The notes below the pieces were generated by a model, which saw only the letters and a program-made list of their open reading frames with translations, had not been told where the DNA came from and did not search any database. Below, in pieces: positions 1-64,000 of a DNA stretch of 64,000 bases. The translations under genes and the position numbers were made by a program. The stretch lies in contig NZ_JAAIYP010000038.1 in NCBI RefSeq assembly GCF_011022235.1, positions 310,001 to 374,000 on the forward strand, in the 5' to 3' direction. Each line of letters begins with the position of its first letter. Within the stretch, counting starts at the first letter, position 1. Origin of the DNA: Magnetospirillum aberrantis SpK (GTDB lineage Bacteria > Pseudomonadota > Alphaproteobacteria > Rhodospirillales > Magnetospirillaceae).

Positions 1-734
1 TGCAGTTTTCCAACCACACCGGCTATGGCCAATGGGGTGGAAGCGCCCTGGCTCCCGACCACATCCACGCCGTGGTCGATGGCTTGTCGCGGATCGGCGC
101 GCTTGCGGAATGCAACGCGGTGCTGTCGGGATATCTGGGCGAAGCCAGGACCGGCGCCGCGGTGATGGAGGCGGTGGAGCGGGTCCACCGTCAGAACCAC
201 CATGCCATTTACCTGTGCGACCCGGTGATGGGCGACGACGACGCCTTGTATGTGCGTGAGGACATTCCCGGTTTCTTCACCCACCACGCCTTGCCGGCGG
301 CGACCGTCGTCACCCCCAACCGCTTCGAGTTGGAATTGCTGACCGGCCGACAGGTCCACGATTTGGCCCAGGCGGTGATCGCCGGCCGGACCTTGCTGGA
401 TCGCGGCCCGCGCGTGGTGGTGGTCAGTTCGTTGCATGACGGCGCCAGCGTCAGTTGCGTGGTGGTGACCAAGGATGGCGCCTGGGCGGTCCGCACGCCC
501 TATCTGCCGTTCAAGCCGTCGATCAGCGGCACCGGAGACACCTTGGCGGCACTGCTGTTGGCCCATTTGCTGCGTGGCGAGGCCCCGCCCGAGGCGCTGT
601 CGCTGGCCGTGTCCAGCCTTTATGGCGTGCTGGAAAAGACCCGGACGCTGGGGCGGCGCGAACTGGCGCTGATCCAGGCCCAGGATGAAATCGCCCTGCC
701 GTCGCGCCTGTTCGCCCCTTTGCCGGTCAGCTGA
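1..734 (+). CDS. pdxY: Pyridoxal (pyridoxamine) kinase, 5' end cut by window
   Basis: The protein phosphorylates B6 vitamers in the cytoplasm to supply pyridoxal 5'-phosphate. The reading frame is open from base 3, so the gene starts upstream and about 243 codons are visible. Visible family features are the N-terminal substrate-loop stretch FSNHTGYGQWGG, the ribokinase-family segment CDPVMGDDDALYV near the middle, and the anion-hole motif SGTGDTLAALLL near residue 180 with the catalytic Asp of GTGD. PdxK and PdxY are hard to separate by motif alone; a single-copy gene in this lineage is usually called pdxY. It is followed by a separate LysE-type gene with its own start. Confidence 0.9.
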   Translation, partial: QFSNHTGYGQWGGSALAPDHIHAVVDGLSRIGALAECNAVLSGYLGEARTGAAVMEAVERVHRQNHHAIYLCDPVMGDDDALYVREDIPGFFTHHALPAATVVTPNRFELELLTGRQVHDLAQAVIAGRTLLDRGPRVVVVSSLHDGASVSCVVVTKDGAWAVRTPYLPFKPSISGTGDTLAALLLAHLLRGEAPPEALSLAVSSLYGVLEKTRTLGRRELALIQAQDEIALPSRLFAPLPVS

Positions 735-802
735 GCTCTTGTTCCGGCGGGCACTTTCTGCTTTGCTGCCGCCGCTCCCGAACACCTGACAGGGTCGCCC
801 TG

Positions 803-1426
803 GTGGAGATTCCACTTTTCCTGCGTTGTGTCGGCATCGGCTTCGCCATTGCCGCCCCCATCGGCCCGGTGGGATTGATGTGCATCCGCAAGGCCCTGGC
901 CGACGGCCGTCCCGCCGCCTGGATGGCCGGACTGGGCGCCGCCCTGGCCGACACCGTGTTCGGCGCGGTGGTGGGGCTGGGCCTGGGCGCGGTGGCCTTC
1001 TTCCTTCAGGATTACGGCGTGGCGCTCAAGCTGGTGGGCGGCGTGTTCATGATCGGCATCGGCCTGCACACCTGGCGTCAGGCGGCGGTGGCGATGGAAC
1101 CGGCCGAGGACAAGGGGCCGGGGCCGTGGCGCGACTTCCTGTCCACCTTTGCCATCACCATCACCAATCCCGGGACCATGATGGGCGTGACCGGGGTTTT
1201 CGTCGCCATGGGCGCGGCGGCACGGCCGGTGGGATTGGCCCAGTCCTGGGAATTGGTGGCGGGGGTATTCGTCGGCTCGGCGCTGTGGTGGGCGGTCCTG
1301 ACCGAGATGACCATTCTGGTCCGGGCACGGTTCACCCCCGAACGCATGCGGCTGTTCAACCACATCTCGGGCGCGTTGCTGATGTTGTTGGGGGTTGGCG
1401 CGCTGCTCAGTCTGCTGTGGAGTTGA
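803..1426 (+). CDS. LysE family translocator
   Basis: This is a 207-residue integral membrane exporter of the LysE/RhtB type, which usually exports amino acids or related small molecules. It starts at a GTG codon. The N-terminal helix contains the family motif GIGFAIAAPIGPVGLMCIRK, followed by hydrophobic stretches spaced as about six helices and a hydrophilic loop around residue 105. The substrate cannot be read from sequence. The 3' end overlaps the convergent acetyltransferase gene by 20 bases. Confidence 0.85.
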   Translation: MEIPLFLRCVGIGFAIAAPIGPVGLMCIRKALADGRPAAWMAGLGAALADTVFGAVVGLGLGAVAFFLQDYGVALKLVGGVFMIGIGLHTWRQAAVAMEPAEDKGPGPWRDFLSTFAITITNPGTMMGVTGVFVAMGAAARPVGLAQSWELVAGVFVGSALWWAVLTEMTILVRARFTPERMRLFNHISGALLMLLGVGALLSLLWS

Positions 1427-1865
1427 TGCGCTTGCGCAGCAGGATTTCCCCCGCCCCCTCCGCCACCAGATCGGGCAACGGCGCCACCTCGACAAAGCCC
1501 TGACGGGCATAGAAGGCGCGGGCGGAGGTGTTGAAATCCGAGACGCAGGCCCACAGATTGGCCCCGTCTCCGGCCTGGGCCGCCGCCCAATCCAGCAACA
1601 CTCGCCCCATTCCACCGCCCCGCGCCTGGGGCAGCACCGCCAGCAACTCCACATAGGGGCCGCGCAGCCACGGCCGGCGCAACGCCAGGACGGCCACCGC
1701 GTTCCCTTCCCGCTCAAGCACCATCCGGGTCAAGGCCGGGTCGTCGCGCAACAGATAGCGTTCCAGGGCGGCGGCGGAATATCCCAGACGCCGCCACGGG
1801 TCCATGGTTGCCAGGGCAGCGGCCAGCACCGGGACGTCGAAGGCTTGCACCAGACGCGGCGTCAT
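1407..1865 (-). CDS. GNAT family N-acetyltransferase
   Basis: This 152-residue protein is predicted to transfer an acetyl group from acetyl-CoA to an amine; the substrate is unknown. The acetyl-CoA loop is visible as ARGGGMGRVLLDWAAAQ, followed by the typical GNAT C-terminal segment SDFNTSARAFYARQGFVEV. The ATG at 1865 overlaps the stop of the upstream deacetylase gene (ATGA), so the two are probably translationally coupled. A longer in-frame reading extends over the upstream genes but lacks coding logic there. Confidence 0.85.
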   Translation of the reverse strand: MTPRLVQAFDVPVLAAALATMDPWRRLGYSAAALERYLLRDDPALTRMVLEREGNAVAVLALRRPWLRGPYVELLAVLPQARGGGMGRVLLDWAAAQAGDGANLWACVSDFNTSARAFYARQGFVEVAPLPDLVAEGAGEILLRKRINSTAD

Positions 1866-2533
1866 GGCACCGCCTGATCCAGCCGCACGAAGCCATAGCC
1901 CCGCCGACGCAATTCGCGCACGATCTCGGGCAACGCCACATGGGTCGCCGGAGCCCGGCCGTTGATGTGAAAGATCAGCACGTCGCCGGGACGAACCTTG
2001 GCCAGCACCCAGTCGCGCAGATGGTCGGGTGCCAATCCCTTGGCCGGGTCGCCCGACGGCCAGCGCCAGTGCACCACCTTGTGCCCGCTGCTCTCGACCA
2101 GGGCCAGGGCGGCGGCGTCGTAATTGCCGGCGGGAAAGCGGAAAAAACGGGGCCTCGTGCCGGTGGCCGCCAGGATGGCGGCGTCGGCGCGGTCGATTTC
2201 GGCCCGCTGGGCTTCGGGCGACAGGCGTTGCATGTGCTGGGGATGGTCGTGGGAATGGTTTTCCACCTCGACCAGCCCCGTTTTCACCAGCCGAGCCAGA
2301 TCGGCGGCGTTGCGTTCGGCGAACAGGCCGGTGGCGAACACGGTGAAGGGAAGCTTTTCCGCTTCCAGGTAATTCAGCAGCGGCCGATCGAAGGTAGCCG
2401 GCTGGCCCTTCGCCTCGCAAGCGTCGAAGGTCAGCGCCACCACCTTGTCGCCGGTGGGCAACCGCTCGACCACCTCGGCGCGGACCGGCACGGTGAACAG
2501 CAGGGCGGCGACAAGGAAAAGCGGTCGGACCAC
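1862..2533 (-). CDS. Polysaccharide deacetylase family protein (CE4 fold), exported
   Basis: A predicted periplasmic or secreted carbohydrate deacetylase of 223 residues. The chosen GTG start at 2533 shares its first base with the stop codon of the upstream GST gene and gives a clean signal peptide (VRPLFLVAALLFTVPVRAEV). CE4 motif 1 is seen as ALTFDACEAKGQ, where the usual second Asp of TFDD is replaced by Ala, and motif 2 as NHSHDHPQHM with two metal-ligand His. Motif 3 resembles RFFRFPAGNYD. The altered motif 1 leaves catalytic activity uncertain. It lies in a three-gene overlapping chain with GST and GNAT genes. Confidence 0.8.
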   Translation of the reverse strand: MVRPLFLVAALLFTVPVRAEVVERLPTGDKVVALTFDACEAKGQPATFDRPLLNYLEAEKLPFTVFATGLFAERNAADLARLVKTGLVEVENHSHDHPQHMQRLSPEAQRAEIDRADAAILAATGTRPRFFRFPAGNYDAAALALVESSGHKVVHWRWPSGDPAKGLAPDHLRDWVLAKVRPGDVLIFHINGRAPATHVALPEIVRELRRRGYGFVRLDQAVP

Positions 2534-3204
2534 TAAAAATCCAGATCGGCGTAATGACGCGGCGGCGGCACGCCGGGCAGATGGTCGGCCAGCAACGGAC
2601 GGAAGCACGGCCGCGACTTGACGCGGGCGTACCAGTCCTTGGCCGCCGGATGGTTTTCCCACGGCACGTCACCCACGTAGTCGATGCACGAAATCTGTGC
2701 CGCCGCGGCGACGTCGGCCATGGAAAAGTGGTTGCCGGCCAGCCAGGTGCGGCGTTCGGTCAGCCAGCCGATGTAATCCAGGTGCTGGTGGATGGCGGTG
2801 AAGCCGGCGCGGATCAGGCGTGAGTCAGGGGCGCTTTGTCCGTTGACCAGCCGCTTTTGCACCTTTTCGCCCACCAGATTGGCGGTGACGTCGCGATAGA
2901 AATGCCCGTCGAACCATCCCACCAATCGGCGAACCTCGGCCCGCGTTTCGGCGTCGGCCGGCAACAGCGGCGGTTCGCGGTGGACTTCGTCCAGATATTC
3001 GCAAATGGCGGTGGAATCGCACAGCACGGTACCGCCGGCCTCGACCAGCACCGGCACCTCCGAGGCGGGGTTAAGCGCGACGAAATCGTCACGGCGCTCC
3101 CAATAGCGCTCGACGTGCGCTTCGAATTCCAGCTTCTTTTCCGCCAACACAACGCGCACCTTGCGCGAGAACGGGCAGAGCGGATGGTGATAGAGCGTCC
3201 TCAT
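2533..3204 (-). CDS. Glutathione S-transferase family protein
   Basis: A 223-residue soluble GST-like protein. The N-terminal thioredoxin-fold domain contains CPFSRKVRVVLAEKKL around residues 10-25 and the glutathione-contact region ASEVPVLVE..LCDSTAICEYLDE. The C-terminal part is all helical with the conserved FSMADVAAAAQ capping box. The substrate is unknown. It heads the overlapping GST-deacetylase-GNAT chain on the minus strand. Confidence 0.88.
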   Translation of the reverse strand: MRTLYHHPLCPFSRKVRVVLAEKKLEFEAHVERYWERRDDFVALNPASEVPVLVEAGGTVLCDSTAICEYLDEVHREPPLLPADAETRAEVRRLVGWFDGHFYRDVTANLVGEKVQKRLVNGQSAPDSRLIRAGFTAIHQHLDYIGWLTERRTWLAGNHFSMADVAAAAQISCIDYVGDVPWENHPAAKDWYARVKSRPCFRPLLADHLPGVPPPRHYADLDF

Positions 3205-3277
3205 GCACCCCTTCTAGCTCTTTTTGCGCCGCGGGAACAGTGGCGTCGGCCCGATGGAGCGCGGCCACACCAAAGGC

Positions 3278-3742
3278 CTAAGCCGCCCGACTGGCCGGCG
3301 ATTCCGTCAACAGCGCGAACAATGCCTCGGAATTCTCGGTGCCGCGCAGTTTCTCGCATACCCCCTTGTCGCGCAGCAGACGCGAAACGCGGGCCAGCGC
3401 CTTGAGATGGTCGGCGCCGGCCGATTCGGGAGCCAGCAGCAAGAAGATCAGATCCACCGGCTGTTCGTCGATGGATTCGAAATGAATCGGCCGTTCCAGA
3501 CGCGCGAACAGGCCATACAGACGGGTCAGCGCAGGCAGCTTGCCATGGGGAATGGCGATGCCGTTGCCGACACCGGTGGTGCCCAGACGTTCACGTTCCA
3601 ACAGCACGTCGAACACGGCGCGCTCGTTCTGCCCGGTAAGCTCGGCCGCCTTTTTCGCCAGATCCTGCAACGCCTGCTTCTTCGAAGTGGCGCGTAGATT
3701 GGGAATGACGGCAGCCGGGGTGATCAGATCGGCGATGTCCAT
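3278..3742 (-). CDS. ptsN: PTS IIA-like nitrogen regulatory protein
   Basis: EIIA(Ntr) is the terminal phosphate acceptor of the nitrogen PTS and regulates potassium transport and stress responses through its phosphorylation state. The protein is 154 residues from the ATG at 3742, which has a GAGGG Shine-Dalgarno about 9 bases upstream; a TTG at 3751 is less likely. The phosphorylated His lies in GIAIPHGKLPAL (His66). The C-terminal DLIFLLLAPESAGADHLKALARVSRLL is typical. It lies downstream of rpoN as usual, but the hpf/raiA gene commonly found between them is absent from the 172-base gap. Confidence 0.93.
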   Translation of the reverse strand: MDIADLITPAAVIPNLRATSKKQALQDLAKKAAELTGQNERAVFDVLLERERLGTTGVGNGIAIPHGKLPALTRLYGLFARLERPIHFESIDEQPVDLIFLLLAPESAGADHLKALARVSRLLRDKGVCEKLRGTENSEALFALLTESPASRAA

Positions 3743-3914
3743 GAAAATCAACCCTCTGTTGGGCCAAGCGGGACGGCCTTCCGAAAGTTTCGGCCATTCC
3801 CTAAATCTCGGTCGCGCGGCATCAAACGCAAGGCCTGCGGGACCGGTCCAAGGGCGGCGGGAACATAAGTCCAGGTCCGCCCCGAGTCAAGCGTTGGGCC
3901 AAGGCCCGTCCGGG

Positions 3915-5429
3915 TCATCCGTTCAACGCCTTCTCGCGACGGCGTTGGACCGAGGACGGAATATTCATGCCCTCACGATATTTTGCCACCGTGCGCCGGG
4001 CGATGTCGATGCCTTCGGCCTTGAGAATCTCCACGATGCGGTCATCGGACAGCACCTGGCGCCCTTCGGAATCGATCAGCGCCTTGATGCGGTAGCGCAC
4101 AGCCTCGGCCGAATGGGCATCGCCGCCATCGGCGGAACCGATGGCCTGGGTGAAGAAGTACTTGAGTTCGTAAATGCCGCGCGGCGTGGCGATGTACTTG
4201 TTCGAGGTTACCCGGCTGACCGTGCTTTCATGCATGCCGATGGCGCTGGCGATGTCGCGCAATACCAGCGGGCGCAGGTACTGGACGCCGTGGCGGAAAA
4301 AGGCGTCTTGCTGACGGACCAGCTCGCTGGCCACCTTGAGGATGGTGGTGGCCCGCTGATGCAGCGACTTGACCAGCCAGTTGGCCGACTGGAAATGCTC
4401 GGACAGATAGGTTTTGTCGTCCTTGTTGCGGGCGACGCCGGACACCTTGGCGTAATAGCGGCTGTTGACCAGCACGCGCGGCAAGGTGTCGGAATTGAGC
4501 TCGACCAGCCATGCCCCGTCCTGGGCGCGGCGCATCAGCACATCCGGCGTCACCGGCTGGGCGATCGCGGTATCGAATTTCAACGCCGGCTTGGGGTCCA
4601 AGGCCTTGATCTCGCCGATCATCTCGGACAGATCCTCGGCATCGACGCCGCACACCCGCATCAATCCCTGAAGGTCGCGCCGGCCCAGCATTTCCAGATT
4701 GTCGAGCAACGCCGCCATGGCCGGATCAAGGCGGTCGCGTTCGGCCAGTTGCAGGGCCAGGCATTCCTTGAGCGACCGGGCGAACACGCCGATGGGGTCG
4801 AAGCGCTGCACCCGCTTGAGCGCCGCCTCGACCACGTCGAGGCCACAGCCCAGCCGTTCGGCCAGTTCCCCCAAATCGCCGATCAGATAGCCGCATTCGT
4901 CCAGCATCTCGATCAAGTGCAGGCCGATCAGCCGCTCGACCGGGTCGAGCACGTCAACGTTCAACTGGGCCACCAGATGGTCGCGCAGCGTGATATCGCC
5001 GGCCAGGGTGTTCTCGAGGTTGGACTCGCCATCCTCGAAGCTGAGCGAACCGCCGGTGCGGCTCCATTGGCCGAACGCCTCGCCGTCCAGCGCATCGCCG
5101 GCGCTGTCGTTGTTGAACAGGTTGTCGTAATCGACGTCCATGCCGTCAGCCGCCGAGCTTTCGGTCATGCCGTCCAGCAACGGCGCCTCGGTCGCCGGAG
5201 CGTCGGGCAATTCGCGCGGGTCCGAATCGCCGGGCGCCGCCTCGGCCGCGTTTTCCCCTCCGCGCTCACCGTCCTCGCGCTCGAGCAGCGGGTTGCGCTC
5301 CAGTTCCTGTTCGATGAAAGCCGTGAGTTCAAGGTTGGACAATTGCAGCAGCTTGATCGCCTGCTGCAATTGCGGCGTCATCACCAGAGCCTGGGTCTGA
5401 CGGATGTCCAACCGGGGGGAAAGCGCCAT
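3915..5429 (-). CDS. rpoN: RNA polymerase sigma-54 factor
   Basis: Sigma-54 directs RNA polymerase to -24/-12 promoters and needs enhancer-binding ATPases. The 504-residue protein has the Gln- and Leu-rich activator-interacting region I (MTPQLQQAIKLLQLSNLEL) near residues 18-36, an acidic region II, a core-binding domain, and the RpoN box ARRTVAKYRE at residues 477-486. The helix-turn-helix segment IGMHESTVSRVTSNKYI precedes it. It is in the conserved kdsD-lptCAB-rpoN-ptsN order, 33 bases downstream of lptB. Confidence 0.97.
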   Translation of the reverse strand: MALSPRLDIRQTQALVMTPQLQQAIKLLQLSNLELTAFIEQELERNPLLEREDGERGGENAAEAAPGDSDPRELPDAPATEAPLLDGMTESSAADGMDVDYDNLFNNDSAGDALDGEAFGQWSRTGGSLSFEDGESNLENTLAGDITLRDHLVAQLNVDVLDPVERLIGLHLIEMLDECGYLIGDLGELAERLGCGLDVVEAALKRVQRFDPIGVFARSLKECLALQLAERDRLDPAMAALLDNLEMLGRRDLQGLMRVCGVDAEDLSEMIGEIKALDPKPALKFDTAIAQPVTPDVLMRRAQDGAWLVELNSDTLPRVLVNSRYYAKVSGVARNKDDKTYLSEHFQSANWLVKSLHQRATTILKVASELVRQQDAFFRHGVQYLRPLVLRDIASAIGMHESTVSRVTSNKYIATPRGIYELKYFFTQAIGSADGGDAHSAEAVRYRIKALIDSEGRQVLSDDRIVEILKAEGIDIARRTVAKYREGMNIPSSVQRRREKALNG

Positions 5430-5462
5430 GGGCGGCCACCGCCTTTCGCTACGAAACCAGGA

Positions 5463-6260
5463 TCACAGACTGAAATTCTCGCCCAAATAGACGCGGCGCA
5501 CACCTTCGTGAGCGACGATCTCCTCGGGGGCGCCCTCCATCATCACGGTTCCATCATGCAGGATGTAGGCGCGGTCGATGATGTCGAGCGTCTCGCGCAC
5601 ATTGTGGTCGGTGATCAGCACGCCGATACCACGATGCTTGAGATGGGCGACCAGATCGCGGATGTCCGACACCGCGATGGGATCGATGCCGGCCAACGGT
5701 TCGTCCAGCAAGATGAAATGCGGCTTGGACGCCAGGGCACGGGCGATCTCGACACGACGGCGTTCGCCGCCCGACAGCGCCATGGCCGGCGCCCGGCGCA
5801 GATGTTCGACGCCGAATTCCGCCAGCAACTCGTCCAGCCGCGCCTCGCGCGCGGCCCGGTCGGGCTCGACCGCTTCCAGCACCGCCATCAGGTTGCCCTC
5901 GACGGTCAGGCCGCGAAAGATCGACGCTTCCTGCGGCAGGTAGCCGATGCCCAGACGCGCGCGGCGATACATGGGCAAGCCGGTGATGTCGTGGCCGTCC
6001 AGCTCGATCGCCCCGTCGTCGGGATTGATCAGGCCGGTGATGCAATAAAAACAGGTGGTCTTGCCGGCGCCGTTGGGGCCCAGCAGCCCCACCGCCTCGC
6101 CCCGGCTGACCTGGATGGAAACGTCGCGCAGCACGCTACGGCGCTTGAACCGTTTGCCCAGGTTGCGGGCGCGAAGGCCCGCCGTCTGCGCCGCCGGCTT
6201 GGCCGGGGCGTCGCCCTCAGCCGTCGCCGTCGACGGCTGAGTGGAATTGATCGCGTCCAT
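5463..6260 (-). CDS. lptB: LPS export ABC transporter ATP-binding protein
   Basis: LptB is the cytoplasmic ATPase of the LptB2FG transporter that extracts lipopolysaccharide from the inner membrane. The ATG at 6260 follows an AAGGA ribosome site with good spacing; another in-frame ATG is two codons upstream, and longer readings overrun lptA. Walker A is GPNGAGKTT, the signature is [15 protein letters not shown], Walker B is [12 protein letters not shown] and the switch His is in ITDHN. The first about 30 residues are a low-complexity Ala/Pro extension not typical of LptB. It starts 10 bases after the lptA stop. Confidence 0.96.
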
Positions 6261-6270
6261 CCCCATTCCT

Positions 6271-7242
6271 TTAACGCTCTCCCGCCTTGCCCCCGGACGT
6301 CGCATCGCCCGACGTCTTGTCGACCTGTGTCTTGTCTCCGGGGGCCCGTCCCCGGAAAATCGCCTGGCGCTTGTCGCCGTCCTGTTTTTCCGGGGTGAAC
6401 GTCCCGTGGGCACGGGCGTCGCCCCCCTTGGCACCGGGGGCGGCACCGAACAACTTGCTGATCCCGGTGTTGAGGTTCACGTGGGCGTAGCCGCCGTTCA
6501 GCTCGTTGCCGTCGCGGGTCAGTTTAACCGAACCACTGACCGTGGCGATACCGGTTTCCAGATTGTAGTCGCCACGGTCGCCGGTCACCCGGTCCTTGGC
6601 GGTGGTCAGCAGCACATGACCATAGGCGTCGGCCCGTTGAAGCTCGAGGTCGCCACCGGCGGCGGCCGTGCCCTTCTTCTTGCCGGCGGCCGGTTGGCTA
6701 CCGCCCTTGTCCTTGAAATGGGCGGTCAGCACGTCGGCCTTGATGCTACGATCCTGGGTGACGGCCAAGGCGTCGCCGCGGGCCACCGCCATGCGTTCCT
6801 TCTCCCAATATTCCAGGGTTTCCTGGGCGGTGATCTGATCGGTGGGGGTCACCAGCTTGGCCGGTTGCCCCCGCAGCACGAAAATCGCCTTGTCCAGGTC
6901 GTAGGTGCCCTTGGTTCCGGTGGCGGTCTCGGTCGGCGTCGCGATGATCACGTTGCCGTCGGCGTCGATGCGCCATATCTCGTTGCCGCCGGCACCATCG
7001 CGGTAATAGGCGGTCAGGGTGTCGGCGGTCACCGTGATGGTGCCACGCACCGCCTTGGCGTTGCCGTGGGCGATGACGCGGTTGGCCTCGGAAATCCATT
7101 CGATTCCGTCGTCGGCATAAACCTGGATCTCGCTGTCGTTGTTCTGGCTGAGGTTGAAGCCCTGAGCCGAGGCCGTCCCCGCCGCCAACAAGGTGGACAA
7201 CAGCACGGCCAACGCCGATGCCCGCGCCTTCGCACGTATCAT
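6271..7242 (-). CDS. lptA: LPS transport periplasmic protein LptA (OstA-like)
   Basis: LptA forms the periplasmic bridge that carries LPS from LptC to LptD. The 323-residue protein has a signal peptide ending at GTASAQG, then an OstA beta-jellyroll region with repeated patterns such as [14 protein letters not shown] and [19 protein letters not shown]. It is longer than the E. coli protein, with a charged C-terminal tail rich in Lys/Gly/Asp. Its ATG overlaps the lptC stop (ATGA). Confidence 0.92.
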
Positions 7243-7952
7243 TTCGAGCCCGCCCCCTTGAATTTCACCTTGGATTGGCCGGTCACCATCACCGTCTCGC
7301 CCTTGCCCAGGATACGGAACCCGGTGCCGTCGATGCGGCCTTGCGGGCCGTTTCCGGTCACCGGCGCGGTGCCCGTCACGTCCGACGTCTTAAGGTCGAT
7401 GTCGGCCTTTTCCGTATGCAGTTCATAGCCGTCTTCGTGATAGAGCGCGACCTCGCCCCGTAATTCCAGAAGCTGCTGCTTCTGCCGATAGAAGCCCCGC
7501 CGGGCCTCGACATAGACGCCCTTGCCACCGTTCGTCAGAAAGTCGCCCTTGGGCGCGTCGAGCACGATCACGCCCGATCCCGGCTCGTCCTCGGTGGCGA
7601 CGTCGGCGGTCAGCGTATAGGGCTGGTTGCGGTGGTTCAGACCGAAGAAACGGGCGTTGACCATGGACAGGCTGTCCACCGCGCCCGGCGCCAGCTTGGC
7701 GAATTCCAACTGGAAGCGTTCTTCGGTGCCGCTCAGTTGCGGCCACGCCACCACCAGCCCCAGCAACACCACGGCCATGGCCGGCAGGACCAGACGCAAG
7801 GTTCCCACCCACCGGGAATAACGGTGATGACCGCCCGTCCGCGCCGGATGGGCGGGGCCGCGTCGCAGCCGGATGACGGGACGACGGGGCGGCGACTTGG
7901 GACGCAGGTCGGAATCGGCATGCAAGGTCATCCCCGCGCCCCTTTCCGTCAC
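7239..7952 (-). CDS. lptC: LPS export system protein LptC
   Basis: LptC is a bitopic inner-membrane protein that hands LPS from LptB2FG to LptA. It has a basic N-terminal region, one transmembrane helix near residues 50-70 (LRLVLPAMAVVLLGLVVAWP) and a periplasmic beta-rich domain. The GTG at 7952 overlaps the kdsD stop; an in-frame ATG at 7931 with a purine-rich upstream stretch is an alternative start. It sits between kdsD and lptA, and kdsC, found here in enterobacteria, is absent. Confidence 0.88.
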   Translation of the reverse strand: MTERGAGMTLHADSDLRPKSPPRRPVIRLRRGPAHPARTGGHHRYSRWVGTLRLVLPAMAVVLLGLVVAWPQLSGTEERFQLEFAKLAPGAVDSLSMVNARFFGLNHRNQPYTLTADVATEDEPGSGVIVLDAPKGDFLTNGGKGVYVEARRGFYRQKQQLLELRGEVALYHEDGYELHTEKADIDLKTSDVTGTAPVTGNGPQGRIDGTGFRILGKGETVMVTGQSKVKFKGAGSK

Positions 7953-8944
7953 GCCACGCCGGAACGCAACAGGTCGTGCACGTGCAGCACGCCCAGCGGC
8001 CGGCCATCATCGACCACGAACAAGGTGGTGATAGCCTTGGAATTCATGATGCGCAACGCCTCGGCCGCCAACATGGTGGGGGACACGGTCTTGGGCGCGC
8101 GGGTCATCACCTCGGCCGCCGAACAGCCCAGCAAGCCGGCGCTCATGTGGCGGCGCAGATCGCCGTCGGTGATGATGCCGGCCAGCCGGCCAGCCTCGAC
8201 CACACCGGCGCAGCCCATGCGCTTTTCGGTCATCACCAGCAGCACCTCGCTCATGGCGGCATCCGGCGCCACCAAGGGGACGGCGTCGCCGCCGTGCATC
8301 AGGTCGGCGGCCTTGAGCAGGCGCTGTCCCAGCTTGCCGCCGGGATGGAACACCTGAAAATCGGCGGGCGTGAAGTTGTTGCGTTCCAGCAGCGCCACCG
8401 CCAGGGCATCGCCCAGCGCCAGCATCAACGTGGTCGAGGTGGTCGGGGCCAGCCCCATGGGACAGGCCTCGGCCACGCGCGGCAGGATCAGGCCGACATC
8501 GGCGGCCTGGGCCAGCGTGGAGCCTTCGCGCGAGGTGATGGCGACCAGAGGAATTTCGAAGCGGCGGGTATAGGCGATGATGTCGCCCAATTCCGGCGTC
8601 TCGCCGGAATTGGACAAGGCCACCACCGCGTCGCCCGGCATGATCATGCCAAGGTCGCCGTGGCTGGCCTCGCCGGGATGGACGAAGAACGCCGGGGTGC
8701 CGGTACTGGCCAAGGTGGCGGCGATCTTGCGCGCCACATGTCCCGACTTGCCCATGCCGGTCACCACCACCCGACCAGAGGCGCCGGCCAGGGCGTCGAG
8801 CGCGGCGACGAAGGGACCGTCCAGGGACTCGGCCAGGGCGTCGAGCGCGGCGGCCTCGGCCGCCAGGACCCGGCGCGCGGACAGGATGTCGGGTGAAAGG
8901 GTATCCGGGGCGGCGTTTTCAGCTTCCGGCGCGGCGACGGTCAT
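7949..8944 (-). CDS. kdsD: D-arabinose 5-phosphate isomerase (KpsF/GutQ family)
   Basis: It converts ribulose 5-phosphate to arabinose 5-phosphate, the first step of Kdo synthesis for LPS. The protein is 331 residues from the ATG at 8944. An SIS domain comes first (GRVVVTGMGKSGHVARKIAATLASTGTPAFFVHP and ALSNSGETPEL), followed by two CBS domains in the C-terminal third. The shorter start is preferred because the 19 upstream codons lack family character. It is the upstream partner of lptC, with a 4-base overlap. Confidence 0.93.
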   Translation of the reverse strand: MTVAAPEAENAAPDTLSPDILSARRVLAAEAAALDALAESLDGPFVAALDALAGASGRVVVTGMGKSGHVARKIAATLASTGTPAFFVHPGEASHGDLGMIMPGDAVVALSNSGETPELGDIIAYTRRFEIPLVAITSREGSTLAQAADVGLILPRVAEACPMGLAPTTSTTLMLALGDALAVALLERNNFTPADFQVFHPGGKLGQRLLKAADLMHGGDAVPLVAPDAAMSEVLLVMTEKRMGCAGVVEAGRLAGIITDGDLRRHMSAGLLGCSAAEVMTRAPKTVSPTMLAAEALRIMNSKAITTLFVVDDGRPLGVLHVHDLLRSGVA

Positions 8945-9062
8945 GATGGGTCCCAACTGAACTTGCAAACCCCGCGCCAGATTCCGGCGCGGGTTACCCA
9001 ATATACGAATCGCGCCGCCAATCGGAAGGTTAAAAGAGGGGAGCCCGACGAATTGCCCCCAG

Positions 9063-9674
9063 TCAGTGGCTGAAGATGTCCACGTCGCCCCAGTCGAGCA
9101 GGTCGAGCTCTGCCCGCGCAGGCAGGAAACGGAAGCATTCCTCGGCCAGGGTGCGGCGCCCCTCGCGTTCCAGCAGCACCTCGAGACGGGCCTTCAACTG
9201 GTGCAGATGAAGCACGTCCGAAGCGGCATAAGCCAGTTGTTCGGCGGTCAGTTCGGCCGCCCCCCAATCCGAGGTCTGCTGCTGCTTGGACAGATCGACG
9301 CCCAACAACTCGCGGCACAAATCCTTGAGGCCGTGGCGGTCGGTGCTGGTGCGGCACAGCTTGGACGCCAGCTTGGTGCACCATACCGGGGAACAGCGCA
9401 CCCCCAGGTGCTTACGCACCATGCCCAGGTCGAAGCGGGCGAAATGAAACAGCTTGGTGACGGTCGGGTCGGCCAACAGGCGCTTGAGGTTGGGGGCGTC
9501 GTAAACCGGACGGGGGAAATGCACCACATGGGCGTCGCCGTCGCCCGCCGAAAGCTGGATCACACACAGGCGGTCGCGATGTAGCGACAGCCCCATGGTT
9601 TCGCTGTCGACGGCCACCACCGGGCCAAGGTCCACGTCCGCGGGCAAGTCGCCGATATGGTAGGAGATAGACAT
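9063..9674 (-). CDS. rnd: Ribonuclease D-like 3'-5' exonuclease
   Basis: A 203-residue DEDDy exonuclease predicted to trim RNA 3' ends. Exo I is VDSETMGLSL, Exo II is HFARFDLGMV and Exo III is YAASDVLHLHQL with the Tyr that defines the DEDDy class. It lacks the HRDC domains of full-length RNase D, as is usual for this short alphaproteobacterial form next to kdsD-lpt genes. A GGAGGAG ribosome site precedes the ATG at 9674. Confidence 0.9.
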   Translation of the reverse strand: MSISYHIGDLPADVDLGPVVAVDSETMGLSLHRDRLCVIQLSAGDGDAHVVHFPRPVYDAPNLKRLLADPTVTKLFHFARFDLGMVRKHLGVRCSPVWCTKLASKLCRTSTDRHGLKDLCRELLGVDLSKQQQTSDWGAAELTAEQLAYAASDVLHLHQLKARLEVLLEREGRRTLAEECFRFLPARAELDLLDWGDVDIFSH

Positions 9675-9742
9675 GCGAACGGCTCCTCCGGGTTATCCCC
9701 AAAGGAGCCGTTTGGCATCCGCCCCCTGGGGGGCTTCTTGGC

Positions 9743-9766
9743 TCCCGGTGTCGGTAGTCACCGGGA
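9743..9766 (-). terminator. Hairpin downstream of tRNA-Leu(CAG)
   Basis: An 8-bp inverted repeat, TCCCGGTG with CACCGGGA and an 8-base loop, lies 4 bases past the tRNA 3' end. There is no strong T-run, so termination efficiency is uncertain. Confidence 0.4.
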
Positions 9767-9769
9767 AAT

Positions 9770-9854
9770 TGGTGCCCAGGAAAGGACTCGAACCTTCACG
9801 CCTCGCGGCACACGGACCTGAACCGTGCGCGTCTACCAATTCCGCCACCTGGGC
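9770..9854 (-). tRNA. tRNA-Leu(CAG)
   Basis: Read on the minus strand, the acceptor arm GCCCAGG pairs with CCTGGGC followed by ACCA. The anticodon stem CACGG/CCGTG encloses the loop TTCAGGT, giving anticodon CAG for the CTG codon. A long variable arm (class II tRNA) and a GGTTCGAGTCC T-arm are present, and CCA is encoded. Confidence 0.95.
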
Positions 9855-10101
9855 AGGTGGCCCAGCGTTGCCGCCAGTCCCCAGCGTTTCCGCTGGCCCC
9901 GACAGGTCACCCCCGCCGAGGCCGAGAGAAATATTCGGATCGCCCGCGCCTGTCAACGAGCTTTTTTCACAGCTTTCGTTTTTTTTCACGCGGTTTCCCG
10001 GCCGGCTTGGCGTTGCGTTGCCGATAGGAAAGGAATAGCCTTTCGCCGCAATGACATAAGCCAGCCGCAAAGCGGCGGCACAGGAGATGCGGAGGTCCCT
10101 C

Positions 10102-11076
10102 ATGCGGCAAGTGGTCACGGTCTTTGGCGGCTCTGGTTTCATCGGACGCCAAGTGGTCAAGCGTCTGGCGGCGCAAGGATGGATTGTCCGCGCCGCGGTG
10201 CGCGACCCCGTGGATGCCGGTTTCCTCAAGCCCATGGGCGAACCCGGTCAGGTGATCCCGATCGCCGCCAACATCACCAAGCCGGATCAGGTTCGCGCCG
10301 CGCTCGCCGGGGCCGACGCCGTGGTCAATCTGGTCGGCATCCTGTTCGAGAAGGGCAAGGCAAGCTTCGACGCGATCCACCGCCAGGGAGCCGCCAACGT
10401 CGCCCAGGCTGCGCGCGAGGCCGGGGTCAAGCGCTTGGCGCACATGTCGGCGCTGGGTGCCGACAAGAACTCTCCCTCCGCCTACGCCCGCAGCAAGGCG
10501 CAAGGCGAAGAGGCGGTTCTGAGCGCCTTTCCCGGTGCCGCCATCTTCCGGCCATCGGTGGTGTTCGGCCCCGACGACGATTTCTTCAACCGTTTCGCCA
10601 AGCTGGCCCGCATTTCACCGGTGCTGCCGGTGTTCACCGGCGACGGCTTCAAGCCGGTGCACACCGAAAACGGTTATGGCATCGACTGGTTCGGATCGGG
10701 CGGCCCGACCTTCCAGCCGGTCTATGTGGCCGACGTGGCCGAAGCCCTGGTCAAGGGCGTCACCGACCCGGCCACCAAGGGCAAGGTGTTCGAATTGGGC
10801 GGCCCACGCCGTTACACGCTCAAGGAAATCCTGGAACTGATCCTCAAGGTGACGGAACTGACGTCCTGTTTGGTGCCATTGCCGTTCGGCGTGGCGAAAA
10901 TCCAGGCCGCGTTCTTCGGTCTGCTGCCCAAGCCGCCCCTGACGTCCGACCAAGTCAAATTGCTACAGGTGGACAACGTGGTGCGTGGCGGCAAACCCGG
11001 CCTCGTCGAATTGGGAATCGTCCCCCAGGCCGCCGAAAGCGTTCTGCCCACCTATCTGCACCGCTACTCTCTTTGA
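10102..11076 (+). CDS. Complex I NDUFA9-like NAD(P)-binding protein
   Basis: An atypical short-chain dehydrogenase of 324 residues related to the NDUFA9 accessory subunit of complex I. The Rossmann motif VTVFGGSGFIGRQVV is at the N-terminus, with the downstream pattern HMSALGADKNSPSAYARSKAQGE replacing a classical catalytic YxxxK. The ATG at 10102 has GGAGG 6 bases upstream, better than the ATG at 10087. Proteins of this type in alphaproteobacteria probably bind NADPH and assist complex I or quinone metabolism; that role is family inference. Confidence 0.85.
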   Translation: MRQVVTVFGGSGFIGRQVVKRLAAQGWIVRAAVRDPVDAGFLKPMGEPGQVIPIAANITKPDQVRAALAGADAVVNLVGILFEKGKASFDAIHRQGAANVAQAAREAGVKRLAHMSALGADKNSPSAYARSKAQGEEAVLSAFPGAAIFRPSVVFGPDDDFFNRFAKLARISPVLPVFTGDGFKPVHTENGYGIDWFGSGGPTFQPVYVADVAEALVKGVTDPATKGKVFELGGPRRYTLKEILELILKVTELTSCLVPLPFGVAKIQAAFFGLLPKPPLTSDQVKLLQVDNVVRGGKPGLVELGIVPQAAESVLPTYLHRYSL

Positions 11077-11101
11077 GCTTCCGCTAAAAAAGGCGCCGGG
11101 A

Positions 11102-11338
11102 TCACTCCTCGGCGCCGCCATATCCCAATGGGATGAAGCATTCGGGGTCGAACAGCATGGACATCGCCACGGTCATGGCGCGTGCGCCTTGGCGTTCGAC
11201 CAAGCGGACGTGGCGGGGAATATCGGGATAATCGAACACCCGCTCGACAATCCATTCGCCACCATAGGTGCCGGCCTTGCGAAAGATGTCGCCGGGGGCG
11301 ACTTCGTTGCCCCGCGCGCGGCGGCCGAACAGGCTCAT
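11102..11338 (-). CDS. Conserved hypothetical protein (78 aa)
   Basis: A small soluble protein without a recognised domain. It reads MSLFGRRARGNEV at the start and ends FDPECFIPLGYGGAEE, with an Arg/Val-rich beta-like middle. Codon use matches the surrounding core genes and a purine-rich stretch precedes the ATG, so it is probably a real gene. It is convergent with the NDUFA9-like gene. Confidence 0.65.
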   Translation of the reverse strand: MSLFGRRARGNEVAPGDIFRKAGTYGGEWIVERVFDYPDIPRHVRLVERQGARAMTVAMSMLFDPECFIPLGYGGAEE

Positions 11339-11464
11339 GATGTGGAACCTTTTTTCAAGATGGGCGTTACATTCTGTTTAATACCGCGCCAACGCGATAT
11401 TTGTCGAGCCTCCTTCGACCGTGAAGCAGCCGAACCGTTTCAAGACCGGATTGAAACCGCGGGC

Positions 11465-12625
11465 TCACTCTTCGAACAGGTCGGGAGGGTCGGCCTCGGC
11501 GGCGTCGCACAGGTCACCCACCCCGATTCCGATCAGACGGAAAGCCCGGCCGTCAGCCTCGCGCTCCAGCAAGGCGCCGGCGACACGAAGCAATTGCTCG
11601 GCCCGCGCGGTCGGCGCCGCGAGCTTGTGGTTGCGGGTCAGCACCTGGAAATCGGCGGTCTTGAGCTTCAGGACCACGGTCCGGCCGGATAGTTTGCCGC
11701 GCGCCAGCCGGCCCGCCACCTTTTCCGCCAGCGCCGACAACGCCGCCGTCAACCGTGCCGGATCGCTGATGTCGCGGGCGAAAGTGGTCTCGTTGGACAC
11801 GCTTTTCGCCGGCCGGTCCGGGATGACGCGCCGGCCGTCCTCGCCACGGGCCATCAGGAACAGAGCCCGGCCGAACTTGCCGAAGCGGGCCACCAGTTCC
11901 GCCTCGGCCATGGTCTGAAGCTGGCCGACAGTGTCGATGCCGGCATCGCGCATGCGCTGGGCGGTGGCGGCACCGACACCAAACAGCGCGCCGACCGGCA
12001 TGGGAGCCAGCAAGCCCACCGCCTCGGCCCGGCCGATGACCGAAAAGCCCCTGGGCTTTTCACGGTCGCTGGCCATCTTGGCCAGGAATTTGTTGTAGGA
12101 CAGGCCGGCGGACACGGTGATGCCGACCCGGCGCTCGATGGCCCGTTGCAGACGCGCCAGCAACACCGCCGGCGACCGGTCCACCAGACGCACGCCGGCC
12201 GACAGGTCCAGATAGGCTTCGTCCAGCGACAACGGCTCGACCAGCGGCGTCACCATGGCGAACAGAGCCCGGATCTCCTGGGACACCGTCCGGTATTTGG
12301 CCATGTCCGGGGGAATGACCACGGCCTGCGGGCACAGTTCCAGCGCCTTGAACATGGGCATGGCAGAGCGCGGGCCGAAACGGCGGGCGACGTAACAGGC
12401 GGTGGTGACCACGCCGCGTCCGCCGGGATGGCCGACGATCACCGGCCGGTCGGCCAGTTCCGGCCGGTCACGTTTTTCGACCGAAGCGTAGAACGCGTCA
12501 CAATCGACATGGGCGATGGAAAGGTCGAACAGCTCGCCATGCTCGATCACCCGCGTCGAACCGCAACGCGGGCAATCGCTCCCCGAGCGGAAGGGAATGC
12601 AGCAATCTCGACACAGGGCGGCCAT
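11465..12625 (-). CDS. dinB: DNA polymerase IV (Y family) with N-terminal zinc ribbon
   Basis: A translesion DNA polymerase of 386 residues. Catalytic motifs are IAHVDCDAFYASVEKRD and LSLDEAYLDLSAG, followed by helix-hairpin-helix and little-finger regions. The first about 25 residues hold four Cys in two CxxC pairs (CRDC and CPRC), a zinc-ribbon-like extension absent from E. coli DinB. The C-terminus ends in DAAEADPPDLFEE; the acidic DLFEE end may act as a sliding-clamp contact, though it is not a perfect clamp-binding motif. Confidence 0.94.
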   Translation of the reverse strand: MAALCRDCCIPFRSGSDCPRCGSTRVIEHGELFDLSIAHVDCDAFYASVEKRDRPELADRPVIVGHPGGRGVVTTACYVARRFGPRSAMPMFKALELCPQAVVIPPDMAKYRTVSQEIRALFAMVTPLVEPLSLDEAYLDLSAGVRLVDRSPAVLLARLQRAIERRVGITVSAGLSYNKFLAKMASDREKPRGFSVIGRAEAVGLLAPMPVGALFGVGAATAQRMRDAGIDTVGQLQTMAEAELVARFGKFGRALFLMARGEDGRRVIPDRPAKSVSNETTFARDISDPARLTAALSALAEKVAGRLARGKLSGRTVVLKLKTADFQVLTRNHKLAAPTARAEQLLRVAGALLEREADGRAFRLIGIGVGDLCDAAEADPPDLFEE

Positions 12626-12669
12626 GGCGCCGCCAGTCTACCCGCGCCACCGGGCGCGGCAAACCACGA

Positions 12670-12873
12670 TCAGCGCCGAGCCGTCGCGCGCAATTCGCTC
12701 TCCAAATCGGAAATCCGCTTGGCCAGCGACGTCTTCACCCCTTCGGCCACCCACGGCTTGAGCAGTGCCTGCTGCTCCTTGAGCTGCACCAGCAACCGCT
12801 TCTTCTCGTCCAGGCTGCGCTTGATCGGCATGCGGTCGGAATGCTGGCCGTCATGGCTACGAAAGCCGCTCAT
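12670..12873 (-). CDS. Small conserved hypothetical protein, coiled-coil-like
   Basis: A 67-residue, highly charged protein (MSGFRSHDGQHSDRMPIKRS, then heptad-like Leu spacing in LDEKKRLLVQLKEQQALL). The ATG at 12873 follows a GGGAGGA ribosome site, which decides the start over the upstream ATG at 12891. No function is recognisable. It lies immediately 5' of the tRNA-Arg that flanks the accessory islet. Confidence 0.6.
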   Translation of the reverse strand: MSGFRSHDGQHSDRMPIKRSLDEKKRLLVQLKEQQALLKPWVAEGVKTSLAKRISDLESELRATARR

Positions 12874-13037
12874 TCTTGTCCTCCCTGACAAAAGCGGGGT
12901 TGATCGGGGCGCGGACCATGACCGAAGCCCTCGCCCGAAGCAAGCGACAAAATGACGAAAGCCCCTCCCCGTCGTGACGTTTGTCGGTTCCGCCCGAGGA
13001 TGCTATAACCCCGGCAACGTCGCCAATTGGCACCGGC

Positions 13038-13114
<77 letters not shown>

Positions 13115-13222
13115 ATCTTTTCAATTGGTTATGCGTTCTCGCCCGCCCAGGCGGAAAGCCTGTGTCCACATCATGTCCACATGGCGCATCATTTCGGCAT
13201 CGACCATCGCGGGGTAACAGCC

Positions 13223-13684
13223 ATGCCGCGCAAACCTCCCTGCTTCGTGCCGCCCCTGCCCGACATCCTGCGCACCCTGACCGAGACGCTTCGGCCTCAG
13301 CGCAGCCCGGAGGCGTGCTTCGCCGAAACCGATTCATACGTCGTCATGCTGATCCGGAAAGACCTGGGCGGTGGCCAGGGTGAGTATCGCTTCTGGTATC
13401 TGAGACCCGAGAACGTCACGGACGGCGTTGGCGTCACCGCCATGCGGGTCGGACAGTGCGGAGAAAATCGCCGGGGCCAGTTGCCTGCCGGCAAGTCCTG
13501 GCATCCCGACTTCCTGCACGACGGCGTCTGGGTCATGGGAGACGCAGAGCTGCACGCCTATTGGAACCGACACGAATGCAACCCGGCAAACACCGGGAAG
13601 ACCAGGGACCAGCCTTTTTGGGGAGAGGGTTGGGACCAAGTCTGTCCCTATGTTGCCCCTTCTTCCGACGTGGGCAGCCACTGA
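13223..13684 (+). CDS. Hypothetical protein, paralogue of the 62.7-kb secreted protein
   Basis: A 153-residue protein without a known domain. Its C-terminal two thirds match the protein at 62673-63254: both have YVV.L.R, then (Y/F)xFWxLRP, a central Met-Cys stretch, an EL..(Y/F)W segment, and a closing WGEGW.Q.C. Unlike its relative it lacks a signal peptide, so its N-terminus may be truncated or replaced. The ATG at 13223 has a weak GGGG upstream; an ATG at 13181 has none. A hairpin lies 18 bases after the stop, also as in the relative. Confidence 0.6.
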   Translation: MPRKPPCFVPPLPDILRTLTETLRPQRSPEACFAETDSYVVMLIRKDLGGGQGEYRFWYLRPENVTDGVGVTAMRVGQCGENRRGQLPAGKSWHPDFLHDGVWVMGDAELHAYWNRHECNPANTGKTRDQPFWGEGWDQVCPYVAPSSDVGSH

Positions 13685-13701
13685 CTGGCGGAAAACAGGA
13701 A

Positions 13702-13730
13702 CGCCCGGAACCGCAATCGGTCTCCGGGCG
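13702..13730 (+). terminator. Hairpin after the 13.2-kb hypothetical gene
   Basis: CGCCCGGA pairs with TCCGGGCG across a 13-base loop. Similar CGCCCG/CGGGCG hairpins lie at 62441-62469 and 63318-63346 in the mobile region, with related flanking sequence, so it is also part of a shared repeat. Confidence 0.5.
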
Positions 13731-13854
13731 CAACTGTGCTGGTGCTGCGAACATATATGGAACATTCTGCGCACGCCGTCAAGCCCCATGTGAAAAATGG
13801 CTTTTTGCACTCAGTGCCCTATTGCACCTCCCGTCCCGTCCTTTCGCGCCATTG

Positions 13855-13865
13855 CGGAAATTCCG
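13855..13865. promoter_or_regulatory. Palindrome upstream of the toxin-antitoxin pair
   Basis: A perfect 11-base palindrome, CGGAAATTCCG, lies about 43 bases before the antitoxin start. Phd/YefM antitoxins commonly repress their own promoter through such palindromes; use as operator here is inference. Confidence 0.35.
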
Positions 13866-13907
13866 TAATTTGCGTAAAGTCAGGGGCGATATATGAAGGA
13901 GCTTGCC

Positions 13908-14135
13908 ATGACCCGCATCATCTCTGCCTCGGACGCCCAGAAGCGGTTCGGTGAAATGGTGGACATGGCCCTGCGCGAGCCGGTCATGGTCCAGCGCCAT
14001 GGCCGCGACGTGGTGACCATGATTTCGGTGGATGAGTACAAGCGGCTGCGGCGGCTGGAGCGGGATGCCCTGGCCGCCCATGAGGTGGATGACGACACCG
14101 CCCGGCTGATCGAAGCCGCCGAATACAACGCCTGA
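13908..14135 (+). CDS. Phd/YefM family antitoxin
   Basis: A 75-residue antitoxin whose N-terminal half is the DNA-binding Phd/YefM fold (ISASDAQKRFGEMVDMALRE, then VMVQRHGRDVVTMISVDEYKRL), with an acidic C-terminal tail that would wrap the toxin. The ATG at 13908 is preferred because GGAG lies 7 bases upstream; the ATG at 13893 overlaps that site. It ends 14 bases before the toxin gene. It probably represses the operon with the toxin as co-repressor, as known for the family. Confidence 0.85.
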   Translation: MTRIISASDAQKRFGEMVDMALREPVMVQRHGRDVVTMISVDEYKRLRRLERDALAAHEVDDDTARLIEAAEYNA

Positions 14136-14149
14136 CTCTCTGGCCACCC

Positions 14150-14587
14150 GTGGCGATTCCCCCTCCCCGCAATGGCGCCGTCATCCGCTATGCCTATCTC
14201 TGGCGCGAGGAAAAGGAGCGCGGCCTGATCGAGGCACGCAAGGATCGCCCCGCCGCCGTGGTGCTGGCCCACAAGGATGCCGCCACCGGCCGAATCGTCA
14301 CCTTCGTGCTGCCGATCACCCATTCGCCACCCGCCGACCTTTCGGTGGTGGTCGAAATTCCCGCCGATGCCAAGGCCCATCTTGGCCTCGATGGCGAACG
14401 GTCATGGATCGTCTGCGACGAGATCAACCGCTTCAGTTGGCCGGGCTACGATTTGCGGCCGATTCCGGGTGCCCGGCCCGCTCGTTGGGAATACGGCATG
14501 TTGCCGCGCGGGCTTTACGAACAAGCCAAGGCGTTGTTCCTGGACTGTCGGAAACGGGGACGGGCAAAGGTGGCGGATCGCGATTGA
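14150..14587 (+). CDS. PemK/MazF-like toxin candidate
   Basis: A 145-residue protein starting at GTG, paired with the Phd antitoxin. The layout fits the PemK/MazF ribonuclease fold: an N-terminal GAVIRYAYLW strand, a KDRPAAVVLAHKD loop, FVLPITHSPP and a SWIVCDEINRF strand. MazF-like toxins cleave mRNA in the cytoplasm. Pairing of a PemK-like toxin with a Phd-type antitoxin is less usual than with AbrB-type antitoxins. Assignment rests on motif order, not on a search. Confidence 0.6.
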   Translation: MAIPPPRNGAVIRYAYLWREEKERGLIEARKDRPAAVVLAHKDAATGRIVTFVLPITHSPPADLSVVVEIPADAKAHLGLDGERSWIVCDEINRFSWPGYDLRPIPGARPARWEYGMLPRGLYEQAKALFLDCRKRGRAKVADRD

Positions 14588-14709
14588 CCCCGCCCGAAGC
14601 ACGCTATGAGAAAAGCCGACTTTCCCACTATGTCGGCGCGGCCCTTCCACCAAACCAATTCCCGGATGTGGGCGGGGGTAAAGCCCCCGCCCTCCCGTCA
14701 CCCGAGGAT

Positions 14710-14988
14710 GTCCGCCTTGATGGCATACACGTAGTCGCGATGGCCTTCGCGAACGGTGTGCTTGACCAAGCCGGATGGCACCTCGCAACCGACCTGACCC
14801 GTACCCGACAACATCACCCTGATGCCCTTGCCGCCCAAATACCCGCAGCTCAACCCCGTCGAAAATTGGCTGTCCAACCGTGCCTTCACCTCATACGAGG
14901 ACATCCTCGGGCACTGCTGCCACGCCTGGAACAAGCTCATCATCATGGCAAACGCGCTGATCCGAGATCAGCGCGTCTACGCCCCATG
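14710..14988 (+). pseudogene. IS630 family transposase remnant
   Basis: Two frames together give the C-terminal third of an IS630-type DDE transposase. One frame has VLDQAGWH around 14758-14781, and after a frameshift near 14800 the other has VPDNITLMPLPPKYPQLNPV, then ENWLSNRAFTSY and a closing DQRVYAP before the TGA at 14986. The upstream catalytic domain and terminal repeats are not seen. It marks past insertion in the accessory islet. Confidence 0.75.
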
Positions 14989-15008
14989 AAAAGACAGTTG
15001 CTTGGTAT

Positions 15009-16214
15009 TTAGTCAATCTGGAGCACCAGCGCCTTGAGGTAGGCGCTTTCCGGCAATTGCGGATGCAGCGGATGGTCGGGAGCGGCGCCGGCGGCACGCA
15101 ACACCCGACCGGAACGCCCGGCCTGGGCCAGACCGTGGGCGATTTCTTCGGCGAACATCTCCACCGGCATGTGATGCGAGCACGATGCCGCCAGCATGAA
15201 GCCGCCCGGCTCGACCAGCGGCGCGGCCAGGCGGGCCATCTTGCGATAGCCCTTGGCACCCGAATGCAGGTCCTTGCGGGATTTGACGAAGGCCGGCGGG
15301 TCCACCACCACCAGACCGAAGCGTTCGCCGGCGGCGTCCAGGCGGGCCATTTCGGCGAAGGCCTCGGCCCGCACGCACGACACCGCCACGTTGTTCAGCT
15401 TGGCGGCTCCCTCGGCCAGGGCCAGCGAATGTTCCGAGCGGTCGACGGCGGTGACCGAGGCGGCGCCGGCCAGCGCCGCCTGCACCGCGAAGCCGCCGGC
15501 ATAGGTGTAGACATCAAGCACGCGGCGCCCCTTGGCCAGCCGGGCGACAAAGGCGCGGTTATCGCGCTGGTCGTAGAACCAGCCGGTTTTTTGTCCTCCC
15601 GTCAGGTCGGCCAGGAAACGGGCGCCGTTCTCCATCAATTCGACCGGCCCGTCGAGATCGCCCAACGCCACCTTGTGTTCCAGCGCCAGCCCCTCGAGCC
15701 CGCGCACCGGGCTGTCGTTCCTGAGCACCACGGCACGCGGCGCCAGAACCTCGGCCAGGGCGTCGAGCAGAAGCGGCGTCAGCCGCTCCATGCCGGCGGT
15801 GTTGACCTGGACGGACAGCACGTCGCCATAACGGTCGACGACCAGGCCGGGAAGGCAATCGGCCTCGGAATGAATCAGACGGTAATAAGGACCGTCGAAC
15901 AGCATGCCGCGCAAATCCACCGCCCGACGCAGCCGCTCGGCCAGGAAAGCCGCGTCCACGACCCGCGACCAGTCGCGGTCGAGCACACGGGCGGCGATCA
16001 GCGAATGCGGGTTGAAGGTGGCAACGCCCAGCTTCTCGTCGCCGGCGTCCACCAAGGTCACCAGACTGCCCGGCGGCAGGGCCTTGAGCTCGGGCGTCAT
16101 CTCGATTTCGTTGGAAAACGCCCACGGATGGCCCCCCCGGAAGCGGCGGGCGCGCCCCTTGGCGAAGCGGACGAGGGGACGGGCGGCGGCGATGTCGGCG
16201 GCGATGTCAGTCAT
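15009..16214 (-). CDS. Class I SAM-dependent rRNA methyltransferase (RlmI-like)
   Basis: A 401-residue methyltransferase with an N-terminal PUA-like domain (FAKGRARRFRGGHPWAFSNEI) and a C-terminal Rossmann domain. SAM-binding motif I is RVLDVYTYAGGFAVQAA, and the cytosine-C5-type motif IV is VVDPPAFVKSRKDL. RlmI methylates a 23S rRNA cytosine; the exact target here is inferred from family. The ATG at 16214 is chosen because the longer reading has an unrelated N-terminus. It is divergent from ccoN. Confidence 0.88.
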   Translation of the reverse strand: MTDIAADIAAARPLVRFAKGRARRFRGGHPWAFSNEIEMTPELKALPPGSLVTLVDAGDEKLGVATFNPHSLIAARVLDRDWSRVVDAAFLAERLRRAVDLRGMLFDGPYYRLIHSEADCLPGLVVDRYGDVLSVQVNTAGMERLTPLLLDALAEVLAPRAVVLRNDSPVRGLEGLALEHKVALGDLDGPVELMENGARFLADLTGGQKTGWFYDQRDNRAFVARLAKGRRVLDVYTYAGGFAVQAALAGAASVTAVDRSEHSLALAEGAAKLNNVAVSCVRAEAFAEMARLDAAGERFGLVVVDPPAFVKSRKDLHSGAKGYRKMARLAAPLVEPGGFMLAASCSHHMPVEMFAEEIAHGLAQAGRSGRVLRAAGAAPDHPLHPQLPESAYLKALVLQID

Positions 16215-16335
16215 GGCGCCACCATAATCAAGCGCCGGACCGGCGGCAACGCGCATGACGTCCCTGCCCGAAAGGGCTGGTCAAGGACGAGGAAGACTCT
16301 CCAAACCGGTGGGATACCAGTAATTTTTTCCAATT

Positions 16336-16349
16336 TTGATATGGATCAA
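16336..16349. promoter_or_regulatory. FNR box upstream of ccoN
   Basis: TTGAT-ATGG-ATCAA is a perfect match to the FNR/FixK consensus TTGAT-N4-ATCAA, 145 bases before the ccoN start. It implies activation of ccoNOQP under low oxygen, probably by the FNR protein encoded at 24492-25259. Confidence 0.85.
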
Positions 16350-16493
16350 TGGCCCAGGGTGCGCATGCCGTCATAGTGCGCCAACTCGGAGCAATGTCCT
16401 CCCGGCCGGTCCTGGCCAACGGGGGTTTGTTTGTCATGGTGTCCGGCGGGGCGCTCCGGGCTGACCCTTTCCCGGTCGAAACAGGAGTTCGGC

Positions 16494-17945
16494 ATGAGCA
16501 CCAACACCGACGCCACGCCCTATTGCGAAGACGTGGTGAAGAAGTTCGTCCTCGCGGCGACGTTCTGGGGTGTGGTTGGCTTCCTGGCGGGCGATTTCAT
16601 CGCCTGGCAGCTCGCCTTCCCAGCCCTCAACCTTGATCTTGAATGGACCACTTTCGGCCGTCTGCGCCCGGTCCACACTTCCGCCGTCATCTTCGCCTTC
16701 GGCGGCAACGTTCTGATGGCAACCTCGCTGTACACCGTGCAGCGCACCGGCCGCGCCAGCCTGTTCGGCGGCGAGGCCTTCGGCAGCGTCATCTTCTGGG
16801 GTTTCAACACCCTCATCGTCGCTGCGGCGCTGTCCTATGTCCTGGGCTTCTCCCAGGGCCAGGAATACGCCGAGCCGGAATGGCTGCTGGATCTGTGGCT
16901 GACCGTGGTCTGGGTGCTGTACCTGATCGCGTTCGCCGGCACCATCATGAAGCGCCGTGAGCCGCACATCTATGTGGCCAACTGGTTCTTCTTCGCCATG
17001 ATCCTGACCATCGCCATGCTCCACCTGGGCAACAACCTGGTGGTTCCGTCGGCGATCTTCGGCGGCTCGTTCATGAAGTCGTACAACCTGTTCGGTGGCG
17101 TCCAGAACGCCATGACCCAGTGGTGGTACGGCCATAACGCGGTGGGCTTCTTCCTGACCGCCGGCTTCCTGGGCATCATGTACTACTTCGTGCCCAAGCG
17201 CGCCGAGCGTCCGGTCTATTCCTACCGTCTGTCGATCGTGCACTTCTGGGCGCTGATCTTCCTGTACATCTGGGCCGGTCCGCACCACCTGCACTACACC
17301 GCCTTGCCGGATTGGGCGCAGACCCTGGGCATGACCTTCTCGGTGATGCTGTGGATGCCGTCCTGGGGTGGCATGATCAACGGCCTGATGACGCTCTCGG
17401 GCGCCTGGGACAAGCTCCGCACCGACCCGGTGATGCGCTTCCTGGTCTCCTCGGTGGCGTTCTACGGCATGTCGACCTTCGAAGGTCCGATGATGTCGAT
17501 CAAGGCGGTGAACTCGCTGTCGCACTACACCGACTGGACCATCGGCCACGTGCACTCCGGTGCCTTGGGCTGGGTGGCCTTCGTCTCCTTCGGCGCTCTG
17601 TACTACCTGGTTCCCAAGCTGTGGGGCCGCAAGGAAGTCTACTCGCTGAAGCTGGTGGGTCTGCACTTCTGGATCGCCACCATCGGCATCGTGCTCTACA
17701 TCACCGCGATGTGGATCTCGGGCATCATGCAGGGCCTGATGTGGCGCGCCTACGACAACCTGGGCTTCCTCCAGTACTCGTTCATCGAAACCGTCGAGGC
17801 CATGCATCCGTACTACGTGATCCGTGCTCTCGGTGGCGTGCTGTTCGTCCTCGGCTCGCTGGTGATGGTCTACAACTTCTACAAGACCATCAAGGGTGAC
17901 GTGGCTGCCGAAGCCGCTCAGCCCTCGACCGCTGCGGCCCGCTGA
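16494..17945 (+). CDS. ccoN: Cytochrome c oxidase cbb3-type, subunit I
   Basis: Catalytic subunit of the high-affinity cbb3 terminal oxidase in the inner membrane, holding heme b and the heme b3-CuB centre. The 483-residue protein has about 12 helices. Heme and copper ligand regions are visible as [45 protein letters not shown] and [17 protein letters not shown]. The ATG at 16494 has AGGAG 6 bases upstream, and the upstream in-frame ATG at 16431 is rejected. First gene of ccoNOQP, 14 bases before ccoO. Confidence 0.98.
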
Positions 17946-17959
17946 GGGGAGGAGGCGAA

Positions 17960-18685
17960 ATGTCTATTTTCAAGCATCACGCCAAGCTGGAAACCAACGT
18001 CTTCTTCCTGGCCGTTGGCATCCTGCTCTCGGTGATCGTCGGCGGCCTGGTCGAGGTCGTGCCGCTGTTCACCATCGAATCGACCATCGAAAAGGTCGAC
18101 GGTGTCCGCCCCTACTCTCCGCTGGAGCAGAAGGGCCGCGACATCTACGTCCGCGAAGGCTGCTACCTGTGCCACAGCCAGATGGTCCGTCCCTTCAAGG
18201 ACGAGGTCGAGCGCTATGGCCATTACAGCCTGGCGGCCGAGTCCAAGTATGACCATCCCTTCCAGTGGGGCTCCAAGCGTACGGGTCCGGACCTCGCCCG
18301 CGTCGGTGGCAAGTACACCAACGACTGGCATGTCCGCCACCTGATCAATCCGCGTGACGTGGTTCCCGAATCCGTCATGCCGGGTTATCCCCATCTCAAG
18401 CGTGAACTCGACTACAGCACCATCGACGCCGACATGAAGGCGCTGCGTGTTGTGGGCGTCCCCTACACGGACGAGCAGATCGCCAACGCCAAGAAGGATC
18501 TGGTCGAACAGGCCACTTCCGACGACGCCAGCGCGGCTGTTGCCGGCCGTTACCCGAAGGCTCGCATGGGTAGCGCCGACGCCAATCCGAAGGTGACCGA
18601 GCTCGACGCCATGGTGGCGTACCTGCAGGTCCTGGGCACCATGGTGGACTTCACCACCGTGAAGCCCGAGAAGATCGCCCGTTAA
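17960..18685 (+). CDS. ccoO: Cytochrome c oxidase cbb3-type, subunit II (monoheme)
   Basis: Membrane-anchored monoheme cytochrome c subunit that passes electrons to CcoN. The 241-residue protein has one N-terminal helix ([21 protein letters not shown]) and the heme-binding CYLCHSQ near residue 70, with Met ligand candidates in SVMPGYP. A GGGGAGGAGG ribosome site overlaps the end of ccoN. Confidence 0.97.
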
Positions 18686-18697
18686 GGGGAGCGGAGA

Positions 18698-18859
18698 TTG
18701 CTCGAGACGTTCGTCAACGACGTTCTCCGCCCCCTTTGGGGCCTGTGGATGATGGTTTTGTTCCTCGGGATCGTCTTCTGGGCGTTCCGACCCAAAAACA
18801 AGGGCCGGTTCGAATCCTACGGAGACATCCCGCTTAGGGACGACGACAAGGAGCGCTAA
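18698..18859 (+). CDS. ccoQ: Cytochrome oxidase cbb3-type, CcoQ subunit
   Basis: A 53-residue single-helix protein between ccoO and ccoP that stabilises the cbb3 complex. It starts with TTG at 18698 (GGGGAGCGGAGA upstream), reads MLETFVNDVLRPLWGLWMMV, then the helix end LFLGIVFWAFRPKNKG, and ends DDDKER at the TAA 18857-18859. WAFRPKNKGRFE is characteristic of CcoQ. It is easily missed because of its length and TTG start. Confidence 0.92.
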   Translation: MLETFVNDVLRPLWGLWMMVLFLGIVFWAFRPKNKGRFESYGDIPLRDDDKER

Positions 18860-18860
18860 T

Positions 18861-19736
18861 ATGGCTTCCATGGAAAAGGACTCGGTGTCCGGTCAGTACA
18901 CGACCGGTCACGAGTGGGACGGCATCCGGGAGTTGAACACTCCGTTGCCGAAATGGTGGGTGTACGTGTTCTGGGCCACGGTGATCTGGTCGATCGCCTA
19001 TTGGGTCGCCATGCCCGCTTGGCCGACCATCAACGACTACAGCCGCGGCGTGTTGGGCTATGCCTCGCGCAACGAGCTGGAAAGCGACATCAAGGCGCAG
19101 AAGCAGGCTCGTTCCAAGTTCGAGGCCAAGATCGCCGCCATTTCGGTGGACGACGTGGTCAAGGACAAGGACCTGCGCAACTTCGCCATGACCGGTGGCA
19201 AGGTGCTGTTCAACGACAATTGCGCGCCGTGCCATGGCACCGGCGGCGTCGGTGCTCCCGGCGCCTACCCGAACCTGGCTGACGACGAATGGATCTGGGG
19301 CGGCGAGTTGGCCGACCTCAAGCAGACCATTTCGTTCGGCGTCCGCAACACCAACGAGAACTCGCGCCAGAGCGAGATGCCCAAGTTCGGTGCCGACGGT
19401 CTGTTGACCGCCGAGCAGATCAACCAGGTCGCCGACTATGTCGTCGCCCTGTCGAGCAAGGGTTCGACCGCTGGCCTGCCCGGCGAGGCGATCTTCGCCG
19501 AGCAGTGCGTCGTCTGCCACCAGGACGGCGGCGTGGGCTCGAAGGATGTCGGCTCGCCGGCCCTGAACAACAACATCTGGTTGTTCAAGGGCAGCAAGGA
19601 GCAGGTGAAGCAGGTGGTGATCAATCAGGTCACCAACCCGCAGCACGGCTCCATGCCGGCGTGGTCCGAGCGTCTCGACGAGACCTCGATCAAGATGCTG
19701 ACCGTCTACGTCCACTCGCTGGGCGGCGGTAAGTAA
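18861..19736 (+). CDS. ccoP: Cytochrome c oxidase cbb3-type, subunit III (diheme)
   Basis: Membrane-anchored diheme cytochrome c that receives electrons from soluble cytochromes and feeds CcoO. The 291-residue protein has the helix WWVYVFWATVIWSIAYWVAM near residues 32-51 and two heme motifs, CAPCH and CVVCH, in tandem cytochrome domains. It starts one base after the ccoQ stop and is followed by a strong hairpin. Confidence 0.97.
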   Translation: MASMEKDSVSGQYTTGHEWDGIRELNTPLPKWWVYVFWATVIWSIAYWVAMPAWPTINDYSRGVLGYASRNELESDIKAQKQARSKFEAKIAAISVDDVVKDKDLRNFAMTGGKVLFNDNCAPCHGTGGVGAPGAYPNLADDEWIWGGELADLKQTISFGVRNTNENSRQSEMPKFGADGLLTAEQINQVADYVVALSSKGSTAGLPGEAIFAEQCVVCHQDGGVGSKDVGSPALNNNIWLFKGSKEQVKQVVINQVTNPQHGSMPAWSERLDETSIKMLTVYVHSLGGGK

Positions 19737-19746
19737 GGACCTTAGC

Positions 19747-19766
19747 GGGGCCGGTCCGCCGGCCCC
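19747..19766 (+). terminator. Hairpin after ccoP
   Basis: GGGGCCGG pairs perfectly with CCGGCCCC over a TCCG loop, 10 bases past the ccoP stop. There is no T-run directly behind it. Confidence 0.55.
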
Positions 19767-19824
19767 GTCACCGTCCAGGTTGGGCTTAGGACGGCCCAGG
19801 GGGCTTGGACGGTCAGGTTCGAAT

Positions 19825-19860
19825 GGGGTGCGTTCCTCGCGGAACGCGCCCCATTTTCTT
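19825..19860 (+). terminator. Rho-independent terminator between ccoP and ccoG
   Basis: A long stem, GGGGTGCGTTCC with GGAACGCGCCCC, is followed by ATTTTCTT. It separates ccoNOQP from the ccoGHIS operon. Confidence 0.75.
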
Positions 19861-19886
19861 ATGTGGTGGAACCGCCGCCTCTTTCG

Positions 19887-19900
19887 TTGATCAAGATCAG
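19887..19900. promoter_or_regulatory. FNR box upstream of ccoG
   Basis: TTGAT-CAAG-ATCAG matches the FNR consensus in 9 of 10 half-site positions and lies about 130 bases before the ccoG start, implying the same low-oxygen control as ccoN. Confidence 0.7.
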
Positions 19901-20031
19901 TTTCCCCGTTGGCGACGATGGCCTATGGTGGCCCGCCGCGCCATGCACCATGCGCATGGCATATATTCGAAAACGATGATACATCGCCCCCCATCGCGCG
20001 GGGACGACCGCAGAACCGGAGCACCGCTCAG

Positions 20032-21468
20032 ATGACCCAGGCCGCGCCCAAGCCGACCAAATCCAACGGACTTTATGCCGAGACCGTCACCATTCACCCG
20101 CGCAAGGTCAAAGGCACCTTCCGTTCGGCCAAATGGTGGCTGATGGTGGTGTTGCTGGCCGTCTATCATCTGGCGCCGCTGATTCGCTGGGACCGTGGCC
20201 CGGACGCTCCGTCCCAGGCCATCCTGGCCGACATGGCCGGTCGCCGGGGCTATTTCTTCTTCATCGAGATCTGGCCGCAAGAGGTCTATTACGTGACCGG
20301 CCTGTTGCTGTTCGCGGCCATCGCCTTGTTCTTCATGTCGGCCCTGGCCGGGCGGGTGTGGTGCGGATTCCTGTGCTGGCAAACCGTCTACACCGACCTG
20401 TTCGTGCTGGTCGAACGCTTGGTGGTGGGCGACCGCAACGCCCGCGTCAAGCTGGACCGCGATCCCTGGACCATTGAAAAACTGTGGAAAAAGGGCGCCG
20501 TCCACACGCTCTGGCTGTTGATTTCGCTGACCTGCGGCATCGGCTTCACCCTTTATTTCGACGACGCCTTCGTCACCCTTCGCGACCTTTTCACCCTTCA
20601 GGCCGGCATCGGCACATGGTCGGCCATCGCCATCGTCGGCGGCTCGTGCTACCTGCTGGCCGGCTTCGCCCGTGAACAGGTCTGCCTGTACATGTGCCCC
20701 TATTCGCGGTTCCAGTCGGCGATGTTCGACGAGCATTCGCTGATCATCTCGTACGAGGGCTGGCGCGGCGAACCCCGCGGCCCGGCGCGCAAGGGCCAGG
20801 GCTTCGAGGGACGCGGCCATTGCATCGACTGCAAGATGTGCGTCCAGGCCTGTCCCACCGGCATCGACATCCGCGAGGGATTGCAGATGGCGTGCATCGG
20901 CTGCGGCCTGTGCATCGACGCCTGCAACACCATGATGGACAGGGTCGGGTTGCCTCGAAACCTCATCCGCTACGATTCCAACGCCAACCTGCTGGCCCGC
21001 GAAAAGGGTGAGGCGGCGAAGACAAAGCTGGTGCGGCCGCGCACCATGATCTATACCGCCATCTTGACTGCGGTCGGCGCGGTGATGGTGTTCGCCCTTT
21101 CAACCCGGCACACCGTTGACGTGAACGTGCTGCATGAACGCTCTCCGCTGTTCGTGCAGTTGTCCGACGGCAGCATTCGCAACGGCTACACCTACAAGGT
21201 CCTGAACATGGTCCGACGGGATCGCACGTTTCAGCTTTCCACCAACGGCATCGCCGGCGCCACCGTTCAGGTGGTGGGCGAGACCGATGGCGGGACCCAG
21301 GCCCTGTTGCAGGTGCCGGGCGACGACGTGACGGCGTTCCGCCTGTACGTCACCGCGCCGGAAGCCTCACTCCAGAACTCCAAGACCTCGCTGACGCTCG
21401 TGCTCACCGACATGGCCGACGGCCACGTGGTGCGCTCCGAGACCCTGTTCGCGGGGCCAGGAAGGTGA
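20032..21468 (+). CDS. ccoG: Cytochrome c oxidase accessory protein CcoG (FixG/RdxA)
   Basis: A membrane iron-sulfur protein needed for cbb3 assembly, thought to act in copper reduction or delivery. The 478-residue protein has several N-terminal helices, a WCGFLCWQTVYTDLFVLVER segment, and two 4Fe-4S motifs in HCIDCKMCVQACPTGIDI and CIGCGLCIDACN. The ATG at 20032 is chosen; the longer reading into the FNR-box region lacks conservation. Its TGA overlaps the ccoH ATG. Confidence 0.95.
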   Translation: MTQAAPKPTKSNGLYAETVTIHPRKVKGTFRSAKWWLMVVLLAVYHLAPLIRWDRGPDAPSQAILADMAGRRGYFFFIEIWPQEVYYVTGLLLFAAIALFFMSALAGRVWCGFLCWQTVYTDLFVLVERLVVGDRNARVKLDRDPWTIEKLWKKGAVHTLWLLISLTCGIGFTLYFDDAFVTLRDLFTLQAGIGTWSAIAIVGGSCYLLAGFAREQVCLYMCPYSRFQSAMFDEHSLIISYEGWRGEPRGPARKGQGFEGRGHCIDCKMCVQACPTGIDIREGLQMACIGCGLCIDACNTMMDRVGLPRNLIRYDSNANLLAREKGEAAKTKLVRPRTMIYTAILTAVGAVMVFALSTRHTVDVNVLHERSPLFVQLSDGSIRNGYTYKVLNMVRRDRTFQLSTNGIAGATVQVVGETDGGTQALLQVPGDDVTAFRLYVTAPEASLQNSKTSLTLVLTDMADGHVVRSETLFAGPGR

Positions 21469-21968
21469 TGAACATGGCTGCGACCCGTGAGCGGGGATGG
21501 TGGTATCCCTATATCTTCGTCGGCTGTTTCGTGGTGGTGGTGGGCGTGAACGGCGCCCTCGCCTATTTCGCCACGTCGACCTTCACCGGCCTTGAAACCG
21601 AGGGCGCCTACCAGAAGGGGCTGATCTACAACCAGAACCTGGCCCTGGCCAAGGCCCAGGAAGAACAGGGCTGGACCGCCGACACCACGGTCACGCCGGG
21701 CCAGATCGGCACCGACGGCGCCAAGGTCGAGGTCGCCATCAGCTATCGCGACCGCGACGGCAAGCCGGTCGAGGGACTGGCGGTCGGCATCGACCTGATC
21801 CGCCCCACCGCCAAGGGCCTGGACCACCACGAAGACCTGAAGCCTTTGGGCAAGGGCACCTATGGCGGCACCTTCACCTTGCCGGCCAAGGGAGTGTGGG
21901 ACATGGACGTGGCCGCCACCGGAGTCGGCGTCGGCCATCAGCACGCCCAGCGTTTCGTCATCAAGTGA
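21468..21968 (+). CDS. ccoH: Cytochrome c oxidase accessory protein CcoH (FixH)
   Basis: A 166-residue bitopic membrane protein of the FixH family that is required for cbb3 oxidase assembly. An N-terminal helix (YIFVGCFVVVVGVNGALAYF) is followed by a periplasmic domain with the YQKGLIYNQNLALAKAQEEQ motif typical of FixH. The ATG at 21468 overlaps the ccoG stop (TGATG); an ATG at 21474 is possible. The stop overlaps the ccoI start. Confidence 0.92.
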   Translation: MNMAATRERGWWYPYIFVGCFVVVVGVNGALAYFATSTFTGLETEGAYQKGLIYNQNLALAKAQEEQGWTADTTVTPGQIGTDGAKVEVAISYRDRDGKPVEGLAVGIDLIRPTAKGLDHHEDLKPLGKGTYGGTFTLPAKGVWDMDVAATGVGVGHQHAQRFVIK

Positions 21969-24307
21969 GCGAGCAACGCTTTTGTCGCCATTGCGGTCTG
22001 GCCATCCCGGCGGGATTGGCCGGCGACTTCTGTTGCCGCGGCTGCGAAGGCGCCTATGCCCTGGTCCAGGGATTGGGGCTTGACGGCTATTACCGGCGCC
22101 GGTGCATCGACCCGGCGGCCCGGCCGTTGCGCCCTGACGAGGAAACCCCCGCCCAGCACGATTATTCCGCCCAGGTCATGACCGATGACGACGGTCAGGC
22201 GGTGTTGCATCTGATGGTCGAGGGCATCCACTGCGCCGCCTGCATCTGGCTGATCGAGGCGTTGCTGTCCAAGCAGCCCGGCGTCAGCTGGGCACGGGTC
22301 AACATGACCACAAGACGGCTGGTGGTGCGTTGGGACCCAGCCCAGAACGACGCCTCGACCCTGTTGGATCCGGTGCTGCGGGTCGGCTATCGCCTGGTGC
22401 CTTATGATCCGGCCAAGCTGGGCCGCGAAACCGAGCGGGTCGAGAAGGAATTGCTGCGAGCCATGGCGGTGGCCGGCTTCGCCGCCGGCAACGTCATGTT
22501 GCTGTCGGTGTCGGTGTGGGCCGGCCATTTCAGCTATATGGGCCAGTATACCCGCGACCTGATGCATTGGATTTCGGCGCTGATCGTGCTGCCGGCGGTG
22601 CTTTATTGCGTCCGTCCCTTCGCGCGGTCGGCCATTTCCGCGCTACGCGCCGGGCGCACCAACATGGATGTGCCGATCACGCTGGGCGTGACCCTGGCTT
22701 CGGCCATGTCGCTGGCCGAAACCATCCGCCACGGCGAATACGCCTATTTCGATTCCGCCATCACGCTTTTGTTCTTCCTGCTGATCGGCCGCTACCTCGA
22801 CAGCCGCGCCCGTGGCCGGGCACGTTCCGCCGCCGAACATCTGCTGGCGTTGGACGCGGTGGCGGTCACCGTGCTTGACGACGACGGCACCCAAAGGCTG
22901 GTGCCGCCGGCCCAGGTCGTCGCCGGCGCCACGGTGCTGGTGGCCACCGGCGAGCGCATCGGCGTCGACGGCGTCGTCGCCGACGGGCGCTCGGACGTCG
23001 ACACGGCGCTGATCTCGGGCGAAAGCGTTCCCGTGGCGGTCAAACCCGGCGACAAGGTCTTCGCCGGAACCATCAACCTGTCCGCGCCCTTGCGCCTGAC
23101 CGTCGCCGCCGTCGGCGAACGCACGTTGCTGGCCGAAATCGTGCGCATGATGGAAGTGGCGGAACAGGGACGGGCCAAATACGTCGCCCTGGCCGACCGG
23201 GTCTCGCGCTGGTATGCCCCGGTGGTGCACATGGCGGCGCTGGTCACCTTCCTGGGCTGGGCTTTCGTCATGGACGCACCATGGCAACAGGCGCTGCTGA
23301 ACGCGGTGGCGGTGCTGATCATCACCTGCCCCTGCGCGCTGGCGCTGGCGGTGCCGGTGGTCCAGGTCATCGCCTCGGGCCGGCTGTTGCGTCAGGGTAT
23401 CTTGCTGAAATCGGCGACCGCGCTGGAACGTTTCGCCGACGTCGACACGGTGGTGTTCGACAAGACCGGCACCCTGACCGAAGGCAAGCCGCAACTGATC
23501 CGTGACGGTGCCTGGGACGACGGCCACCTGACCCGCGCCGCCGCCCTGGCCGCCGCCTCGCGTCATCCGCTGGCCCGTGCGCTGGCCGCCGCCGTTCCCG
23601 CCGTGACGGTGGCCGAAGACGTGCGCGAGGAACCGGGTCGCGGCATGGTGTGCGGCGCCACCCGCCTGGGCAGCCGCGCCTGGATCGGCATCGCCGACGA
23701 TTCCCAGGCCATGGGGCCTGAATTGTGGTTGGACGAACCGGACCACGCGCCGGTGCGCTTCGCCTTCGCCGATTCCCCGCGCGCCGACGCCGCCGACGTG
23801 GTGGCCGACCTCAAGCGACGCGGCCTCGCCATCGAGCTGTTGTCCGGCGACCGCGAGACCACCGTGCGCCAACTGGCCGACACCCTGGGCATCGAGACAT
23901 GGCATGCCGCACAGACCCCGGCCGACAAGGTGGCCCGTCTCGAGGCGCTGAAATCCCAGGGCCGGCGCGTGCTGATGGTCGGTGACGGCTTGAACGACGC
24001 CCCCGCCTTGGCCTCGGCCCACGTCTCGGCCTCGCCGTCCTCGGCGGTGGACGTCAGCCAGACCGCCGCCGACGTGGTTTTCCAGGGACACCGCCTGGCG
24101 CCGGTGACCGAAGTGTTGCGTGTGGCCGTCGGATCGCGCCGGCTGGTCACCCAGAATTTCGGTCTGGCGCTGGCCTACAACACTTTCACCGTGCCGCTGG
24201 CGGTGGCCGGATACGTAACGCCATTGATCGCGGCGATTGCCATGTCCACCTCGTCGCTGGTAGTAATTGGCAACGCCCTGCGGCTGTCACGCGGGAGAAC
24301 AGGTTGA
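21965..24307 (+). CDS. ccoI: Copper-translocating P-type ATPase CcoI (FixI)
   Basis: P1B-type ATPase that exports copper for insertion into cbb3 oxidase. The 780-residue protein begins with a Cys-rich segment (CRHCGLAIP..CCRGCEGAY), then an HMA domain with GIHCAACIWLIE, transmembrane helices with the CPC motif (TCPCALALAVPV), the phosphorylated Asp in VFDKTGTLTEGK, and the hinge GDGLNDAPALASA. The GTG start at 21965 overlaps the ccoH stop (GTGA). Confidence 0.95.
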   Translation: MSEQRFCRHCGLAIPAGLAGDFCCRGCEGAYALVQGLGLDGYYRRRCIDPAARPLRPDEETPAQHDYSAQVMTDDDGQAVLHLMVEGIHCAACIWLIEALLSKQPGVSWARVNMTTRRLVVRWDPAQNDASTLLDPVLRVGYRLVPYDPAKLGRETERVEKELLRAMAVAGFAAGNVMLLSVSVWAGHFSYMGQYTRDLMHWISALIVLPAVLYCVRPFARSAISALRAGRTNMDVPITLGVTLASAMSLAETIRHGEYAYFDSAITLLFFLLIGRYLDSRARGRARSAAEHLLALDAVAVTVLDDDGTQRLVPPAQVVAGATVLVATGERIGVDGVVADGRSDVDTALISGESVPVAVKPGDKVFAGTINLSAPLRLTVAAVGERTLLAEIVRMMEVAEQGRAKYVALADRVSRWYAPVVHMAALVTFLGWAFVMDAPWQQALLNAVAVLIITCPCALALAVPVVQVIASGRLLRQGILLKSATALERFADVDTVVFDKTGTLTEGKPQLIRDGAWDDGHLTRAAALAAASRHPLARALAAAVPAVTVAEDVREEPGRGMVCGATRLGSRAWIGIADDSQAMGPELWLDEPDHAPVRFAFADSPRADAADVVADLKRRGLAIELLSGDRETTVRQLADTLGIETWHAAQTPADKVARLEALKSQGRRVLMVGDGLNDAPALASAHVSASPSSAVDVSQTAADVVFQGHRLAPVTEVLRVAVGSRRLVTQNFGLALAYNTFTVPLAVAGYVTPLIAAIAMSTSSLVVIGNALRLSRGRTG

Positions 24308-24480
24308 CCAACCTCTTGATGCTGATCCCCGTCGCCCTGGTCCTGGGCGGCATCGGATTGGTGGCTTTCCTTTGGGCCCTGAAGTCCGGCCAGTTCGACG
24401 ATCTGGACGGTGCCGCCCATCGCATCCTGTTCGAGGATGACGAACCCGGTCCCAAAGACCGGCCTTCCGACCAATCCTGA
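24304..24480 (+). CDS. ccoS: cbb3-type oxidase assembly protein CcoS (FixS)
   Basis: A 58-residue single-helix protein required for cofactor insertion into cbb3 oxidase. It starts with TTG at 24304, overlapping the ccoI stop (TTGA), reads MTNLLMLIPVALVLGGIGLV, and continues AFLWALKSGQFDDLDGAAHR, where the WALKSGQFDDL motif is diagnostic for CcoS. It ends at the TGA 24478-24480. Confidence 0.93.
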   Translation: MTNLLMLIPVALVLGGIGLVAFLWALKSGQFDDLDGAAHRILFEDDEPGPKDRPSDQS

Positions 24481-24491
24481 AAGGGGGCTTG

Positions 24492-25259
24492 GTGAGCGTC
24501 ATGCCGCCCCTGGACTTCGACGACCACAAGACGGACCGCCCCGACGCGCCCGACCTTTCGGCCCCGCCGTGCCGCAATTGCGACGTGGTGCGCGAACTGG
24601 CGTTCTGTGCCGACCTGACCCATGACGAAATCCGCCGTCTGGCCACCGTGCGCTGCCACGCCCAATTGCCGGCGGCGTTCTCGGTGTTCCGCGAGGGGGA
24701 CCCGGCCGACCATGTCTATTCCATCAGCACCGGGGCGGTGAAGCTTTACAAGCTGATGAGCGACGGCCGCCGCCAGATCATCGGCTTCCTGTTCTCGGGC
24801 GACATGTTCGGCCTGGGGCTCGACGGCGGTTATTGCTACACCGCCGAAACCTTGGTCCCCACCCAGTTGTGCCGTTTCACCCACCGCAAGCTCGACACCA
24901 TGATGGACGAGTTCCCGCGGCTGGAGCGCAAGATGTTCACCATGACCGTCAAGGATCTGGTGGCCGCCCAGGAACAGATGCTGTTGCTGGGACGCAAGAC
25001 CGCGCGCGAGAAGGTGGCGACGTTCCTGCTCAAGCTGTCGCGCCGGGCCGCCCAGCAGGGTCAGCCTGCCAGCCCGGTGGCCCTGCCCATGAGCCGGGCC
25101 GACATCGCCGATTATCTGGGCCTGACCATCGAGACGGTGAGCCGCACCTTCACCCAGCTCAAGCGCGAGAACATCATCGGCCTGCCCGACGCGGGCCATG
25201 TGGTGCTGACCGACGAAAGCGCCCTGCGGGAACTGGCCGAAGGAACGGCCAGCGGTTGA
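24492..25259 (+). CDS. fnr: Crp/Fnr family oxygen-responsive regulator (FNR/FnrN type)
   Basis: An oxygen-sensing transcription factor expected to bind TTGAT-N4-ATCAA boxes such as those at 16336 and 19887. The about 255-residue protein has an N-terminal Cys cluster (CRNC followed 8 residues later by C), a further Cys at GGYCYTAE, a cNMP-binding-type beta roll, and a C-terminal helix-turn-helix (SRADIADYLGLTIETVSRTF) with the E-x-x-S-R recognition residues. A GTG at 24492 and an ATG at 24501 are both possible starts; AAGGGGG favours the GTG. It lies directly behind ccoS. Confidence 0.92.
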   Translation: MSVMPPLDFDDHKTDRPDAPDLSAPPCRNCDVVRELAFCADLTHDEIRRLATVRCHAQLPAAFSVFREGDPADHVYSISTGAVKLYKLMSDGRRQIIGFLFSGDMFGLGLDGGYCYTAETLVPTQLCRFTHRKLDTMMDEFPRLERKMFTMTVKDLVAAQEQMLLLGRKTAREKVATFLLKLSRRAAQQGQPASPVALPMSRADIADYLGLTIETVSRTFTQLKRENIIGLPDAGHVVLTDESALRELAEGTASG

Positions 25260-25346
25260 GGGGCGGTATTTAGCGTTTGACTTCGGGGCGACGGGATGAA
25301 AAACCGAGAACCATCCTTGTCCCACCCGCCCCCGAGGGAGACACCG

Positions 25347-26174
25347 TTGAGCACCGAAATCAAGACGAAGCGCCTGACCACCCGCGACATCCGCGCCCGC
25401 AAGGGAAGCGATCCGGTGGTCGTGCTGACCGCCTATACCACGCCCATGGCCCGGCTGCTCGACCCCCATTGCGACATCCTGTTGGTCGGCGATTCGCTGG
25501 GCATGGTGCTGTACGGCATGGAATCCACCCTGGGCGTCAGCCTGGACATGATGATCAACCATGGCCGCGCGGTCATGCGCGGCTCCAGCCGTTCCATGGT
25601 GGTGGTGGACATGCCGTTCGCCAGCTATCAGGAAAGCCGGGAACTGGCATTCCGCAACGCGGCACGGATCATGACCGAGACCGGCTGCGCCGCCGTCAAG
25701 ATGGAAGGCGGACACGAGATGGCCGACACCATCCACTTCCTGACCTCGCGCGGCGTGCCGGTGATGGCCCATATCGGCCTGATGCCGCAGGCGGTCAACA
25801 CCGCCGGCGGTTTCCGCGCCCACGGCCGCACCGAGGACGAGGCGGCGGCCATCCGCGTCGACGCCCGCGCGGTGGCCGACGCCGGCGCCTTTTCCGTGGT
25901 GGTCGAAGGCACCATCGAATCGGTGGCTCGGGCCCTGACCGCCGAAATCGACATTCCCACCATCGGCATCGGCGCCTCGGCCGCCTGCGACGGCCAGGTG
26001 CTGGTCACCGAGGACCTTGTCGGGCTGTTCAACGATTTCACCCCGAAATTCGTCAAGCGCTATGCCGACCTGTCGCCGCAGATCTCGCAAGCCGCGGCCG
26101 ACTACGCCGCCGACGTGAAATCCCGCGCCTTCCCCGGCCCCGAACATTGTTTCGGCGTGCCCAAGCAGAAATAA
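25347..26174 (+). CDS. panB: 3-methyl-2-oxobutanoate hydroxymethyltransferase
   Basis: It catalyses the first committed step of pantothenate synthesis, transferring a hydroxymethyl group from methylene-THF to ketoisovalerate. The TIM-barrel protein is 275 residues. Motifs include [27 protein letters not shown] and [15 protein letters not shown]. The TTG at 25347 has GAGGGAG 6 bases upstream; the ATG at 25296 lacks a good ribosome site and would add an atypical Pro-rich leader. It is 15 bases upstream of panC. Confidence 0.94.
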
Positions 26175-26189
26175 CAAGGACCCATCGCC

Positions 26190-27050
26190 ATGACCCAGAC
26201 CGACACCCTCGACATCGTTCGCAAGGTCGCGGACCTGCGCGCACGGGTGAAATACTGGCGCGACCAGGGATTATCGGTCGCCATGGTGCCGACCATGGGG
26301 GCGCTGCACGACGGCCACCTGACCCTGGTGCGGGCGGCTCTCGAGGCGGCCGACCGGGTGGTGGTGTCGGTGTTCGTCAACCCGACCCAGTTCGGCCCGA
26401 CCGAGGACCTGTCGCGCTATCCCCGACAGGAAGCCACGGACGCCGAGGCGCTGGACGGAATCGGTTGCCACCTGATGTTCGCCCCCACGGTCGAGGAAAT
26501 GTATCCCGACGGTTTCGCGACCACCATTTCGGTCAAAGGTGTTTCCGAACCGTTGGAGGGCGCCTGCCGGCCGGGCCATTTCGACGGCGTCGCCACGGTG
26601 GTCGCCAAGCTGCTGTCGCAATGCGGCCCCGACGTCGCCTTGTTCGGCGAGAAGGATTGGCAGCAATTGGCGGTGATCCGCCGCATGGCCCGCGACCTGG
26701 ACCTGCCGGTGGAAATCCGAGGCGTCCCCACGGTGCGCGAGGCCGACGGGCTGGCACTGTCGTCGCGCAACGCCTATCTGAGCGCCGAACAGCGCGTTCA
26801 GGCGGCAGCACTCCACCGCGCCCTGGTCACGGTGGCCGAAGGCGTCAAGGCCGGCCAGTCCCCCGAGGAACTGTGCCACCGCGCCGCCGCCGAGGTGCTG
26901 GCCGCCGGCTTCGCCCATGTCGACTACATCGAAGTCCGCGACGCCGCCACCATGGCCCCGCTGACCGGAAACGGCCGGCCCGGCCGGGTCCTGGCCGCCG
27001 CCAAGCTGGGCACCACCCGCCTGATCGACAACGTCGCCATCGAGGAATAA
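26190..27050 (+). CDS. panC: Pantoate-beta-alanine ligase
   Basis: It joins pantoate and beta-alanine using ATP, the last step of pantothenate synthesis. The 286-residue protein has the nucleotidyltransferase motif VPTMGALHDGHLTLV, FVNPTQFGPTED, the CRPGHFDGVATVVAKLL segment and the KMSKS-like region around SSRNAYLS. An AACAAGGA ribosome site precedes the ATG. It is in an operon with panB, with the purine permease 5 bases behind. Confidence 0.96.
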   Translation: MTQTDTLDIVRKVADLRARVKYWRDQGLSVAMVPTMGALHDGHLTLVRAALEAADRVVVSVFVNPTQFGPTEDLSRYPRQEATDAEALDGIGCHLMFAPTVEEMYPDGFATTISVKGVSEPLEGACRPGHFDGVATVVAKLLSQCGPDVALFGEKDWQQLAVIRRMARDLDLPVEIRGVPTVREADGLALSSRNAYLSAEQRVQAAALHRALVTVAEGVKAGQSPEELCHRAAAEVLAAGFAHVDYIEVRDAATMAPLTGNGRPGRVLAAAKLGTTRLIDNVAIEE

Positions 27051-27054
27051 GGCC

Positions 27055-28347
27055 ATGCTGGAGCGCCTGTTTGGACTGAACGCGAACGGCACCACCGTCG
27101 GCAAGGAAGTCCTGGCGGGCGCGACAACCTTCCTCACCATGGCCTACATCATCTTCGTCAACCCGGCCATCCTGGGCGACGCAGGCATGGACAAGGGCGC
27201 GGTGTTCGTCGCCACCTGCCTGGTCTCGGCCTTGGCTTGCGCGGCCATGGGCATCGGGGCCAACTATCCCATCGCCCTGGCGCCGGGCATGGGGCTGAAC
27301 GCCTATTTCGCCTATTCGGTGGTGCTGGGCATGGGCCAGCCGTGGCAGGTGGCGCTGGGTGCGGTGTTCCTGTCGGGCTGTCTGTTCGTCGCCATCTCGC
27401 TCAGCCCGATCCGCGACGCCATCGTCGATGCCATCCCCCATTCCATGAAGTTGGCCATCTCGGCCGGCATCGGCCTGTTCCTGGCGATCATCGCCATGAA
27501 GAACGCCGGCCTGATCGCCCACCACCCGGCCACGCTGCTGACCGCCGGCGACATCACCAAGCCCGAGACGCTGTTGGCCATCGGCGGCTTCCTGGTCATG
27601 GTGGCGCTGGATTCGCGCAAGGTTCCGGGCGCCATCATGATCGCCATGCTGGGCACCGCCGCCCTGGGCATGGCGCTGGGCCTGACCCCGTTCGCGGGCG
27701 TGGTGTCGGCGCCGCCATCGCTTTTGCCGACCCTGGGACAACTGGACATCAGCGGCGCGCTGGGCCTGGGGCTGGTCACCATCGTCTTCGCCTTTCTGTT
27801 CGTCGATCTGTTCGACAACACCGGAACCCTGATCGGACTGGGCCATCGCGGCGGATTGCTGGACGAACGCGACCGCCTGCCGCGCCTGCGCCCGGCCATG
27901 GTGGCCAACGGCATCGCCAACATGGCCTCGGGCCTGGTCGGAACCTCGCCGGTCACCAGCTACATCGAAAGCGCCGCCGGCATCAAGGCGGGCGGACGCA
28001 CCGGGTTGACGGCGGTGGTGGTGGCGGTTCTGTTCCTGGGCGCCCTGGCGTTCAGTCCTCTGGCCGCCTCGATCCCGGCTTACGCCACGGCACCGGCGCT
28101 GTTGTTCGTCGCCTGCCTGATGGCCCGCGGCCTGACCGAAGTGGCGTGGGACGACATCACCGAGGCGGTGCCGGCGGTGATCACCGCCATCGCCATGCCG
28201 CTGACCTTCTCCATCGCGCATGGCATGAGCTTCGGCTTCGTGTCCTATGTGGGCATCAAGCTCCTGTCCGGCCGCTGGCGCGAGGTTTCGCCCACCGCCG
28301 CGCTGTTGGCCCTGGCCTTCGCCGCCAAATACTGGTGGCTCGGCTGA
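27055..28347 (+). CDS. NCS2 family purine permease (AzgA-like)
   Basis: A 430-residue inner-membrane transporter of the AzgA subgroup of NCS2, which imports adenine, guanine or hypoxanthine with protons. Signature regions are FLTMAYIIFVNPAIL, ANYPIALAPGMGLNAYFAYS, FLFVDLFDNTGTLIGLG and GTSPVTSYIESAAGI. It starts 5 bases after panC, so probably shares its transcript. It is the last core gene before the mobile region. Confidence 0.92.
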   Translation: MLERLFGLNANGTTVGKEVLAGATTFLTMAYIIFVNPAILGDAGMDKGAVFVATCLVSALACAAMGIGANYPIALAPGMGLNAYFAYSVVLGMGQPWQVALGAVFLSGCLFVAISLSPIRDAIVDAIPHSMKLAISAGIGLFLAIIAMKNAGLIAHHPATLLTAGDITKPETLLAIGGFLVMVALDSRKVPGAIMIAMLGTAALGMALGLTPFAGVVSAPPSLLPTLGQLDISGALGLGLVTIVFAFLFVDLFDNTGTLIGLGHRGGLLDERDRLPRLRPAMVANGIANMASGLVGTSPVTSYIESAAGIKAGGRTGLTAVVVAVLFLGALAFSPLAASIPAYATAPALLFVACLMARGLTEVAWDDITEAVPAVITAIAMPLTFSIAHGMSFGFVSYVGIKLLSGRWREVSPTAALLALAFAAKYWWLG

Positions 28348-28386
28348 CAAAGTTGGAAAAGCGACGAAATCAACGCCGCTTTCCCA

Positions 28387-28414
28387 TTGACCGCGACCAA
28401 TCCTTGGCTATGAT
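28387..28414 (+). promoter_or_regulatory. Promoter of the split tRNA-Leu(CAA)
   Basis: TTGACC and TATGAT are spaced 16 bases apart, about 20 bases before the tRNA 5' end. After element insertion this strong promoter reads through the truncated tRNA into the element. Confidence 0.6.
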
Positions 28415-28434
28415 CTCGCGACCAATCCCACGGT

Positions 28435-28474
28435 GCCCCAGTGGCGGAATTGGTAGACGCAGTCGACTCAAAAT
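28435..28474 (+). pseudogene. 5' half of host tRNA-Leu(CAA), split by integration (attL)
   Basis: The 40 bases run from the acceptor strand GCCCCAG through the D-arm to the anticodon loop, and stop at the core ACTCAAAAT (28466-28474). The following bases do not form the tRNA 3' half. The matching 3' half, with TCGAC to close the anticodon stem and CTGGGGC to close the acceptor, is at 59922-59975 and again at 63520-63573. Joined, they form a perfect class II tRNA-Leu with anticodon CAA. Confidence 0.9.
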
Positions 28475-28646
28475 AGGTCGCTGCTAGCGCAAATGCGCAC
28501 GCAAACCGCAGTTTTGCGCGCTTTCTATCCCGTTGACGTTATCGCACACTTATAGCACAATTCCATTTGTGTGCTGTTCGCAGTGTTTTTCCTCTGGCGA
28601 CGACAAGCGCCTTGTGTTAAATACTTGCGCCGCTGCATACCGCTGT

Positions 28647-28730
28647 GCCCCGGTGGTGAAATGGTAGACACGCCTGACTCAAAATCAGGTGCTGAGAGGC
28701 GTGCTGGTTCGAGTCCGGCCCGGGGCACCA
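28647..28730 (+). tRNA. tRNA-Leu(CAA), element-borne
   Basis: The acceptor GCCCCGG pairs with CCGGGGC followed by ACCA. The anticodon stem CCTGA/TCAGG encloses CTCAAAA, giving anticodon CAA for the TTG codon. It has a long variable arm and the T-arm GCTGGTTCGAGTCCGGC. It differs from the split host tRNA in the acceptor, D-arm and anticodon stem, so it is not a simple duplicate, but it has the same anticodon. It lies between the left att core and the integrase, hence inside the element. Confidence 0.95.
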
Positions 28731-28753
28731 ACCTTTAGAGTTGGGTGCAGCAC

Positions 28754-30082
28754 ATGCCCAGACGCATTGACGACCCTTGGCGCAAACTGCGCGATGGCAA
28801 TGTCGTCCTCAAAATCCGCAAAGGCTCATCTTATTGGCAAGCGCATCTGAAGGTGCGCGGCGAATGGATCAGGCTGTCCACCGGCAAGACCGACATCCGC
28901 GATGCCGGGCAATGGGCCTGCGACCAATACGACGACATGATGTATCGGGTGCGGCACAAGCAGGTGCCACGCACGAAGCTGATCCGGGACGCCACGGCGC
29001 AGTACATCCAAGACCTGGAAAGCAGCAACCTCGTCAGCGCGGACGATTACCGCCGCACGATCAAGAAATGGATCGACCCGCACCTTGGCGGCAAGAAACT
29101 CGACGAAATCAGCCCGCAGGACATTATCGGCTGGAACGCCTGGAAGCGCCTGCAACACGGCAAACCGTTCAGCAAATCGACGGTCACCAGCCATAACGCC
29201 TGCCTCAGCAACGTCTTCAAGACAGCGGTGCGCTACGGCTGGATGAACGAATGGCAGGTTCCCAAGCTCGTCAATGACGGCGAGCCGGGCATGCGCCGCC
29301 CCCACTTCGACGAAGACGAAATCGCGCCCTTGCTGGTCAAGATGTGGGATCTGATCCCCGAAGGCCGGAAGCAGAAAACCCGCGAAATCCGCCAGTTGCT
29401 CTACTACTACGTCAGCATCTTGCTGCTGACCGGCGCACGCCCCGGCAAGGAATTGGATAACCTTCGCTGGCGGCAGGTGGACCTTGCCTGGGAACGGGAA
29501 GGTCAGAAGTTCGTCAAGATCATCATAACCGCAGGCAAAACCATCAAATACAGCCGGGTACGTCAGCGGGCGATCACCGCACCGGCTGGGGTAGCGGCCC
29601 CGCCCTTCAAGGCGCTGATGGCATGGCAAGGCCCCGGCAAGGATGATGACGATTTCGTGTTCCGGCTGCCCGACGGAAGCCGGATCGGCAACATGCAGTC
29701 GTCGTTCCGGACGGTCCTGGAAAAGATCGACATGCTGTACGACAAGGGCGACCCACCAACGCGGCGGACCCTGTACTCGTTCAGGCACTCCTACGCGACG
29801 ACGCAGATCGTCCACGGCACCATGTCGCTGATCGAGCTGGCAACCCACATGGGCACCAGCGTCGCCATGCTGGAACAGCACTACGCCCATTTGGGGCCAC
29901 TGGCGATTGCCCCGAAGGTGGCGGCGAACGCGGTCTTGATCAGCCCTCACGTTGCGGCTGGTGCGTTCAATGACGGCCAGCCCCACGATACCAGCAAGAA
30001 GCGGCAGAAGCCCGAAACCCGCAAAGCATCTCCCGCAATCCCGAAGAGCTTGGCCGCCGCGCTGGCCGAGAAAGAGGATTAA
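28754..30082 (+). CDS. Tyrosine recombinase/site-specific integrase
   Basis: The 442-residue integrase is the likely enzyme for insertion at the tRNA-Leu core. It has an N-terminal arm/core-binding region and a catalytic domain with Arg I in LLTGARPGKELDNLRW, the box II segment TLYSFRHSYATTQI (Tyr in place of the usual first His), and LATHMGTSVAMLEQHYAHL with the His and the Tyr nucleophile. The ATG at 28754 is used; a GTG three codons upstream is possible. It starts 23 bases after the element tRNA, oriented away from attL. Confidence 0.92.
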   Translation: MPRRIDDPWRKLRDGNVVLKIRKGSSYWQAHLKVRGEWIRLSTGKTDIRDAGQWACDQYDDMMYRVRHKQVPRTKLIRDATAQYIQDLESSNLVSADDYRRTIKKWIDPHLGGKKLDEISPQDIIGWNAWKRLQHGKPFSKSTVTSHNACLSNVFKTAVRYGWMNEWQVPKLVNDGEPGMRRPHFDEDEIAPLLVKMWDLIPEGRKQKTREIRQLLYYYVSILLLTGARPGKELDNLRWRQVDLAWEREGQKFVKIIITAGKTIKYSRVRQRAITAPAGVAAPPFKALMAWQGPGKDDDDFVFRLPDGSRIGNMQSSFRTVLEKIDMLYDKGDPPTRRTLYSFRHSYATTQIVHGTMSLIELATHMGTSVAMLEQHYAHLGPLAIAPKVAANAVLISPHVAAGAFNDGQPHDTSKKRQKPETRKASPAIPKSLAAALAEKED

Positions 30083-30260
30083 TCCTACCTCCGTGCAGCC
30101 CTGCCGTGCTCGCACGCTGCTCGTCGCTGTGTGCCCAGCACCAAGGTACTGGGGATGGGAAACGTAGCCCGTAGACGCCCCGCGCATCCCGCCGCTATAG
30201 CAGCAGCACCGGGCGCAATGCCCAATCCCGGAAACGTGCCCGCGCAACAGCGAGGGCCGC

Positions 30261-30587
30261 ATGGACCGGACGGAACGTATCGCCGCACTCAACGACCAAC
30301 TTCGCCGTGACCATAATCGCGGCAAGGTGGTTATCACCAGGGGCATCCAGGCCCTCGGCCATCAAGCCATTCTGGAAGTACTCGCTGCCGTCGCAGCGTT
30401 TTCCGATTTCACGCCAGACAACGATCCCTATGCCGAGCACGATTGCGCGGTCATGAATGTTGGCGACCACCGCATCATCTGGAAGATCGACTACTACGAC
30501 CCGAACCTGAACTTCGCCTCCGATGATCCGGCGAACCCTGCCGTGACCATCCGCGTGCTGACCATCATGCTGGCCGACGAGTACTGA
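30261..30587 (+). CDS. DUF3768 family protein
   Basis: A 108-residue soluble protein matching the DUF3768 pattern: RIAALNDQLRR, GKVVITRGIQAL, FTPDNDPYAEHD, IIWKIDYYDPNLNF and a closing TIRVLTIMLADEY. The family is common on alphaproteobacterial plasmids and integrative elements; its function is unknown. It lies between the integrase and the first palindromic repeat. Confidence 0.8.
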   Translation: MDRTERIAALNDQLRRDHNRGKVVITRGIQALGHQAILEVLAAVAAFSDFTPDNDPYAEHDCAVMNVGDHRIIWKIDYYDPNLNFASDDPANPAVTIRVLTIMLADEY

Positions 30588-30618
30588 AATTCACCGCCGC
30601 CGCCATCGCGAAAATTCG

Positions 30619-30641
30619 CGAACTTACGTCATGTAAGCTCG
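30619..30641. repeat. Element palindrome copy 1
   Basis: CGAACTTAC-N5-GTAAGCTCG (one G/A arm mismatch). It lies 64 bases upstream of the 564-aa gene at 30706, in its probable promoter region. Confidence 0.8.
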
Positions 30642-30705
30642 TTGCCAATTTCCAAAAATTCCGTAACATCCGCATTTGAATTTTTGTGAATGATGGAGCC
30701 ATTCG

Positions 30706-32400
30706 ATGGACGGCGCGAACGTTGTGGAACCGGGCTTTGAGGACGCGATCAAGGAAGTCGAGGCCGTCGTCGCCGAGTTCGATGAGCGGACCAAGGACGA
30801 GCACCAATCCCAGCGTGAGAAGAACCTCGCCCTCTATGCCGCCTTGGAGCGCGCCTTCGTGTTCCACAACACCTGGGGCGATAAGCCCCAATATGCTGAT
30901 CTGCTTCAGCGCAAGGGCGTGAAGGCGGCGGCGCGCGGCAAGAAGGCCAGCCGCTTCCTTCCCACCGTGAAGGCGTTCTTCGATCCTGACCTGGATGGCT
31001 TTGCCCCCATCGACGAAGACGGAAAGGCCGCGAAGAACCGCCGCCAGAAAGCGGTCAGCACCTATAGCGCCGCGTTGGAACTTGCTGCCGCTAAACGCCC
31101 CAACGATGTCGCCGCCTTCATTGAAGACGTGCGCGGCGTTGAAGAGGCACGAAAGCTGTGGGGGCAGCTTCAGAGCGAAACCGACGAAGCCAAAAAGGCC
31201 GTGGCCGAGGCCAAGGAAACCCGACAGAAGACCTTCGATGCCGGGCTTGCCGCATTGATGGCGACGAAGACCGCATCCCTTCCCCGCGATGAGGCGTTGA
31301 AGGGCAAGGTCGCTTTGGCGGCGGTCTATTTCGACGATGCGGGTGTCGCCCATTTCCTCGGCACGCCCGCCGAGGATGACAGCAAGACGCTGCTTGAGAA
31401 ATTCGTCATTGCCAATGCGCCGGAAAAGGCCAAGAGCAAGCGTGGGCGCAAGCCGGGCACCCTGAACAGCAACAGCAGCAAGACCGCGCTGGATCGGCTG
31501 CTAAAGCTGTTCAACGCCAGCAAGCTGTCCCAGACCAAGGTGATGATCAAGATCATCAACGGGGAGGATGGCTGCGAGGTCCGGGTGTCGCAGAACAGCC
31601 GCAACACCTGCATGCTCAAGGCCCGGCTAATCCGCCAGGACTACCTGCCGCCGGGCACCTACTGGTTCGGCACGCGCGCCATCGGCTTCATGAAGAAGTT
31701 CGCGCTGCTCGGCAAGTTCGGCGCCAAGTTCACCATCGACGGCCCCAGCGAATTGGATTCCGTCCGCGCCACGGTGGCGATCACCGCCACCAACTACGAT
31801 GCGGCGGTCGCGGCGTATGACGAGGCCAAGAGCATCAAGTGGTCGGAACGCGACCTTGTTCCCGGAACCACGTCCTACATCACGCGCGGCGAGGACAGCC
31901 TGACCGTCCGCTTCGAAACGGTTATCGACAAGATGGCCCGCGTCGAGGTGGACGAGGCGAAATGGGCGACTGTCCCATTGGAGGGTGCGTTCGCCGATTG
32001 GTACGCGGCGACGTTGGGGATTGCCAAGGACAAGGCCGATAGCCGTTTGCGGAAGGCCATCCATGGCGAGGCCACATTGATGAAGGTCACCGCGCATGAA
32101 TGGGCGCTGTTGGACGAGCAGGGGACGATAGAGCCTGTCCACCATTTCACCTCGCCCATCGGTGACGGCAAGCTCGCTACCGAGATCAAGGTTGCCGCTG
32201 GCGAAATCCAGGCGGCGATCAAGAGCGTCAAGGAACTGGCCCCTGGTGGCGAGGTCACGCTGTCCTTGGTCAACAAGCTCGTCCGCGTCAGTGCGGCGAC
32301 GGACAGGAACGCGGCGGAAATCTTCATTCCGTCCCAGACCAACAACAAGCGGCATGCGGAATACACGGTGTTTGAGCCTGTGCCTGTTGCTTCAACGTAG
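30706..32400 (+). CDS. Large hypothetical protein (564 aa)
   Basis: A soluble protein with no recognised family. Residues 1-60 are acidic and helical. Residues 100-190 are Ala/Glu/Lys-rich and likely coiled-coil (LWGQLQSETDEAKKAVAEAK). A basic linker (KAKSKRGRKPGTLN) near residue 245 precedes a mixed alpha/beta C-terminal half. The last 120 residues (LATEIKVAAGEIQAAIKSVK, then VTLSLVNKLVRVSAATD) faintly resemble a sliding-clamp-like beta/alpha layout, but this is impression only. Codon use is GC-rich and host-like. It is preceded by palindrome copy 1. Confidence 0.7.
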   Translation: MDGANVVEPGFEDAIKEVEAVVAEFDERTKDEHQSQREKNLALYAALERAFVFHNTWGDKPQYADLLQRKGVKAAARGKKASRFLPTVKAFFDPDLDGFAPIDEDGKAAKNRRQKAVSTYSAALELAAAKRPNDVAAFIEDVRGVEEARKLWGQLQSETDEAKKAVAEAKETRQKTFDAGLAALMATKTASLPRDEALKGKVALAAVYFDDAGVAHFLGTPAEDDSKTLLEKFVIANAPEKAKSKRGRKPGTLNSNSSKTALDRLLKLFNASKLSQTKVMIKIINGEDGCEVRVSQNSRNTCMLKARLIRQDYLPPGTYWFGTRAIGFMKKFALLGKFGAKFTIDGPSELDSVRATVAITATNYDAAVAAYDEAKSIKWSERDLVPGTTSYITRGEDSLTVRFETVIDKMARVEVDEAKWATVPLEGAFADWYAATLGIAKDKADSRLRKAIHGEATLMKVTAHEWALLDEQGTIEPVHHFTSPIGDGKLATEIKVAAGEIQAAIKSVKELAPGGEVTLSLVNKLVRVSAATDRNAAEIFIPSQTNNKRHAEYTVFEPVPVAST

Positions 32401-32630
32401 TAGTGGTTTGACCGATTTGCGGGGAGATGCTCTTGCGCCGCTCCCTTGCCTGCCGCTTGCCCCGAAGCTTCCTGGCCGTCGCCATCGTCCTCGTCCCTGC
32501 TGTCGTGTTCGACAGGGGAATTGAAGGTCGCCGCCGAGTCGGTGCTAAGGCCGGTCCTTACGCGATTGCTCCCAATCCTATTTACGCAATAACATCCTTG
32601 AGGCGTGCGATCTGCTGTTGGATCAACTAA

Positions 32631-34193
32631 ATGACTGAAGAGCTGAAGCGGCTGTCTGAGCGGTCAATTCGGAAATTGAACAACGAGGAGGCATTCGACC
32701 ATATAGGTCGACTTATTGATCTTTCAGGGGATGCCGCCTTTGCTCGTGGATTAGAGCGCGCCCTTACTTTGCTCGACGAGTTGGAAAAGCGCGATGTGAC
32801 GATCGGACAGGGCGCTGTGATCCACTATTTCCGGGCCAATGTTTGGAGCCTCAAGGCTGAACTCGCCGGTCATAAACGGTCTTGGGCTTGGGAGCAGCCT
32901 GAAACGCAGCAAGAGATTTTGTCTCTGTCGCATGCGGTGTCGCACGAAGGCTTTGAAAAACTGCATCCGATACGGCAATGCCAAATACTTACAAATCGGG
33001 CCAATCTTCTTAACGGCGTCGGTCGTTTCGTTGATGCGTTAGAAAGTTGGGATCGTGCGCTGCGGATACTGCCGAAATTTGCGATGGCACTTGGCAATCG
33101 CGCCCGGGGGCTTGGCTTTTACGCACGTGCCCTGCATGACCCTGGCCATCAAGGGCTTTTCTGGCTGCATGCTCACGACGCTGCTGTAAAGGCAGGCGCT
33201 GATGATGCGTTGTTCGACAGCTTTTACCCTGGGCTGAGTGAGCAATTCGGAGCGATGGCGGTCAGTATCGCACAGAATGTCCCTGTGGACATGATCCGCG
33301 AGAGCCAGAACCTGGATGGGTTTTCACTTGGCCGCAGCAAGCGCGAGAAAGCTTATCGGCGCTGGTGTTTGGAGGAACGTTTGTTTCTCAACCCCCTTAA
33401 TGACTTAGGCGCACATTCAATCGCAGCCAACGATGTTCTGACCCTGCCATCGCTAACAGAGATCAAGCCGCCAACGCGGCCCGGATTTGCGCCGCCGATT
33501 ATTGGTTTTTTCAATCAAATGAAGCAGGAGTTTGCGTCGGCGCGTTTCATGCTGTTCGAAGGGCTGATCGCTGAAGGCGTTCATTTCTCCGACAAAGATG
33601 TGCTCCTCTATAATACCCTGGATTATCCTAGTTACTCTCTTGCTATGGAGCGCGTGCGAACAAGCTTTCGTATCGCTTATTCATTGCTCGATAAGACTGC
33701 CTTCCTTATCAATGACTATTGGTGCCTGGGGAAGCGACCGGATCAAATAAACTTTCGTAACGTGTGGATGGTGGAAGGCAAGAAAACTCTGCTTCCGGCT
33801 TTCGAGGAATATGAAAACTGGCCCTTGCGCGGTTTGTTCTGGCTTTCCAAGGAAATTCATAATGAGGCTCTGAAGGGTGCGACCGCCCCTGATGCTCGGG
33901 AGTTGCATGATTTGCGTAATCACCTTGAGCATAAATACCTACAGGTGCATGAGGGATGGGCTGTGGCAGGGTTTGTGGACGCCTTTGCCACCGGCGAACT
34001 CGGCAAATCGCTTTCGAGCCACGAAATGGAAGCGAAGGCGCTGAGGGTCATGAAGATCGCGCGGTCTGCCCTCTGCTATCTTTCGCTCGCAATCGGCCGT
34101 GAAGAGGAATTGCGCGACAGCAAGCGGCCAGACGGCCCGGTGTTCTCGATGCCACTTTCCACATGGGATGATGCTTGGAAGCGTTCCCGGTAG
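32631..34193 (+). CDS. TPR-HEPN protein (LA2681-like HEPN domain)
   Basis: A 520-residue protein with helical, TPR-like repeats in the first about 170 residues (QCQILTNRANLLNGVGRFVD then ALESWDRALRILPKFAMALG) and a C-terminal HEPN domain of LA2681 type (FRIAYSLLDKTAFLINDYW, then FWLSKEIHNEAL). The HEPN ribonuclease motif R-x4-H is intact as RNHLEH (Arg429, His434). HEPN proteins often act as RNases in toxin-antitoxin and phage-defence systems. Lower GC and relaxed codon use differ from neighbours and point to recent transfer. No obvious antitoxin partner is adjacent. Confidence 0.75.
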   Translation: MTEELKRLSERSIRKLNNEEAFDHIGRLIDLSGDAAFARGLERALTLLDELEKRDVTIGQGAVIHYFRANVWSLKAELAGHKRSWAWEQPETQQEILSLSHAVSHEGFEKLHPIRQCQILTNRANLLNGVGRFVDALESWDRALRILPKFAMALGNRARGLGFYARALHDPGHQGLFWLHAHDAAVKAGADDALFDSFYPGLSEQFGAMAVSIAQNVPVDMIRESQNLDGFSLGRSKREKAYRRWCLEERLFLNPLNDLGAHSIAANDVLTLPSLTEIKPPTRPGFAPPIIGFFNQMKQEFASARFMLFEGLIAEGVHFSDKDVLLYNTLDYPSYSLAMERVRTSFRIAYSLLDKTAFLINDYWCLGKRPDQINFRNVWMVEGKKTLLPAFEEYENWPLRGLFWLSKEIHNEALKGATAPDARELHDLRNHLEHKYLQVHEGWAVAGFVDAFATGELGKSLSSHEMEAKALRVMKIARSALCYLSLAIGREEELRDSKRPDGPVFSMPLSTWDDAWKRSR

Positions 34194-34362
34194 GGTGGCA
34201 AGGGGGGGCTCCAGGCATCAGCAAGAGCAAATCCACCCCGGCTGTGGCTGGTTTGTGCCGTTGGCGAAGTCGCCCCAGCAAGCCGCGACGGCGGCGCCTC
34301 GGAACGGGCGCGGCCGTCCCCAATGTTCTTGTGCGGATTGGTGCGACCAGCTCATGACAGGC

Positions 34363-34384
34363 CAACTTACAGCATGTAAGTTTG
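34363..34384. repeat. Element palindrome copy 2
   Basis: CAACTTAC-N5-GTAAGTTTG, 39 bases upstream of the MASE1 histidine kinase gene. Confidence 0.75.
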
Positions 34385-34422
34385 CGGCCTGGGGTTCAGC
34401 GGGAAAATCATAGAGGTCGTTC

Positions 34423-36009
34423 ATGGTGCCGCCGTCGAACCGCGATGAGCTGCGCAAGGCAGTTATTATTGCGCTTTACCCCGTTGTCTGGGTTCTGGCC
34501 CACAAGGCGGCGGTGGCGATGAATGTTGGCCCCGGCGTCAGCATTTGGTATCCGCCCGCTGGACTGACCTTCGCCTTTCTTCTCCGCTTTCCCCGGTTCT
34601 GGCCGCTGGCCTATATGGGTATCGGATATGTGGTGCTGCTTGGCCCCTATGCCGTCACCACGCCCGGCGCTTGGCTGTCCTGGCTGATCCCGCCAACCGG
34701 CTATGTGGTTGGTGTTGCACTGCTGCGGCGCTGGCTTGGCGAGCCGCTGGACCTCAGCCGTCAGGCCCATATCCATCGCTTCATCGCCGCATCACTGGCG
34801 ACGCCCGCCATTGTTGCCGCCGTCAACGTCCTCAACTTCTGCGCCGATGGCGCCATCCCGTGGTCGGAATACGGCCCGCTGGCCGCCCGCTTCTTCATTG
34901 GCGACGCGCTGGGCATCGTTACCCTCGCGCCCACCTTGTTGCTGCTGAATCGTCCGTGGCGTTCTCATTTTCGTCAACGGGATGGGCGTGTGCTGTTTGT
35001 CGGTCTGCTGGCGACCGCCTTGATCCTGTACCTGGAAGTGGCGGAACTGCTGCTGGGGCATGACCAGGGGCGCTTCTCCTATTTCGTCATGCTGCCGGTG
35101 GCGTGGAACGCGGTGGCCTTCGGCGTGCTGGGTGCGGCCTTGTCTACCTTGCTCGCCAATGTGTCGATCACGGCGGCCAGCCTGTTGCGGCCCGACCAAT
35201 CCATCCTGGCTGGTGCTCCCTATTTCATGCTGTCCATCGGCTATCTCAGCCTGATCATCGCTGGAGCAATCGAGGACCGCGAAGGGGCGTTGCGCAAACT
35301 GCGCAAACAGGAAACAGCCTTGGACAAGGCATACCGCCACTTCACCACGCACGAAACGGCGTCCAAGCTGGCGCACGAGATCAGGCAGCCCTTGGCCTCG
35401 GCCTCCACCTATGCGCAGGCGCTGCACACCATGGCGGAACGGGGACGCGTCGATCCGGTGGAACTGCCGGAAATCACCGGACGGCTGGAGCGCGAGGTAC
35501 TGCGGGTGCGCGAGATCATCGCCGCCAACCAAGCGCAGTTCGACCAGGCCACCGGCAGACGTGAAATGCTGACGTTGGCGGCGGTGATGGGCGACGTGGT
35601 GCCGCTGCTGCGCCAGATTTGCGACGACAGCGGGGTATCGGCTCAATTCGAGTTGGGCGGCTGCACGGCCAAAATCTTGGGCGACCGCGCCACCCTTCAG
35701 CAACTGGCGGTCAATCTGGTCCGCAATGCCTGCGAGGCGATGGCCGCTGTGTCGCAGCGGGCATTGCTGGTTGCGCTGACGGAAGAGAGCGGCAAGGCCG
35801 TGCTGCGCGTGCAGGACAGCGGCCACGGCTTTGCGGAAGAAACGTTGCGCAACGGCCATGCCCTGTTCGCCTCGGCCAAGCCGGGCGGCAGCGGCTTCGG
35901 CCTGCCTATCGCCCGCGCCATTCTGACCGCCCATGGCGGCGATCTTGAGATCGCCAACAACCCCGATGGCGGCGCCTGCGTCACCTGTTGGCTGCCGGTA
36001 GCGGCATGA
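34423..36009 (+). CDS. MASE1-domain sensor histidine kinase
   Basis: A 528-residue membrane histidine kinase. The N-terminal about 285 residues form roughly eight helices of the MASE1 sensory domain (PGVSIWYPPAGLTFAFLLRF, GDALGIVTLAPTLLLL). A HisKA segment follows with the phospho-acceptor His in KLAHEIRQPLASAS, then a HATPase domain with NLVRNACEAM, DSGHGFAEE and GGSGFGLPIARAIL. The overlap of its stop with the response regulator start (ATGA) makes them a pair. The signal sensed is unknown. Confidence 0.9.
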   Translation: MVPPSNRDELRKAVIIALYPVVWVLAHKAAVAMNVGPGVSIWYPPAGLTFAFLLRFPRFWPLAYMGIGYVVLLGPYAVTTPGAWLSWLIPPTGYVVGVALLRRWLGEPLDLSRQAHIHRFIAASLATPAIVAAVNVLNFCADGAIPWSEYGPLAARFFIGDALGIVTLAPTLLLLNRPWRSHFRQRDGRVLFVGLLATALILYLEVAELLLGHDQGRFSYFVMLPVAWNAVAFGVLGAALSTLLANVSITAASLLRPDQSILAGAPYFMLSIGYLSLIIAGAIEDREGALRKLRKQETALDKAYRHFTTHETASKLAHEIRQPLASASTYAQALHTMAERGRVDPVELPEITGRLEREVLRVREIIAANQAQFDQATGRREMLTLAAVMGDVVPLLRQICDDSGVSAQFELGGCTAKILGDRATLQQLAVNLVRNACEAMAAVSQRALLVALTEESGKAVLRVQDSGHGFAEETLRNGHALFASAKPGGSGFGLPIARAILTAHGGDLEIANNPDGGACVTCWLPVAA

Positions 36010-36626
36010 CCGAAACGCCCTTTGTTGTGGCTGTCGTCGATGACGACGCCAGCTTCCGCGAGGCCATCGTGTGGTTGTTGCGGACCAACGGCTACGACGC
36101 CCGCCCCTACGGCGATGCCGACAGCTTCATCGCCCAGCACAATATCCGCGCCATCGGCTGTGCCCTGGTCGATCTGCGCTTGGGCGAGGATTGCGGCATA
36201 GAGGTATTCCTGCGCTCACGGGCACACGGTCACGACATGCCGGTGATCATGATTTCCGGCCACGGTGATATTCCCACCGCCGTCAAGGCGGTGCAGCAAG
36301 GCGCGATGGGATTCATCGAAAAGCCCATCGACAACGCCAAGCTGCTGGCCGATGTCGCCAGCGCCAGCGTCTACCATCGTGATTTCTGTGCCCGCTATGG
36401 CCGGGCGGTTGATGCGATGCGGCTTTACGGCCTGTTGACCGTGCGTGAGCAGGAGGTGTTCTGGCTGCTGGTCAATGGCAAGGCAACCAAGGAAATCGCG
36501 AGCGAACTAGATATCAGCATTCGGACTGCTGAGGTGCATCGAACGCGAGTTTTTGAAAAAATGCGAGTGAACGGATTGGCTGACTTAGTCGGCATGTCAA
36601 AGCATTGCACTCGGCAGGCAATCTAG
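36006..36626 (+). CDS. FixJ-like response regulator
   Basis: A 206-residue two-domain regulator. The receiver has the acidic pocket VDDDASF, the phospho-acceptor Asp in ALVDLRLGEDCGIEVF and Lys in GFIEKPIDN. The C-terminal LuxR-type helix-turn-helix is LTVREQEVFWLLVNGKATKE followed by RTAEVHRTRVFEKM. It is coupled to the MASE1 kinase upstream. It is clearly paralogous to the orphan regulator at 44341-44970. Confidence 0.92.
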   Translation: MTETPFVVAVVDDDASFREAIVWLLRTNGYDARPYGDADSFIAQHNIRAIGCALVDLRLGEDCGIEVFLRSRAHGHDMPVIMISGHGDIPTAVKAVQQGAMGFIEKPIDNAKLLADVASASVYHRDFCARYGRAVDAMRLYGLLTVREQEVFWLLVNGKATKEIASELDISIRTAEVHRTRVFEKMRVNGLADLVGMSKHCTRQAI

Positions 36627-36710
36627 AATTGGCCACAAACGCACAGTTTCAATTTTTTAGGTGTGGCGTGTAAGCTATAGGCTCTGATTAACTCCGTCGG
36701 CTCCCCTCTC

Positions 36711-38270
36711 ATGCCCCAAACTGCGTTCCATGGCGATGACCTTCTTGTCGCGGCAGACATCACCGATCCTTTGCAATGGGAACGGGTGCGGAAATGGAGC
36801 AAAACCAATCAGCTATTAACGAGTTGCTGCCGGACGCGCGCTACAGCCGTGCAAAATGAAAACGGCTTTAGGTTCTTCCGCCACCATACTGCTCCGAAAA
36901 ATTGCGAAGCCGGCAAGGAAAGCATTGAGCACGAAAAGTTAAAGGCGGAAGCTTACCTTGTTGCCAAGCGATGTGGCTATCTTGCGCAAATGGAGGCCTC
37001 TGGCCCCAACTGGCGTGCTGATGTCCTTGTTACGCACCCCGTGACAGGAGAGCAGTCGGCGATTGAGATACAGAAATCTGACCAGAAAAATCACGAGACT
37101 CGTGAACGCGTCGAACGTCACAACGCTTCGGGTGTCAGGAGCGTTTGGTTCTTTCTACGAAAGCAGGATTATGAAGAAGTTCCGCCAGACCTTATCGGGC
37201 AAGGACTCCCTGCTTTCCTTCTTCGGGAGAAGAGCACGGAGGAACGGATACGTGAACTCGGAGGTCTTCTGACTGCCCTATTGAAGGGAAGCATGGTTTA
37301 TGACAAAGGCAGCGATCTCGCCAAGGTTCCGCTTGCATTAATTGGATACAACTATCCTTGCGGACACTGTGGCCAGCAGTGGTTCCGAACGACATTCGCG
37401 GTGGCCTATCCAAACCGTGTTCGCGGAGGGAACAAGCCTATGGCCATTCCCTTAGCAGAGGCTTCATTCGGGGAGCAGGCACTAAGCAAGCTTCGTCAGT
37501 TGACCCAGCTAACTCCCGGAAAGACGCTTAAAGTCGCCCCCAACGTGGAACAAAACTTGATCTGCCCTCATTGCGGGGCCATGCCAGATCGTGAATTTCT
37601 CACCGAGGATGTCGCGCTTCAATGCCCGTACCCTAACTTTGTCGGTGCCATCGATATTCGACAACACTTAGGGTTCAAGCCAGGATGGCGCAAGGTTCGC
37701 CCACCAGAGCCTGAGGCAACGATGCCCGTTCAGCAATGGCAGCAAATTATTCAAGAACGGTTGCGGAATATTACTGATGAAAGGGAGCGGCAGGCACAGG
37801 AGCGGGAGCGCCAGAGGATAGTGCGTGAGGAGCAGGCTCGCCGCCGCCGCGAGCAAAGGACAGAGGAGCTTTGCAAACGCGAGTTAAGCGCCCTTGAACA
37901 TCGACTGACCCCCTTAATGTCAGGGACTGAAATTACGACTTGGCTCAACCAGCCCAGTCAAGACCTAGCTGGCCTCTGCCCAATCTCTTCGATCAGAGAA
38001 CATGCAAATAAACATTGGCAAGAACCATCGGCACCCCAAAGCGAGCCTGTTCGCATTATATCGTCAATTGCGGACGGTTCATTGCAAAATAATGCCGGTA
38101 TTCTCGGCTTAACCGAAGAACAACAGCTACTTATTCTCCGCAACAGCAGACATCAGCGGCGCGCGCAGCGCCTTGCGTCTGCCGAAAATTTTGGCTCGAA
38201 GGTCACTGCATTTGGCGGCCTCCTTATAGGAGCGGCGATCGACAAGATACGCTTCCGCGCAAAAAAGTAG
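36711..38270 (+). CDS. CoiA-like PD-(D/E)xK nuclease-family protein
   Basis: A 519-residue protein with a CoiA-like nuclease core near residues 70-135. It reads ESIEHEKLKAEAYLVAKRCG, then NWRADVLV with Asp104, then SAIEIQKSDQ with Glu119 and Gln121, the usual D-ExQ arrangement. Two zinc-ribbon pairs follow (CGHCGQQW and CPHCGAM), then a long charged coiled coil around residues 345-395 and a C-terminal helix. It is lower in GC than its neighbours, suggesting separate acquisition. CoiA proteins are known from competence; here a restriction or defence role is equally possible. Confidence 0.65.
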   Translation: MPQTAFHGDDLLVAADITDPLQWERVRKWSKTNQLLTSCCRTRATAVQNENGFRFFRHHTAPKNCEAGKESIEHEKLKAEAYLVAKRCGYLAQMEASGPNWRADVLVTHPVTGEQSAIEIQKSDQKNHETRERVERHNASGVRSVWFFLRKQDYEEVPPDLIGQGLPAFLLREKSTEERIRELGGLLTALLKGSMVYDKGSDLAKVPLALIGYNYPCGHCGQQWFRTTFAVAYPNRVRGGNKPMAIPLAEASFGEQALSKLRQLTQLTPGKTLKVAPNVEQNLICPHCGAMPDREFLTEDVALQCPYPNFVGAIDIRQHLGFKPGWRKVRPPEPEATMPVQQWQQIIQERLRNITDERERQAQERERQRIVREEQARRRREQRTEELCKRELSALEHRLTPLMSGTEITTWLNQPSQDLAGLCPISSIREHANKHWQEPSAPQSEPVRIISSIADGSLQNNAGILGLTEEQQLLILRNSRHQRRAQRLASAENFGSKVTAFGGLLIGAAIDKIRFRAKK

Positions 38271-38381
38271 CGGGCGGCGCGCTGGAGCGCCGTCCATTCG
38301 TAGATTCCCCCAATATCCGGCCTATCCCGACCGTCATAGCGTGCCCGCCCGAAGCAATTGCCACCAGGGCGGCACGCCACC

Positions 38382-39527
38382 ATGCACACCATCTGGATAT
38401 TGTCGCTGGAACCCATCGAGACGCGCTACACGGCGCAGTGGTTCGCGGGCGTTCCCCGGCAAATCGCGGCCCATGCCGAGGCCAACGGGATCGTGGCGCA
38501 GGTTCACATGGACCCGATGGGCTTCGGCCAGGAAGCCATCGACAGCGGTATGCTCAACATCGTCAACGTGCCGGGTGATGGCGGCACGCAGCGTGCCAGT
38601 GCCGGGGCATTCCTCAACTTCGCCACCACCAATCTGTGGAAGAACCAGCAGGTCAACCGCTTCATCGGCATGGTCGAGGCGGGCTTAGTCCGCGATGGAG
38701 ACAAGGTGCTGGTCACCGATGCGTGGCACCCCGGTATCCTGCAACTCGCCTACATGCGGAACTTACTTGATGTAAGTTGGGAAATTTCGGCGATCTGGCA
38801 TGCGGGTTCCTATGACCCTTGGGATTTCCTCGGGCGCGCCATCACCGACAAACGATGGTCCTACGCCACCGAGCGGGCGATGTTCTGGGCCATCGACCGC
38901 AACTTCTTCACCACCTCGTTCCATTGGGGGCTGTTCTCCCGAGTCCTCAAGATCGATGACGACGAGATGGGCGACCACGCCGCCTATAGCGGCTATCCCA
39001 ACGAATACCTGTGGGACGAACTGGCGCCGCACCGCCTGCCGCCCGAGCAACGCCCCAATCTGATCCTGTTCCCCCACCGGCTGGCCCCGGAAAAACAGCT
39101 CGACATTTTCAAGGACTTGGCCGCCACCCTGCCGCAATACGAATGGGTCGTGTGCCAGGAACAGGCCCTGAGCAAGCTGCAATACCACGCGCTGCTGGGC
39201 CAAGCCAAAATGTCGTTCAGCGCCGCGCTGCAAGAGACGCTGGGCATCGCCCAGGCCGAGGCCACCATCGCCGGGGCCATGCCGCTGTCACCCCGGAGAC
39301 TGGCCTATAACGAGCAATACAGCGCGCCGTTCCTGTATCCCAGCGACTGGACGGCCAATTGGGAAGCCTATCGGGCCAACAAGGACTTCCTGGTCTCCTA
39401 TATCCGCACGCTGATGGACGATTACGACACGCCCAGGATGCAGGCGGAAATCGCCCGGCAGGAGCAGGCACTGAAGGCGCGATACCTGACCGCCACGCCC
39501 CTTTACCAGCATCTCGTGGGGGCATGA
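38382..39527 (+). CDS. GT-B glycosyltransferase (GT4-like)
   Basis: A 381-residue glycosyltransferase, first gene of the 7-deazaguanine operon. The C-terminal nucleotide-sugar half reads NLILFPHRLAPEKQLDIFKD, then MSFSAALQETLGIAQAEATI, which places the donor-binding Glu. The N-terminal acceptor half has no close match to known cell-surface enzymes. The ATG at 38382 is preferred to an upstream TTG. Its stop overlaps the next ATG (ATGA). Palindrome copy 3 lies within its coding sequence. The acceptor is unknown; from its operon the modified base is a candidate. Confidence 0.75.
   Translation: MHTIWILSLEPIETRYTAQWFAGVPRQIAAHAEANGIVAQVHMDPMGFGQEAIDSGMLNIVNVPGDGGTQRASAGAFLNFATTNLWKNQQVNRFIGMVEAGLVRDGDKVLVTDAWHPGILQLAYMRNLLDVSWEISAIWHAGSYDPWDFLGRAITDKRWSYATERAMFWAIDRNFFTTSFHWGLFSRVLKIDDDEMGDHAAYSGYPNEYLWDELAPHRLPPEQRPNLILFPHRLAPEKQLDIFKDLAATLPQYEWVVCQEQALSKLQYHALLGQAKMSFSAALQETLGIAQAEATIAGAMPLSPRRLAYNEQYSAPFLYPSDWTANWEAYRANKDFLVSYIRTLMDDYDTPRMQAEIARQEQALKARYLTATPLYQHLVGA
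38759..38779. repeat. Element palindrome copy 3 (inside a gene)
   Basis: GAACTTAC-N5-GTAAGTTG lies within the GT-B gene, encoding residues around MRNLLDVSWE. It is the only copy inside a coding sequence. Confidence 0.7.
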
Positions 39528-39868
39528 TGGCGCGGCGCATGATCTATGTGACCTTCCGCAAGCGCGGCCTGCACCGCTATGCCGGTGCCCCCGCCGAGGT
39601 CGATTATCTGGCCCACACCCACCGGCACACCTTCTGGTTCAAGGTGTCCATTGAGGTGCGCCACAACGACCGCGACATCGAATTCCACCTTTTCCAAGAC
39701 TGGCTGGAATCGCTGTACGACGCCCGCACCCTCGGCCTCGACGGGCGAAGCTGCGAGATGATGGCAGAGGAACTTTATACGCGGATCGCCGAACGCTATC
39801 CGGGCCGCGCGGTGGAAATCGATATCAGCGAAGACGGTGAAAACGGAGCGGTGTTGTCATGGGCATAG
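39524..39868 (+). CDS. Small T-fold protein, QueD-like
   Basis: A 114-residue protein resembling a reduced 6-pyruvoyl-tetrahydropterin synthase/QueD fold. A His-rich strand (YLAHTHRHTFWFKVSIEV) takes the place of the QueD HGH zinc motif, and the CEMMAEELYTRIAERYPGRA helix followed by VEIDISEDGENGAVL resembles the QueD C-terminal half. The N-terminal catalytic Cys region is missing. It overlaps the glycosyltransferase stop and the transglycosylase start, so all three are co-translated. It may be a pterin-binding accessory protein; catalytic function is doubtful. Confidence 0.55.
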   Translation: MMARRMIYVTFRKRGLHRYAGAPAEVDYLAHTHRHTFWFKVSIEVRHNDRDIEFHLFQDWLESLYDARTLGLDGRSCEMMAEELYTRIAERYPGRAVEIDISEDGENGAVLSWA

Positions 39869-41469
39869 AGATCGATCCCAGCCTGGATTACCGGCATTGG
39901 CGCAAGGATTTCGCCTCGGTCTTTCCCGCCATTCACAGCAGCTTCTATGCCTATTCCAAACGGGATGACGTGTTCCAAGCCATTAAGGAGCACGGTTTCC
40001 GTTCGTTCGACCAGTTCAACTACCTCAGTGATGAGGGGCTGTTTCGGTACGATGCGGCGCTCTACAGCGCGGGCGGAGCGTCCACCCTCGACGTGGAGCG
40101 GTCAATGGTCAACGACGCGCCCCTTTATCGGCGGCGCAAGGACACCACAGTCATCAGCGACAGCGGCGGCTTCCAGGTCTACCAGGGGATTTGGACCCCG
40201 GACGAGTACCACGGCAAGCGTGCCGAGATCCTGGCATGGCAGGAAGCCATCAGCGATATCGCCATCGCCATGGACGTGCCCACCGGCAGCGTCCACAGCG
40301 ACAAGGCGGATTGCATCGACAGCTTCGAGGAATGCCTGACCTGGACCAAGCTGAATTGCGATTGGCTGATCCAGAACCGCGATCCCCGCAAGGCCCGCAT
40401 GCTGAACGTCATGCAGGGCTTGTCTGTGGACGGCCCCGATGGTGCGCTTGCTTGGTACGAAGCGATCAAGGGCTATTGCGACCGTAGCAAGTGGGGCGAG
40501 CAAGCCTTCGACGGCTGGGCCTTCGGCGGCATGGCCGTGCGCAATCGCAGCGCCATCCTGCGCAGCGTCGCCCGCATGCTGCGTGACGGCGTTCTTGGAC
40601 CGGACAGCAACCAGCGTTGGATACATATGCTGGGCATCACCGGCCCCGAGGACGTGGCGTTCTTCACCTTGCTGCAACGGGCCTTGCGCAAGGTGCTGAA
40701 GGATGACGGCTTCACCGTGAGCTGCGACGCCTCCAATCCCAATTCCGAGATGGGGAAGCGCCGCCAGTATTATGCGGAGGGCGCGCAGGGCATCAAACTG
40801 CGCAAGGCGCTGGAGATGGAGTTCTTCGACTATCACGGAGGCGACACGCCCGATCTTGCCCAATTCGTCCGCGATTGGGTCGGCATGCACCCGGACGCGC
40901 TGACCTTCGACATCGGCTGGTTCCGCGACCACATGGAACTGCTGGATTGGGATTTCGACCTCAGCCGCTGCGCCGAGGACGACGAGATCGAGATCGGCGC
41001 TGAATTCGTGCAGGACAGCCCGGACTTCCTGCTGGCCGCCTATGACCGGCTGGTCGAGGTGCCAGCCTTCAAGGCGTTTGCCGTCGAACGGCTGAACGCC
41101 CATCCCGGTTTCGTCGAGTTTATCCTTGATCGAGTGGTGGATAGCGCCAAGGCCCTGGGCACCAGCGCGCTCGCCGAGCATCTGACCACGGAGAATTACT
41201 GGAAGCTGGTCGAGATGAAGTCGCCACGGAGCGGCGCGGCGGCGGCGACCGACGACGATTCCGACGTGGAAGACGGCACGAGGCCGGATCGCCTGACCCC
41301 CATGGGCTACATCGTCCACACCTGTATCAGCCAGGAAATTTACCTGCGCTACACCTACGAGGGCGCGGCGGCGGAAATCGAGAAATGGCCGGAGCTGGCC
41401 GATGAGTTGGCGGACGCCCTGGTCAGCGAGACGCCGGATACGAAGCTCTCCACCCTGCTTGTCCCCTGA
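39859..41469 (+). CDS. Guanine transglycosylase-like enzyme (DpdA/TGT family)
   Basis: A 536-residue protein whose first 320 residues follow the tRNA-guanine transglycosylase barrel: SDSGGFQVYQG with Asp101, LNVMQGLSVDGPDG, the GWAFGGMAVRNRSAI substrate loop, RWIHMLGITGPEDVAFF and VSCDASNPNSE with the nucleophile candidate Asp290. The TGT zinc motif CxCxxC is not seen and a 200-residue C-terminal extension is present, both unlike housekeeping Tgt. DpdA enzymes swap guanine for a 7-deazaguanine in DNA. Its operon with QueD and element location favour a DpdA-like role, but an RNA target is not excluded. Confidence 0.8.
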   Translation: MGIEIDPSLDYRHWRKDFASVFPAIHSSFYAYSKRDDVFQAIKEHGFRSFDQFNYLSDEGLFRYDAALYSAGGASTLDVERSMVNDAPLYRRRKDTTVISDSGGFQVYQGIWTPDEYHGKRAEILAWQEAISDIAIAMDVPTGSVHSDKADCIDSFEECLTWTKLNCDWLIQNRDPRKARMLNVMQGLSVDGPDGALAWYEAIKGYCDRSKWGEQAFDGWAFGGMAVRNRSAILRSVARMLRDGVLGPDSNQRWIHMLGITGPEDVAFFTLLQRALRKVLKDDGFTVSCDASNPNSEMGKRRQYYAEGAQGIKLRKALEMEFFDYHGGDTPDLAQFVRDWVGMHPDALTFDIGWFRDHMELLDWDFDLSRCAEDDEIEIGAEFVQDSPDFLLAAYDRLVEVPAFKAFAVERLNAHPGFVEFILDRVVDSAKALGTSALAEHLTTENYWKLVEMKSPRSGAAAATDDDSDVEDGTRPDRLTPMGYIVHTCISQEIYLRYTYEGAAAEIEKWPELADELADALVSETPDTKLSTLLVP

Positions 41470-41487
41470 CCACACGGAGTTGATGGC

Positions 41488-41832
41488 ATGTTCGCGAACG
41501 CATTTGGCGCCAAGAGGCCGACCAAGGCCGAGTTGACCCGCATCCAGCGGGAATTGAAGCGCGATCCCACCTCGAAGTTCTCTCGCGAGATAGTGGCCCC
41601 ATATGGCGAGACGGTCGAGACCAACGACGTTTTGCGGGTCTTGGACGCATGGTGCGTCAAGAACGGAGAACCGATCCCGAGCTGCCGCGTGGAGAATGAC
41701 TTCACCGGGGCCGTGACATCGGTCTTTTGGGAAAGCGTGGACCGTTATGGTCTGCGCCGACCGGGAGAGACTGACGCCCAAGTTCTTGAGCGTATCCGCG
41801 ACGAAAACAAATCCTTCAACGACGAACTATGA
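41488..41832 (+). CDS. Hypothetical protein in the 7-deazaguanine operon
   Basis: A 114-residue soluble protein with no recognised domain. It starts MFANAFGAKRPTKAEL and has a charged helical N-terminus and a VFWESVDRYGLRRPGE segment. The ATG follows CACGGAG, and its TGA overlaps the queD ATG, so it belongs to the operon. It could be a specificity or DNA-contact partner; nothing in the sequence shows this directly. Confidence 0.65.
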   Translation: MFANAFGAKRPTKAELTRIQRELKRDPTSKFSREIVAPYGETVETNDVLRVLDAWCVKNGEPIPSCRVENDFTGAVTSVFWESVDRYGLRRPGETDAQVLERIRDENKSFNDEL

Positions 41833-42440
41833 TCATCCGCAAGCTGTTCCGGTTCGAGAACGCCCATGTGGTGCGCAACTGCTCGACCCGCCGCTGCGCC
41901 CTCAGCCTGCACGGTCACAGCTATCGGGTGGAACTGCTGCTGACCGCCTCACGGTTGGACAACGCCGGGATGATCCTGGATTTCGGCCTGCTCAAGGGCG
42001 CGATCAAGGAACTGATCGATTCCTGGGATCATGCCGCCTGCTTCTGGGATCGTGATGACCCCGAGTACATCGCCTTCATCCAGCGGCACAGCGAGCGGTG
42101 GGTGTCCGTGCCGGTGAACCCCAGCGCCGAGCAGTTCAGCCGGGTGTTCTTCGCTCTGGTCGATGCGGTGCTGACCGCGACCGAATTCGGCAATGGGGAG
42201 CAGGGCGTGTCGCTCGACAGCGTTATCGTCCACGAAACCGATACGGGCTATGCCCAATGCTGGCGCGATGATGCGTTCAGCCCCGATATGGGCGGTCCCA
42301 TCGCGCTGGACCAGATCGTTTTCAGCGATGCTATCCGCGAGGAATGGAGCGATCCGCATCTGTGGGCGCGGGTCGTCGATGCCCGCAAGCACGGCACAGC
42401 GTTGTTCTGTCACCCACTGCCCGAGCAGCAAGTCCGATGA
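41829..42440 (+). CDS. queD: 6-carboxy-tetrahydropterin synthase QueD
   Basis: It converts dihydroneopterin triphosphate to 6-carboxy-tetrahydropterin, the second step toward preQ0. The 203-residue T-fold protein has zinc ligands His13, His28 and His30 (FENAHVV and LHGHSYRVE), catalytic Cys23 five residues before HGH, and a C-terminal HETDTGYAQCW with the conserved Glu. It is longer than E. coli QueD (about 120), with an insertion after residue 60 and extra C-terminal residues. It overlaps its neighbours by 4 bases on both sides. Confidence 0.88.
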   Translation: MIIRKLFRFENAHVVRNCSTRRCALSLHGHSYRVELLLTASRLDNAGMILDFGLLKGAIKELIDSWDHAACFWDRDDPEYIAFIQRHSERWVSVPVNPSAEQFSRVFFALVDAVLTATEFGNGEQGVSLDSVIVHETDTGYAQCWRDDAFSPDMGGPIALDQIVFSDAIREEWSDPHLWARVVDARKHGTALFCHPLPEQQVR

Positions 42441-43210
42441 AAGCGCGCATCATCTCCTACATGGGCGAAGGCGAGGAGCTTCAGCGCAAGCGCCTCGCAT
42501 GGCACAACCAGCAACTCGACTGGCTGCTGGAACGTGGGCTTGAGGTCGTGGTGTTTGACCAGGGCTACCGCGAGAACTGGTATCGCACCGATCCGGCCAT
42601 CACCTATGCCCGCTACAAGGGGCCGTTGCTGCGTCCTGGTCCCGCCCGCAATCCACTGCTGGAGGACTTTTACGCCAGCGGCGAGACATGGACGGTGATG
42701 GCCGACAACGATGCCGTCCTGCTCGACCAGATGGACGGCCATGCGATCTTCGGCCTATTGCCCGAGGTGGCGGAAAACATCCACATCTTCAGTCCGATCA
42801 ATGGCGCGGTGCGGGGCTATCCCTGGAAGGACGAACCCGCGTTCTTCGAGCATTACCTCGTCTTCGAGCGCTATGTCGAATTGAAGGGCAGTTTCTGGTT
42901 TCTGCGTCAGCCGCCAGCCCCACTTTGGTTTCGCGACATGATGATCGGCGAGGATGGTGATTTTGTCTTTCAGGCCGTCATGGCGGGGCTGGGCGTGTTT
43001 CAATGCCACAATATCGCCTTGCGGGAATTCGCCGGTCAGGCATCGACGCTGTTCGACGCCGAGACGCGCAGGCGGGTGCATGCCGAGGGCAAGGCGTTCT
43101 TCGCCGACACCTATCCCGGCATGCGGTTCGAGAAGGGTAAGCTGCACAAGAAGGATTTCATCACCCGCTATTGGCAAGGACCGCGCAGCCATACCATCCG
43201 CAAGCCCTAA
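42437..43210 (+). CDS. GT-A glycosyltransferase-like protein (DxD)
   Basis: A 257-residue protein, last gene of the operon. The N-terminal half resembles a nucleotide-diphospho-sugar transferase fold, with the metal-binding DxD as VMADNDAVLLD near residue 95. FRDMMIGEDGDFVFQAVMAG and LGVFQCHNIALREF follow as in GT-A enzymes. It may glycosylate the deazaguanine base or a protein; the neighbourhood favours the base. Its 3' end overlaps the convergent gene by 4 bases. Confidence 0.65.
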   Translation: MKARIISYMGEGEELQRKRLAWHNQQLDWLLERGLEVVVFDQGYRENWYRTDPAITYARYKGPLLRPGPARNPLLEDFYASGETWTVMADNDAVLLDQMDGHAIFGLLPEVAENIHIFSPINGAVRGYPWKDEPAFFEHYLVFERYVELKGSFWFLRQPPAPLWFRDMMIGEDGDFVFQAVMAGLGVFQCHNIALREFAGQASTLFDAETRRRVHAEGKAFFADTYPGMRFEKGKLHKKDFITRYWQGPRSHTIRKP

Positions 43211-43674
43211 CGCCAGCCCCCGATGGGAATGTAGGAAAAGCCCTCATATTGGTAAGCGCGCTCGCAGCGCCGCCTGCCTTCCGCCAGTACGGCTTCCCGG
43301 TTGATGCCGGGCAGGGGGATGACGGCATCCTGATAGACCAGATAGGATTCGCAATCGGCGCTGACCGCCAGCGCCCGGCAGGCGCGTTCCGCCTCGGGAT
43401 CGTCGTCGTTGTAGGCCCGGATGGCGTTGACCATGCGCTTGTCGTAGCGGTCGGCCTGCTGCGAGAATTTCATGAACGCCTGGATATCTGTCTCCGCGTC
43501 GATCTTCAGGTTGATGTCACGGGTGTACAGGTGCCACTGAAGCCTCTGGATGAGCTGCTGATAGATCGGGTTGAGCACCAGGCGGTGTTCCTCGCAGAAG
43601 CCGTTGGTGGCATGGGCTGTGTTCGCCGCGAAACAAATCATCATTGCGCAGGCAGCACCGGCAACCTTGGACAT
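43207..43674 (-). CDS. Secreted hypothetical protein
   Basis: A 155-residue exported protein. The signal peptide KVAGAACAMMICFAANTAHA precedes a mature part with six Cys, which could form disulfides, and a helical, Asp/Arg-rich middle. The ATG at 43674 follows an AGGAGGGG ribosome site. A conserved family is not recognised. It is third in a minus-strand group with a small membrane protein and a lipoprotein. Confidence 0.65.
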   Translation of the reverse strand: MSKVAGAACAMMICFAANTAHATNGFCEEHRLVLNPIYQQLIQRLQWHLYTRDINLKIDAETDIQAFMKFSQQADRYDKRMVNAIRAYNDDDPEAERACRALAVSADCESYLVYQDAVIPLPGINREAVLAEGRRRCERAYQYEGFSYIPIGGWR

Positions 43675-43682
43675 GTCCCCTC

Positions 43683-43916
43683 CTATTCGACTTCGATCCA
43701 GCCCCGCCGCAAATACGCATTGCGTACGATGATCCTGGCGAAGAACGGGTAGACCAGCCACGAAACCCCGCTGGTAAGGATCGCGGCGATACCAGCGATG
43801 ACGGCGTGCTTCCAAATACCCTTTACGGCGAAATAGAGCGCGCCGAAGAGCAGGCACCACAGGAACGGGGTACTGGCCCGTTCCTGGTAGCCGTTGGCGG
43901 GGTTCTCGAAAAGCAT
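43683..43916 (-). CDS. Small conserved membrane protein
   Basis: A 77-residue protein with two hydrophobic helices (FLWCLLFGALYFAVKGIW and AVIAGIAAILTSGVSWLVYP) and a C-terminal FARIIVRNAYLRRGWIEVE. The start MLFENPANGYQE is typical of a widespread small membrane protein family of unknown function. It is 8 bases upstream of the secreted protein gene. Confidence 0.65.
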   Translation of the reverse strand: MLFENPANGYQERASTPFLWCLLFGALYFAVKGIWKHAVIAGIAAILTSGVSWLVYPFFARIIVRNAYLRRGWIEVE

Positions 43917-43953
43917 CGCCCCTCCTTCTGGGACGTTCCCGCAGTAAGTGCGC

Positions 43954-44268
43954 CTAGGGCCTTTTGAAGCTTACTCGGGCCTTGTCGCCTTCGATGACTG
44001 CGTAGCAGGGGAAGCGATCGCTCATCGCGTAAACCGGCACGATGATTTCAAAACGCTTTGCTGCAATATCTTGCGCAGCTACTTCGACATTCCTCTCATC
44101 GTCAATGCCTGCGTTCTTGTATGAAAACATATCCGTCAGTTCATTCCCGCACCTTGCTTTGGCCTTTTTGATAGCCTTATCCAAGATTTCCTCTTTGGAC
44201 TCGCCGCAACCCGCCAACGCGATCGTGCTTACAAGGGCAACAACGGTACAGACCGACCAACGCGACAT
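43954..44268 (-). CDS. Putative lipoprotein
   Basis: A 104-residue protein with a lipoprotein signal peptide ending in IALAGCGESK (lipobox LAGC, Cys20). The mature part is charged and ends EGDKARVSFKRP. No family is recognised. It lies between the orphan response regulator and the small membrane protein. Confidence 0.6.
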   Translation of the reverse strand: MSRWSVCTVVALVSTIALAGCGESKEEILDKAIKKAKARCGNELTDMFSYKNAGIDDERNVEVAAQDIAAKRFEIIVPVYAMSDRFPCYAVIEGDKARVSFKRP

Positions 44269-44340
44269 TCGTTTCGCTCCCCATACTGTGCAGATAGCGG
44301 CACGGTACGAGCCTGCGTCCGGGAGAGGTATAGTGGAAAA

Positions 44341-44970
44341 CTACGGATAGACGGGGTTTCGGGCCAGAAAGTGCGCGGCCTTGTGCAGGTCGGACAAGCT
44401 GCCCGCGCTCATCTTCTCGAACACGCGCGAGCGGTGGATTTCCGTTGTCCGAGTGCTGATGCCCAGCGCCTTGCCGATTTCCTTGGTCAGCAGGCCGTCG
44501 ATTATCGACCAGAACACCTGCCGTTCCCGGCTGGTCAACTGACCATACCCTTTCAGCGCGTTGATCGCCCGGCCATGCTGGCGGCACTGCTGCTGGTGTG
44601 CCGTGCAGGCTGCCGCCACGGTGGCGAGCAGCTTGTCGTTGTCCACGGGCTTTTCGATGAAGCCCGCCGCGCCCAGCTTCACTGCCTTGACTGCGGTTGG
44701 AATGTCGCCGTGTCCCGAGATCATCAGCACGGGCGCGTCAAGGCCGCGCCGCCGCGCATCCATGAAGGTGTCGATGCCGCAGGCGTCATCCAGGCGCAGA
44801 TCGAGCAGCACGCAGCCAATAAATGTTGGATCATGACCGGCGAGGAATGACGGGGCGTCACCATAGCCACGCACCACATAGCCGTTGGCCTTGAGCAGCC
44901 AGCCAATCGCGTCCCGAAATCCGGCATCATCATCCACGATTGCGACGACGAAGGGTGGTTCTTGCTGCAT
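44341..44970 (-). CDS. Orphan FixJ-like response regulator
   Basis: A 209-residue receiver-LuxR protein with VDDDAGFRDAI, phospho-acceptor Asp in LLDLRLDDACGID, GFIEKPVDN and a LTSRERQVFWSIIDGLLTKE helix-turn-helix. About half of its residues match the regulator at 36006-36626, including GYGDAxSFxAGH and MISGHGDIPTAVKAV, so the two are paralogues. No kinase gene is adjacent; the MASE1 kinase could serve both. Confidence 0.9.
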   Translation of the reverse strand: MQQEPPFVVAIVDDDAGFRDAIGWLLKANGYVVRGYGDAPSFLAGHDPTFIGCVLLDLRLDDACGIDTFMDARRRGLDAPVLMISGHGDIPTAVKAVKLGAAGFIEKPVDNDKLLATVAAACTAHQQQCRQHGRAINALKGYGQLTSRERQVFWSIIDGLLTKEIGKALGISTRTTEIHRSRVFEKMSAGSLSDLHKAAHFLARNPVYP

Positions 44971-45227
44971 CTCGACCTTCTGTGGCCCACCACATCCGGC
45001 ATGGCCGGGGGCGAATATGTACTTCTGTGCGTTTCATTAGGTTTTCCTGGCCCAAGGGCGCGGCAACCAACGCGAGACGCAGTCGCTCGGAAAAAGCGCG
45101 TGGGGCGCCATGGCAAGAGTTCGCGCAGCATCATCTTGGAATTCATTGCTGATCACCCGACTTTATCTTATTTACAAACGCACATTTTCTTATGTTCTGG
45201 CTATCTTATTGAAATAATGCGCGGATC

Positions 45228-45258
45228 AACGCCGTTGCGACTTCGGGCAATCGGCGTT
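45228..45258. promoter_or_regulatory. Hairpin upstream of the small recombinase
   Basis: AACGCCGTTGC pairs with GCAATCGGCGTT (one bulge) around a short loop, 45 bases before the recombinase start in an AT-richer stretch. The whole 332-base gap 44971-45302 has no gene; this is its only clear structure. It could be an operator or a recombinase site. Confidence 0.35.
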
Positions 45259-45302
45259 TATAACGTTTTATGTGTTGGCGTTGATTTCTCAAGGTTTCAG
45301 CC

Positions 45303-45875
45303 ATGAAGCAGGCCAAGGTTCTGAGCGAGAGCGAGCTGAAGCGTGTGCTTGCCGTCATCGCCAGCAGGAAGCACGCGGCCCGCAACCGCGCCGCCCTCAT
45401 GCTCAGTTTCTATGCCGGGATGCGCGTAGGTGAGATCGCCGCCCTGACCGTCAAGGACGTGCTGACCGGCGACGGCCAGGTCAAGGATCAAGTCCTGCTG
45501 CGCGGCGCCATCACCAAGACCGGCGAGGCGCGGGCGGTGTTCGTGGGCGACAAGCTGCGCAAGGAACTGGAACGCTATGTGGCCGCGCTGAAGGTGGCCC
45601 AGCGTCCCGGCGACACCCCGTTTCTGCTGACGCAGAAGCAAACTGCGTTTTCGCCCAACACGCTGTGCCAGTTGTTCACCAACCTCTATGCGGCGGCGGG
45701 CATTGATGGGGCCAGCAGCCACAGCGGACGGCGCTGGTTCATCACCCGGCTCGCCCATTCCGGCGTGTCGGCCAAGGTGATCATGACGCTGGCCGGGCAC
45801 CGGCACCTCAGCACCACGCAACGCTATATCGAGGTCAACGACGCCATGATGCGGGCGGCGGTGGAAATCCTCTGA
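45303..45875 (+). CDS. Small tyrosine recombinase (catalytic domain only)
   Basis: A 190-residue recombinase with Arg I in SFYAGMRVGEIAALTVKD, a box II segment SSHSGRRWFITRLAH, and TLAGHRHLSTTQRYIEVND with His and the Tyr nucleophile. It lacks most of an N-terminal core-binding domain, so it resembles single-domain phage-type recombinases. It may resolve element multimers or act on a different site from the main integrase. It begins with ATG behind an AGGTTTCAGCC leader. Confidence 0.85.
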   Translation: MKQAKVLSESELKRVLAVIASRKHAARNRAALMLSFYAGMRVGEIAALTVKDVLTGDGQVKDQVLLRGAITKTGEARAVFVGDKLRKELERYVAALKVAQRPGDTPFLLTQKQTAFSPNTLCQLFTNLYAAAGIDGASSHSGRRWFITRLAHSGVSAKVIMTLAGHRHLSTTQRYIEVNDAMMRAAVEIL

Positions 45876-45931
45876 ATGGGCGCGCCGATAAATACCGTGG
45901 TCATTAACACTGCGGATTTCGAGGCGCTTCC

Positions 45932-46678
45932 ATGAACACCATTACCGACAACCCCACGGCGGCGGCACGCCGGTTTCTCCAAGTCTGGACCACCATGTTG
46001 AACCTGACGGATCGGCCCGACCGTCCCCGCGTGGAGCAACTGGTCAAGGACGCATACCGCGCGGCGGGGCTGCCACATCCCCGGCACATAATCTGGTGCG
46101 CCTCACCCCTGACCATGGCGTGGGCACGGTCTCTCTTCCCGCTGGTGGCCGACAACCCGGTGGGGCCGAACGTGGCGGATCAGCTTGTCCATGCGCCAAT
46201 GCAGCGGGCACGGTCTGCCGTCCACGTGGAAACGGGCGAATTGGCAATGCTCTGCGGGGAATTGGAGAACGGTGTGTTGGCCGCGACCAAGCCTCGGGAA
46301 CAAGCCCTGTGGGATGCGTTGGCGCGCGACGACCTGCCGTTTCCCGATCAGCCTTCCTGGATCAAGGGCGCGGTGGCCGGAACGGTCACGTTGCACACGC
46401 AGTGCAGTGCCGCCGAGGTCATGGCCGCTGCACCGCGCTATCAGGGCATCGGTGATGCCGTGCTGGGCGCGACGACGCCGGGAACCATCTCGCTGTCGTT
46501 CCTGCGCCGCCGCATTGGGCTGGTGGCCGAGACCCAGGCTGTTGCCCCGTTGCTTGATTTGCTGATGGAGACCCACATGCTGATCGCCCACGCAAATGTC
46601 TGCTACATCAGCGAAGCCCCGGTTCTGATCGACGAGCAGGGCATGTATTACGTCGATGGCTGGGAATTGGCCTGCTGA
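45932..46678 (+). CDS. Hypothetical protein (248 aa)
   Basis: A soluble protein starting MNTITDNPTAAARRFLQVW. RHIIWCASPLTMAWARSLF and the closing SEAPVLIDEQGMYYVDGWEL vaguely resemble the DUF6745 group, but this is not certain. The stop overlaps the start of the HAD-like gene (TGATG), so the two form a pair. No catalytic motif was recognised. Confidence 0.6.
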   Translation: MNTITDNPTAAARRFLQVWTTMLNLTDRPDRPRVEQLVKDAYRAAGLPHPRHIIWCASPLTMAWARSLFPLVADNPVGPNVADQLVHAPMQRARSAVHVETGELAMLCGELENGVLAATKPREQALWDALARDDLPFPDQPSWIKGAVAGTVTLHTQCSAAEVMAAAPRYQGIGDAVLGATTPGTISLSFLRRRIGLVAETQAVAPLLDLLMETHMLIAHANVCYISEAPVLIDEQGMYYVDGWELAC

Positions 46679-47142
46679 TGGCCGTTCTCTATCTCGATAT
46701 CGACGGCCCATTGCTGCGCAGTGCCGTACCCGGCGCGGTATGGAACGCGGGATGGGAAATCGCCCCACATGCTGGCGCATTTCTCCGCTGGGCCGTTGAA
46801 CACCATACGCCGTACTGGCTGACCACCCGCGACCGCTCGGGATCACATGCCGGGATCGTCAGGGCGTTCCGCGAATGCTCCAATTGGGATGACGCGCTGG
46901 AGCCGCTGTTGCTGCGGATAACGCCCCTCCGCTGGGACGCATCTAAGGCCGCCGCCATCAACATGCAGGCCGATTTCTATTGGATCGATGACGATCCAGG
47001 CCCGTTCGACCTCATGCTGTTGGAACAGCAGGGGCGGCGTGACCGCTGGATCGAGGCCAATACGGACGTATTTCCCGATGCCCTGCTGGCGGTCATGGCC
47101 GTTATCGACGTGCTGACCAACGCCTATTTTGCGCCTACCTGA
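46678..47142 (+). CDS. HAD-like hydrolase
   Basis: A 154-residue protein of the HAD fold. Motif I is LYLDIDGPLL, motif II is YWLTTRDRS and motif IV is YWIDDDPGPF; the second Asp of motif I is present. It is short, with little cap domain, so it may be a small phosphatase acting on a nucleotide or nucleic-acid end. It is translationally coupled to the 248-aa gene. Confidence 0.65.
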   Translation: MAVLYLDIDGPLLRSAVPGAVWNAGWEIAPHAGAFLRWAVEHHTPYWLTTRDRSGSHAGIVRAFRECSNWDDALEPLLLRITPLRWDASKAAAINMQADFYWIDDDPGPFDLMLLEQQGRRDRWIEANTDVFPDALLAVMAVIDVLTNAYFAPT

Positions 47143-47404
47143 CTTGACCTCGGCACACGCCATTAGATTTCGCCCTGGCCTTGGCTCTCGCCGTGCGCTT
47201 GGGTGCCTGCGCCAAGAGCGCCGTCAGCCAACTGGCCTGCTTGATCTTGAGCGTGACCTCTGTCTTGCCCCGCAGCCGATTATCCATATCCACCAGGAAC
47301 TTCTGCTCCTTCGGCTGCAATGAACGTCCGTGGTGCAATGCCACGTCATCGATTGCCTGGAGAACTGCCTTGATGTCATTTGCCGTCAATGTGTAGTGAT
47401 TCAT
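47135..47404 (-). CDS. Small basic hypothetical protein
   Basis: An 89-residue protein starting MNHYTLTANDIKAVLQAIDD and ending in an Arg/Lys/Ala-rich tail that could bind nucleic acid. EQKFLVDMDNRLRGKTEVTL is the most ordered segment. Its 3' end overlaps the convergent HAD-like gene by 8 bases. Function unknown. Confidence 0.5.
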   Translation of the reverse strand: MNHYTLTANDIKAVLQAIDDVALHHGRSLQPKEQKFLVDMDNRLRGKTEVTLKIKQASWLTALLAQAPKRTARAKARAKSNGVCRGQVR

Positions 47405-48175
47405 GTGTGGTGTCCTTGAATGGGTTTGACGCTCAACTGGCGTTGAGCGGCATCAGCTCAGCGTCATCCCAGCTTTGCTGGTCTGCGCTTTCACTGCTGC
47501 GATCTATGAAAAGCATCTGAATCAATTAATTGAACGAAGTGAACTGAACTGCATTTTCCCGAGCAGTCACATTTCTCCCCCCGCTGACAGACTTCGAGAA
47601 CTAAGACGCACGCGCGGTTGCGCGATACGTCCCCCGAGAACTTCAAAATCGAAAGCGACTTTGAAGCATCTGCCAGCGGGAGGAGAGGTAGCGGTATTTT
47701 CCGTCGAGTTGTGTAATTCGTTCCAGTTAAAGCGGCGCCCGTGTTTCTTTACCTATTGGAACGCCTCTCCAGGGCGATTAAGCCCAGCGCGGTTATGCGA
47801 TTGCTCGCAAGCAACTACGGCAGCCAACACATAGCATTCGCGGAGAAGTCTGTTTCGGCGACTTTCCATTCAACGCATTGCACGTCAGCCCGTTCCCGGC
47901 GGCCCTTCCCGTGTTGTGCCCAGCGCGCTCACACTCATACCGTAGTCTCAGCCGTCCATCACGTGACCCAGATGTCGGCTGATCCTTTGTACACATGGGC
48001 CGCCGCCCGGTGGGTATTGCGCGTATTGGGTCAGCGGGGTTCTCCTACTGTTTTTTTCGGAGTGGCTCTTTTTCTTCTGTGTCGCAGCCCCTGATGTGGA
48101 CCCTATGGTGTGTGCCGTCTCCAGCACTATTGAATTTTAAGCGATCCGCTGTTGGATCGCCAAATTCGAAATCGT
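47405..48175. other. Gene-poor stretch, no supported feature
   Basis: About 770 bases of mixed composition. Open frames here lack plausible codon use and family motifs. No tRNA, palindrome copy or repeat match to other parts of the window was found. It may be decayed sequence. Confidence 0.4.
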
Positions 48176-48292
48176 CTAAGGATGGCGGTTCTTTGCCGCA
48201 GCAAGAGTGCCAGCAATGGCCGCCTCGATGACTTTCTGTAACGTTGCTGGCTTCCTGTCGAAGCCCAGCGTAATGGTTCTCGATCTTTTCAT
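48176..48292 (-). CDS. Candidate 38-aa small protein
   Basis: A short frame starting with ATG at 48292 behind GGGAGTGCGGA, reading MKRSRTITLGFDRKPATLQK and ending in AAIAGTLAAAKNRHP. The ribosome site and balanced composition make it plausible; nothing else supports it. Confidence 0.35.
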   Translation of the reverse strand: MKRSRTITLGFDRKPATLQKVIEAAIAGTLAAAKNRHP

Positions 48293-48381
48293 ATTCCGCA
48301 CTCCCTTGGGTTGCTGCGTGTGCAGTTATTTATGACAGACAGCATAAATAGTTGCATGAGCAACGCATTGGAGACGCACAC

Positions 48382-48675
48382 ATGATCCTCATCGAAGCCC
48401 GCGATATCCTCATGGACCTTGGCCTGACCGATTCCCAACTGGACTTCTCATCCCGGTGGCTCGGCAAGCAGCCGTCCTATATGTCCTGCGTTGTGGCGCG
48501 CGGTCAGAAACCCAGCGCGGAAGCGTTGTTGGCGTTGGCCGGGCGTGTCACCCGCAAGGCCATGCAAATGCGCCGCGTGTTCCGGCATACCGAAGCGACT
48601 GCCCTGGATGCGCTGAGCGCCAAGGTGTGGAACGAACTGCTGTCCCGCTATGCAGGGCAGCCCGAGGCGGCGTGA
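48382..48675 (+). CDS. DUF6626-like small protein
   Basis: A 97-residue protein starting MILIEARDILMDLGLTDSQL, with a SSRWLGKQPSYMSCVVARGQ segment and EALLALAGRVTRKAMQMRR helix, as in small HTH-like proteins of the DUF6626 type found on alphaproteobacterial mobile DNA. The ATG at 48382 has GGAG 8 bases upstream. A frameshifted copy of its 3' end, with the downstream palindrome, lies at 58166-58310. Confidence 0.65.
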   Translation: MILIEARDILMDLGLTDSQLDFSSRWLGKQPSYMSCVVARGQKPSAEALLALAGRVTRKAMQMRRVFRHTEATALDALSAKVWNELLSRYAGQPEAA

Positions 48676-48690
48676 CCCAAAGCTTGGCAT

Positions 48691-48711
48691 GAACTTACAT
48701 CAAGTAAGTTC
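48691..48711. repeat. Element palindrome copy 4
   Basis: GAACTTAC-N5-GTAAGTTC, perfect arms, 16 bases after the DUF6626-like stop. The rest of the 319-base gap 48676-48994 shows only the duplicated flank (to about 48757) shared with 58.3 kb. Confidence 0.85.
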
Positions 48712-48994
48712 ACAGAATGCCGCTGCGCAGCCCGATCGCGTCCATACAGTGCTCGCGGCCATTGTGCCCGCGATCAGCGCATTGGCCTCGGATGAGCTTT
48801 ACCATTGGCAGGAATCCCAAGATAAACCCTGGGACATGAATTTTCAGTCCACTTCTATCCCAATGGATGCGTGAGACGATGTTGACTGCTTGATAGAGAC
48901 GCTCTAACTGAGAACTTATATTTGCCGCCTCGTAGTGTGGCGCACCTTTGCTGACCTTCCCCTCGTCCCCTGCTGGTCCAGCAATAAAATGGCG

Positions 48995-49741
48995 TTATGT
49001 GCGATGAACCTCGGCCGCCAGCACATATCCGCCGCCCCGCACGGTCTTGATCAGTTCAGGGTTTTTGGGGTCCGCTTCCAGTTTTCGTCGCAACCGTCCG
49101 ACCTGGACATCGATGGTGCGGTCCATGGGGCCCGCCAGACGCCCGCGTGTGAGGTCAAGGAGTTGGTCGCGGTTAAGCACTCGCTGCGCGTTAAGCAAAA
49201 AGGCCAGCAGAAGATCGTATTCGCCACCGGTGATCTCGACCAGCACGCCGTCGGGGGAACGAAGTTGGCGGCGGCCTGCATCCAGTGTCCAATCGGCGAA
49301 GCTTAGAATGTCGCGGTGGGCGGTATCTCGGGGGGCGGCCAGGGCTGTTTCTCCCGCAGGCGCGTCATGATCGCCGACCCGCCGCAGCACCGCCTTGATA
49401 CGGGCCAGTAATTCGCGGGTGCTGAACGGTTTGGCGAGATAGTCGTCAGCGCCCATTTCAAGCCCGACCACCCGGTCGGTTTCGTCGCCCATGGCGGTCA
49501 GCATGATCACCGGCAGGCGGGTGGTGTCGTGCAGGAAGCGGCACAAGGCCAAGCCGTCTTCGCCCGGCAACATGAGGTCGAGGATGACCAGATCAATGGT
49601 TCCGACATCCATCGCCTTGCGCATGGCCGTACCGTCGCCGACGGTGGTGACCATGAACCCCTGCATTCCCAGGAACTCCTTCAACAAGGCGCCGATTTCC
49701 AGGTCATCATCGACGACAAGAATGTGGGTTGGGTTGCTCAT
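48995..49741 (-). CDS. OmpR-family response regulator (metal resistance)
   Basis: A 248-residue regulator with a receiver domain (VVDDDLEIGALL, phospho-acceptor in LVILDLMLPGEDGLAL, Lys in LAKPFSTREL) and a winged-helix domain ending MDRTIDVQVGRLRRKLEADP and GGGYVLAAEV. Its start overlaps the stop of the kinase gene. The pair is divergent from the RND efflux operon, which it probably activates; direct repeats at 51185-51210 and 57309-57323 are candidate sites. Confidence 0.92.
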   Translation of the reverse strand: MSNPTHILVVDDDLEIGALLKEFLGMQGFMVTTVGDGTAMRKAMDVGTIDLVILDLMLPGEDGLALCRFLHDTTRLPVIMLTAMGDETDRVVGLEMGADDYLAKPFSTRELLARIKAVLRRVGDHDAPAGETALAAPRDTAHRDILSFADWTLDAGRRQLRSPDGVLVEITGGEYDLLLAFLLNAQRVLNRDQLLDLTRGRLAGPMDRTIDVQVGRLRRKLEADPKNPELIKTVRGGGYVLAAEVHRT

Positions 49742-51114
49742 GCCGTCTCCCCTTGAGGAATGCTGACCGTTGCTCGCAACCCTCCTTCCTGTCTGTTCGC
49801 CAGTTGAATGTACCCCCCATGGGCACGAATGATGGTGCGGACGACGGTCAGGCCAAGGCCGATGCCGCCGGTCTTACGGTTGCGCGAGTTCTCAAGGCGA
49901 TAGAAGGGGGTGAAAACCTTTTCCATTTCGTCCTCGGGGATACCAGGGCCGTCATCGTCGATGGTGACGACGATATCGCGCCCCATATGACGGGCATGAA
50001 CGACCGCACGACCGCCATAGCGGGCGGCGTTTTCCACCAGATTGCTTAACGCCCGCTTCATCGCCAGCGGTCGGCATGTGCAGACCAATCGCCCCGACCA
50101 GTCGAATTCCGCCGGTAGCCCCATGTCGGTGGCGTTGTCGCACACTGCTTCCAGGGTGGCGGCAAGGTCGATAACCTGAGACATTTCCACGCTTGCTTCG
50201 CCGCGTGCGAATTCCAGCGTGGAGGTCACCATTGCCTCCATTTCAGAGAGGTCGGCCAGCATCCGTTCGGCAGTCTCGCTGGCGGGCAGCATCTCGGTGC
50301 GCAGCCGCAATCGGGTGATAGGACTGCGTAGGTCGTGAGAAATAGCCGCCAACATTCGGGTTCGGTCATCGACGAAACGCCGAATTCTATCCTGCATCTC
50401 GTTGAAGGCGGCAACCGCCTGACGAACTTCACGGGGGCCGGTTTCCGATAGCGGTGGGGCGTGGACGTCGCGGCCCAGCCGGTCGGCGGCACGAGCGAAG
50501 GTGGCAAGGGGGGCAGAAGCCCACCCCGCCGCCCAGTAGCCCAGCACAAGGATAGCCGTGATCATCACCAGTGCCGACAAAATCGAATGCGGTGTCCACC
50601 AGGTCGGCGGAGTGGGCATGGTCAAATCGAAGGTCGCCCAGACACCGTCATTCAACCGAACGGCCACCAGCAAGGCATCCTCGTCGGGAAAGCCGTGCAA
50701 CACGCGCATCCAGAACGATAAGGGTTCACCATCATGACCGTGACGCTGGCGGGTGACGTGCAGACGATCATGGCCCAGCGGGCCGAAATAGGCTTCCAGC
50801 GATTGCCGTAGCGGAAGAATTTCCACCTCGTCGCGATGGGACAGTGAAACGGCGGGGGCGGCACCCAATGTCACGGTCAACAGCGGACTGCCCAAATTGC
50901 TGGCCAGCCGGTCGCGTTCGCCTTTCGGCGCCTGATCAAGAAGACGGGAAAACACGCCGACCCGGTCGGATGACAAGTTGTCGCCAGTGGTGGCGATGGC
51001 GTCATGGCGGTCGGACGACAAAATAGTGGTGCTGGCCAAATGGGACAACGTCAACCCCACCAATAGCACCAGCAAGGTCCGTCCGGCGATGGAATCGGGA
51101 ATCAGTCTCCGCAT
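49738..51114 (-). CDS. Sensor histidine kinase (EnvZ/CusS-like)
   Basis: A 458-residue membrane kinase with two N-terminal helices around a periplasmic sensor of about 140 residues (His-rich near HVTRQRHGHDGE), a HAMP domain, HisKA with His in AISHDLRSPITRLRLR, and HATPase motifs NLVENAARYG, DDDGPGIPEDE and GGIGLGLTVVRTII. Translationally coupled to the response regulator. A periplasmic metal such as copper is the likely signal, judged from the divergent efflux operon. Confidence 0.9.
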   Translation of the reverse strand: MRRLIPDSIAGRTLLVLLVGLTLSHLASTTILSSDRHDAIATTGDNLSSDRVGVFSRLLDQAPKGERDRLASNLGSPLLTVTLGAAPAVSLSHRDEVEILPLRQSLEAYFGPLGHDRLHVTRQRHGHDGEPLSFWMRVLHGFPDEDALLVAVRLNDGVWATFDLTMPTPPTWWTPHSILSALVMITAILVLGYWAAGWASAPLATFARAADRLGRDVHAPPLSETGPREVRQAVAAFNEMQDRIRRFVDDRTRMLAAISHDLRSPITRLRLRTEMLPASETAERMLADLSEMEAMVTSTLEFARGEASVEMSQVIDLAATLEAVCDNATDMGLPAEFDWSGRLVCTCRPLAMKRALSNLVENAARYGGRAVVHARHMGRDIVVTIDDDGPGIPEDEMEKVFTPFYRLENSRNRKTGGIGLGLTVVRTIIRAHGGYIQLANRQEGGLRATVSIPQGETA

Positions 51115-51184
51115 TGATGACCTCTGTCTTTGATCCGGCGGGGCCGATTGTGACAGGAGATCGGGGAATCGGCATCCCCGGTTC

Positions 51185-51210
51185 TTACTTTGTTACACTA
51201 CTTTACAATC
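51185..51210. promoter_or_regulatory. Direct TTAC repeats upstream of the efflux operon
   Basis: TTAC occurs at 51185, 51193 and 51203, the last two as TTACA 10 bases apart, in the divergent promoter region between kinase and adaptor genes. A similar TTACA-N6-TTAC pair is at 57309-57323. Tandem half-sites one helical turn apart fit binding by an OmpR-family regulator. Confidence 0.45.
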
Positions 51211-51280
51211 ACCTAGCCGGGTTCCGCGCTATATCGACAAGGTCCGCAGATCGCGGAGTTGTGGAAGACGGAGCATCAGG

Positions 51281-52954
51281 ATGGGTGGCGATTTGCGGCT
51301 AATTGGACGATGGCTTCGGACGCATCTCCAGCGCTCCGGCATTGCCGCTCTGGTTCTGGCAGTGGTGCTGCCCTCGGCGGTGTTCGCTCATGGCGGCGAG
51401 GACCACGGCGCCCCTGCCGCCGCGCCGGTGCCGGTGGTCACCGAGCAATCCGGTTTCGGGGCTGAAGGAACGGCATTCCAAGTCGCGCTTTATCCGACCG
51501 ATGGCAAAAGCGTCCTTTATCTGGCCGATGCCGACACCAACGCACCTGTAGGTGGCGCCACAATCGACGCCGAGGCCAGCGACTGGCAAGGTCAGGCGAA
51601 GCCGACATCTGAACCCGGAATCTATGAACTCGCGTGGACTACGCCCGAGGCTGGGGCTGACATGACCTTGATCGTGTCCGCTGCCGGTAAGGATGATCTG
51701 ATCTTGGTCCAAGCGACCGGGCGCAAGGGGGGCATCCAGCCGATTGCGGCCAAGGCCGAGGGATCGAACTGGAAGGCGTTCGGTGTGGCCGGTGGTGCCG
51801 GTGCGGTCCTGCTGATTGGCGGCCTTGCCCTGATCCGTCGTAACCACAAGGCTGCCGCGGCCATGCTGGCTCTGGGCCTGCTGGGGCTGGCCGAGCCGGT
51901 CCGGGCGCATGGCGGCGAGGATCACGGCGACGCACCCGCCACCCAAAAGCCACAGGTGCAGCCGGGCGCCCCCATCGCCATGTCCAAGCCGACCCAGTTC
52001 CTGCTGGGCATCCGCACCATCAAGGTCGAACCGCAGCAGGCCGCCGATACGGTTCGCGTCGTCGGGCGCGTCATCGCCGATCCGTCTGGCTATGCGCGCC
52101 TGCAACCGTCGCAGCCTGCGCGGGTGGTTTTCGACCCGGCGCATCCCATTCCGGTGCCGGGACAGGTCGTGAAGCGCGGGCAGGTGCTGGCGGTCCTGGA
52201 ACCGACCCTGTCCACCCTGGAGAAGGGCGACAAGCGGGCAACCCTGTCCCGCGTCGATGGCGAGATCGCCATCACCGAGCGCGAATTGGCCCGCCAGGAA
52301 ACCTTGGGCGGATTGGTTCCTGCGAAACAGGTGGAGACCACCCGCATCCGGCTGGATCAGTTGCGCAAGGAACGCGGTCAGATCACCGGAACCGCCTTGG
52401 GACGTGAGTTGCTGACCGCTCCGGTGGACGGCATCATCACCGACGTCCATGTGGTTCCCGGCGAGGTCGTCATTTCCGACCGCGTGCTGGTGGAAGTCGT
52501 CGATCCGTCTTTGCTGCGGGTCGAGGCGGTCATCCATGACATCGGCGTCTCCAGGCGCATCTCGGGCGCCACCGCCGCCAGCAAGCTGGTGCCGGACCAA
52601 AGCTTCCCGCTGAAATTGCTGGGTGTCAGCCCCAAGATCGACATGATCGACCAAGGCGTCCACGCCATCTTCCAAGTGGCCGCCGAACAGGCCGGGCATT
52701 TGAGCATTGGCATGCCCATGGACGTGTACCTGGAGACCGGGGCCACCTCGGTGCGCACCGCCGTTCCCCGCGATGCCATCGCTGAGGTGGGCGGCCGCCG
52801 TGCGGTATTCGTCCGCACCGCGCCCGAGACCTTCGAGGTCCGTCCGGTCAAGGTCGCTCGCACCATCGGCCCGCTGGCCGAGATCGTCGAAGGGATCAAT
52901 CCCGGTGACCGGGTGGTGACCCAGGGCATCGAGCAACTGAAGGCGGGGAGGTAA
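51281..52954 (+). CDS. RND efflux periplasmic adaptor with duplicated His-rich N-terminal region
   Basis: A 557-residue membrane-fusion protein of the CusB/CzcB type linking an RND pump to an outer-membrane channel. The C-terminal about 340 residues have the barrel-sandwich and beta-barrel domains (RGQVLAVLEPTLSTLEKGD, LLTAPVDGIITDVHVVPGEV, PGDRVVTQGIEQL). The first about 200 residues are unusual: a signal peptide, AHGGEDHG, a FixH/YtkA-like beta domain, a helix near 165-185, then a second signal-like stretch and another AHGGEDHG. This looks like a fusion of a metal-binding protein to the adaptor. It starts 5 bases upstream of the pump gene's leader. Confidence 0.88.
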   Translation: MGGDLRLIGRWLRTHLQRSGIAALVLAVVLPSAVFAHGGEDHGAPAAAPVPVVTEQSGFGAEGTAFQVALYPTDGKSVLYLADADTNAPVGGATIDAEASDWQGQAKPTSEPGIYELAWTTPEAGADMTLIVSAAGKDDLILVQATGRKGGIQPIAAKAEGSNWKAFGVAGGAGAVLLIGGLALIRRNHKAAAAMLALGLLGLAEPVRAHGGEDHGDAPATQKPQVQPGAPIAMSKPTQFLLGIRTIKVEPQQAADTVRVVGRVIADPSGYARLQPSQPARVVFDPAHPIPVPGQVVKRGQVLAVLEPTLSTLEKGDKRATLSRVDGEIAITERELARQETLGGLVPAKQVETTRIRLDQLRKERGQITGTALGRELLTAPVDGIITDVHVVPGEVVISDRVLVEVVDPSLLRVEAVIHDIGVSRRISGATAASKLVPDQSFPLKLLGVSPKIDMIDQGVHAIFQVAAEQAGHLSIGMPMDVYLETGATSVRTAVPRDAIAEVGGRRAVFVRTAPETFEVRPVKVARTIGPLAEIVEGINPGDRVVTQGIEQLKAGR

Positions 52955-52958
52955 GCCG

Positions 52959-55900
52959 ATGTTCGACAAGATCATCGAATTCAGCCTGAAACATCGGCTG
53001 TTCGTGCTTGCCTTCGCCCTGGTTCTCACGGTCTACGGCACCTTCACCTTGACCACGCTGCCGGTGGACGTGTTCCCCGACCTCAACCGTCCGACCGTCA
53101 CCATCATGACCGAAGCCTCGGGACTGGCGCCGGAAGAGGTGGAGACCCTGGTCACCCGCCCCATCGAGACCGCCATGAACGGCGCCCCCGGCGTCACCCG
53201 CGTGCGCTCGACCTCGGGCGTCGGACTGTCCATCATCTATGTCGAATTCGACTGGCGCACAGAAATCTACCGCAACCGACAACTCATCGCCGAACGGTTG
53301 GCGACCACCAAGGAACAATTGCCCCAGGGCATCACCCCCACCATGGGGCCAGTGACCTCGATCATGGGCGAGATCATGCTGGTGGGCATGCGGTCGGATA
53401 CCGGCGTGACCTCGCCGATGGAGGTCCGCACCTTGGCCGATTGGCTTGTGCGTCCGCGCCTTTTGTCCATTCCCGGCATCGCCCAGGTCATTCCCATCGG
53501 TGGGCAGGTCAAGCAGTATCAGGTGCTGGTGTCGCCGTCGCGTCTGTCCGCCTTCAATCTGTCCTATGACGATCTGTCCAAGGCGTTGGCTGGTTTCGCC
53601 CGCAACACCACCGGCGGCTTCCTGGAGCAGCGCTCTTCCGAGTTCCTGATCCGCAATTTGGGTCAGACCACCAGCGTGGATGACCTGAAGGATACCGTGG
53701 TCGCGTGGCGTAACGGCGCCGCCATCACCGTCGGTCAGGTTGCCGACGTCCGTTTCGGTTCCGGCATCAAGCGCGGCGACGCCTCGGTCAACGCGGCGCC
53801 AGCGGTGATTCTGGCGGTGCAGAAGCAGCCGGGCGCCAACACCGTCAGCTTGACCCGCGAGGTGGAAAAGGCGCTGGACGAGCTGAAGCGGGGCCTGCCC
53901 GCCGACGTGAAGGCCGACCACATCTTGTTCAAGCAGGCGGACTTCATCGAACGCGCGGTGGAAAACGTGGTCGAGGCCCTGCGCGACGGTGCCATTCTGG
54001 TGACCATCGTGCTGTTCGCCTTTTTGATGAACATGCGCACCACCTTCATCTCGCTGACCGCCATCCCGCTGTCCATCGTGGTTACCGCCCTGGTGTTCCA
54101 GCAGATGGGCTTGTCCATCAACACCATGACCCTGGGGGGTCTGGCGGTGGCCATCGGCGAGTTGGTGGACGACGCGGTGGTGGACGTGGAGAACATCCTG
54201 CGGCGCCTGCGCGAGAACGCCCACAAGGCGGTTCCGCTGCCAGTGATCGACGTCATCCGCAATGCCTCGTCCGAGGTCCGCAATTCCATCGTCTACGCTA
54301 CCATCATCGTCGTTCTGGTGTTCCTGCCGCTGTTTGCACTGTCGGGCATCGAGGGCCGTCTGTTCACGCCGCTGGGCATCGCCTATGTGGTGTCCATCAT
54401 CGCCTCGCTGCTGGTGTCGCTGACCGTCACCCCGGCTCTCAGCTACTACTTGCTGCCCAAGGCTAAGGCCGTCGCCCACGGCGATTCCTGGCTGGTGCGT
54501 AAACTGAAGGCGGCGGACACCCGTATGCTGCACTGGTCCTTCGCCAATCCGCGCAAGGTCATCATGCCAGCGGTGGCGCTGGTGGCGCTGGCGGCGGCTT
54601 CGGTGCCGTTCCTGGGCCGCGCGTTCCTGCCCGCCTTCAACGAGGGCACGGTGACGGTCAACGTCATGCTGCCGCCCGGTTCGTCGCTGTCGGAATCCAA
54701 CCGCATCGGCACCATCGCCGAGAAGTTGCTGCTGGAGGTGCCGGAAGTCATCTCCACCGGACGGCGGACAGGTCGCGCCGAACTGGACGAACACGCCGAG
54801 GGGGTCCACTACACCGAGATCGACGTGGACCTGAAGCCATCGAAGCGGAGCCGCGAGGAAATCCTGGGTGATCTGCGGTCGCAGCTTGCTCGCATCCCCG
54901 GCATCGTCACCAATATCGGCCAGCCTATTTCGCATCGCCTGGACCATCTTCTGTCGGGTGTGCGGGCCGAAATCGCCATCAAGATTTTTGGCGACGATCT
55001 GGACACTCTGCGCGGCTTGGCCGAGAACGCACGGAGCCGCATGTCTCAGGTGGCGGGCATCGCCGACCTTCAGGTGGAAAAGCAGGTGCTGATCCCGCAA
55101 TTGCAGCTCCGTCTCGACCGCGCCGAGGCGCGGAAATACGGCCTGACCCTGGACCAGTTGACCGAGACCCTGGAGGCGGCCTTGAACGGCAAGACCGTCA
55201 GCCAGGTCCGCGACGGCCAGCGCACCTTCAACGTGGTGCTGCGTCTGGCCGAGGATTGGCGCGCCCACACCGCCGATTTCCGCCAGATACTGGTGGACAC
55301 TCCGGCGGGCAAGGTGCCGCTGTCACTGCTGGCCGAGGTGGTGGAAACCTCCGGCCCCAACATCATCAACCGCGACAATATGCAGCGCCGCATCGTGGTC
55401 CTGGCCAATTCCCAAGGTCGCGATATGGCCGCCATCATCGCCGACGTCCAGAAAACCCTGGGCGAGATGGCAATGCCCCAGGGCTATTACGTCACCTACG
55501 AGGGCCAGTTCAAAAGCCAGCAGGAAGCCAGCCGCCTGATCGCCATGCTGGCGGTGCTGTCTCTGGCCGGTATCTTCGTGGTGCTGTACAGCCACTTCAG
55601 GTCGGCCAAGTTGGCGGCCATCATCATGGGCAACATCCCCATGGCCCTGGTGGGCAGCGTCGCCGCAATCTGGCTGACCGACCAGACGCTCAGCGTCGCC
55701 AGTTTGGTGGGTTTCATCACCCTGACCGGCATCGCGGCACGCAACGGCATCATGAAGGTCTCGCACTACCTGCATCTGGTGGAACATGAAGGCGAGGTCT
55801 TCGGGCCGCAGCTGGTTGTACGCGGCTCGCTGGAGCGTCTGACCCCGGTGCTGATGACCGCCCTGGTGGCGGCGCTGGCTCTGGTGCCGCTGGTGCTGGC

Positions 55901-56075
55901 CGGGGGTGAGCCCGGCAAGGAGATTTTGCATCCCGTCGCCGTGGTCATCTTCGGCGGCCTGATGAGTTCCACAATCCTCGACACCATCGTCACCCCGGTC
56001 GTCTTTCTGCTGGTGGCCCGTTCCTCGGTGGAACGGGTGGCCGCCGATGCCCGCCTCCAGGGGGCGATGGCATGA
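52959..56075 (+). CDS. RND heavy-metal efflux pump (CusA/CzcA family)
   Basis: A 1038-residue inner-membrane proton-driven pump of the HME-RND class. The N-terminal helix and TTLPVDVFPDLNRPTVTIMT are typical, and the proton-relay helix 4 reads GGLAVAIGELVDDAVVDVEN with three acidic residues. Two large periplasmic loops and a duplicated 12-helix layout are present. It probably exports copper, silver or cobalt-zinc; the metal cannot be fixed by motif alone. No outer-membrane channel gene (CusC type) lies in the operon, so it must use a host channel. Confidence 0.93.
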   Translation: MFDKIIEFSLKHRLFVLAFALVLTVYGTFTLTTLPVDVFPDLNRPTVTIMTEASGLAPEEVETLVTRPIETAMNGAPGVTRVRSTSGVGLSIIYVEFDWRTEIYRNRQLIAERLATTKEQLPQGITPTMGPVTSIMGEIMLVGMRSDTGVTSPMEVRTLADWLVRPRLLSIPGIAQVIPIGGQVKQYQVLVSPSRLSAFNLSYDDLSKALAGFARNTTGGFLEQRSSEFLIRNLGQTTSVDDLKDTVVAWRNGAAITVGQVADVRFGSGIKRGDASVNAAPAVILAVQKQPGANTVSLTREVEKALDELKRGLPADVKADHILFKQADFIERAVENVVEALRDGAILVTIVLFAFLMNMRTTFISLTAIPLSIVVTALVFQQMGLSINTMTLGGLAVAIGELVDDAVVDVENILRRLRENAHKAVPLPVIDVIRNASSEVRNSIVYATIIVVLVFLPLFALSGIEGRLFTPLGIAYVVSIIASLLVSLTVTPALSYYLLPKAKAVAHGDSWLVRKLKAADTRMLHWSFANPRKVIMPAVALVALAAASVPFLGRAFLPAFNEGTVTVNVMLPPGSSLSESNRIGTIAEKLLLEVPEVISTGRRTGRAELDEHAEGVHYTEIDVDLKPSKRSREEILGDLRSQLARIPGIVTNIGQPISHRLDHLLSGVRAEIAIKIFGDDLDTLRGLAENARSRMSQVAGIADLQVEKQVLIPQLQLRLDRAEARKYGLTLDQLTETLEAALNGKTVSQVRDGQRTFNVVLRLAEDWRAHTADFRQILVDTPAGKVPLSLLAEVVETSGPNIINRDNMQRRIVVLANSQGRDMAAIIADVQKTLGEMAMPQGYYVTYEGQFKSQQEASRLIAMLAVLSLAGIFVVLYSHFRSAKLAAIIMGNIPMALVGSVAAIWLTDQTLSVASLVGFITLTGIAARNGIMKVSHYLHLVEHEGEVFGPQLVVRGSLERLTPVLMTALVAALALVPLVLAGGEPGKEILHPVAVVIFGGLMSSTILDTIVTPVVFLLVARSSVERVAADARLQGAMA

Positions 56076-56116
56076 TTTTCCTTAATTCCAGTCCCCTCAT
56101 TTCGGAGAAGAAGACC

Positions 56117-56848
56117 ATGAAGAGCTTTGCGGCGGTCGCTGTTGTGCTCGCGCTTACTGGAACGGCGGCTCCCGCCTTGGCCCACGGTACCGTCGCCGCC
56201 TGGTTCGGCGGCCAGATCACCGAGACTGCCGACGAAAGCCGCATCGAGTTCGCGGTGCGTGACGGCGGCATTCGGGTGTGGGTGCGCGACCATTCCGACC
56301 GGCCGCTCACCGCCTCGGGCAAGGCGACGCTGCTGGTCAACGGCAAGAAGCAGGATGTCGCCCTGAAGGCCGATGGCGAGATGCTGAGCTCCGATGCCGC
56401 CATCACCAGTGCCGACAAGGTGGCCGCCATCTTGTCGCTGACCGTGAACGGCAAGCCGGTTTCCGCCCGCTTTTCCCAGGAAGCGGTGGTGACGCCGCAG
56501 CTTTCGGCCCAAGCGGCTGCCGGTAAGGTGGCGTTCGAGCAGGTGTGTTCCAAGTGTCACGGCACCGCCTTGCGCGGTTCCGATTCCGCCCCGCCGCTGC
56601 TGCATCAGTTCTATCAGTTGGGTTCGGGGCACGGTGACGACGTCATCCTGGCCGCCGCGACCTCGGGCGCCAAAAGCCACATGTGGAAATTCGGTGACAT
56701 GCCCAAGCCCGAGGGGCTGAAGCCAGGTCAGGAAAAGGACGTGCTGGCCTTTATCCGCGCTATGCAGGCAGCCAATGGGTTTGCCGGAACTGGCGCCGGC
56801 ATGCCGGCAGGCATGCCGATGGATCATTCCGGCCACATGTCGCATTAA
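56117..56848 (+). CDS. Periplasmic c-type cytochrome with His/Met-rich tail
   Basis: A 243-residue exported protein. A signal peptide (AAVAVVLALTGTAAPALAHG) leads into an about 115-residue beta-rich domain of unknown type, then a monoheme cytochrome c domain with CSKCH near residue 151 and HMWKFGDMP as Met-ligand region, and a tail ending MDHSGHMSH that suits copper binding. The ATG at 56117 has GGAGAAG upstream. Placed in a metal-efflux operon, it may oxidise or bind Cu(I) in the periplasm; this is inference. Confidence 0.8.
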   Translation: MKSFAAVAVVLALTGTAAPALAHGTVAAWFGGQITETADESRIEFAVRDGGIRVWVRDHSDRPLTASGKATLLVNGKKQDVALKADGEMLSSDAAITSADKVAAILSLTVNGKPVSARFSQEAVVTPQLSAQAAAGKVAFEQVCSKCHGTALRGSDSAPPLLHQFYQLGSGHGDDVILAAATSGAKSHMWKFGDMPKPEGLKPGQEKDVLAFIRAMQAANGFAGTGAGMPAGMPMDHSGHMSH

Positions 56849-56859
56849 GCGAGGTTGAG

Positions 56860-57300
56860 ATGAAGGGATTGCAGGCCCATCTGACGAAGTTGGCGGTGAT
56901 CGGAATCCTTGTTGGCGGCGTGGGTCTGCTGGTCTCGAACATGTTCACCACTTCCTCGGGGCCGCAGGAGGCGGCCTCCCAACTGCGTCTGCCCGATTTG
57001 TCGCGGGTGGCCGCAGCCGGAAAGCGCGCCTTCGACGCCAATTGCGCGCAGTGTCACGGCGTCAATGGTACAGGCAGCGAAAAGGGGCCGCCACTGATCC
57101 ACCCGATCTATAATCCCGGCCATCATGCGGACGAGGCCTTCTTCCGGGCCGCCCGCGACGGTGTGCGCCGTCACCACTGGAACTTTGGAGACATGCCGCC
57201 GCAGCCACAGGTCACCAAGGCGCAGATCGAGGAAATCATCGCCTATGTCCGCGAGATACAGATGGCCAATGGTATTGTTTACGAGCAGCACCGGATGTAG
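56860..57300 (+). CDS. Membrane-anchored c-type cytochrome
   Basis: A 146-residue cytochrome with an uncleaved-looking N-terminal helix (LAVIGILVGGVGLLVSNMFT) and heme motif CAQCHGVNGTG, followed by HHWNFGDMPPQPQVT as Met-ligand region. Its heme domain resembles that of the preceding cytochrome, so they may be duplicates. It is 11 bases behind that gene and ends the efflux operon. Confidence 0.85.
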   Translation: MKGLQAHLTKLAVIGILVGGVGLLVSNMFTTSSGPQEAASQLRLPDLSRVAAAGKRAFDANCAQCHGVNGTGSEKGPPLIHPIYNPGHHADEAFFRAARDGVRRHHWNFGDMPPQPQVTKAQIEEIIAYVREIQMANGIVYEQHRM

Positions 57301-57308
57301 TTCGGCCG

Positions 57309-57323
57309 TTTACACTTCTTTAC
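57309..57323. promoter_or_regulatory. TTAC direct repeat upstream of the Spy-like gene
   Basis: TTACACTTCTTTAC resembles TTACACTACTTTAC at 51193-51206 and lies about 100 bases before the Spy-like start, suggesting the same regulator acts at both promoters. Confidence 0.45.
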
Positions 57324-57425
57324 GTTGGCCGACACACCCCGGATACATGAAGGTGGTTATATAAGGTTGTCTTCGAATTCATGCGGTGCGGCAGGTGCCC
57401 GCCGCCGGATCAAAGGGGAACCGCC

Positions 57426-57962
57426 ATGAAACGCATCGCCATGACAATCGCCGCCGCCACCGCGTTGGGTGTGGTCGGCCTGTACGGTGTTCATGCCTTA
57501 GCCCAGGGTATGGGCTATGGCATGGGACCGGGCATGATGATGGGCGGCCAGGGACCGGGGTGGAGCCGGATGATGGGCGCTTATGACCAGGGCTGGTTTG
57601 ACGCGCTGAAGAAGAAATTGGCGATCACCACGGCCCAGGAACAGGCGTGGAACGCCTACGTTTCCGCCGCGCAGGCCAACGTCCAGTCGATGACCGACAC
57701 CCACAACAGCATCGATTTCGACGCCGTGCAGAAGATGGCCCCCAAGGATCAGGTCGATTTCATGCGCAAGATGCATGAACGCCGCCTGGACCAGATGACG
57801 ACGGTCCTGGAAGCCCGCGACACCCTGTTCAATGTGCTGGACGACAAGCAGAAGGCCATCGCGCAAACCGCAGTCGGCGGCTACGGGATGGGTTTCGGCG
57901 GCATGATGGGGAGCGGCGGCATGCCCTGCTTCGGCCAGCCGCCGTCGCCGGTCGTTAAATAA
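57426..57962 (+). CDS. Spy/CpxP family periplasmic protein
   Basis: A 178-residue exported helical protein with signal peptide (MTIAAATALGVVGLYGVHAL) and a Gly/Met-rich start (GYGMGPGMMMGGQGPGW) that could bind copper. The LTxxQ-type motif appears as ALKKKLAITTAQEQAWNAYV and again as FNVLDDKQKAIAQ. Spy-like proteins are chaperones or metal binders induced by envelope and copper stress. It has its own upstream region behind the efflux operon. Confidence 0.85.
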   Translation: MKRIAMTIAAATALGVVGLYGVHALAQGMGYGMGPGMMMGGQGPGWSRMMGAYDQGWFDALKKKLAITTAQEQAWNAYVSAAQANVQSMTDTHNSIDFDAVQKMAPKDQVDFMRKMHERRLDQMTTVLEARDTLFNVLDDKQKAIAQTAVGGYGMGFGGMMGSGGMPCFGQPPSPVVK

Positions 57963-58011
57963 ACAAAAGCCGCCACGGCTTTTCTCGACTGGTGCCAATG
58001 AACGTCTCTCT

Positions 58012-58165
58012 GCCGTGCGTGGCGACATGCACGGCAGAGAGAACGCGTTACGCGGACTTACAGGGCTTCTTGCGCGCCGCCAGAGCCGCCTTCATCGCCG
58101 CATCCAGTTTGCCCGCCTTCACAGCGTCGCTAACAATCTGGGTCGTAGACACCAGCTTACTCTCA
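58012..58165 (-). pseudogene. Remnant of the 59.2-kb gene 3' end
   Basis: On the minus strand this segment matches the last about 45 codons and downstream hairpin of the gene at 59207-59650, including the alanine-rich end ALAARKKPCKSA-like reading. It is cut off at about 58165, where it joins a piece of another gene. Confidence 0.7.
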
Positions 58166-58225
58166 GCGCCAAAGCATGGAGCAAACTGTTGGTGCGCCTA
58201 CGCGGGACAGCCCGAGGCTGCGTGA
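58166..58225 (+). pseudogene. Frameshifted remnant of the DUF6626-like gene 3' end
   Basis: The sequence from SAKxW to the end (AGQPEAA) matches the end of the gene at 48382-48675 but is frameshifted once. The homology continues through palindrome copy 5 to about 58305. Confidence 0.7.
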
Positions 58226-58240
58226 CCAATAGCTGGCAGC

Positions 58241-58261
58241 GAGCTTACTTCAGGTAAGCTC
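58241..58261. repeat. Element palindrome copy 5
   Basis: GAGCTTAC-N5-GTAAGCTC, perfect arms, within the segment duplicated from 48.7 kb. Confidence 0.85.
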
Positions 58262-58347
58262 GCAAAATGCCTCTGCGCAGCCCGATTGCGTCCGTACAGT
58301 GCTCGGCCCTGCCACCCCAGCTACTCATGGGGCAAAAGCCTGTACTC

Positions 58348-58974
58348 TCAACGCAATCCCAGAATTTTGTGCAATTGCAGGCCCAGTCGCCATTGCGGGT
58401 GCTTCAGGCAATATTCCGTAGCTGCAACCGTGTTTGCGGCGACATCGTCTCCATCCATGGGCTGGAGGAAGAAGTGCTTGAAGGCCAAGCCAACGAAACG
58501 TTGAGGATCGACGCCGGGTTGGGGGAAGACCAATTTCAGTTCGTCGCCTTCGGCCACCTGTAGCGGAGCATTGGCTTTGGGGCTGACACATAGCCAATCG
58601 ATGCCAGGACAACGTGGCTGTGTGCCGTTGGTTTCTACCGCGATCTCAAACCCAACAGCGTGAAAAGCGGCGCACAGCTTTTCGTCCAGTTGCAACAACG
58701 GTTCGCCGCCGGTACAGATGACCAATGGACGGCCACCTTCGGCATGCGACCAAAGAGACATTGCCGCAGCGGCCAAATCATTCGGGTCGGTAAAGCTGCC
58801 CGCGTCAGCACCGACGAAATCGGTGTCGCAGAATTTGCAGATGGCTTTCTCCCTGTCGGAGTCTCGACCAGACCACAGATTGCAGCCCGTGAAACGGCAG
58901 AACACAGCCGCGCGTCCAGCTTGCGCGCCTTCGCCTTGTAACGAGTAGAACATCTCTTTGGTTGCGTATGGCAT
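58348..58974 (-). CDS. queE: 7-carboxy-7-deazaguanine synthase QueE (radical SAM)
   Basis: It converts 6-carboxy-tetrahydropterin to 7-carboxy-7-deazaguanine (CDG) using SAM and a 4Fe-4S cluster. The 208-residue protein begins EMFYSLQGEGAQAGRAAVFC; its cluster ligands are Cys31, Cys46 and Cys49, the C-x14-C-x2-C form known from Burkholderia-type QueE instead of CxxxCxxC. CTGGEPLLQLD, FEIAVETNGTQ and KHFFLQPMDG follow. It lies 15 kb from queD, alone, between duplicated remnants. No queC or folE gene is in the window. Confidence 0.93.
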   Translation of the reverse strand: MPYATKEMFYSLQGEGAQAGRAAVFCRFTGCNLWSGRDSDREKAICKFCDTDFVGADAGSFTDPNDLAAAAMSLWSHAEGGRPLVICTGGEPLLQLDEKLCAAFHAVGFEIAVETNGTQPRCPGIDWLCVSPKANAPLQVAEGDELKLVFPQPGVDPQRFVGLAFKHFFLQPMDGDDVAANTVAATEYCLKHPQWRLGLQLHKILGLR

Positions 58975-59206
58975 TTATTGATCCGAAGAGTGCTTTGTGC
59001 ATTTGCCGGTAGGCGTGGCGTATAAATTCGCCCCCACCAGATCGCAAGCACCGTACATATCCTCTTCCAAATCTCTCGCGATGCGGGACAAGACGTATTT
59101 TCATGGATGTGCGGAACCTGGGGAGCGTCCAAATAGCCACGGCCAATTCAGCTCTGCCCGTCATGAAACTGCCGTGCATGTCGCCACGCACGGCAGGGAG
59201 GACGCG

Positions 59207-59650
59207 TTACGCAGACTTGCCGGGCTTTTTGCGCGCCGCCAGCGCGGCTTTCATCGCCGCATCCAACTCGCCCGCCTTCACGGCGTCGATGGCGGTCTGG
59301 ATCGTCGGCACCAGCTTGTCCTTGGTCCCGATCTCGATGGCGTTCTGATCCTTGCCCAGCGCCAGAACGGTGTTGGCATAGCGGAGTTCGATGAACCACT
59401 TGCCGGTCAGGTCGTGCCAGTACCAGGGGCGCAGACGCTTCTCGCGCTCGACGGTGACGGTGGTGCCGCCTTCGCCCTTTTCCCGCACGGTGCGGGTGGC
59501 CTTGTAGGGGCGGCCTTCGGTAAGGGCGGTCGCCATTTCCAACTGCTCGGTCAGATGTACGACCATGCGGTTGCGCATGCGCTCTTCCGGGGTCTCCTCG
59601 ACCGGCTTGCGGGAGGCGTTGGCGAGCTTCAGCTTGGTCAGGGTGGACAT
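59207..59650 (-). CDS. Hypothetical protein (DUF6641-like)
   Basis: A 147-residue soluble basic protein starting MSTLTKLKLANASRKPVEET, with LRPWYWHDLTGKWFIELRYA in the middle and an Ala/Lys-rich end. Similar small proteins of the DUF6641 type are known from alphaproteobacterial mobile DNA; this match is from memory. The ATG at 59650 follows GGAGAACGACC. A CTGCCGTGC...GCACGGCAG hairpin lies just past its stop. A truncated copy of its 3' end is at 58012-58165. Confidence 0.6.
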   Translation of the reverse strand: MSTLTKLKLANASRKPVEETPEERMRNRMVVHLTEQLEMATALTEGRPYKATRTVREKGEGGTTVTVEREKRLRPWYWHDLTGKWFIELRYANTVLALGKDQNAIEIGTKDKLVPTIQTAIDAVKAGELDAAMKAALAARKKPGKSA

Positions 59651-59801
59651 CGGTCGTTCTCCGTGTGTTTCCGTTAACCACACGCTAGCGACCGATTTTC
59701 GGTAAGTCTGCCGATTTATCTTTTCAAATCAGGTCCGTAGACGCTTGCGTCTATGGAGTTGCACAGTGCATTTGCCGAACCATCAGCGGGCCTGCGGGCG
59801 T

Positions 59802-59824
59802 CGAACTTACTCGAAGTCAGCTCG
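59802..59824. repeat. Element palindrome copy 6 (degenerate)
   Basis: CGAACTTAC-N5-GTCAGCTCG, one arm base changed. It lies 98 bases before the att core at 59922, the same arrangement as copy 8 before the second core. The 364-base gap 59651-60014 holds only this and the tRNA 3' half. Confidence 0.7.
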
Positions 59825-59921
59825 TGCGGATTAGCGGCCACGTTAAAGCACATTTTGCAGCACACATGATCGATGGTGTAATTTATTCATTTTATATCAA
59901 TGCACTATATAGACACTGTCT

Positions 59922-59975
59922 ACTCAAAATCGACCGCCGCAAGGCTTGCTGGTTCGAGTCCGGCCTGGGGCACCA
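59922..59975 (+). repeat. attR of element 1: displaced tRNA-Leu(CAA) 3' half
   Basis: The core ACTCAAAAT (59922-59930) is followed by the anticodon-stem strand, variable arm, T-arm and acceptor CTGGGGCACCA that complete the 5' half at 28435. The copy at 63520-63573 is identical over this length. Confidence 0.9.
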
Positions 59976-60014
59976 TCGGGATGGGGAAGACGCTTCCCCA
60001 TCCGCCAACGGTCC

Positions 60015-61877
60015 TCACAACATCCCCAATTCCCGCCCCAACGAGCGCGTCAGCGTATCGCTGTCCTGTTCTTTCAGCACGTCGGCGAAAGCCTGGGTGG
60101 TCTTGGGGCCGATCCAGTTGTCCACCTTGAGGTTCTGGCCGAAGCCGTTGAGCGCCATCTGCAACGCCCCGCCTTCCACCTTGGGGGCTTGGTCGTCCTT
60201 GTGCAGCAGCGGCCCAAAGATGGCGTGGGTCTTGTTCTCCAGCCCCTCGGCGTTGCCGCTGGACTGGGCAGCGCGAGCGAAGGTGTTGAAACGGCCCAGG
60301 GCCAGGCCGTCCTCGACCTTGGCCGGACCCAGCCGGGCGGTGGCGTGCTTGAGGGCGAAATCGGTCTGCGGTCCATATTGGCCGTCTTCGTCCACCGGCC
60401 CCAGTTTGGTATAGGGGCCATAGGCGGCGGAGCGCGCGGGCAGCGGGTTGGCGTTGTTCAGCATGTTGAGACCCCGCTGCAATCCCTGCACCGTCTGGGC
60501 ATAGCCGTCCATTCCGGCGGCGGCGGCCAGCTTGCCGCCAAGACGGGCGGTAGCCTGCCACAAATCCTCGCCCTGGGGCGTGGTGTGTGGGCTGGGCTGT
60601 TCGGGGATGGGGCGGATGGGCATAGGCTCGATGGGCTTGCCGCCGTCATTGCCCTGCGGCTGGTCGCCATAGATGCTGGCATGCCAGTCCTGCACCTTCT
60701 CATAGGTGTGCGCCTTCAGTGGATCGCCCGACCGCCAGCCACGGTAATCGCCCTGGGCCGAAGCGATCATGTCCATCATCTCGCCCTCGGTCAGCTTCTC
60801 CACCGGCTTCAGCAGCGCCGAGCGGCCGGGATTGGCAACCGGCATCGCGGCCATCTCGGTCATGGCGGACACGCGCGGATCGGCAGGCGCTTCGGACTGC
60901 TTTTGTTCCCGCTCCGGGGCGGGTTGGGGTTCCGGCTGCGGTGATGGTTCGCCCTGATCCACCGCGTCCTGCGGACGCGGTTCCGGACGCAAGGTTGACA
61001 GTCCGGTATCCTGGGGCGGGCCATATTGGGGGAAAGTCTCGGGGAAAGTATCCCGGTAGCGTTTGGCGTCTGGGCTTGCCTCGGATTGCCGCAATTGTTC
61101 GCGCTGCTGCTGCGTCCAATCCTCCAGCGGCCCACTGGCGAGGTCAGCCTCGGTCTTGCGCCGTTCCGCATATCCTTTGCGCTTGGCGCCTCCCTCGGGC
61201 GGATTGGAGCGATAGAGAATTTCCTGGCGCAGGGCAACAGGATCACCGTCCAACATGGCGCCGGTAGCCTTGGGCGTGGGGACGCCATTATAGGCCAGCG
61301 AGGTCAAGGCGATTTCCTGTTGCGATCCTTCCAGGGATTTGATGTAGGCGTTGGTTTCATCCTTGCTCCAGCCGCGTGCCTTGGCCTGTGTGCGCACGGT
61401 TTGTATGGCGCGATCCCGATGGACGGTCCACGCCGCCTCCGCCTGCTTGGCGATGCGCTCATCACTAAGGGTGAAGCCGAATTTGTTGCCGTCGACTGTC
61501 GTTTCGCCGGGCTTGTAGGGCGGGATGAGTTTTTGGGCCTCACTTTTGCGGACCCGATCGGTGAGTTGTGAATCGTTCAGCTTGCCCACCGTATCGTTGA
61601 GCAGTTTCGCCTCTTCGGCGGTGAAGCGATAGGGCTTGGCCGGGTCGCCGCTGATCTCGGCGCCGATCTCGTTCAGATCACGCAAGACAAAGATCTTGTC
61701 CTGGTTTTTAGCGGCCAGGGCAACGCCGCTGCCCATGGTCGGGATACCGTCATCGTCGGTATAGATACGCGGCACCACGCCTTCATAGGTCTTCAGATGG
61801 TTGCCGACCGCGCGGCGATAGTCCTGGGGCGATAGTTTAGTCGGAGCCATGGGACTGCGTCTGGATGTATCGGACAT
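60015..61877 (-). CDS. GH24 lysozyme-like protein with peptidoglycan-binding repeats
   Basis: A 620-residue protein. The N-terminus matches T4-type lysozyme: YEGVVPRIYTDDDGIPTMGS with Glu32, Asp41 and Thr47 in the exact E-9-D-6-T spacing of the GH24 triad. A long Pro/Gln-rich, low-complexity middle (residues about 270-440) separates it from C-terminal segments like DEDGQYGPQTDFALKHATAR and NWIGPKTTQAFADVL, typical of peptidoglycan-binding domains. GGAGG precedes the ATG. No signal peptide, holin or phage structural gene is seen; it could be an injected or released wall hydrolase. Confidence 0.75.
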   Translation of the reverse strand: MSDTSRRSPMAPTKLSPQDYRRAVGNHLKTYEGVVPRIYTDDDGIPTMGSGVALAAKNQDKIFVLRDLNEIGAEISGDPAKPYRFTAEEAKLLNDTVGKLNDSQLTDRVRKSEAQKLIPPYKPGETTVDGNKFGFTLSDERIAKQAEAAWTVHRDRAIQTVRTQAKARGWSKDETNAYIKSLEGSQQEIALTSLAYNGVPTPKATGAMLDGDPVALRQEILYRSNPPEGGAKRKGYAERRKTEADLASGPLEDWTQQQREQLRQSEASPDAKRYRDTFPETFPQYGPPQDTGLSTLRPEPRPQDAVDQGEPSPQPEPQPAPEREQKQSEAPADPRVSAMTEMAAMPVANPGRSALLKPVEKLTEGEMMDMIASAQGDYRGWRSGDPLKAHTYEKVQDWHASIYGDQPQGNDGGKPIEPMPIRPIPEQPSPHTTPQGEDLWQATARLGGKLAAAAGMDGYAQTVQGLQRGLNMLNNANPLPARSAAYGPYTKLGPVDEDGQYGPQTDFALKHATARLGPAKVEDGLALGRFNTFARAAQSSGNAEGLENKTHAIFGPLLHKDDQAPKVEGGALQMALNGFGQNLKVDNWIGPKTTQAFADVLKEQDSDTLTRSLGRELGML

Positions 61878-61890
61878 GATGACCTCCTGC

Positions 61891-61926
61891 GAAAAGAAAA
61901 AGGCCAGTTCCGGGATGGAACGGGCC
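61891..61926 (-). terminator. Rho-independent terminator between minus-strand genes
   Basis: On the minus strand GGCCCGTTCC pairs with GGAACTGGCC and is followed by TTTTTCTTTTC. It ends the secreted-protein gene at 61958-62419 just before the lysozyme-like gene. Confidence 0.85.
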
Positions 61927-61957
61927 TGCGGGTTGAAGCGGATTCAGTGGTGGTCTG

Positions 61958-62419
61958 CTATTCATTTTTTTCCATTATGAGCAACTGATCTAGCGACGCG
62001 ACATCACCTTCCTCAATGTAATAACTCACCTCTAGATAGCATTTGTCTTTTGGGTGTTCCGCAATAGCCTCAAAATCCGTCTCTGCAATCAGCTCTTTCT
62101 TCCCATTTAGGCCAATAAAGGAACCATCCCATTGGCGAAACTTGTACTGCCGCTTGAATGCCATCTTCTTCTTGCCGCCGAACCACACCAGGACAGCCTT
62201 ATCCTTGCCGATATGGGCTTCCATGATCAGGCCGTCCCACCCCGGCGACGGCGCCACCGGTTCCGCGTTGCCGTATTTGTCCGTGATGTAGGCCGTTTTC
62301 CAACTCCCGTACACCGGAGGACAAGGCGGGACTTTCTGGACGAAAGTTTCCGCCTGGGCCAGCGGGGCCATGGCTACCCCAGTCAACGCCAAAGCGAGAG
62401 TAAGTGCGACAGCCTTCAT
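61958..62419 (-). CDS. Secreted hypothetical protein
   Basis: A 153-residue exported protein with a signal peptide (VALTLALALTGVAMAPLAQA). The mature part is beta-rich (KAVLVWFGGKKKMAFKRQYK, FRQWDGSFIGLNGKKELIAE) with two Cys. The ATG at 62419 has GGGGGAC upstream. No family is recognised. Convergent promoters and hairpins flank it. Confidence 0.65.
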   Translation of the reverse strand: MKAVALTLALALTGVAMAPLAQAETFVQKVPPCPPVYGSWKTAYITDKYGNAEPVAPSPGWDGLIMEAHIGKDKAVLVWFGGKKKMAFKRQYKFRQWDGSFIGLNGKKELIAETDFEAIAEHPKDKCYLEVSYYIEEGDVASLDQLLIMEKNE

Positions 62420-62440
62420 TCCAGTCCCCCCACATGACAA

Positions 62441-62469
62441 CGCCCGCAGCCGTTTTCAGACTCCGGGCG
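62441..62469. repeat. CGCCCG/CGGGCG hairpin repeat, copy
   Basis: CGCCCG and CGGGCG flank a variable loop, followed by an ATGGATAGAACAAA stretch. The same order (hairpin, ATGGA(A)..., TCAAG, then palindrome or gene start) occurs at 13702 and 63318, suggesting a shared intergenic module. Confidence 0.55.
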
Positions 62470-62524
62470 CAAGAACGGCGTTGCCAGAACATGGATAGAA
62501 CAAAAGGCCACTTTCGGTCAAGCG

Positions 62525-62547
62525 CGAGCTTACAGGACGTAAGCTCG
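62525..62547. repeat. Element palindrome copy 7
   Basis: CGAGCTTAC-N5-GTAAGCTCG, perfect over 9-base arms, 126 bases upstream of the secreted-protein gene at 62673. Confidence 0.9.
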
Positions 62548-62672
62548 TTCAACACGTTCCCGTATCCGGGTAGGGCTGTTCTTTCACTCCCTCATTTTCT
62601 TTCAAATGGGCGCGCATGCGCTGTTTCAGGGTATCATCCATGGAAATCTCCTTCAGGGTTGGAGAGGGACAA

Positions 62673-63254
62673 ATGCGTTTATTGGCGATATTTCTGGCGG
62701 CGCTGACGCTCACTGCCGCTCAGCCAGCTTGGGCCTATCTGGAAACCCTGCCGGGTGACGCGGAATGGCCGGAAATCCCCGACCGAGCAGGAATCAAGGC
62801 GTTCCTGGGAAAATGGCTCCCCCAGTGCAACAACGGTGCACTCCTAGATGCTGGCGACATGACCATCCACGACGACGGCCGCATCAGTTACGAGCGGGAC
62901 GAGATATGGCCGACGGGCTATCGGGTGATCGAGGAGACGCCCTATTACGTGGTGGCACTGGTGCGGGCGCCGACGTTCGAGCCGGGAAAAATCAAAGTTG
63001 CCTTTTGGGCGTTACGTCCCCTGGGCAAGTCGTTCCGCCCCCGTGGCGACACCGACATGAGCACCATGGGGGTGAACTATTGCCTGATCCGCGCCGATGT
63101 TCCTCGCGCGGAAGCCGTCTGGAACTTCACCGATGCGGAACTGGCCGAATTCTGGAAAACCAACAAGGATTGCCATCCCGGCCTGACCAGGAAGACCGTT
63201 GCCGACGATTACTGGGGCGAGGGCTGGAGTCAGAAGTGCTATTACGCCCGTTGA
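62673..63254 (+). CDS. Secreted protein, paralogue of the 13.2-kb gene
   Basis: A 193-residue exported protein with a signal peptide (LLAIFLAALTLTAAQPAWAY). The mature part shares (Y/F)xFWxLRP, EL..FW, CHPGLTRKT and WGEGWSQKCYY-type positions with the protein at 13223-13684. Four Cys could form disulfides. The ATG at 62673 has GGAGAGGG upstream, which decides the start. Function unknown. Confidence 0.7.
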   Translation: MRLLAIFLAALTLTAAQPAWAYLETLPGDAEWPEIPDRAGIKAFLGKWLPQCNNGALLDAGDMTIHDDGRISYERDEIWPTGYRVIEETPYYVVALVRAPTFEPGKIKVAFWALRPLGKSFRPRGDTDMSTMGVNYCLIRADVPRAEAVWNFTDAELAEFWKTNKDCHPGLTRKTVADDYWGEGWSQKCYYAR

Positions 63255-63317
63255 CAACATGGCTTGGCGCCGCCGTCGCTCTAGCATTTGCCACGGGCGG
63301 CCGACCCTAAAAGGCAA

Positions 63318-63346
63318 CGCCCGCAGCCGTTGATGGCCTGCGGGCG
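63318..63346 (+). terminator. Hairpin after the secreted-protein gene
   Basis: CGCCCGCA pairs with TGCGGGCG across a 13-base loop, 64 bases past the stop. It is one of the three related CGCCCG hairpins of the window. Confidence 0.5.
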
Positions 63347-63402
63347 CATTTGTGATGTTGATGGAAACATTAATAGAACAAACAACGCCTTCAGTCAAGA
63401 AT

Positions 63403-63423
63403 GAGCTTACATGACGTAAGCCC
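63403..63423. repeat. Element palindrome copy 8
   Basis: GAGCTTAC-N5-GTAAGCCC, one arm base off, 97 bases before the att core at 63520. The 398-base gap 63255-63652 holds only the hairpin, this repeat and the tRNA 3' half. Confidence 0.75.
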
Positions 63424-63519
63424 GCACAGGGACCGGGCGTATAAAGCACAGCTTGTCGCACACAACTTCAAGAACGCCTCATTATCCTGTTATTTCAATA
63501 TATTGCATAAGAACTCTTT

Positions 63520-63573
63520 ACTCAAAATCGACCGCCGCAAGGCTTGCTGGTTCGAGTCCGGCCTGGGGCACCA
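63520..63573 (+). repeat. attR of element 2: second tRNA-Leu(CAA) 3' half
   Basis: A second copy of the core ACTCAAAAT and the complete tRNA-Leu 3' half with ACCA. Host DNA follows directly, with the MocR-type gene 80 bases further. Confidence 0.9.
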
Positions 63574-63652
63574 ATCTCTCACAATCCCTTGATGTCGTTT
63601 TGAAACAATCCGCCCCACCGGCATGCTATCGGGGATGGGGCATTGGCCGTGC

Positions 63653-64000
63653 CTATCGACCCGAAACCGGGAAAGCCTGGGACAGGGCCACCACCGCCTT
63701 GCGGATACGGTGGACATCGAGTCCGGCATAACCGAACAACACCGTCCGCCGCTGGGCACGCTCCGGCGATACCACCGCCACGTCGTCGGGGGCGTAAAGG
63801 CCGACTCCGACCTCGGCCGCGCGGCACACGCATTCGTCGGCATCGGGAAAATGGCGCGGCAGATGCCACGCCAGATGCATGCCCGCCTCGTTGCCGCTGA
63901 CCGACAACGGCCCGAAATGCGATGCCAGCGAAGACAACAGGACGTCGCGCTGTTCGCGATACAGGCGGCGAATGCGCCGCAAATGGCGGGCATGTTCCCC
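63653..64000 (-). CDS. MocR/PdxR-family regulator, C-terminal part (window edge)
   Basis: The visible 115 codons are the C-terminal end of an aminotransferase-like GntR/MocR regulator: EHARHLRRIRRLYREQRDVL, then GLYAPDDVAVVSPERAQ and LFGYAGLDVHRIRKAVVAL, matching the end of such proteins. The frame runs off the right edge without a start. Such regulators bind pyridoxal phosphate. It is the first host gene right of the mobile region. Confidence 0.8.
   Translation of the reverse strand, partial: GEHARHLRRIRRLYREQRDVLLSSLASHFGPLSVSGNEAGMHLAWHLPRHFPDADECVCRAAEVGVGLYAPDDVAVVSPERAQRRTVLFGYAGLDVHRIRKAVVALSQAFPVSGR

Follow-up and report, generated by a model that had tools for sequence, protein, structure and literature searches.

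A six-gene operon on a Magnetospirillum integrative element as a candidate pathway for glycosylated 7-deazaguanine in DNA

The window (the whole 64,000-nucleotide stretch of Magnetospirillum aberrantis SpK DNA that was analysed) contains an integrative element with an operon of six genes which, judging from sequence comparison, fairly probably specifies a phage-type DNA hypermodification pathway, in which a base derived from 7-carboxy-7-deazaguanine (CDG) replaces guanines in DNA and is then glycosylated. Host FolE, together with QueD and QueE of the element, would supply CDG; the QueD paralogue Tf may act on CDG or a CDG derivative in a presumed reaction; the DpdA-like enzyme would exchange guanine, presumably in DNA, for the CDG-derived base; GT1 would transfer a sugar from a nucleotide sugar to a presumed acceptor through a presumed linkage, and GT2 might add a second or alternative sugar, again to a presumed acceptor. 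The modified guanines could shield the DNA of the element or of the cell from nucleases. The order of the steps is likewise putative.

We found no description of a sugar-decorated 7-deazaguanine in DNA. If the proposal is correct, glycosylation would be added to the 7-deazaguanine chemistries known from DNA, and the responsible genes would be named in isolated phages (the PA5oct group, Phosso, ACP17 and X1) and in Magnetospirillum strains. It would also account for a jumbo-phage gene neighbourhood annotated mostly as hypothetical, give the T-fold family phrog_17812 a function, and place a phage hypermodification pathway as a resident of a bacterial mobile element.

Operon architecture and conservation

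The operon comprises six co-directional open reading frames in the order GT1, Tf, DpdA-like, U114, QueD and GT2 (38382-43210, + strand; Table 1). Its junctions are overlaps of 4, 10, 4 and 4 bp and one 18-bp gap, and the initial annotation was therefore right to describe five tight junctions, four of them overlapping; its reading of a DpdA-like transglycosylase operon with an intact QueD and two glycosyltransferase-like genes also holds, with QueE encoded elsewhere in the same element. The survey for the same gene order that it had suggested recovered the complete set, in order, at the bacterial loci L006, L007 (from Magnetospirillum sulfuroxidans J10) and L008, so the operon is not a chance arrangement. 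L005 has four of the six genes, with no match to U114 and without GT2; L009 likewise has no match to U114, and a contig end cuts its GT1.

Table 1. Features of the element and its operon in window coordinates
Feature	Coordinates	Strand	Remarks
tRNA-Leu (caa)	28647..28730	+	integration site; left att formed by its 3' end, 28702-28730
Tyrosine integrase of element	28745..30082	+	weak XerA-type match, E 0.0016
P564, 564-aa protein of unknown family	30706..32400	+	
Membrane histidine kinase-like protein	34423..36009	+	label from sequence reading
Response regulator-like protein	36012..36626	+	label from sequence reading
Variable slot gene	36711..38270	+	CoiA-type nuclease domain, match E 3.5e-6
GT1, GT-B, GT4-like glycosyltransferase	38382..39527	+	
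Tf, T-fold QueD paralogue (phrog_17812)	39524..39868	+	starts ATG 39524
DpdA-like TGT-fold base transglycosylase	39859..41469	+	536 aa, allele without zinc site
U114, 114-aa protein of unknown function	41488..41832	+	
QueD	41829..42440	+	PF01242, E 1e-22
GT2, GT-A-like protein	42437..43210	+	start common to relatives; label by motifs
Int190, 190-aa tyrosine recombinase-like protein	45303..45875	+	sequence reading and annotation of a homologue
QueE of element	58348..58974	-	
Right att	59947..59975	+	repeat of tRNA-Leu 3' end
Third att repeat	63545..63573	+	

The operon genes are under purifying selection, with dN/dS of 0.04-0.15 against the same-type copy in L006 (GT1, Tf, DpdA, QueD and GT2) and 0.10-0.16 against that in L005 (GT1, Tf, DpdA and QueD); U114, at 0.62, is looser than the others. 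DpdA and GT2 diverge jointly between two operon types, both of which are present together in one genome.

Predicted activities of the operon proteins

The DpdA-like protein carries TGT-type motifs (DSGGFQ at 101-106, D139, QG at 186-187 and D290), with D101, D139 and D290 invariant in sets of 20 and of 47 sequences; we take these three, on the model of Tgt, to be the catalytic Asp pair and the purine-binding Asp, with D290 the nucleophile by motif position. A CxCxxC zinc site is absent from the 536-aa protein, the only cysteines after residue 300 being at 371 and 489. Both features had been noted initially and both are confirmed, but the absence is not diagnostic, because the alleles in L007, L008 and L009, where GT1 is 93-95% identical (in L009 over 109 residues only), retain a Cys quartet. 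The match to PF01702 (TGT) scores 14.0 bits (E 0.026) against a gathering cut-off of 26.3. The structure model, confident in its core alone (mean pLDDT 67.9, poor beyond about residue 300), indicates that this core has a TGT fold; in Foldseek its best PDB match is Tgt (7a4x, E 6.1e-6), followed by QTRT1 (E 2.7e-4), and none of the best 50 PDB matches listed is an entry named DpdA. The comparison with DpdA and Tgt that had been envisaged thus gave a divided answer: housekeeping Tgt is the best PDB match, yet the zinc site is absent and one of the viral matches is a protein of Vibrio phage nt-1, possibly other than nt-1 DpdA2.

Glycosylated queuosine occurs in animals, and the TGT fold with tRNA Tgt as the best PDB match would also suit an RNA modification, in which the transglycosylase acts on tRNA or another RNA and the glycosyltransferases decorate it, as in mannosyl- or galactosyl-queuosine. 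The host already has a Tgt of its own, a DNA polymerase gene lies beside 116 of 160 viral loci (the best 80 per scan), and the nt-1 match belongs to the phage for which DpdA2 has been described (PMC6884629), all of which makes action on RNA improbable. Much less probable still is protein deazaguanylation or a signalling defence akin to type IV CBASS, in which the transglycosylase would play the part of Cap10. In that defence, Cap10 is a member of the TGT family linked to 7-deazapurines (PMC11996544), and a Cap10 structure ranks 19th (E 0.014) among the PDB matches of our model; the partners here are different, however: the operon encodes no QueC-like Cap9 and its transglycosylase retains the catalytic TGT residues, and a scan of 10 element proteins showed no cyclase.

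For Tf, the model (pLDDT 95.9) has E. coli QueD as its best PDB match (E 2.3e-5), which bears out the earlier label of a small T-fold protein. Assignment to QueD by sequence alone was abandoned, since hhalign was not significant (probability 1.4% and 8.4%) and gave the label no support; the structure settled the fold. Across 44 sequences the zinc triad H13, H29 and H31 is invariant, and an invariant Cys before HxH and the Asp-His pair are both absent; the triad and the missing catalytic residues were matched to QueD by motif, with roles presumed from those in that enzyme. A CDG decarboxylase was reportedly given the name DpdL by Cui and colleagues in 2023, and Tf might correspond to it. The QueD of the operon has the full catalytic set (H13, C23, H28, H30, D67, H68, E101 and E136), and scores 71.1 bits against the NCBIfam QueD equivalog, for which the cut-off is 89.25.

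GT1 retains E285 and E293 (E-x7-E), HR at 232-233 and EK at 237-238 in all of 43 sequences, and scores 17.5 bits against PF00534 (cut-off 26.4). The DxD (D90, D92), ED (172-173) and ARN motifs of GT2 are invariant in 9 sequences; the protein has no Pfam, PHROG or NCBIfam match, and is found in bacterial copies as well as two phage records, of which one carries the module of GT1, Tf and transglycosylase. Sinorhizobium phage Phosso has DpdA, Tf, GT1 and a GT2 relative. PDB profile searches with GT1, GT2 and Tf gave nothing useful, the 43-sequence GT1 profile matching no PDB chain at E<=1.

Phage relatives and the nature of the base

A single-sequence search for viral relatives returned one candidate stretch, which was no relative, and only an alignment search found them. 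The 160 viral loci analysed are the best 80 matches of each scan, and many come from phages related to one another, clustering at 70% identity giving 7 and 23 groups; since the stretches extend to about 17 kb at most, a gene missing from one may be encoded in another part of the genome. DpdA, GT1 and Tf occur together in 121 of these loci, and 12 jumbo-phage records hold GT1, Tf and the transglycosylase family, often with FolE or QueE; the combination is consequently not peculiar to the element. Tf is present in every one of the 15 phage records with GT1 (50,697 records searched), and GT1 had no match in 12 of the 27 records with Tf. The same DpdA family as in the operon is carried by 12 of the 15 GT1 records. 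Among the remaining three, X1 and ACP17, which has two records of which one was read, have a different TGT-like gene, phrog_10773, adjoining GT1 and Tf. As two transglycosylase families thus stand beside GT1 and Tf, the glycosyltransferase appears to follow the base and not one transglycosylase.

Within the same best-80-per-scan set, DpdA loci flanked by 5.5 kb or more on each side have GT1 in 31 of 32 cases and Tf in 31 of 32, and GT1 loci of this kind have DpdA in 27 of 29, Tf in 29 of 29 and QueE in 26 of 29. GT1 and Tf are co-stranded in 132/132 viral loci, no more than 500 bp apart in 115, and FolE, QueE or QueD is present in 93 of the 132. Families of sugar-nucleotide genes are found repeatedly in the viral loci, and the DNA polymerase neighbourhood (116/160) favours a replication-linked role in DNA.

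Large phages carry many glycosyltransferases, and the system might place a 7-deazaguanine in DNA with GT1 and GT2 as mere neighbours whose sugars go to a different base or to a glycan of the surface or the virion. The acceptors of glycosyltransferases are not predictable from sequence, L005 has no GT2, and both GT1 and Tf are missing from 13 of the 19 bacterial loci that carry this kind of transglycosylase. We nevertheless regard this as unlikely, given that GT1 is tied to Tf and the transglycosylase in phages with two transglycosylase families, that Tf and GT1 keep the same strand and close spacing described above, and that GT2 not only diverges jointly with DpdA but also lies near DpdA without GT1 in L034, L036 and L037.

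Turning to the base of the proposed glycosylation pathway, QueC was found in 0/132 viral loci with GT1 and Tf (best 80 per scan), whereas QueE is present in 54 of them. Both GT1 and Tf are absent from the three loci of the transglycosylase family that do carry QueC. Among seven whole phage records QueC was not found in five, was sub-threshold in X1 and was present in Vibrio 2.275.O, whose record has no GT1 or Tf match. The missing QueC points to a base that is probably derived from CDG, not preQ0, so that of the two bases listed in the initial annotation CDG is retained and preQ0 is not. The Magnetospirillum genome itself encodes FolE, QueC and Tgt, plus its own QueD and QueE; its QueC gives the bacterium a supply of preQ0, which counts against the CDG reading.

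CDG/DG-type phages such as Cellulophaga phiST were reportedly described by Cui and colleagues in 2023. The phiST record resembles the loci described here in having a Tf relative alongside QueD, QueE and FolE, with no QueC found, but has no GT1 match, and a weak structural match there is a short 259-aa protein. T-even phages place a sugar post-replicatively on a modified base. The proposed pathway would share this step with their glucosylated hydroxymethylcytosine DNA (PMC13216743), although in this case base exchange would install a deazapurine to carry the sugar. The DpdA/DpdA2 systems of Enterobacteria phage 9g and Vibrio phage nt-1 (PMC6884629) likewise combine a TGT-fold transglycosylase with FolE, QueD and QueE genes; by contrast, no QueC was found in the module loci here, Tf and a glycosyltransferase are regular partners, and the transglycosylase family is remote in sequence.

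The mobile element and its flanking genes

The element, of about 31 kb, is flanked by tRNA-Leu repeats, and the description of the operon as element-borne is upheld by the tRNA-Leu, the integrase and tRNA-end repeats at 28702, 59947 and 63545, the last of which likely ends a second small tandem insertion. The right flank (63574-64000) matches 1/13 genomes of the genus, the window's own, so that no empty integration site is demonstrable. The integrase is 76% identical to one adjoining the tRNA repeat in genome G411; the element QueE is 88-95% identical to copies in G405 and G414, and 60% to the host chromosomal QueE.

Upstream of the operon, the histidine kinase-like (91-95% identity) and response regulator-like (84-94%) proteins are conserved in L005-L008. 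The slot that follows holds a protein with a CoiA-type nuclease domain in the window (97% copy in L005) and one with an Mrr nuclease domain in L007, as might be expected if the operon marked self DNA and the slot gene were the restriction part; exchange of DpdA/GT2 alleles, with both types in one genome, would also fit diversified specificity. The slot, however, holds a metallophosphatase in L006 and, on the opposite strand, a DUF4427 protein in L008, so there is no conserved restriction gene, and restriction-modification was set aside as the main reading. Of 10 element proteins, none had a PADLOC match below E 0.1, neither PADLOC nor NCBIfam named a system, and we consider restriction-modification rather unlikely. 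The bacterial dpd islands (dpdA-K; PMC11888242) are likewise mobile, with a DpdA-type enzyme and QueD, and differ in that glycosyltransferases are present here; no dpd-type restriction operon was seen among the 10 element proteins scanned against Pfam, and DndB-type DpdB (PF14072) was found in 0/7 genomes searched, with control matches in 2/14.

A bolder form of the preferred pathway, possible though doubtful, is that these loci represent an undescribed and widespread class of DNA base, CDG-derived and glycosylated, in which Tf would be a repurposed QueD and GT1 would attach its sugar at the 7-carboxyl or at a derivative of that group. Magnetospirillum elements would have captured this pathway, and paired DpdA/GT2 alleles would write two different self marks, able to coexist in a single cell, beside interchangeable nucleases.

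In the viral examples read, a 244-aa phrog_12062 protein lies directly upstream of DpdA; the idea that it is a clamp-like partner akin to the P564 C-terminus was dropped (hhalign probability 0.1-0.9%). Int190 lies downstream of the operon in L005-L009, and among the 19 bacterial loci of the DpdA family that were read, counting that of the window, 12 have a homologue. P564 accompanies the operon in L005-L008, where the ends of the L005 and L006 loci truncate it, and partial homologues neighbour the DpdA-like genes of some further bacterial loci (L034, L037 and, weakly, L032).

Operon and host element

All six genes claimed in the initial annotation are present as stated, encoding a GT-B-like glycosyltransferase (GT1), a T-fold protein (Tf), a 536-aa DpdA-like transglycosylase, a 114-aa protein (U114), QueD and a GT-A-like protein (GT2); their junctions comprise overlaps of 4, 10, 4 and 4 bp and one 18-bp gap. 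The operon is best read as a phage-type glycosylating DNA modification pathway based on 7-carboxy-7-deazaguanine (CDG); DpdA-type enzymes swap guanine in DNA for 7-deazaguanine bases.

The operon is flanked by tRNA-Leu with its adjoining integrase and by a 29-nt repeat of the tRNA end; a third copy lies beyond. The positions of these repeats indicate an element of ~31 kb plus a 3.6 kb tandem piece, the latter likely being a second tandem insertion. The related operon of genome G411 is flanked on both sides by exact 19-base repeat copies, one of which adjoins the G411 integrase; a 2.7 kb piece in G411 resembles the 3.6 kb att-bounded piece. The host genome encodes its own QueC, QueD, QueE, FolE and Tgt, and the element contributes an extra QueD and QueE.

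Coordinates of the operon, its host element and selected features of related loci
Feature	Location	Strand	Remark
tRNA-Leu	window 28647-28730		adjoins integrase
Small gene	window 30261		fragment also present in L227
P564 (564-aa element protein)	window 30706-32400		
HEPN_LA2681 protein	window 32631-34193		E 2.4e-70; copy in related locus L005 99% identical
Slot	window 36711-38270		variable gene position directly upstream of GT1
Six-gene operon	window 38382-43210	+	
Int190 (190-aa tyrosine recombinase-like protein)	window 45303-45875		
Two-component pair	window 48995-51114		inside att-bounded element, accompanies RND-like set; labelled by sequence reading alone
RND metal efflux-like gene set	window 51281-56075		inside att-bounded element; labelled as for preceding row
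tRNA-end copy	window 59947		29 nt
3.6 kb segment	window 59975-63573		bounded by two att repeats
Third tRNA-end copy	window 63545		
Decayed second copy with GT1 fragment (L227)	G000:C45:133577-133867		own genome
175-aa family, example	viral locus L111 6317-6844		
244-aa family, example	viral locus L128 7270-8004		phrog_12062
Second DpdA-type operon	L033 4453-12356		genome G421

Predicted enzymes

The DpdA-like protein scores under the Pfam cut-off for TGT. A profile of 20 DpdA-like sequences matches PDB Tgt chains (E 7e-4), and Tgt is the best match (E 6.1e-6) of a structure model built from 47 sequences, in which the core alone is good (mean pLDDT 67.9). D101, D139 and D290 are invariant, and the window protein lacks the zinc motif; alleles from three related bacterial loci (L007, L008, L009) retain a Cys quartet at the matching position. 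The model also matches viral structures, among them one from Vibrio phage nt-1 (E 5.3e-7), an unnamed 596-aa entry of the same length as the Vibrio phage 2.275.O protein and, at the weak end, a 259-aa protein of phiST (E 0.013); in the phiST genome a 259-aa hypothetical gene stands two genes past Tf.

Tf is a member of phrog_17812. Its model (pLDDT 95.9) runs strand, strand, helix, helix, strand, strand, with a short helix within the first loop, and has E. coli QueD as its top structural match. All 44 sequences compared share residues H13, H29, H31, E74 and E99. The window QueD retains the full catalytic set; Tf has neither the Cys nor the Asp-His pair. In a weak profile alignment, E74 and E99 of Tf align with E101 and E136 of QueD, and these glutamates are tentatively placed on the pterin-binding side. 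GT1 carries an E-x7-E motif typical of retaining GT-B enzymes, and GT2 has ARN, DxD and ED motifs.

Phage and viral relatives and the identity of the base

Among 50,697 phage records, 13 matched DpdA, 15 GT1, 27 Tf and two GT2 (Phosso and DSL-LC06). Eleven of the 15 GT1 records belong to one Pseudomonas phage group and ACP17 is present twice, leaving about four lineages, for each of which one record or stretch was read. In PA5oct, DpdA, GT1 and Tf are contiguous with QueE nearby; in Phosso, Tf adjoins GT1, followed by FolE and QueE, with DpdA and GT2 at other positions. ACP17 groups QueD, FolE, a TGT-like gene, GT1, Tf and QueE, and X1 has a 386-aa GT-like gene (GT1 match at 23%), a TGT-like gene, Tf and QueE. 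The ACP17 and X1 transglycosylases belong to a different family, phrog_10773; the DpdA profile detects the former (E 7.6e-11) and misses the latter (annotated queuine tRNA-ribosyltransferase). All 15 GT1 records are on the Tf list, 12 of the 27 Tf records have no GT1 match, and GT1 never occurs in this collection without Tf; the Tf step therefore probably precedes the GT1 step.

On viral contigs, the 599 candidate stretches of the DpdA alignment yielded at least 575 relatives and the 600 of the GT1 alignment at least 561. We read the neighbourhoods of the best 80 of each (160 loci), which are far from independent since the seeds form only 7 (DpdA) and 23 (GT1) clusters at 70% identity; the two sets also share some contigs (134 distinct proteins in 145 DpdA-holding loci). 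The best 80 DpdA-seeded loci hold GT1 in 57, Tf in 64, FolE in 29, QueE in 14, QueD in four, QueC in one and GT2 in none; the best 80 GT1-seeded loci hold DpdA in 65, Tf in 75, FolE in 49, QueE in 45, QueD in 17 and neither QueC nor GT2. DpdA, GT1 and Tf occur together in 57 and 64 of these loci, respectively. In the five GT1-seeded loci without Tf, GT1 starts at most 1.31 kb from the locus edge, and 15 of the 16 DpdA-seeded loci lacking both Tf and GT1 extend at most 2.6 kb past DpdA, the sixteenth being L058. Where at least 5.5 kb is available on each side, Tf is found in 31/32 DpdA-seeded and 29/29 GT1-seeded loci.

Replication genes adjoin the module, with a DNA polymerase gene in 116 of the 160 viral loci, and favour DNA as the modification target; RNA is a less likely one. 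Recurring gene clusters, labelled by their representatives, include an NAD-dependent epimerase (36 of 160 loci), a Gfo/Idh oxidoreductase (24), a DegT aminotransferase (23) and a UDP-glucose dehydrogenase (11); three of the ten representatives scanned had no Pfam match. Sugar-nucleotide genes are common in large phages, so we take this recurrence as secondary support. A 175-aa family, represented by a protein that matches nothing in Pfam or PHROG, recurs in 118 of the 160 loci, and a 244-aa family in 128, directly 5′ of DpdA in the examples read.

QueC converts CDG to preQ0 (PMC13329287). It occurs once in the 160 viral loci, in L058, without Tf or GT1. Whole-record searches found no QueC in PA5oct, Phosso, ACP17, RHph_I1_18 or phiST, and a sub-threshold match in X1. 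Vibrio phage 2.275.O has a clear QueC match, with QueC and 7-cyano-7-deazaguanine reductase adjoining DpdA, and neither GT1 nor Tf was found in its whole record; similarly, a short bacterial contig (L040) holds DpdA-like and QueC-like genes without Tf or GT1. As the QueC-bearing members of the DpdA family thus lack Tf and GT1, these two genes probably accompany a pathway stopping at CDG, although the viral loci are partial stretches. Decarboxylation, the role reported for DpdL, would if carried out by Tf leave no obvious sugar handle; a Tf reaction that processes the carboxyl group is therefore no less likely. No report of a glycosylated 7-deazaguanine in DNA was found in the titles and abstract openings of the open-access papers listed.

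Bacterial distribution and operon types

The transglycosylase occurs in 12/55 family and 2/385 class genomes (own genome included in both); among 398 evenly drawn phylum genomes, full-length GT1 is confined to the own genome, with short partial matches in three others. The operon is present in five of 13 genus genomes (G000, the own genome; G405, with two copies; G411; G413; G414); the copies at L005 and L009 are incomplete. Its closest relatives are from Magnetospirillum in four of five loci, the fifth coming from an uncultured Rhodospirillaceae bacterium. Of 19 bacterial transglycosylase-family loci read, six (the window operon group) have GT1 and Tf and 13 have neither; three of these 13 hold GT2 (L034, L036, L037) and two hold QueD, QueE and FolE (L033, L038).

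A restriction-modification system is a possible alternative. The slot holds a CoiA-type nuclease in the window and L005, a metallophosphatase in L006, an Mrr nuclease in L007 and, on the opposite strand, DUF4427 in L008; no restriction gene is conserved.

Two operon types exist, both of them in G405. Synonymous divergence between types is high for DpdA (0.97-1.0) and GT2 (0.74-0.90), and lower for GT1 (0.28-0.30), Tf (0.17-0.28), U114 (0.33-0.45) and QueD (0.35-0.65); within types it is 0.36 for GT2 and 0.32-0.65 for QueD. Since U114 and QueD sit between them, DpdA and GT2 seem to have been swapped as two separate stretches. Their divergence, together with the presence of both types in G405, suggests that GT2 acts in concert with the product of its paired DpdA.

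Twelve of the 19 bacterial loci (window, L004-L009, L031, L033, L034, L038, L039) carry an Int190-like gene close to the DpdA-like gene; several of the other seven are short or at contig ends. L033 and L038 (G423) hold a second DpdA-type operon from the same bacterial family, with a D12 DNA methyltransferase, a 475-aa protein, DpdA-like, QueD, QueE and FolE genes and an adjoining small tyrosine recombinase (families assigned on L033, which additionally has an AAA_15 ATPase); it looks like another 7-deazaguanine island. In L227, the GT1 fragment is preceded by the small-gene fragment. The DpdA-like gene of L037 (G412) is split in two, one piece on each strand, close to P564- and GT2-like genes.
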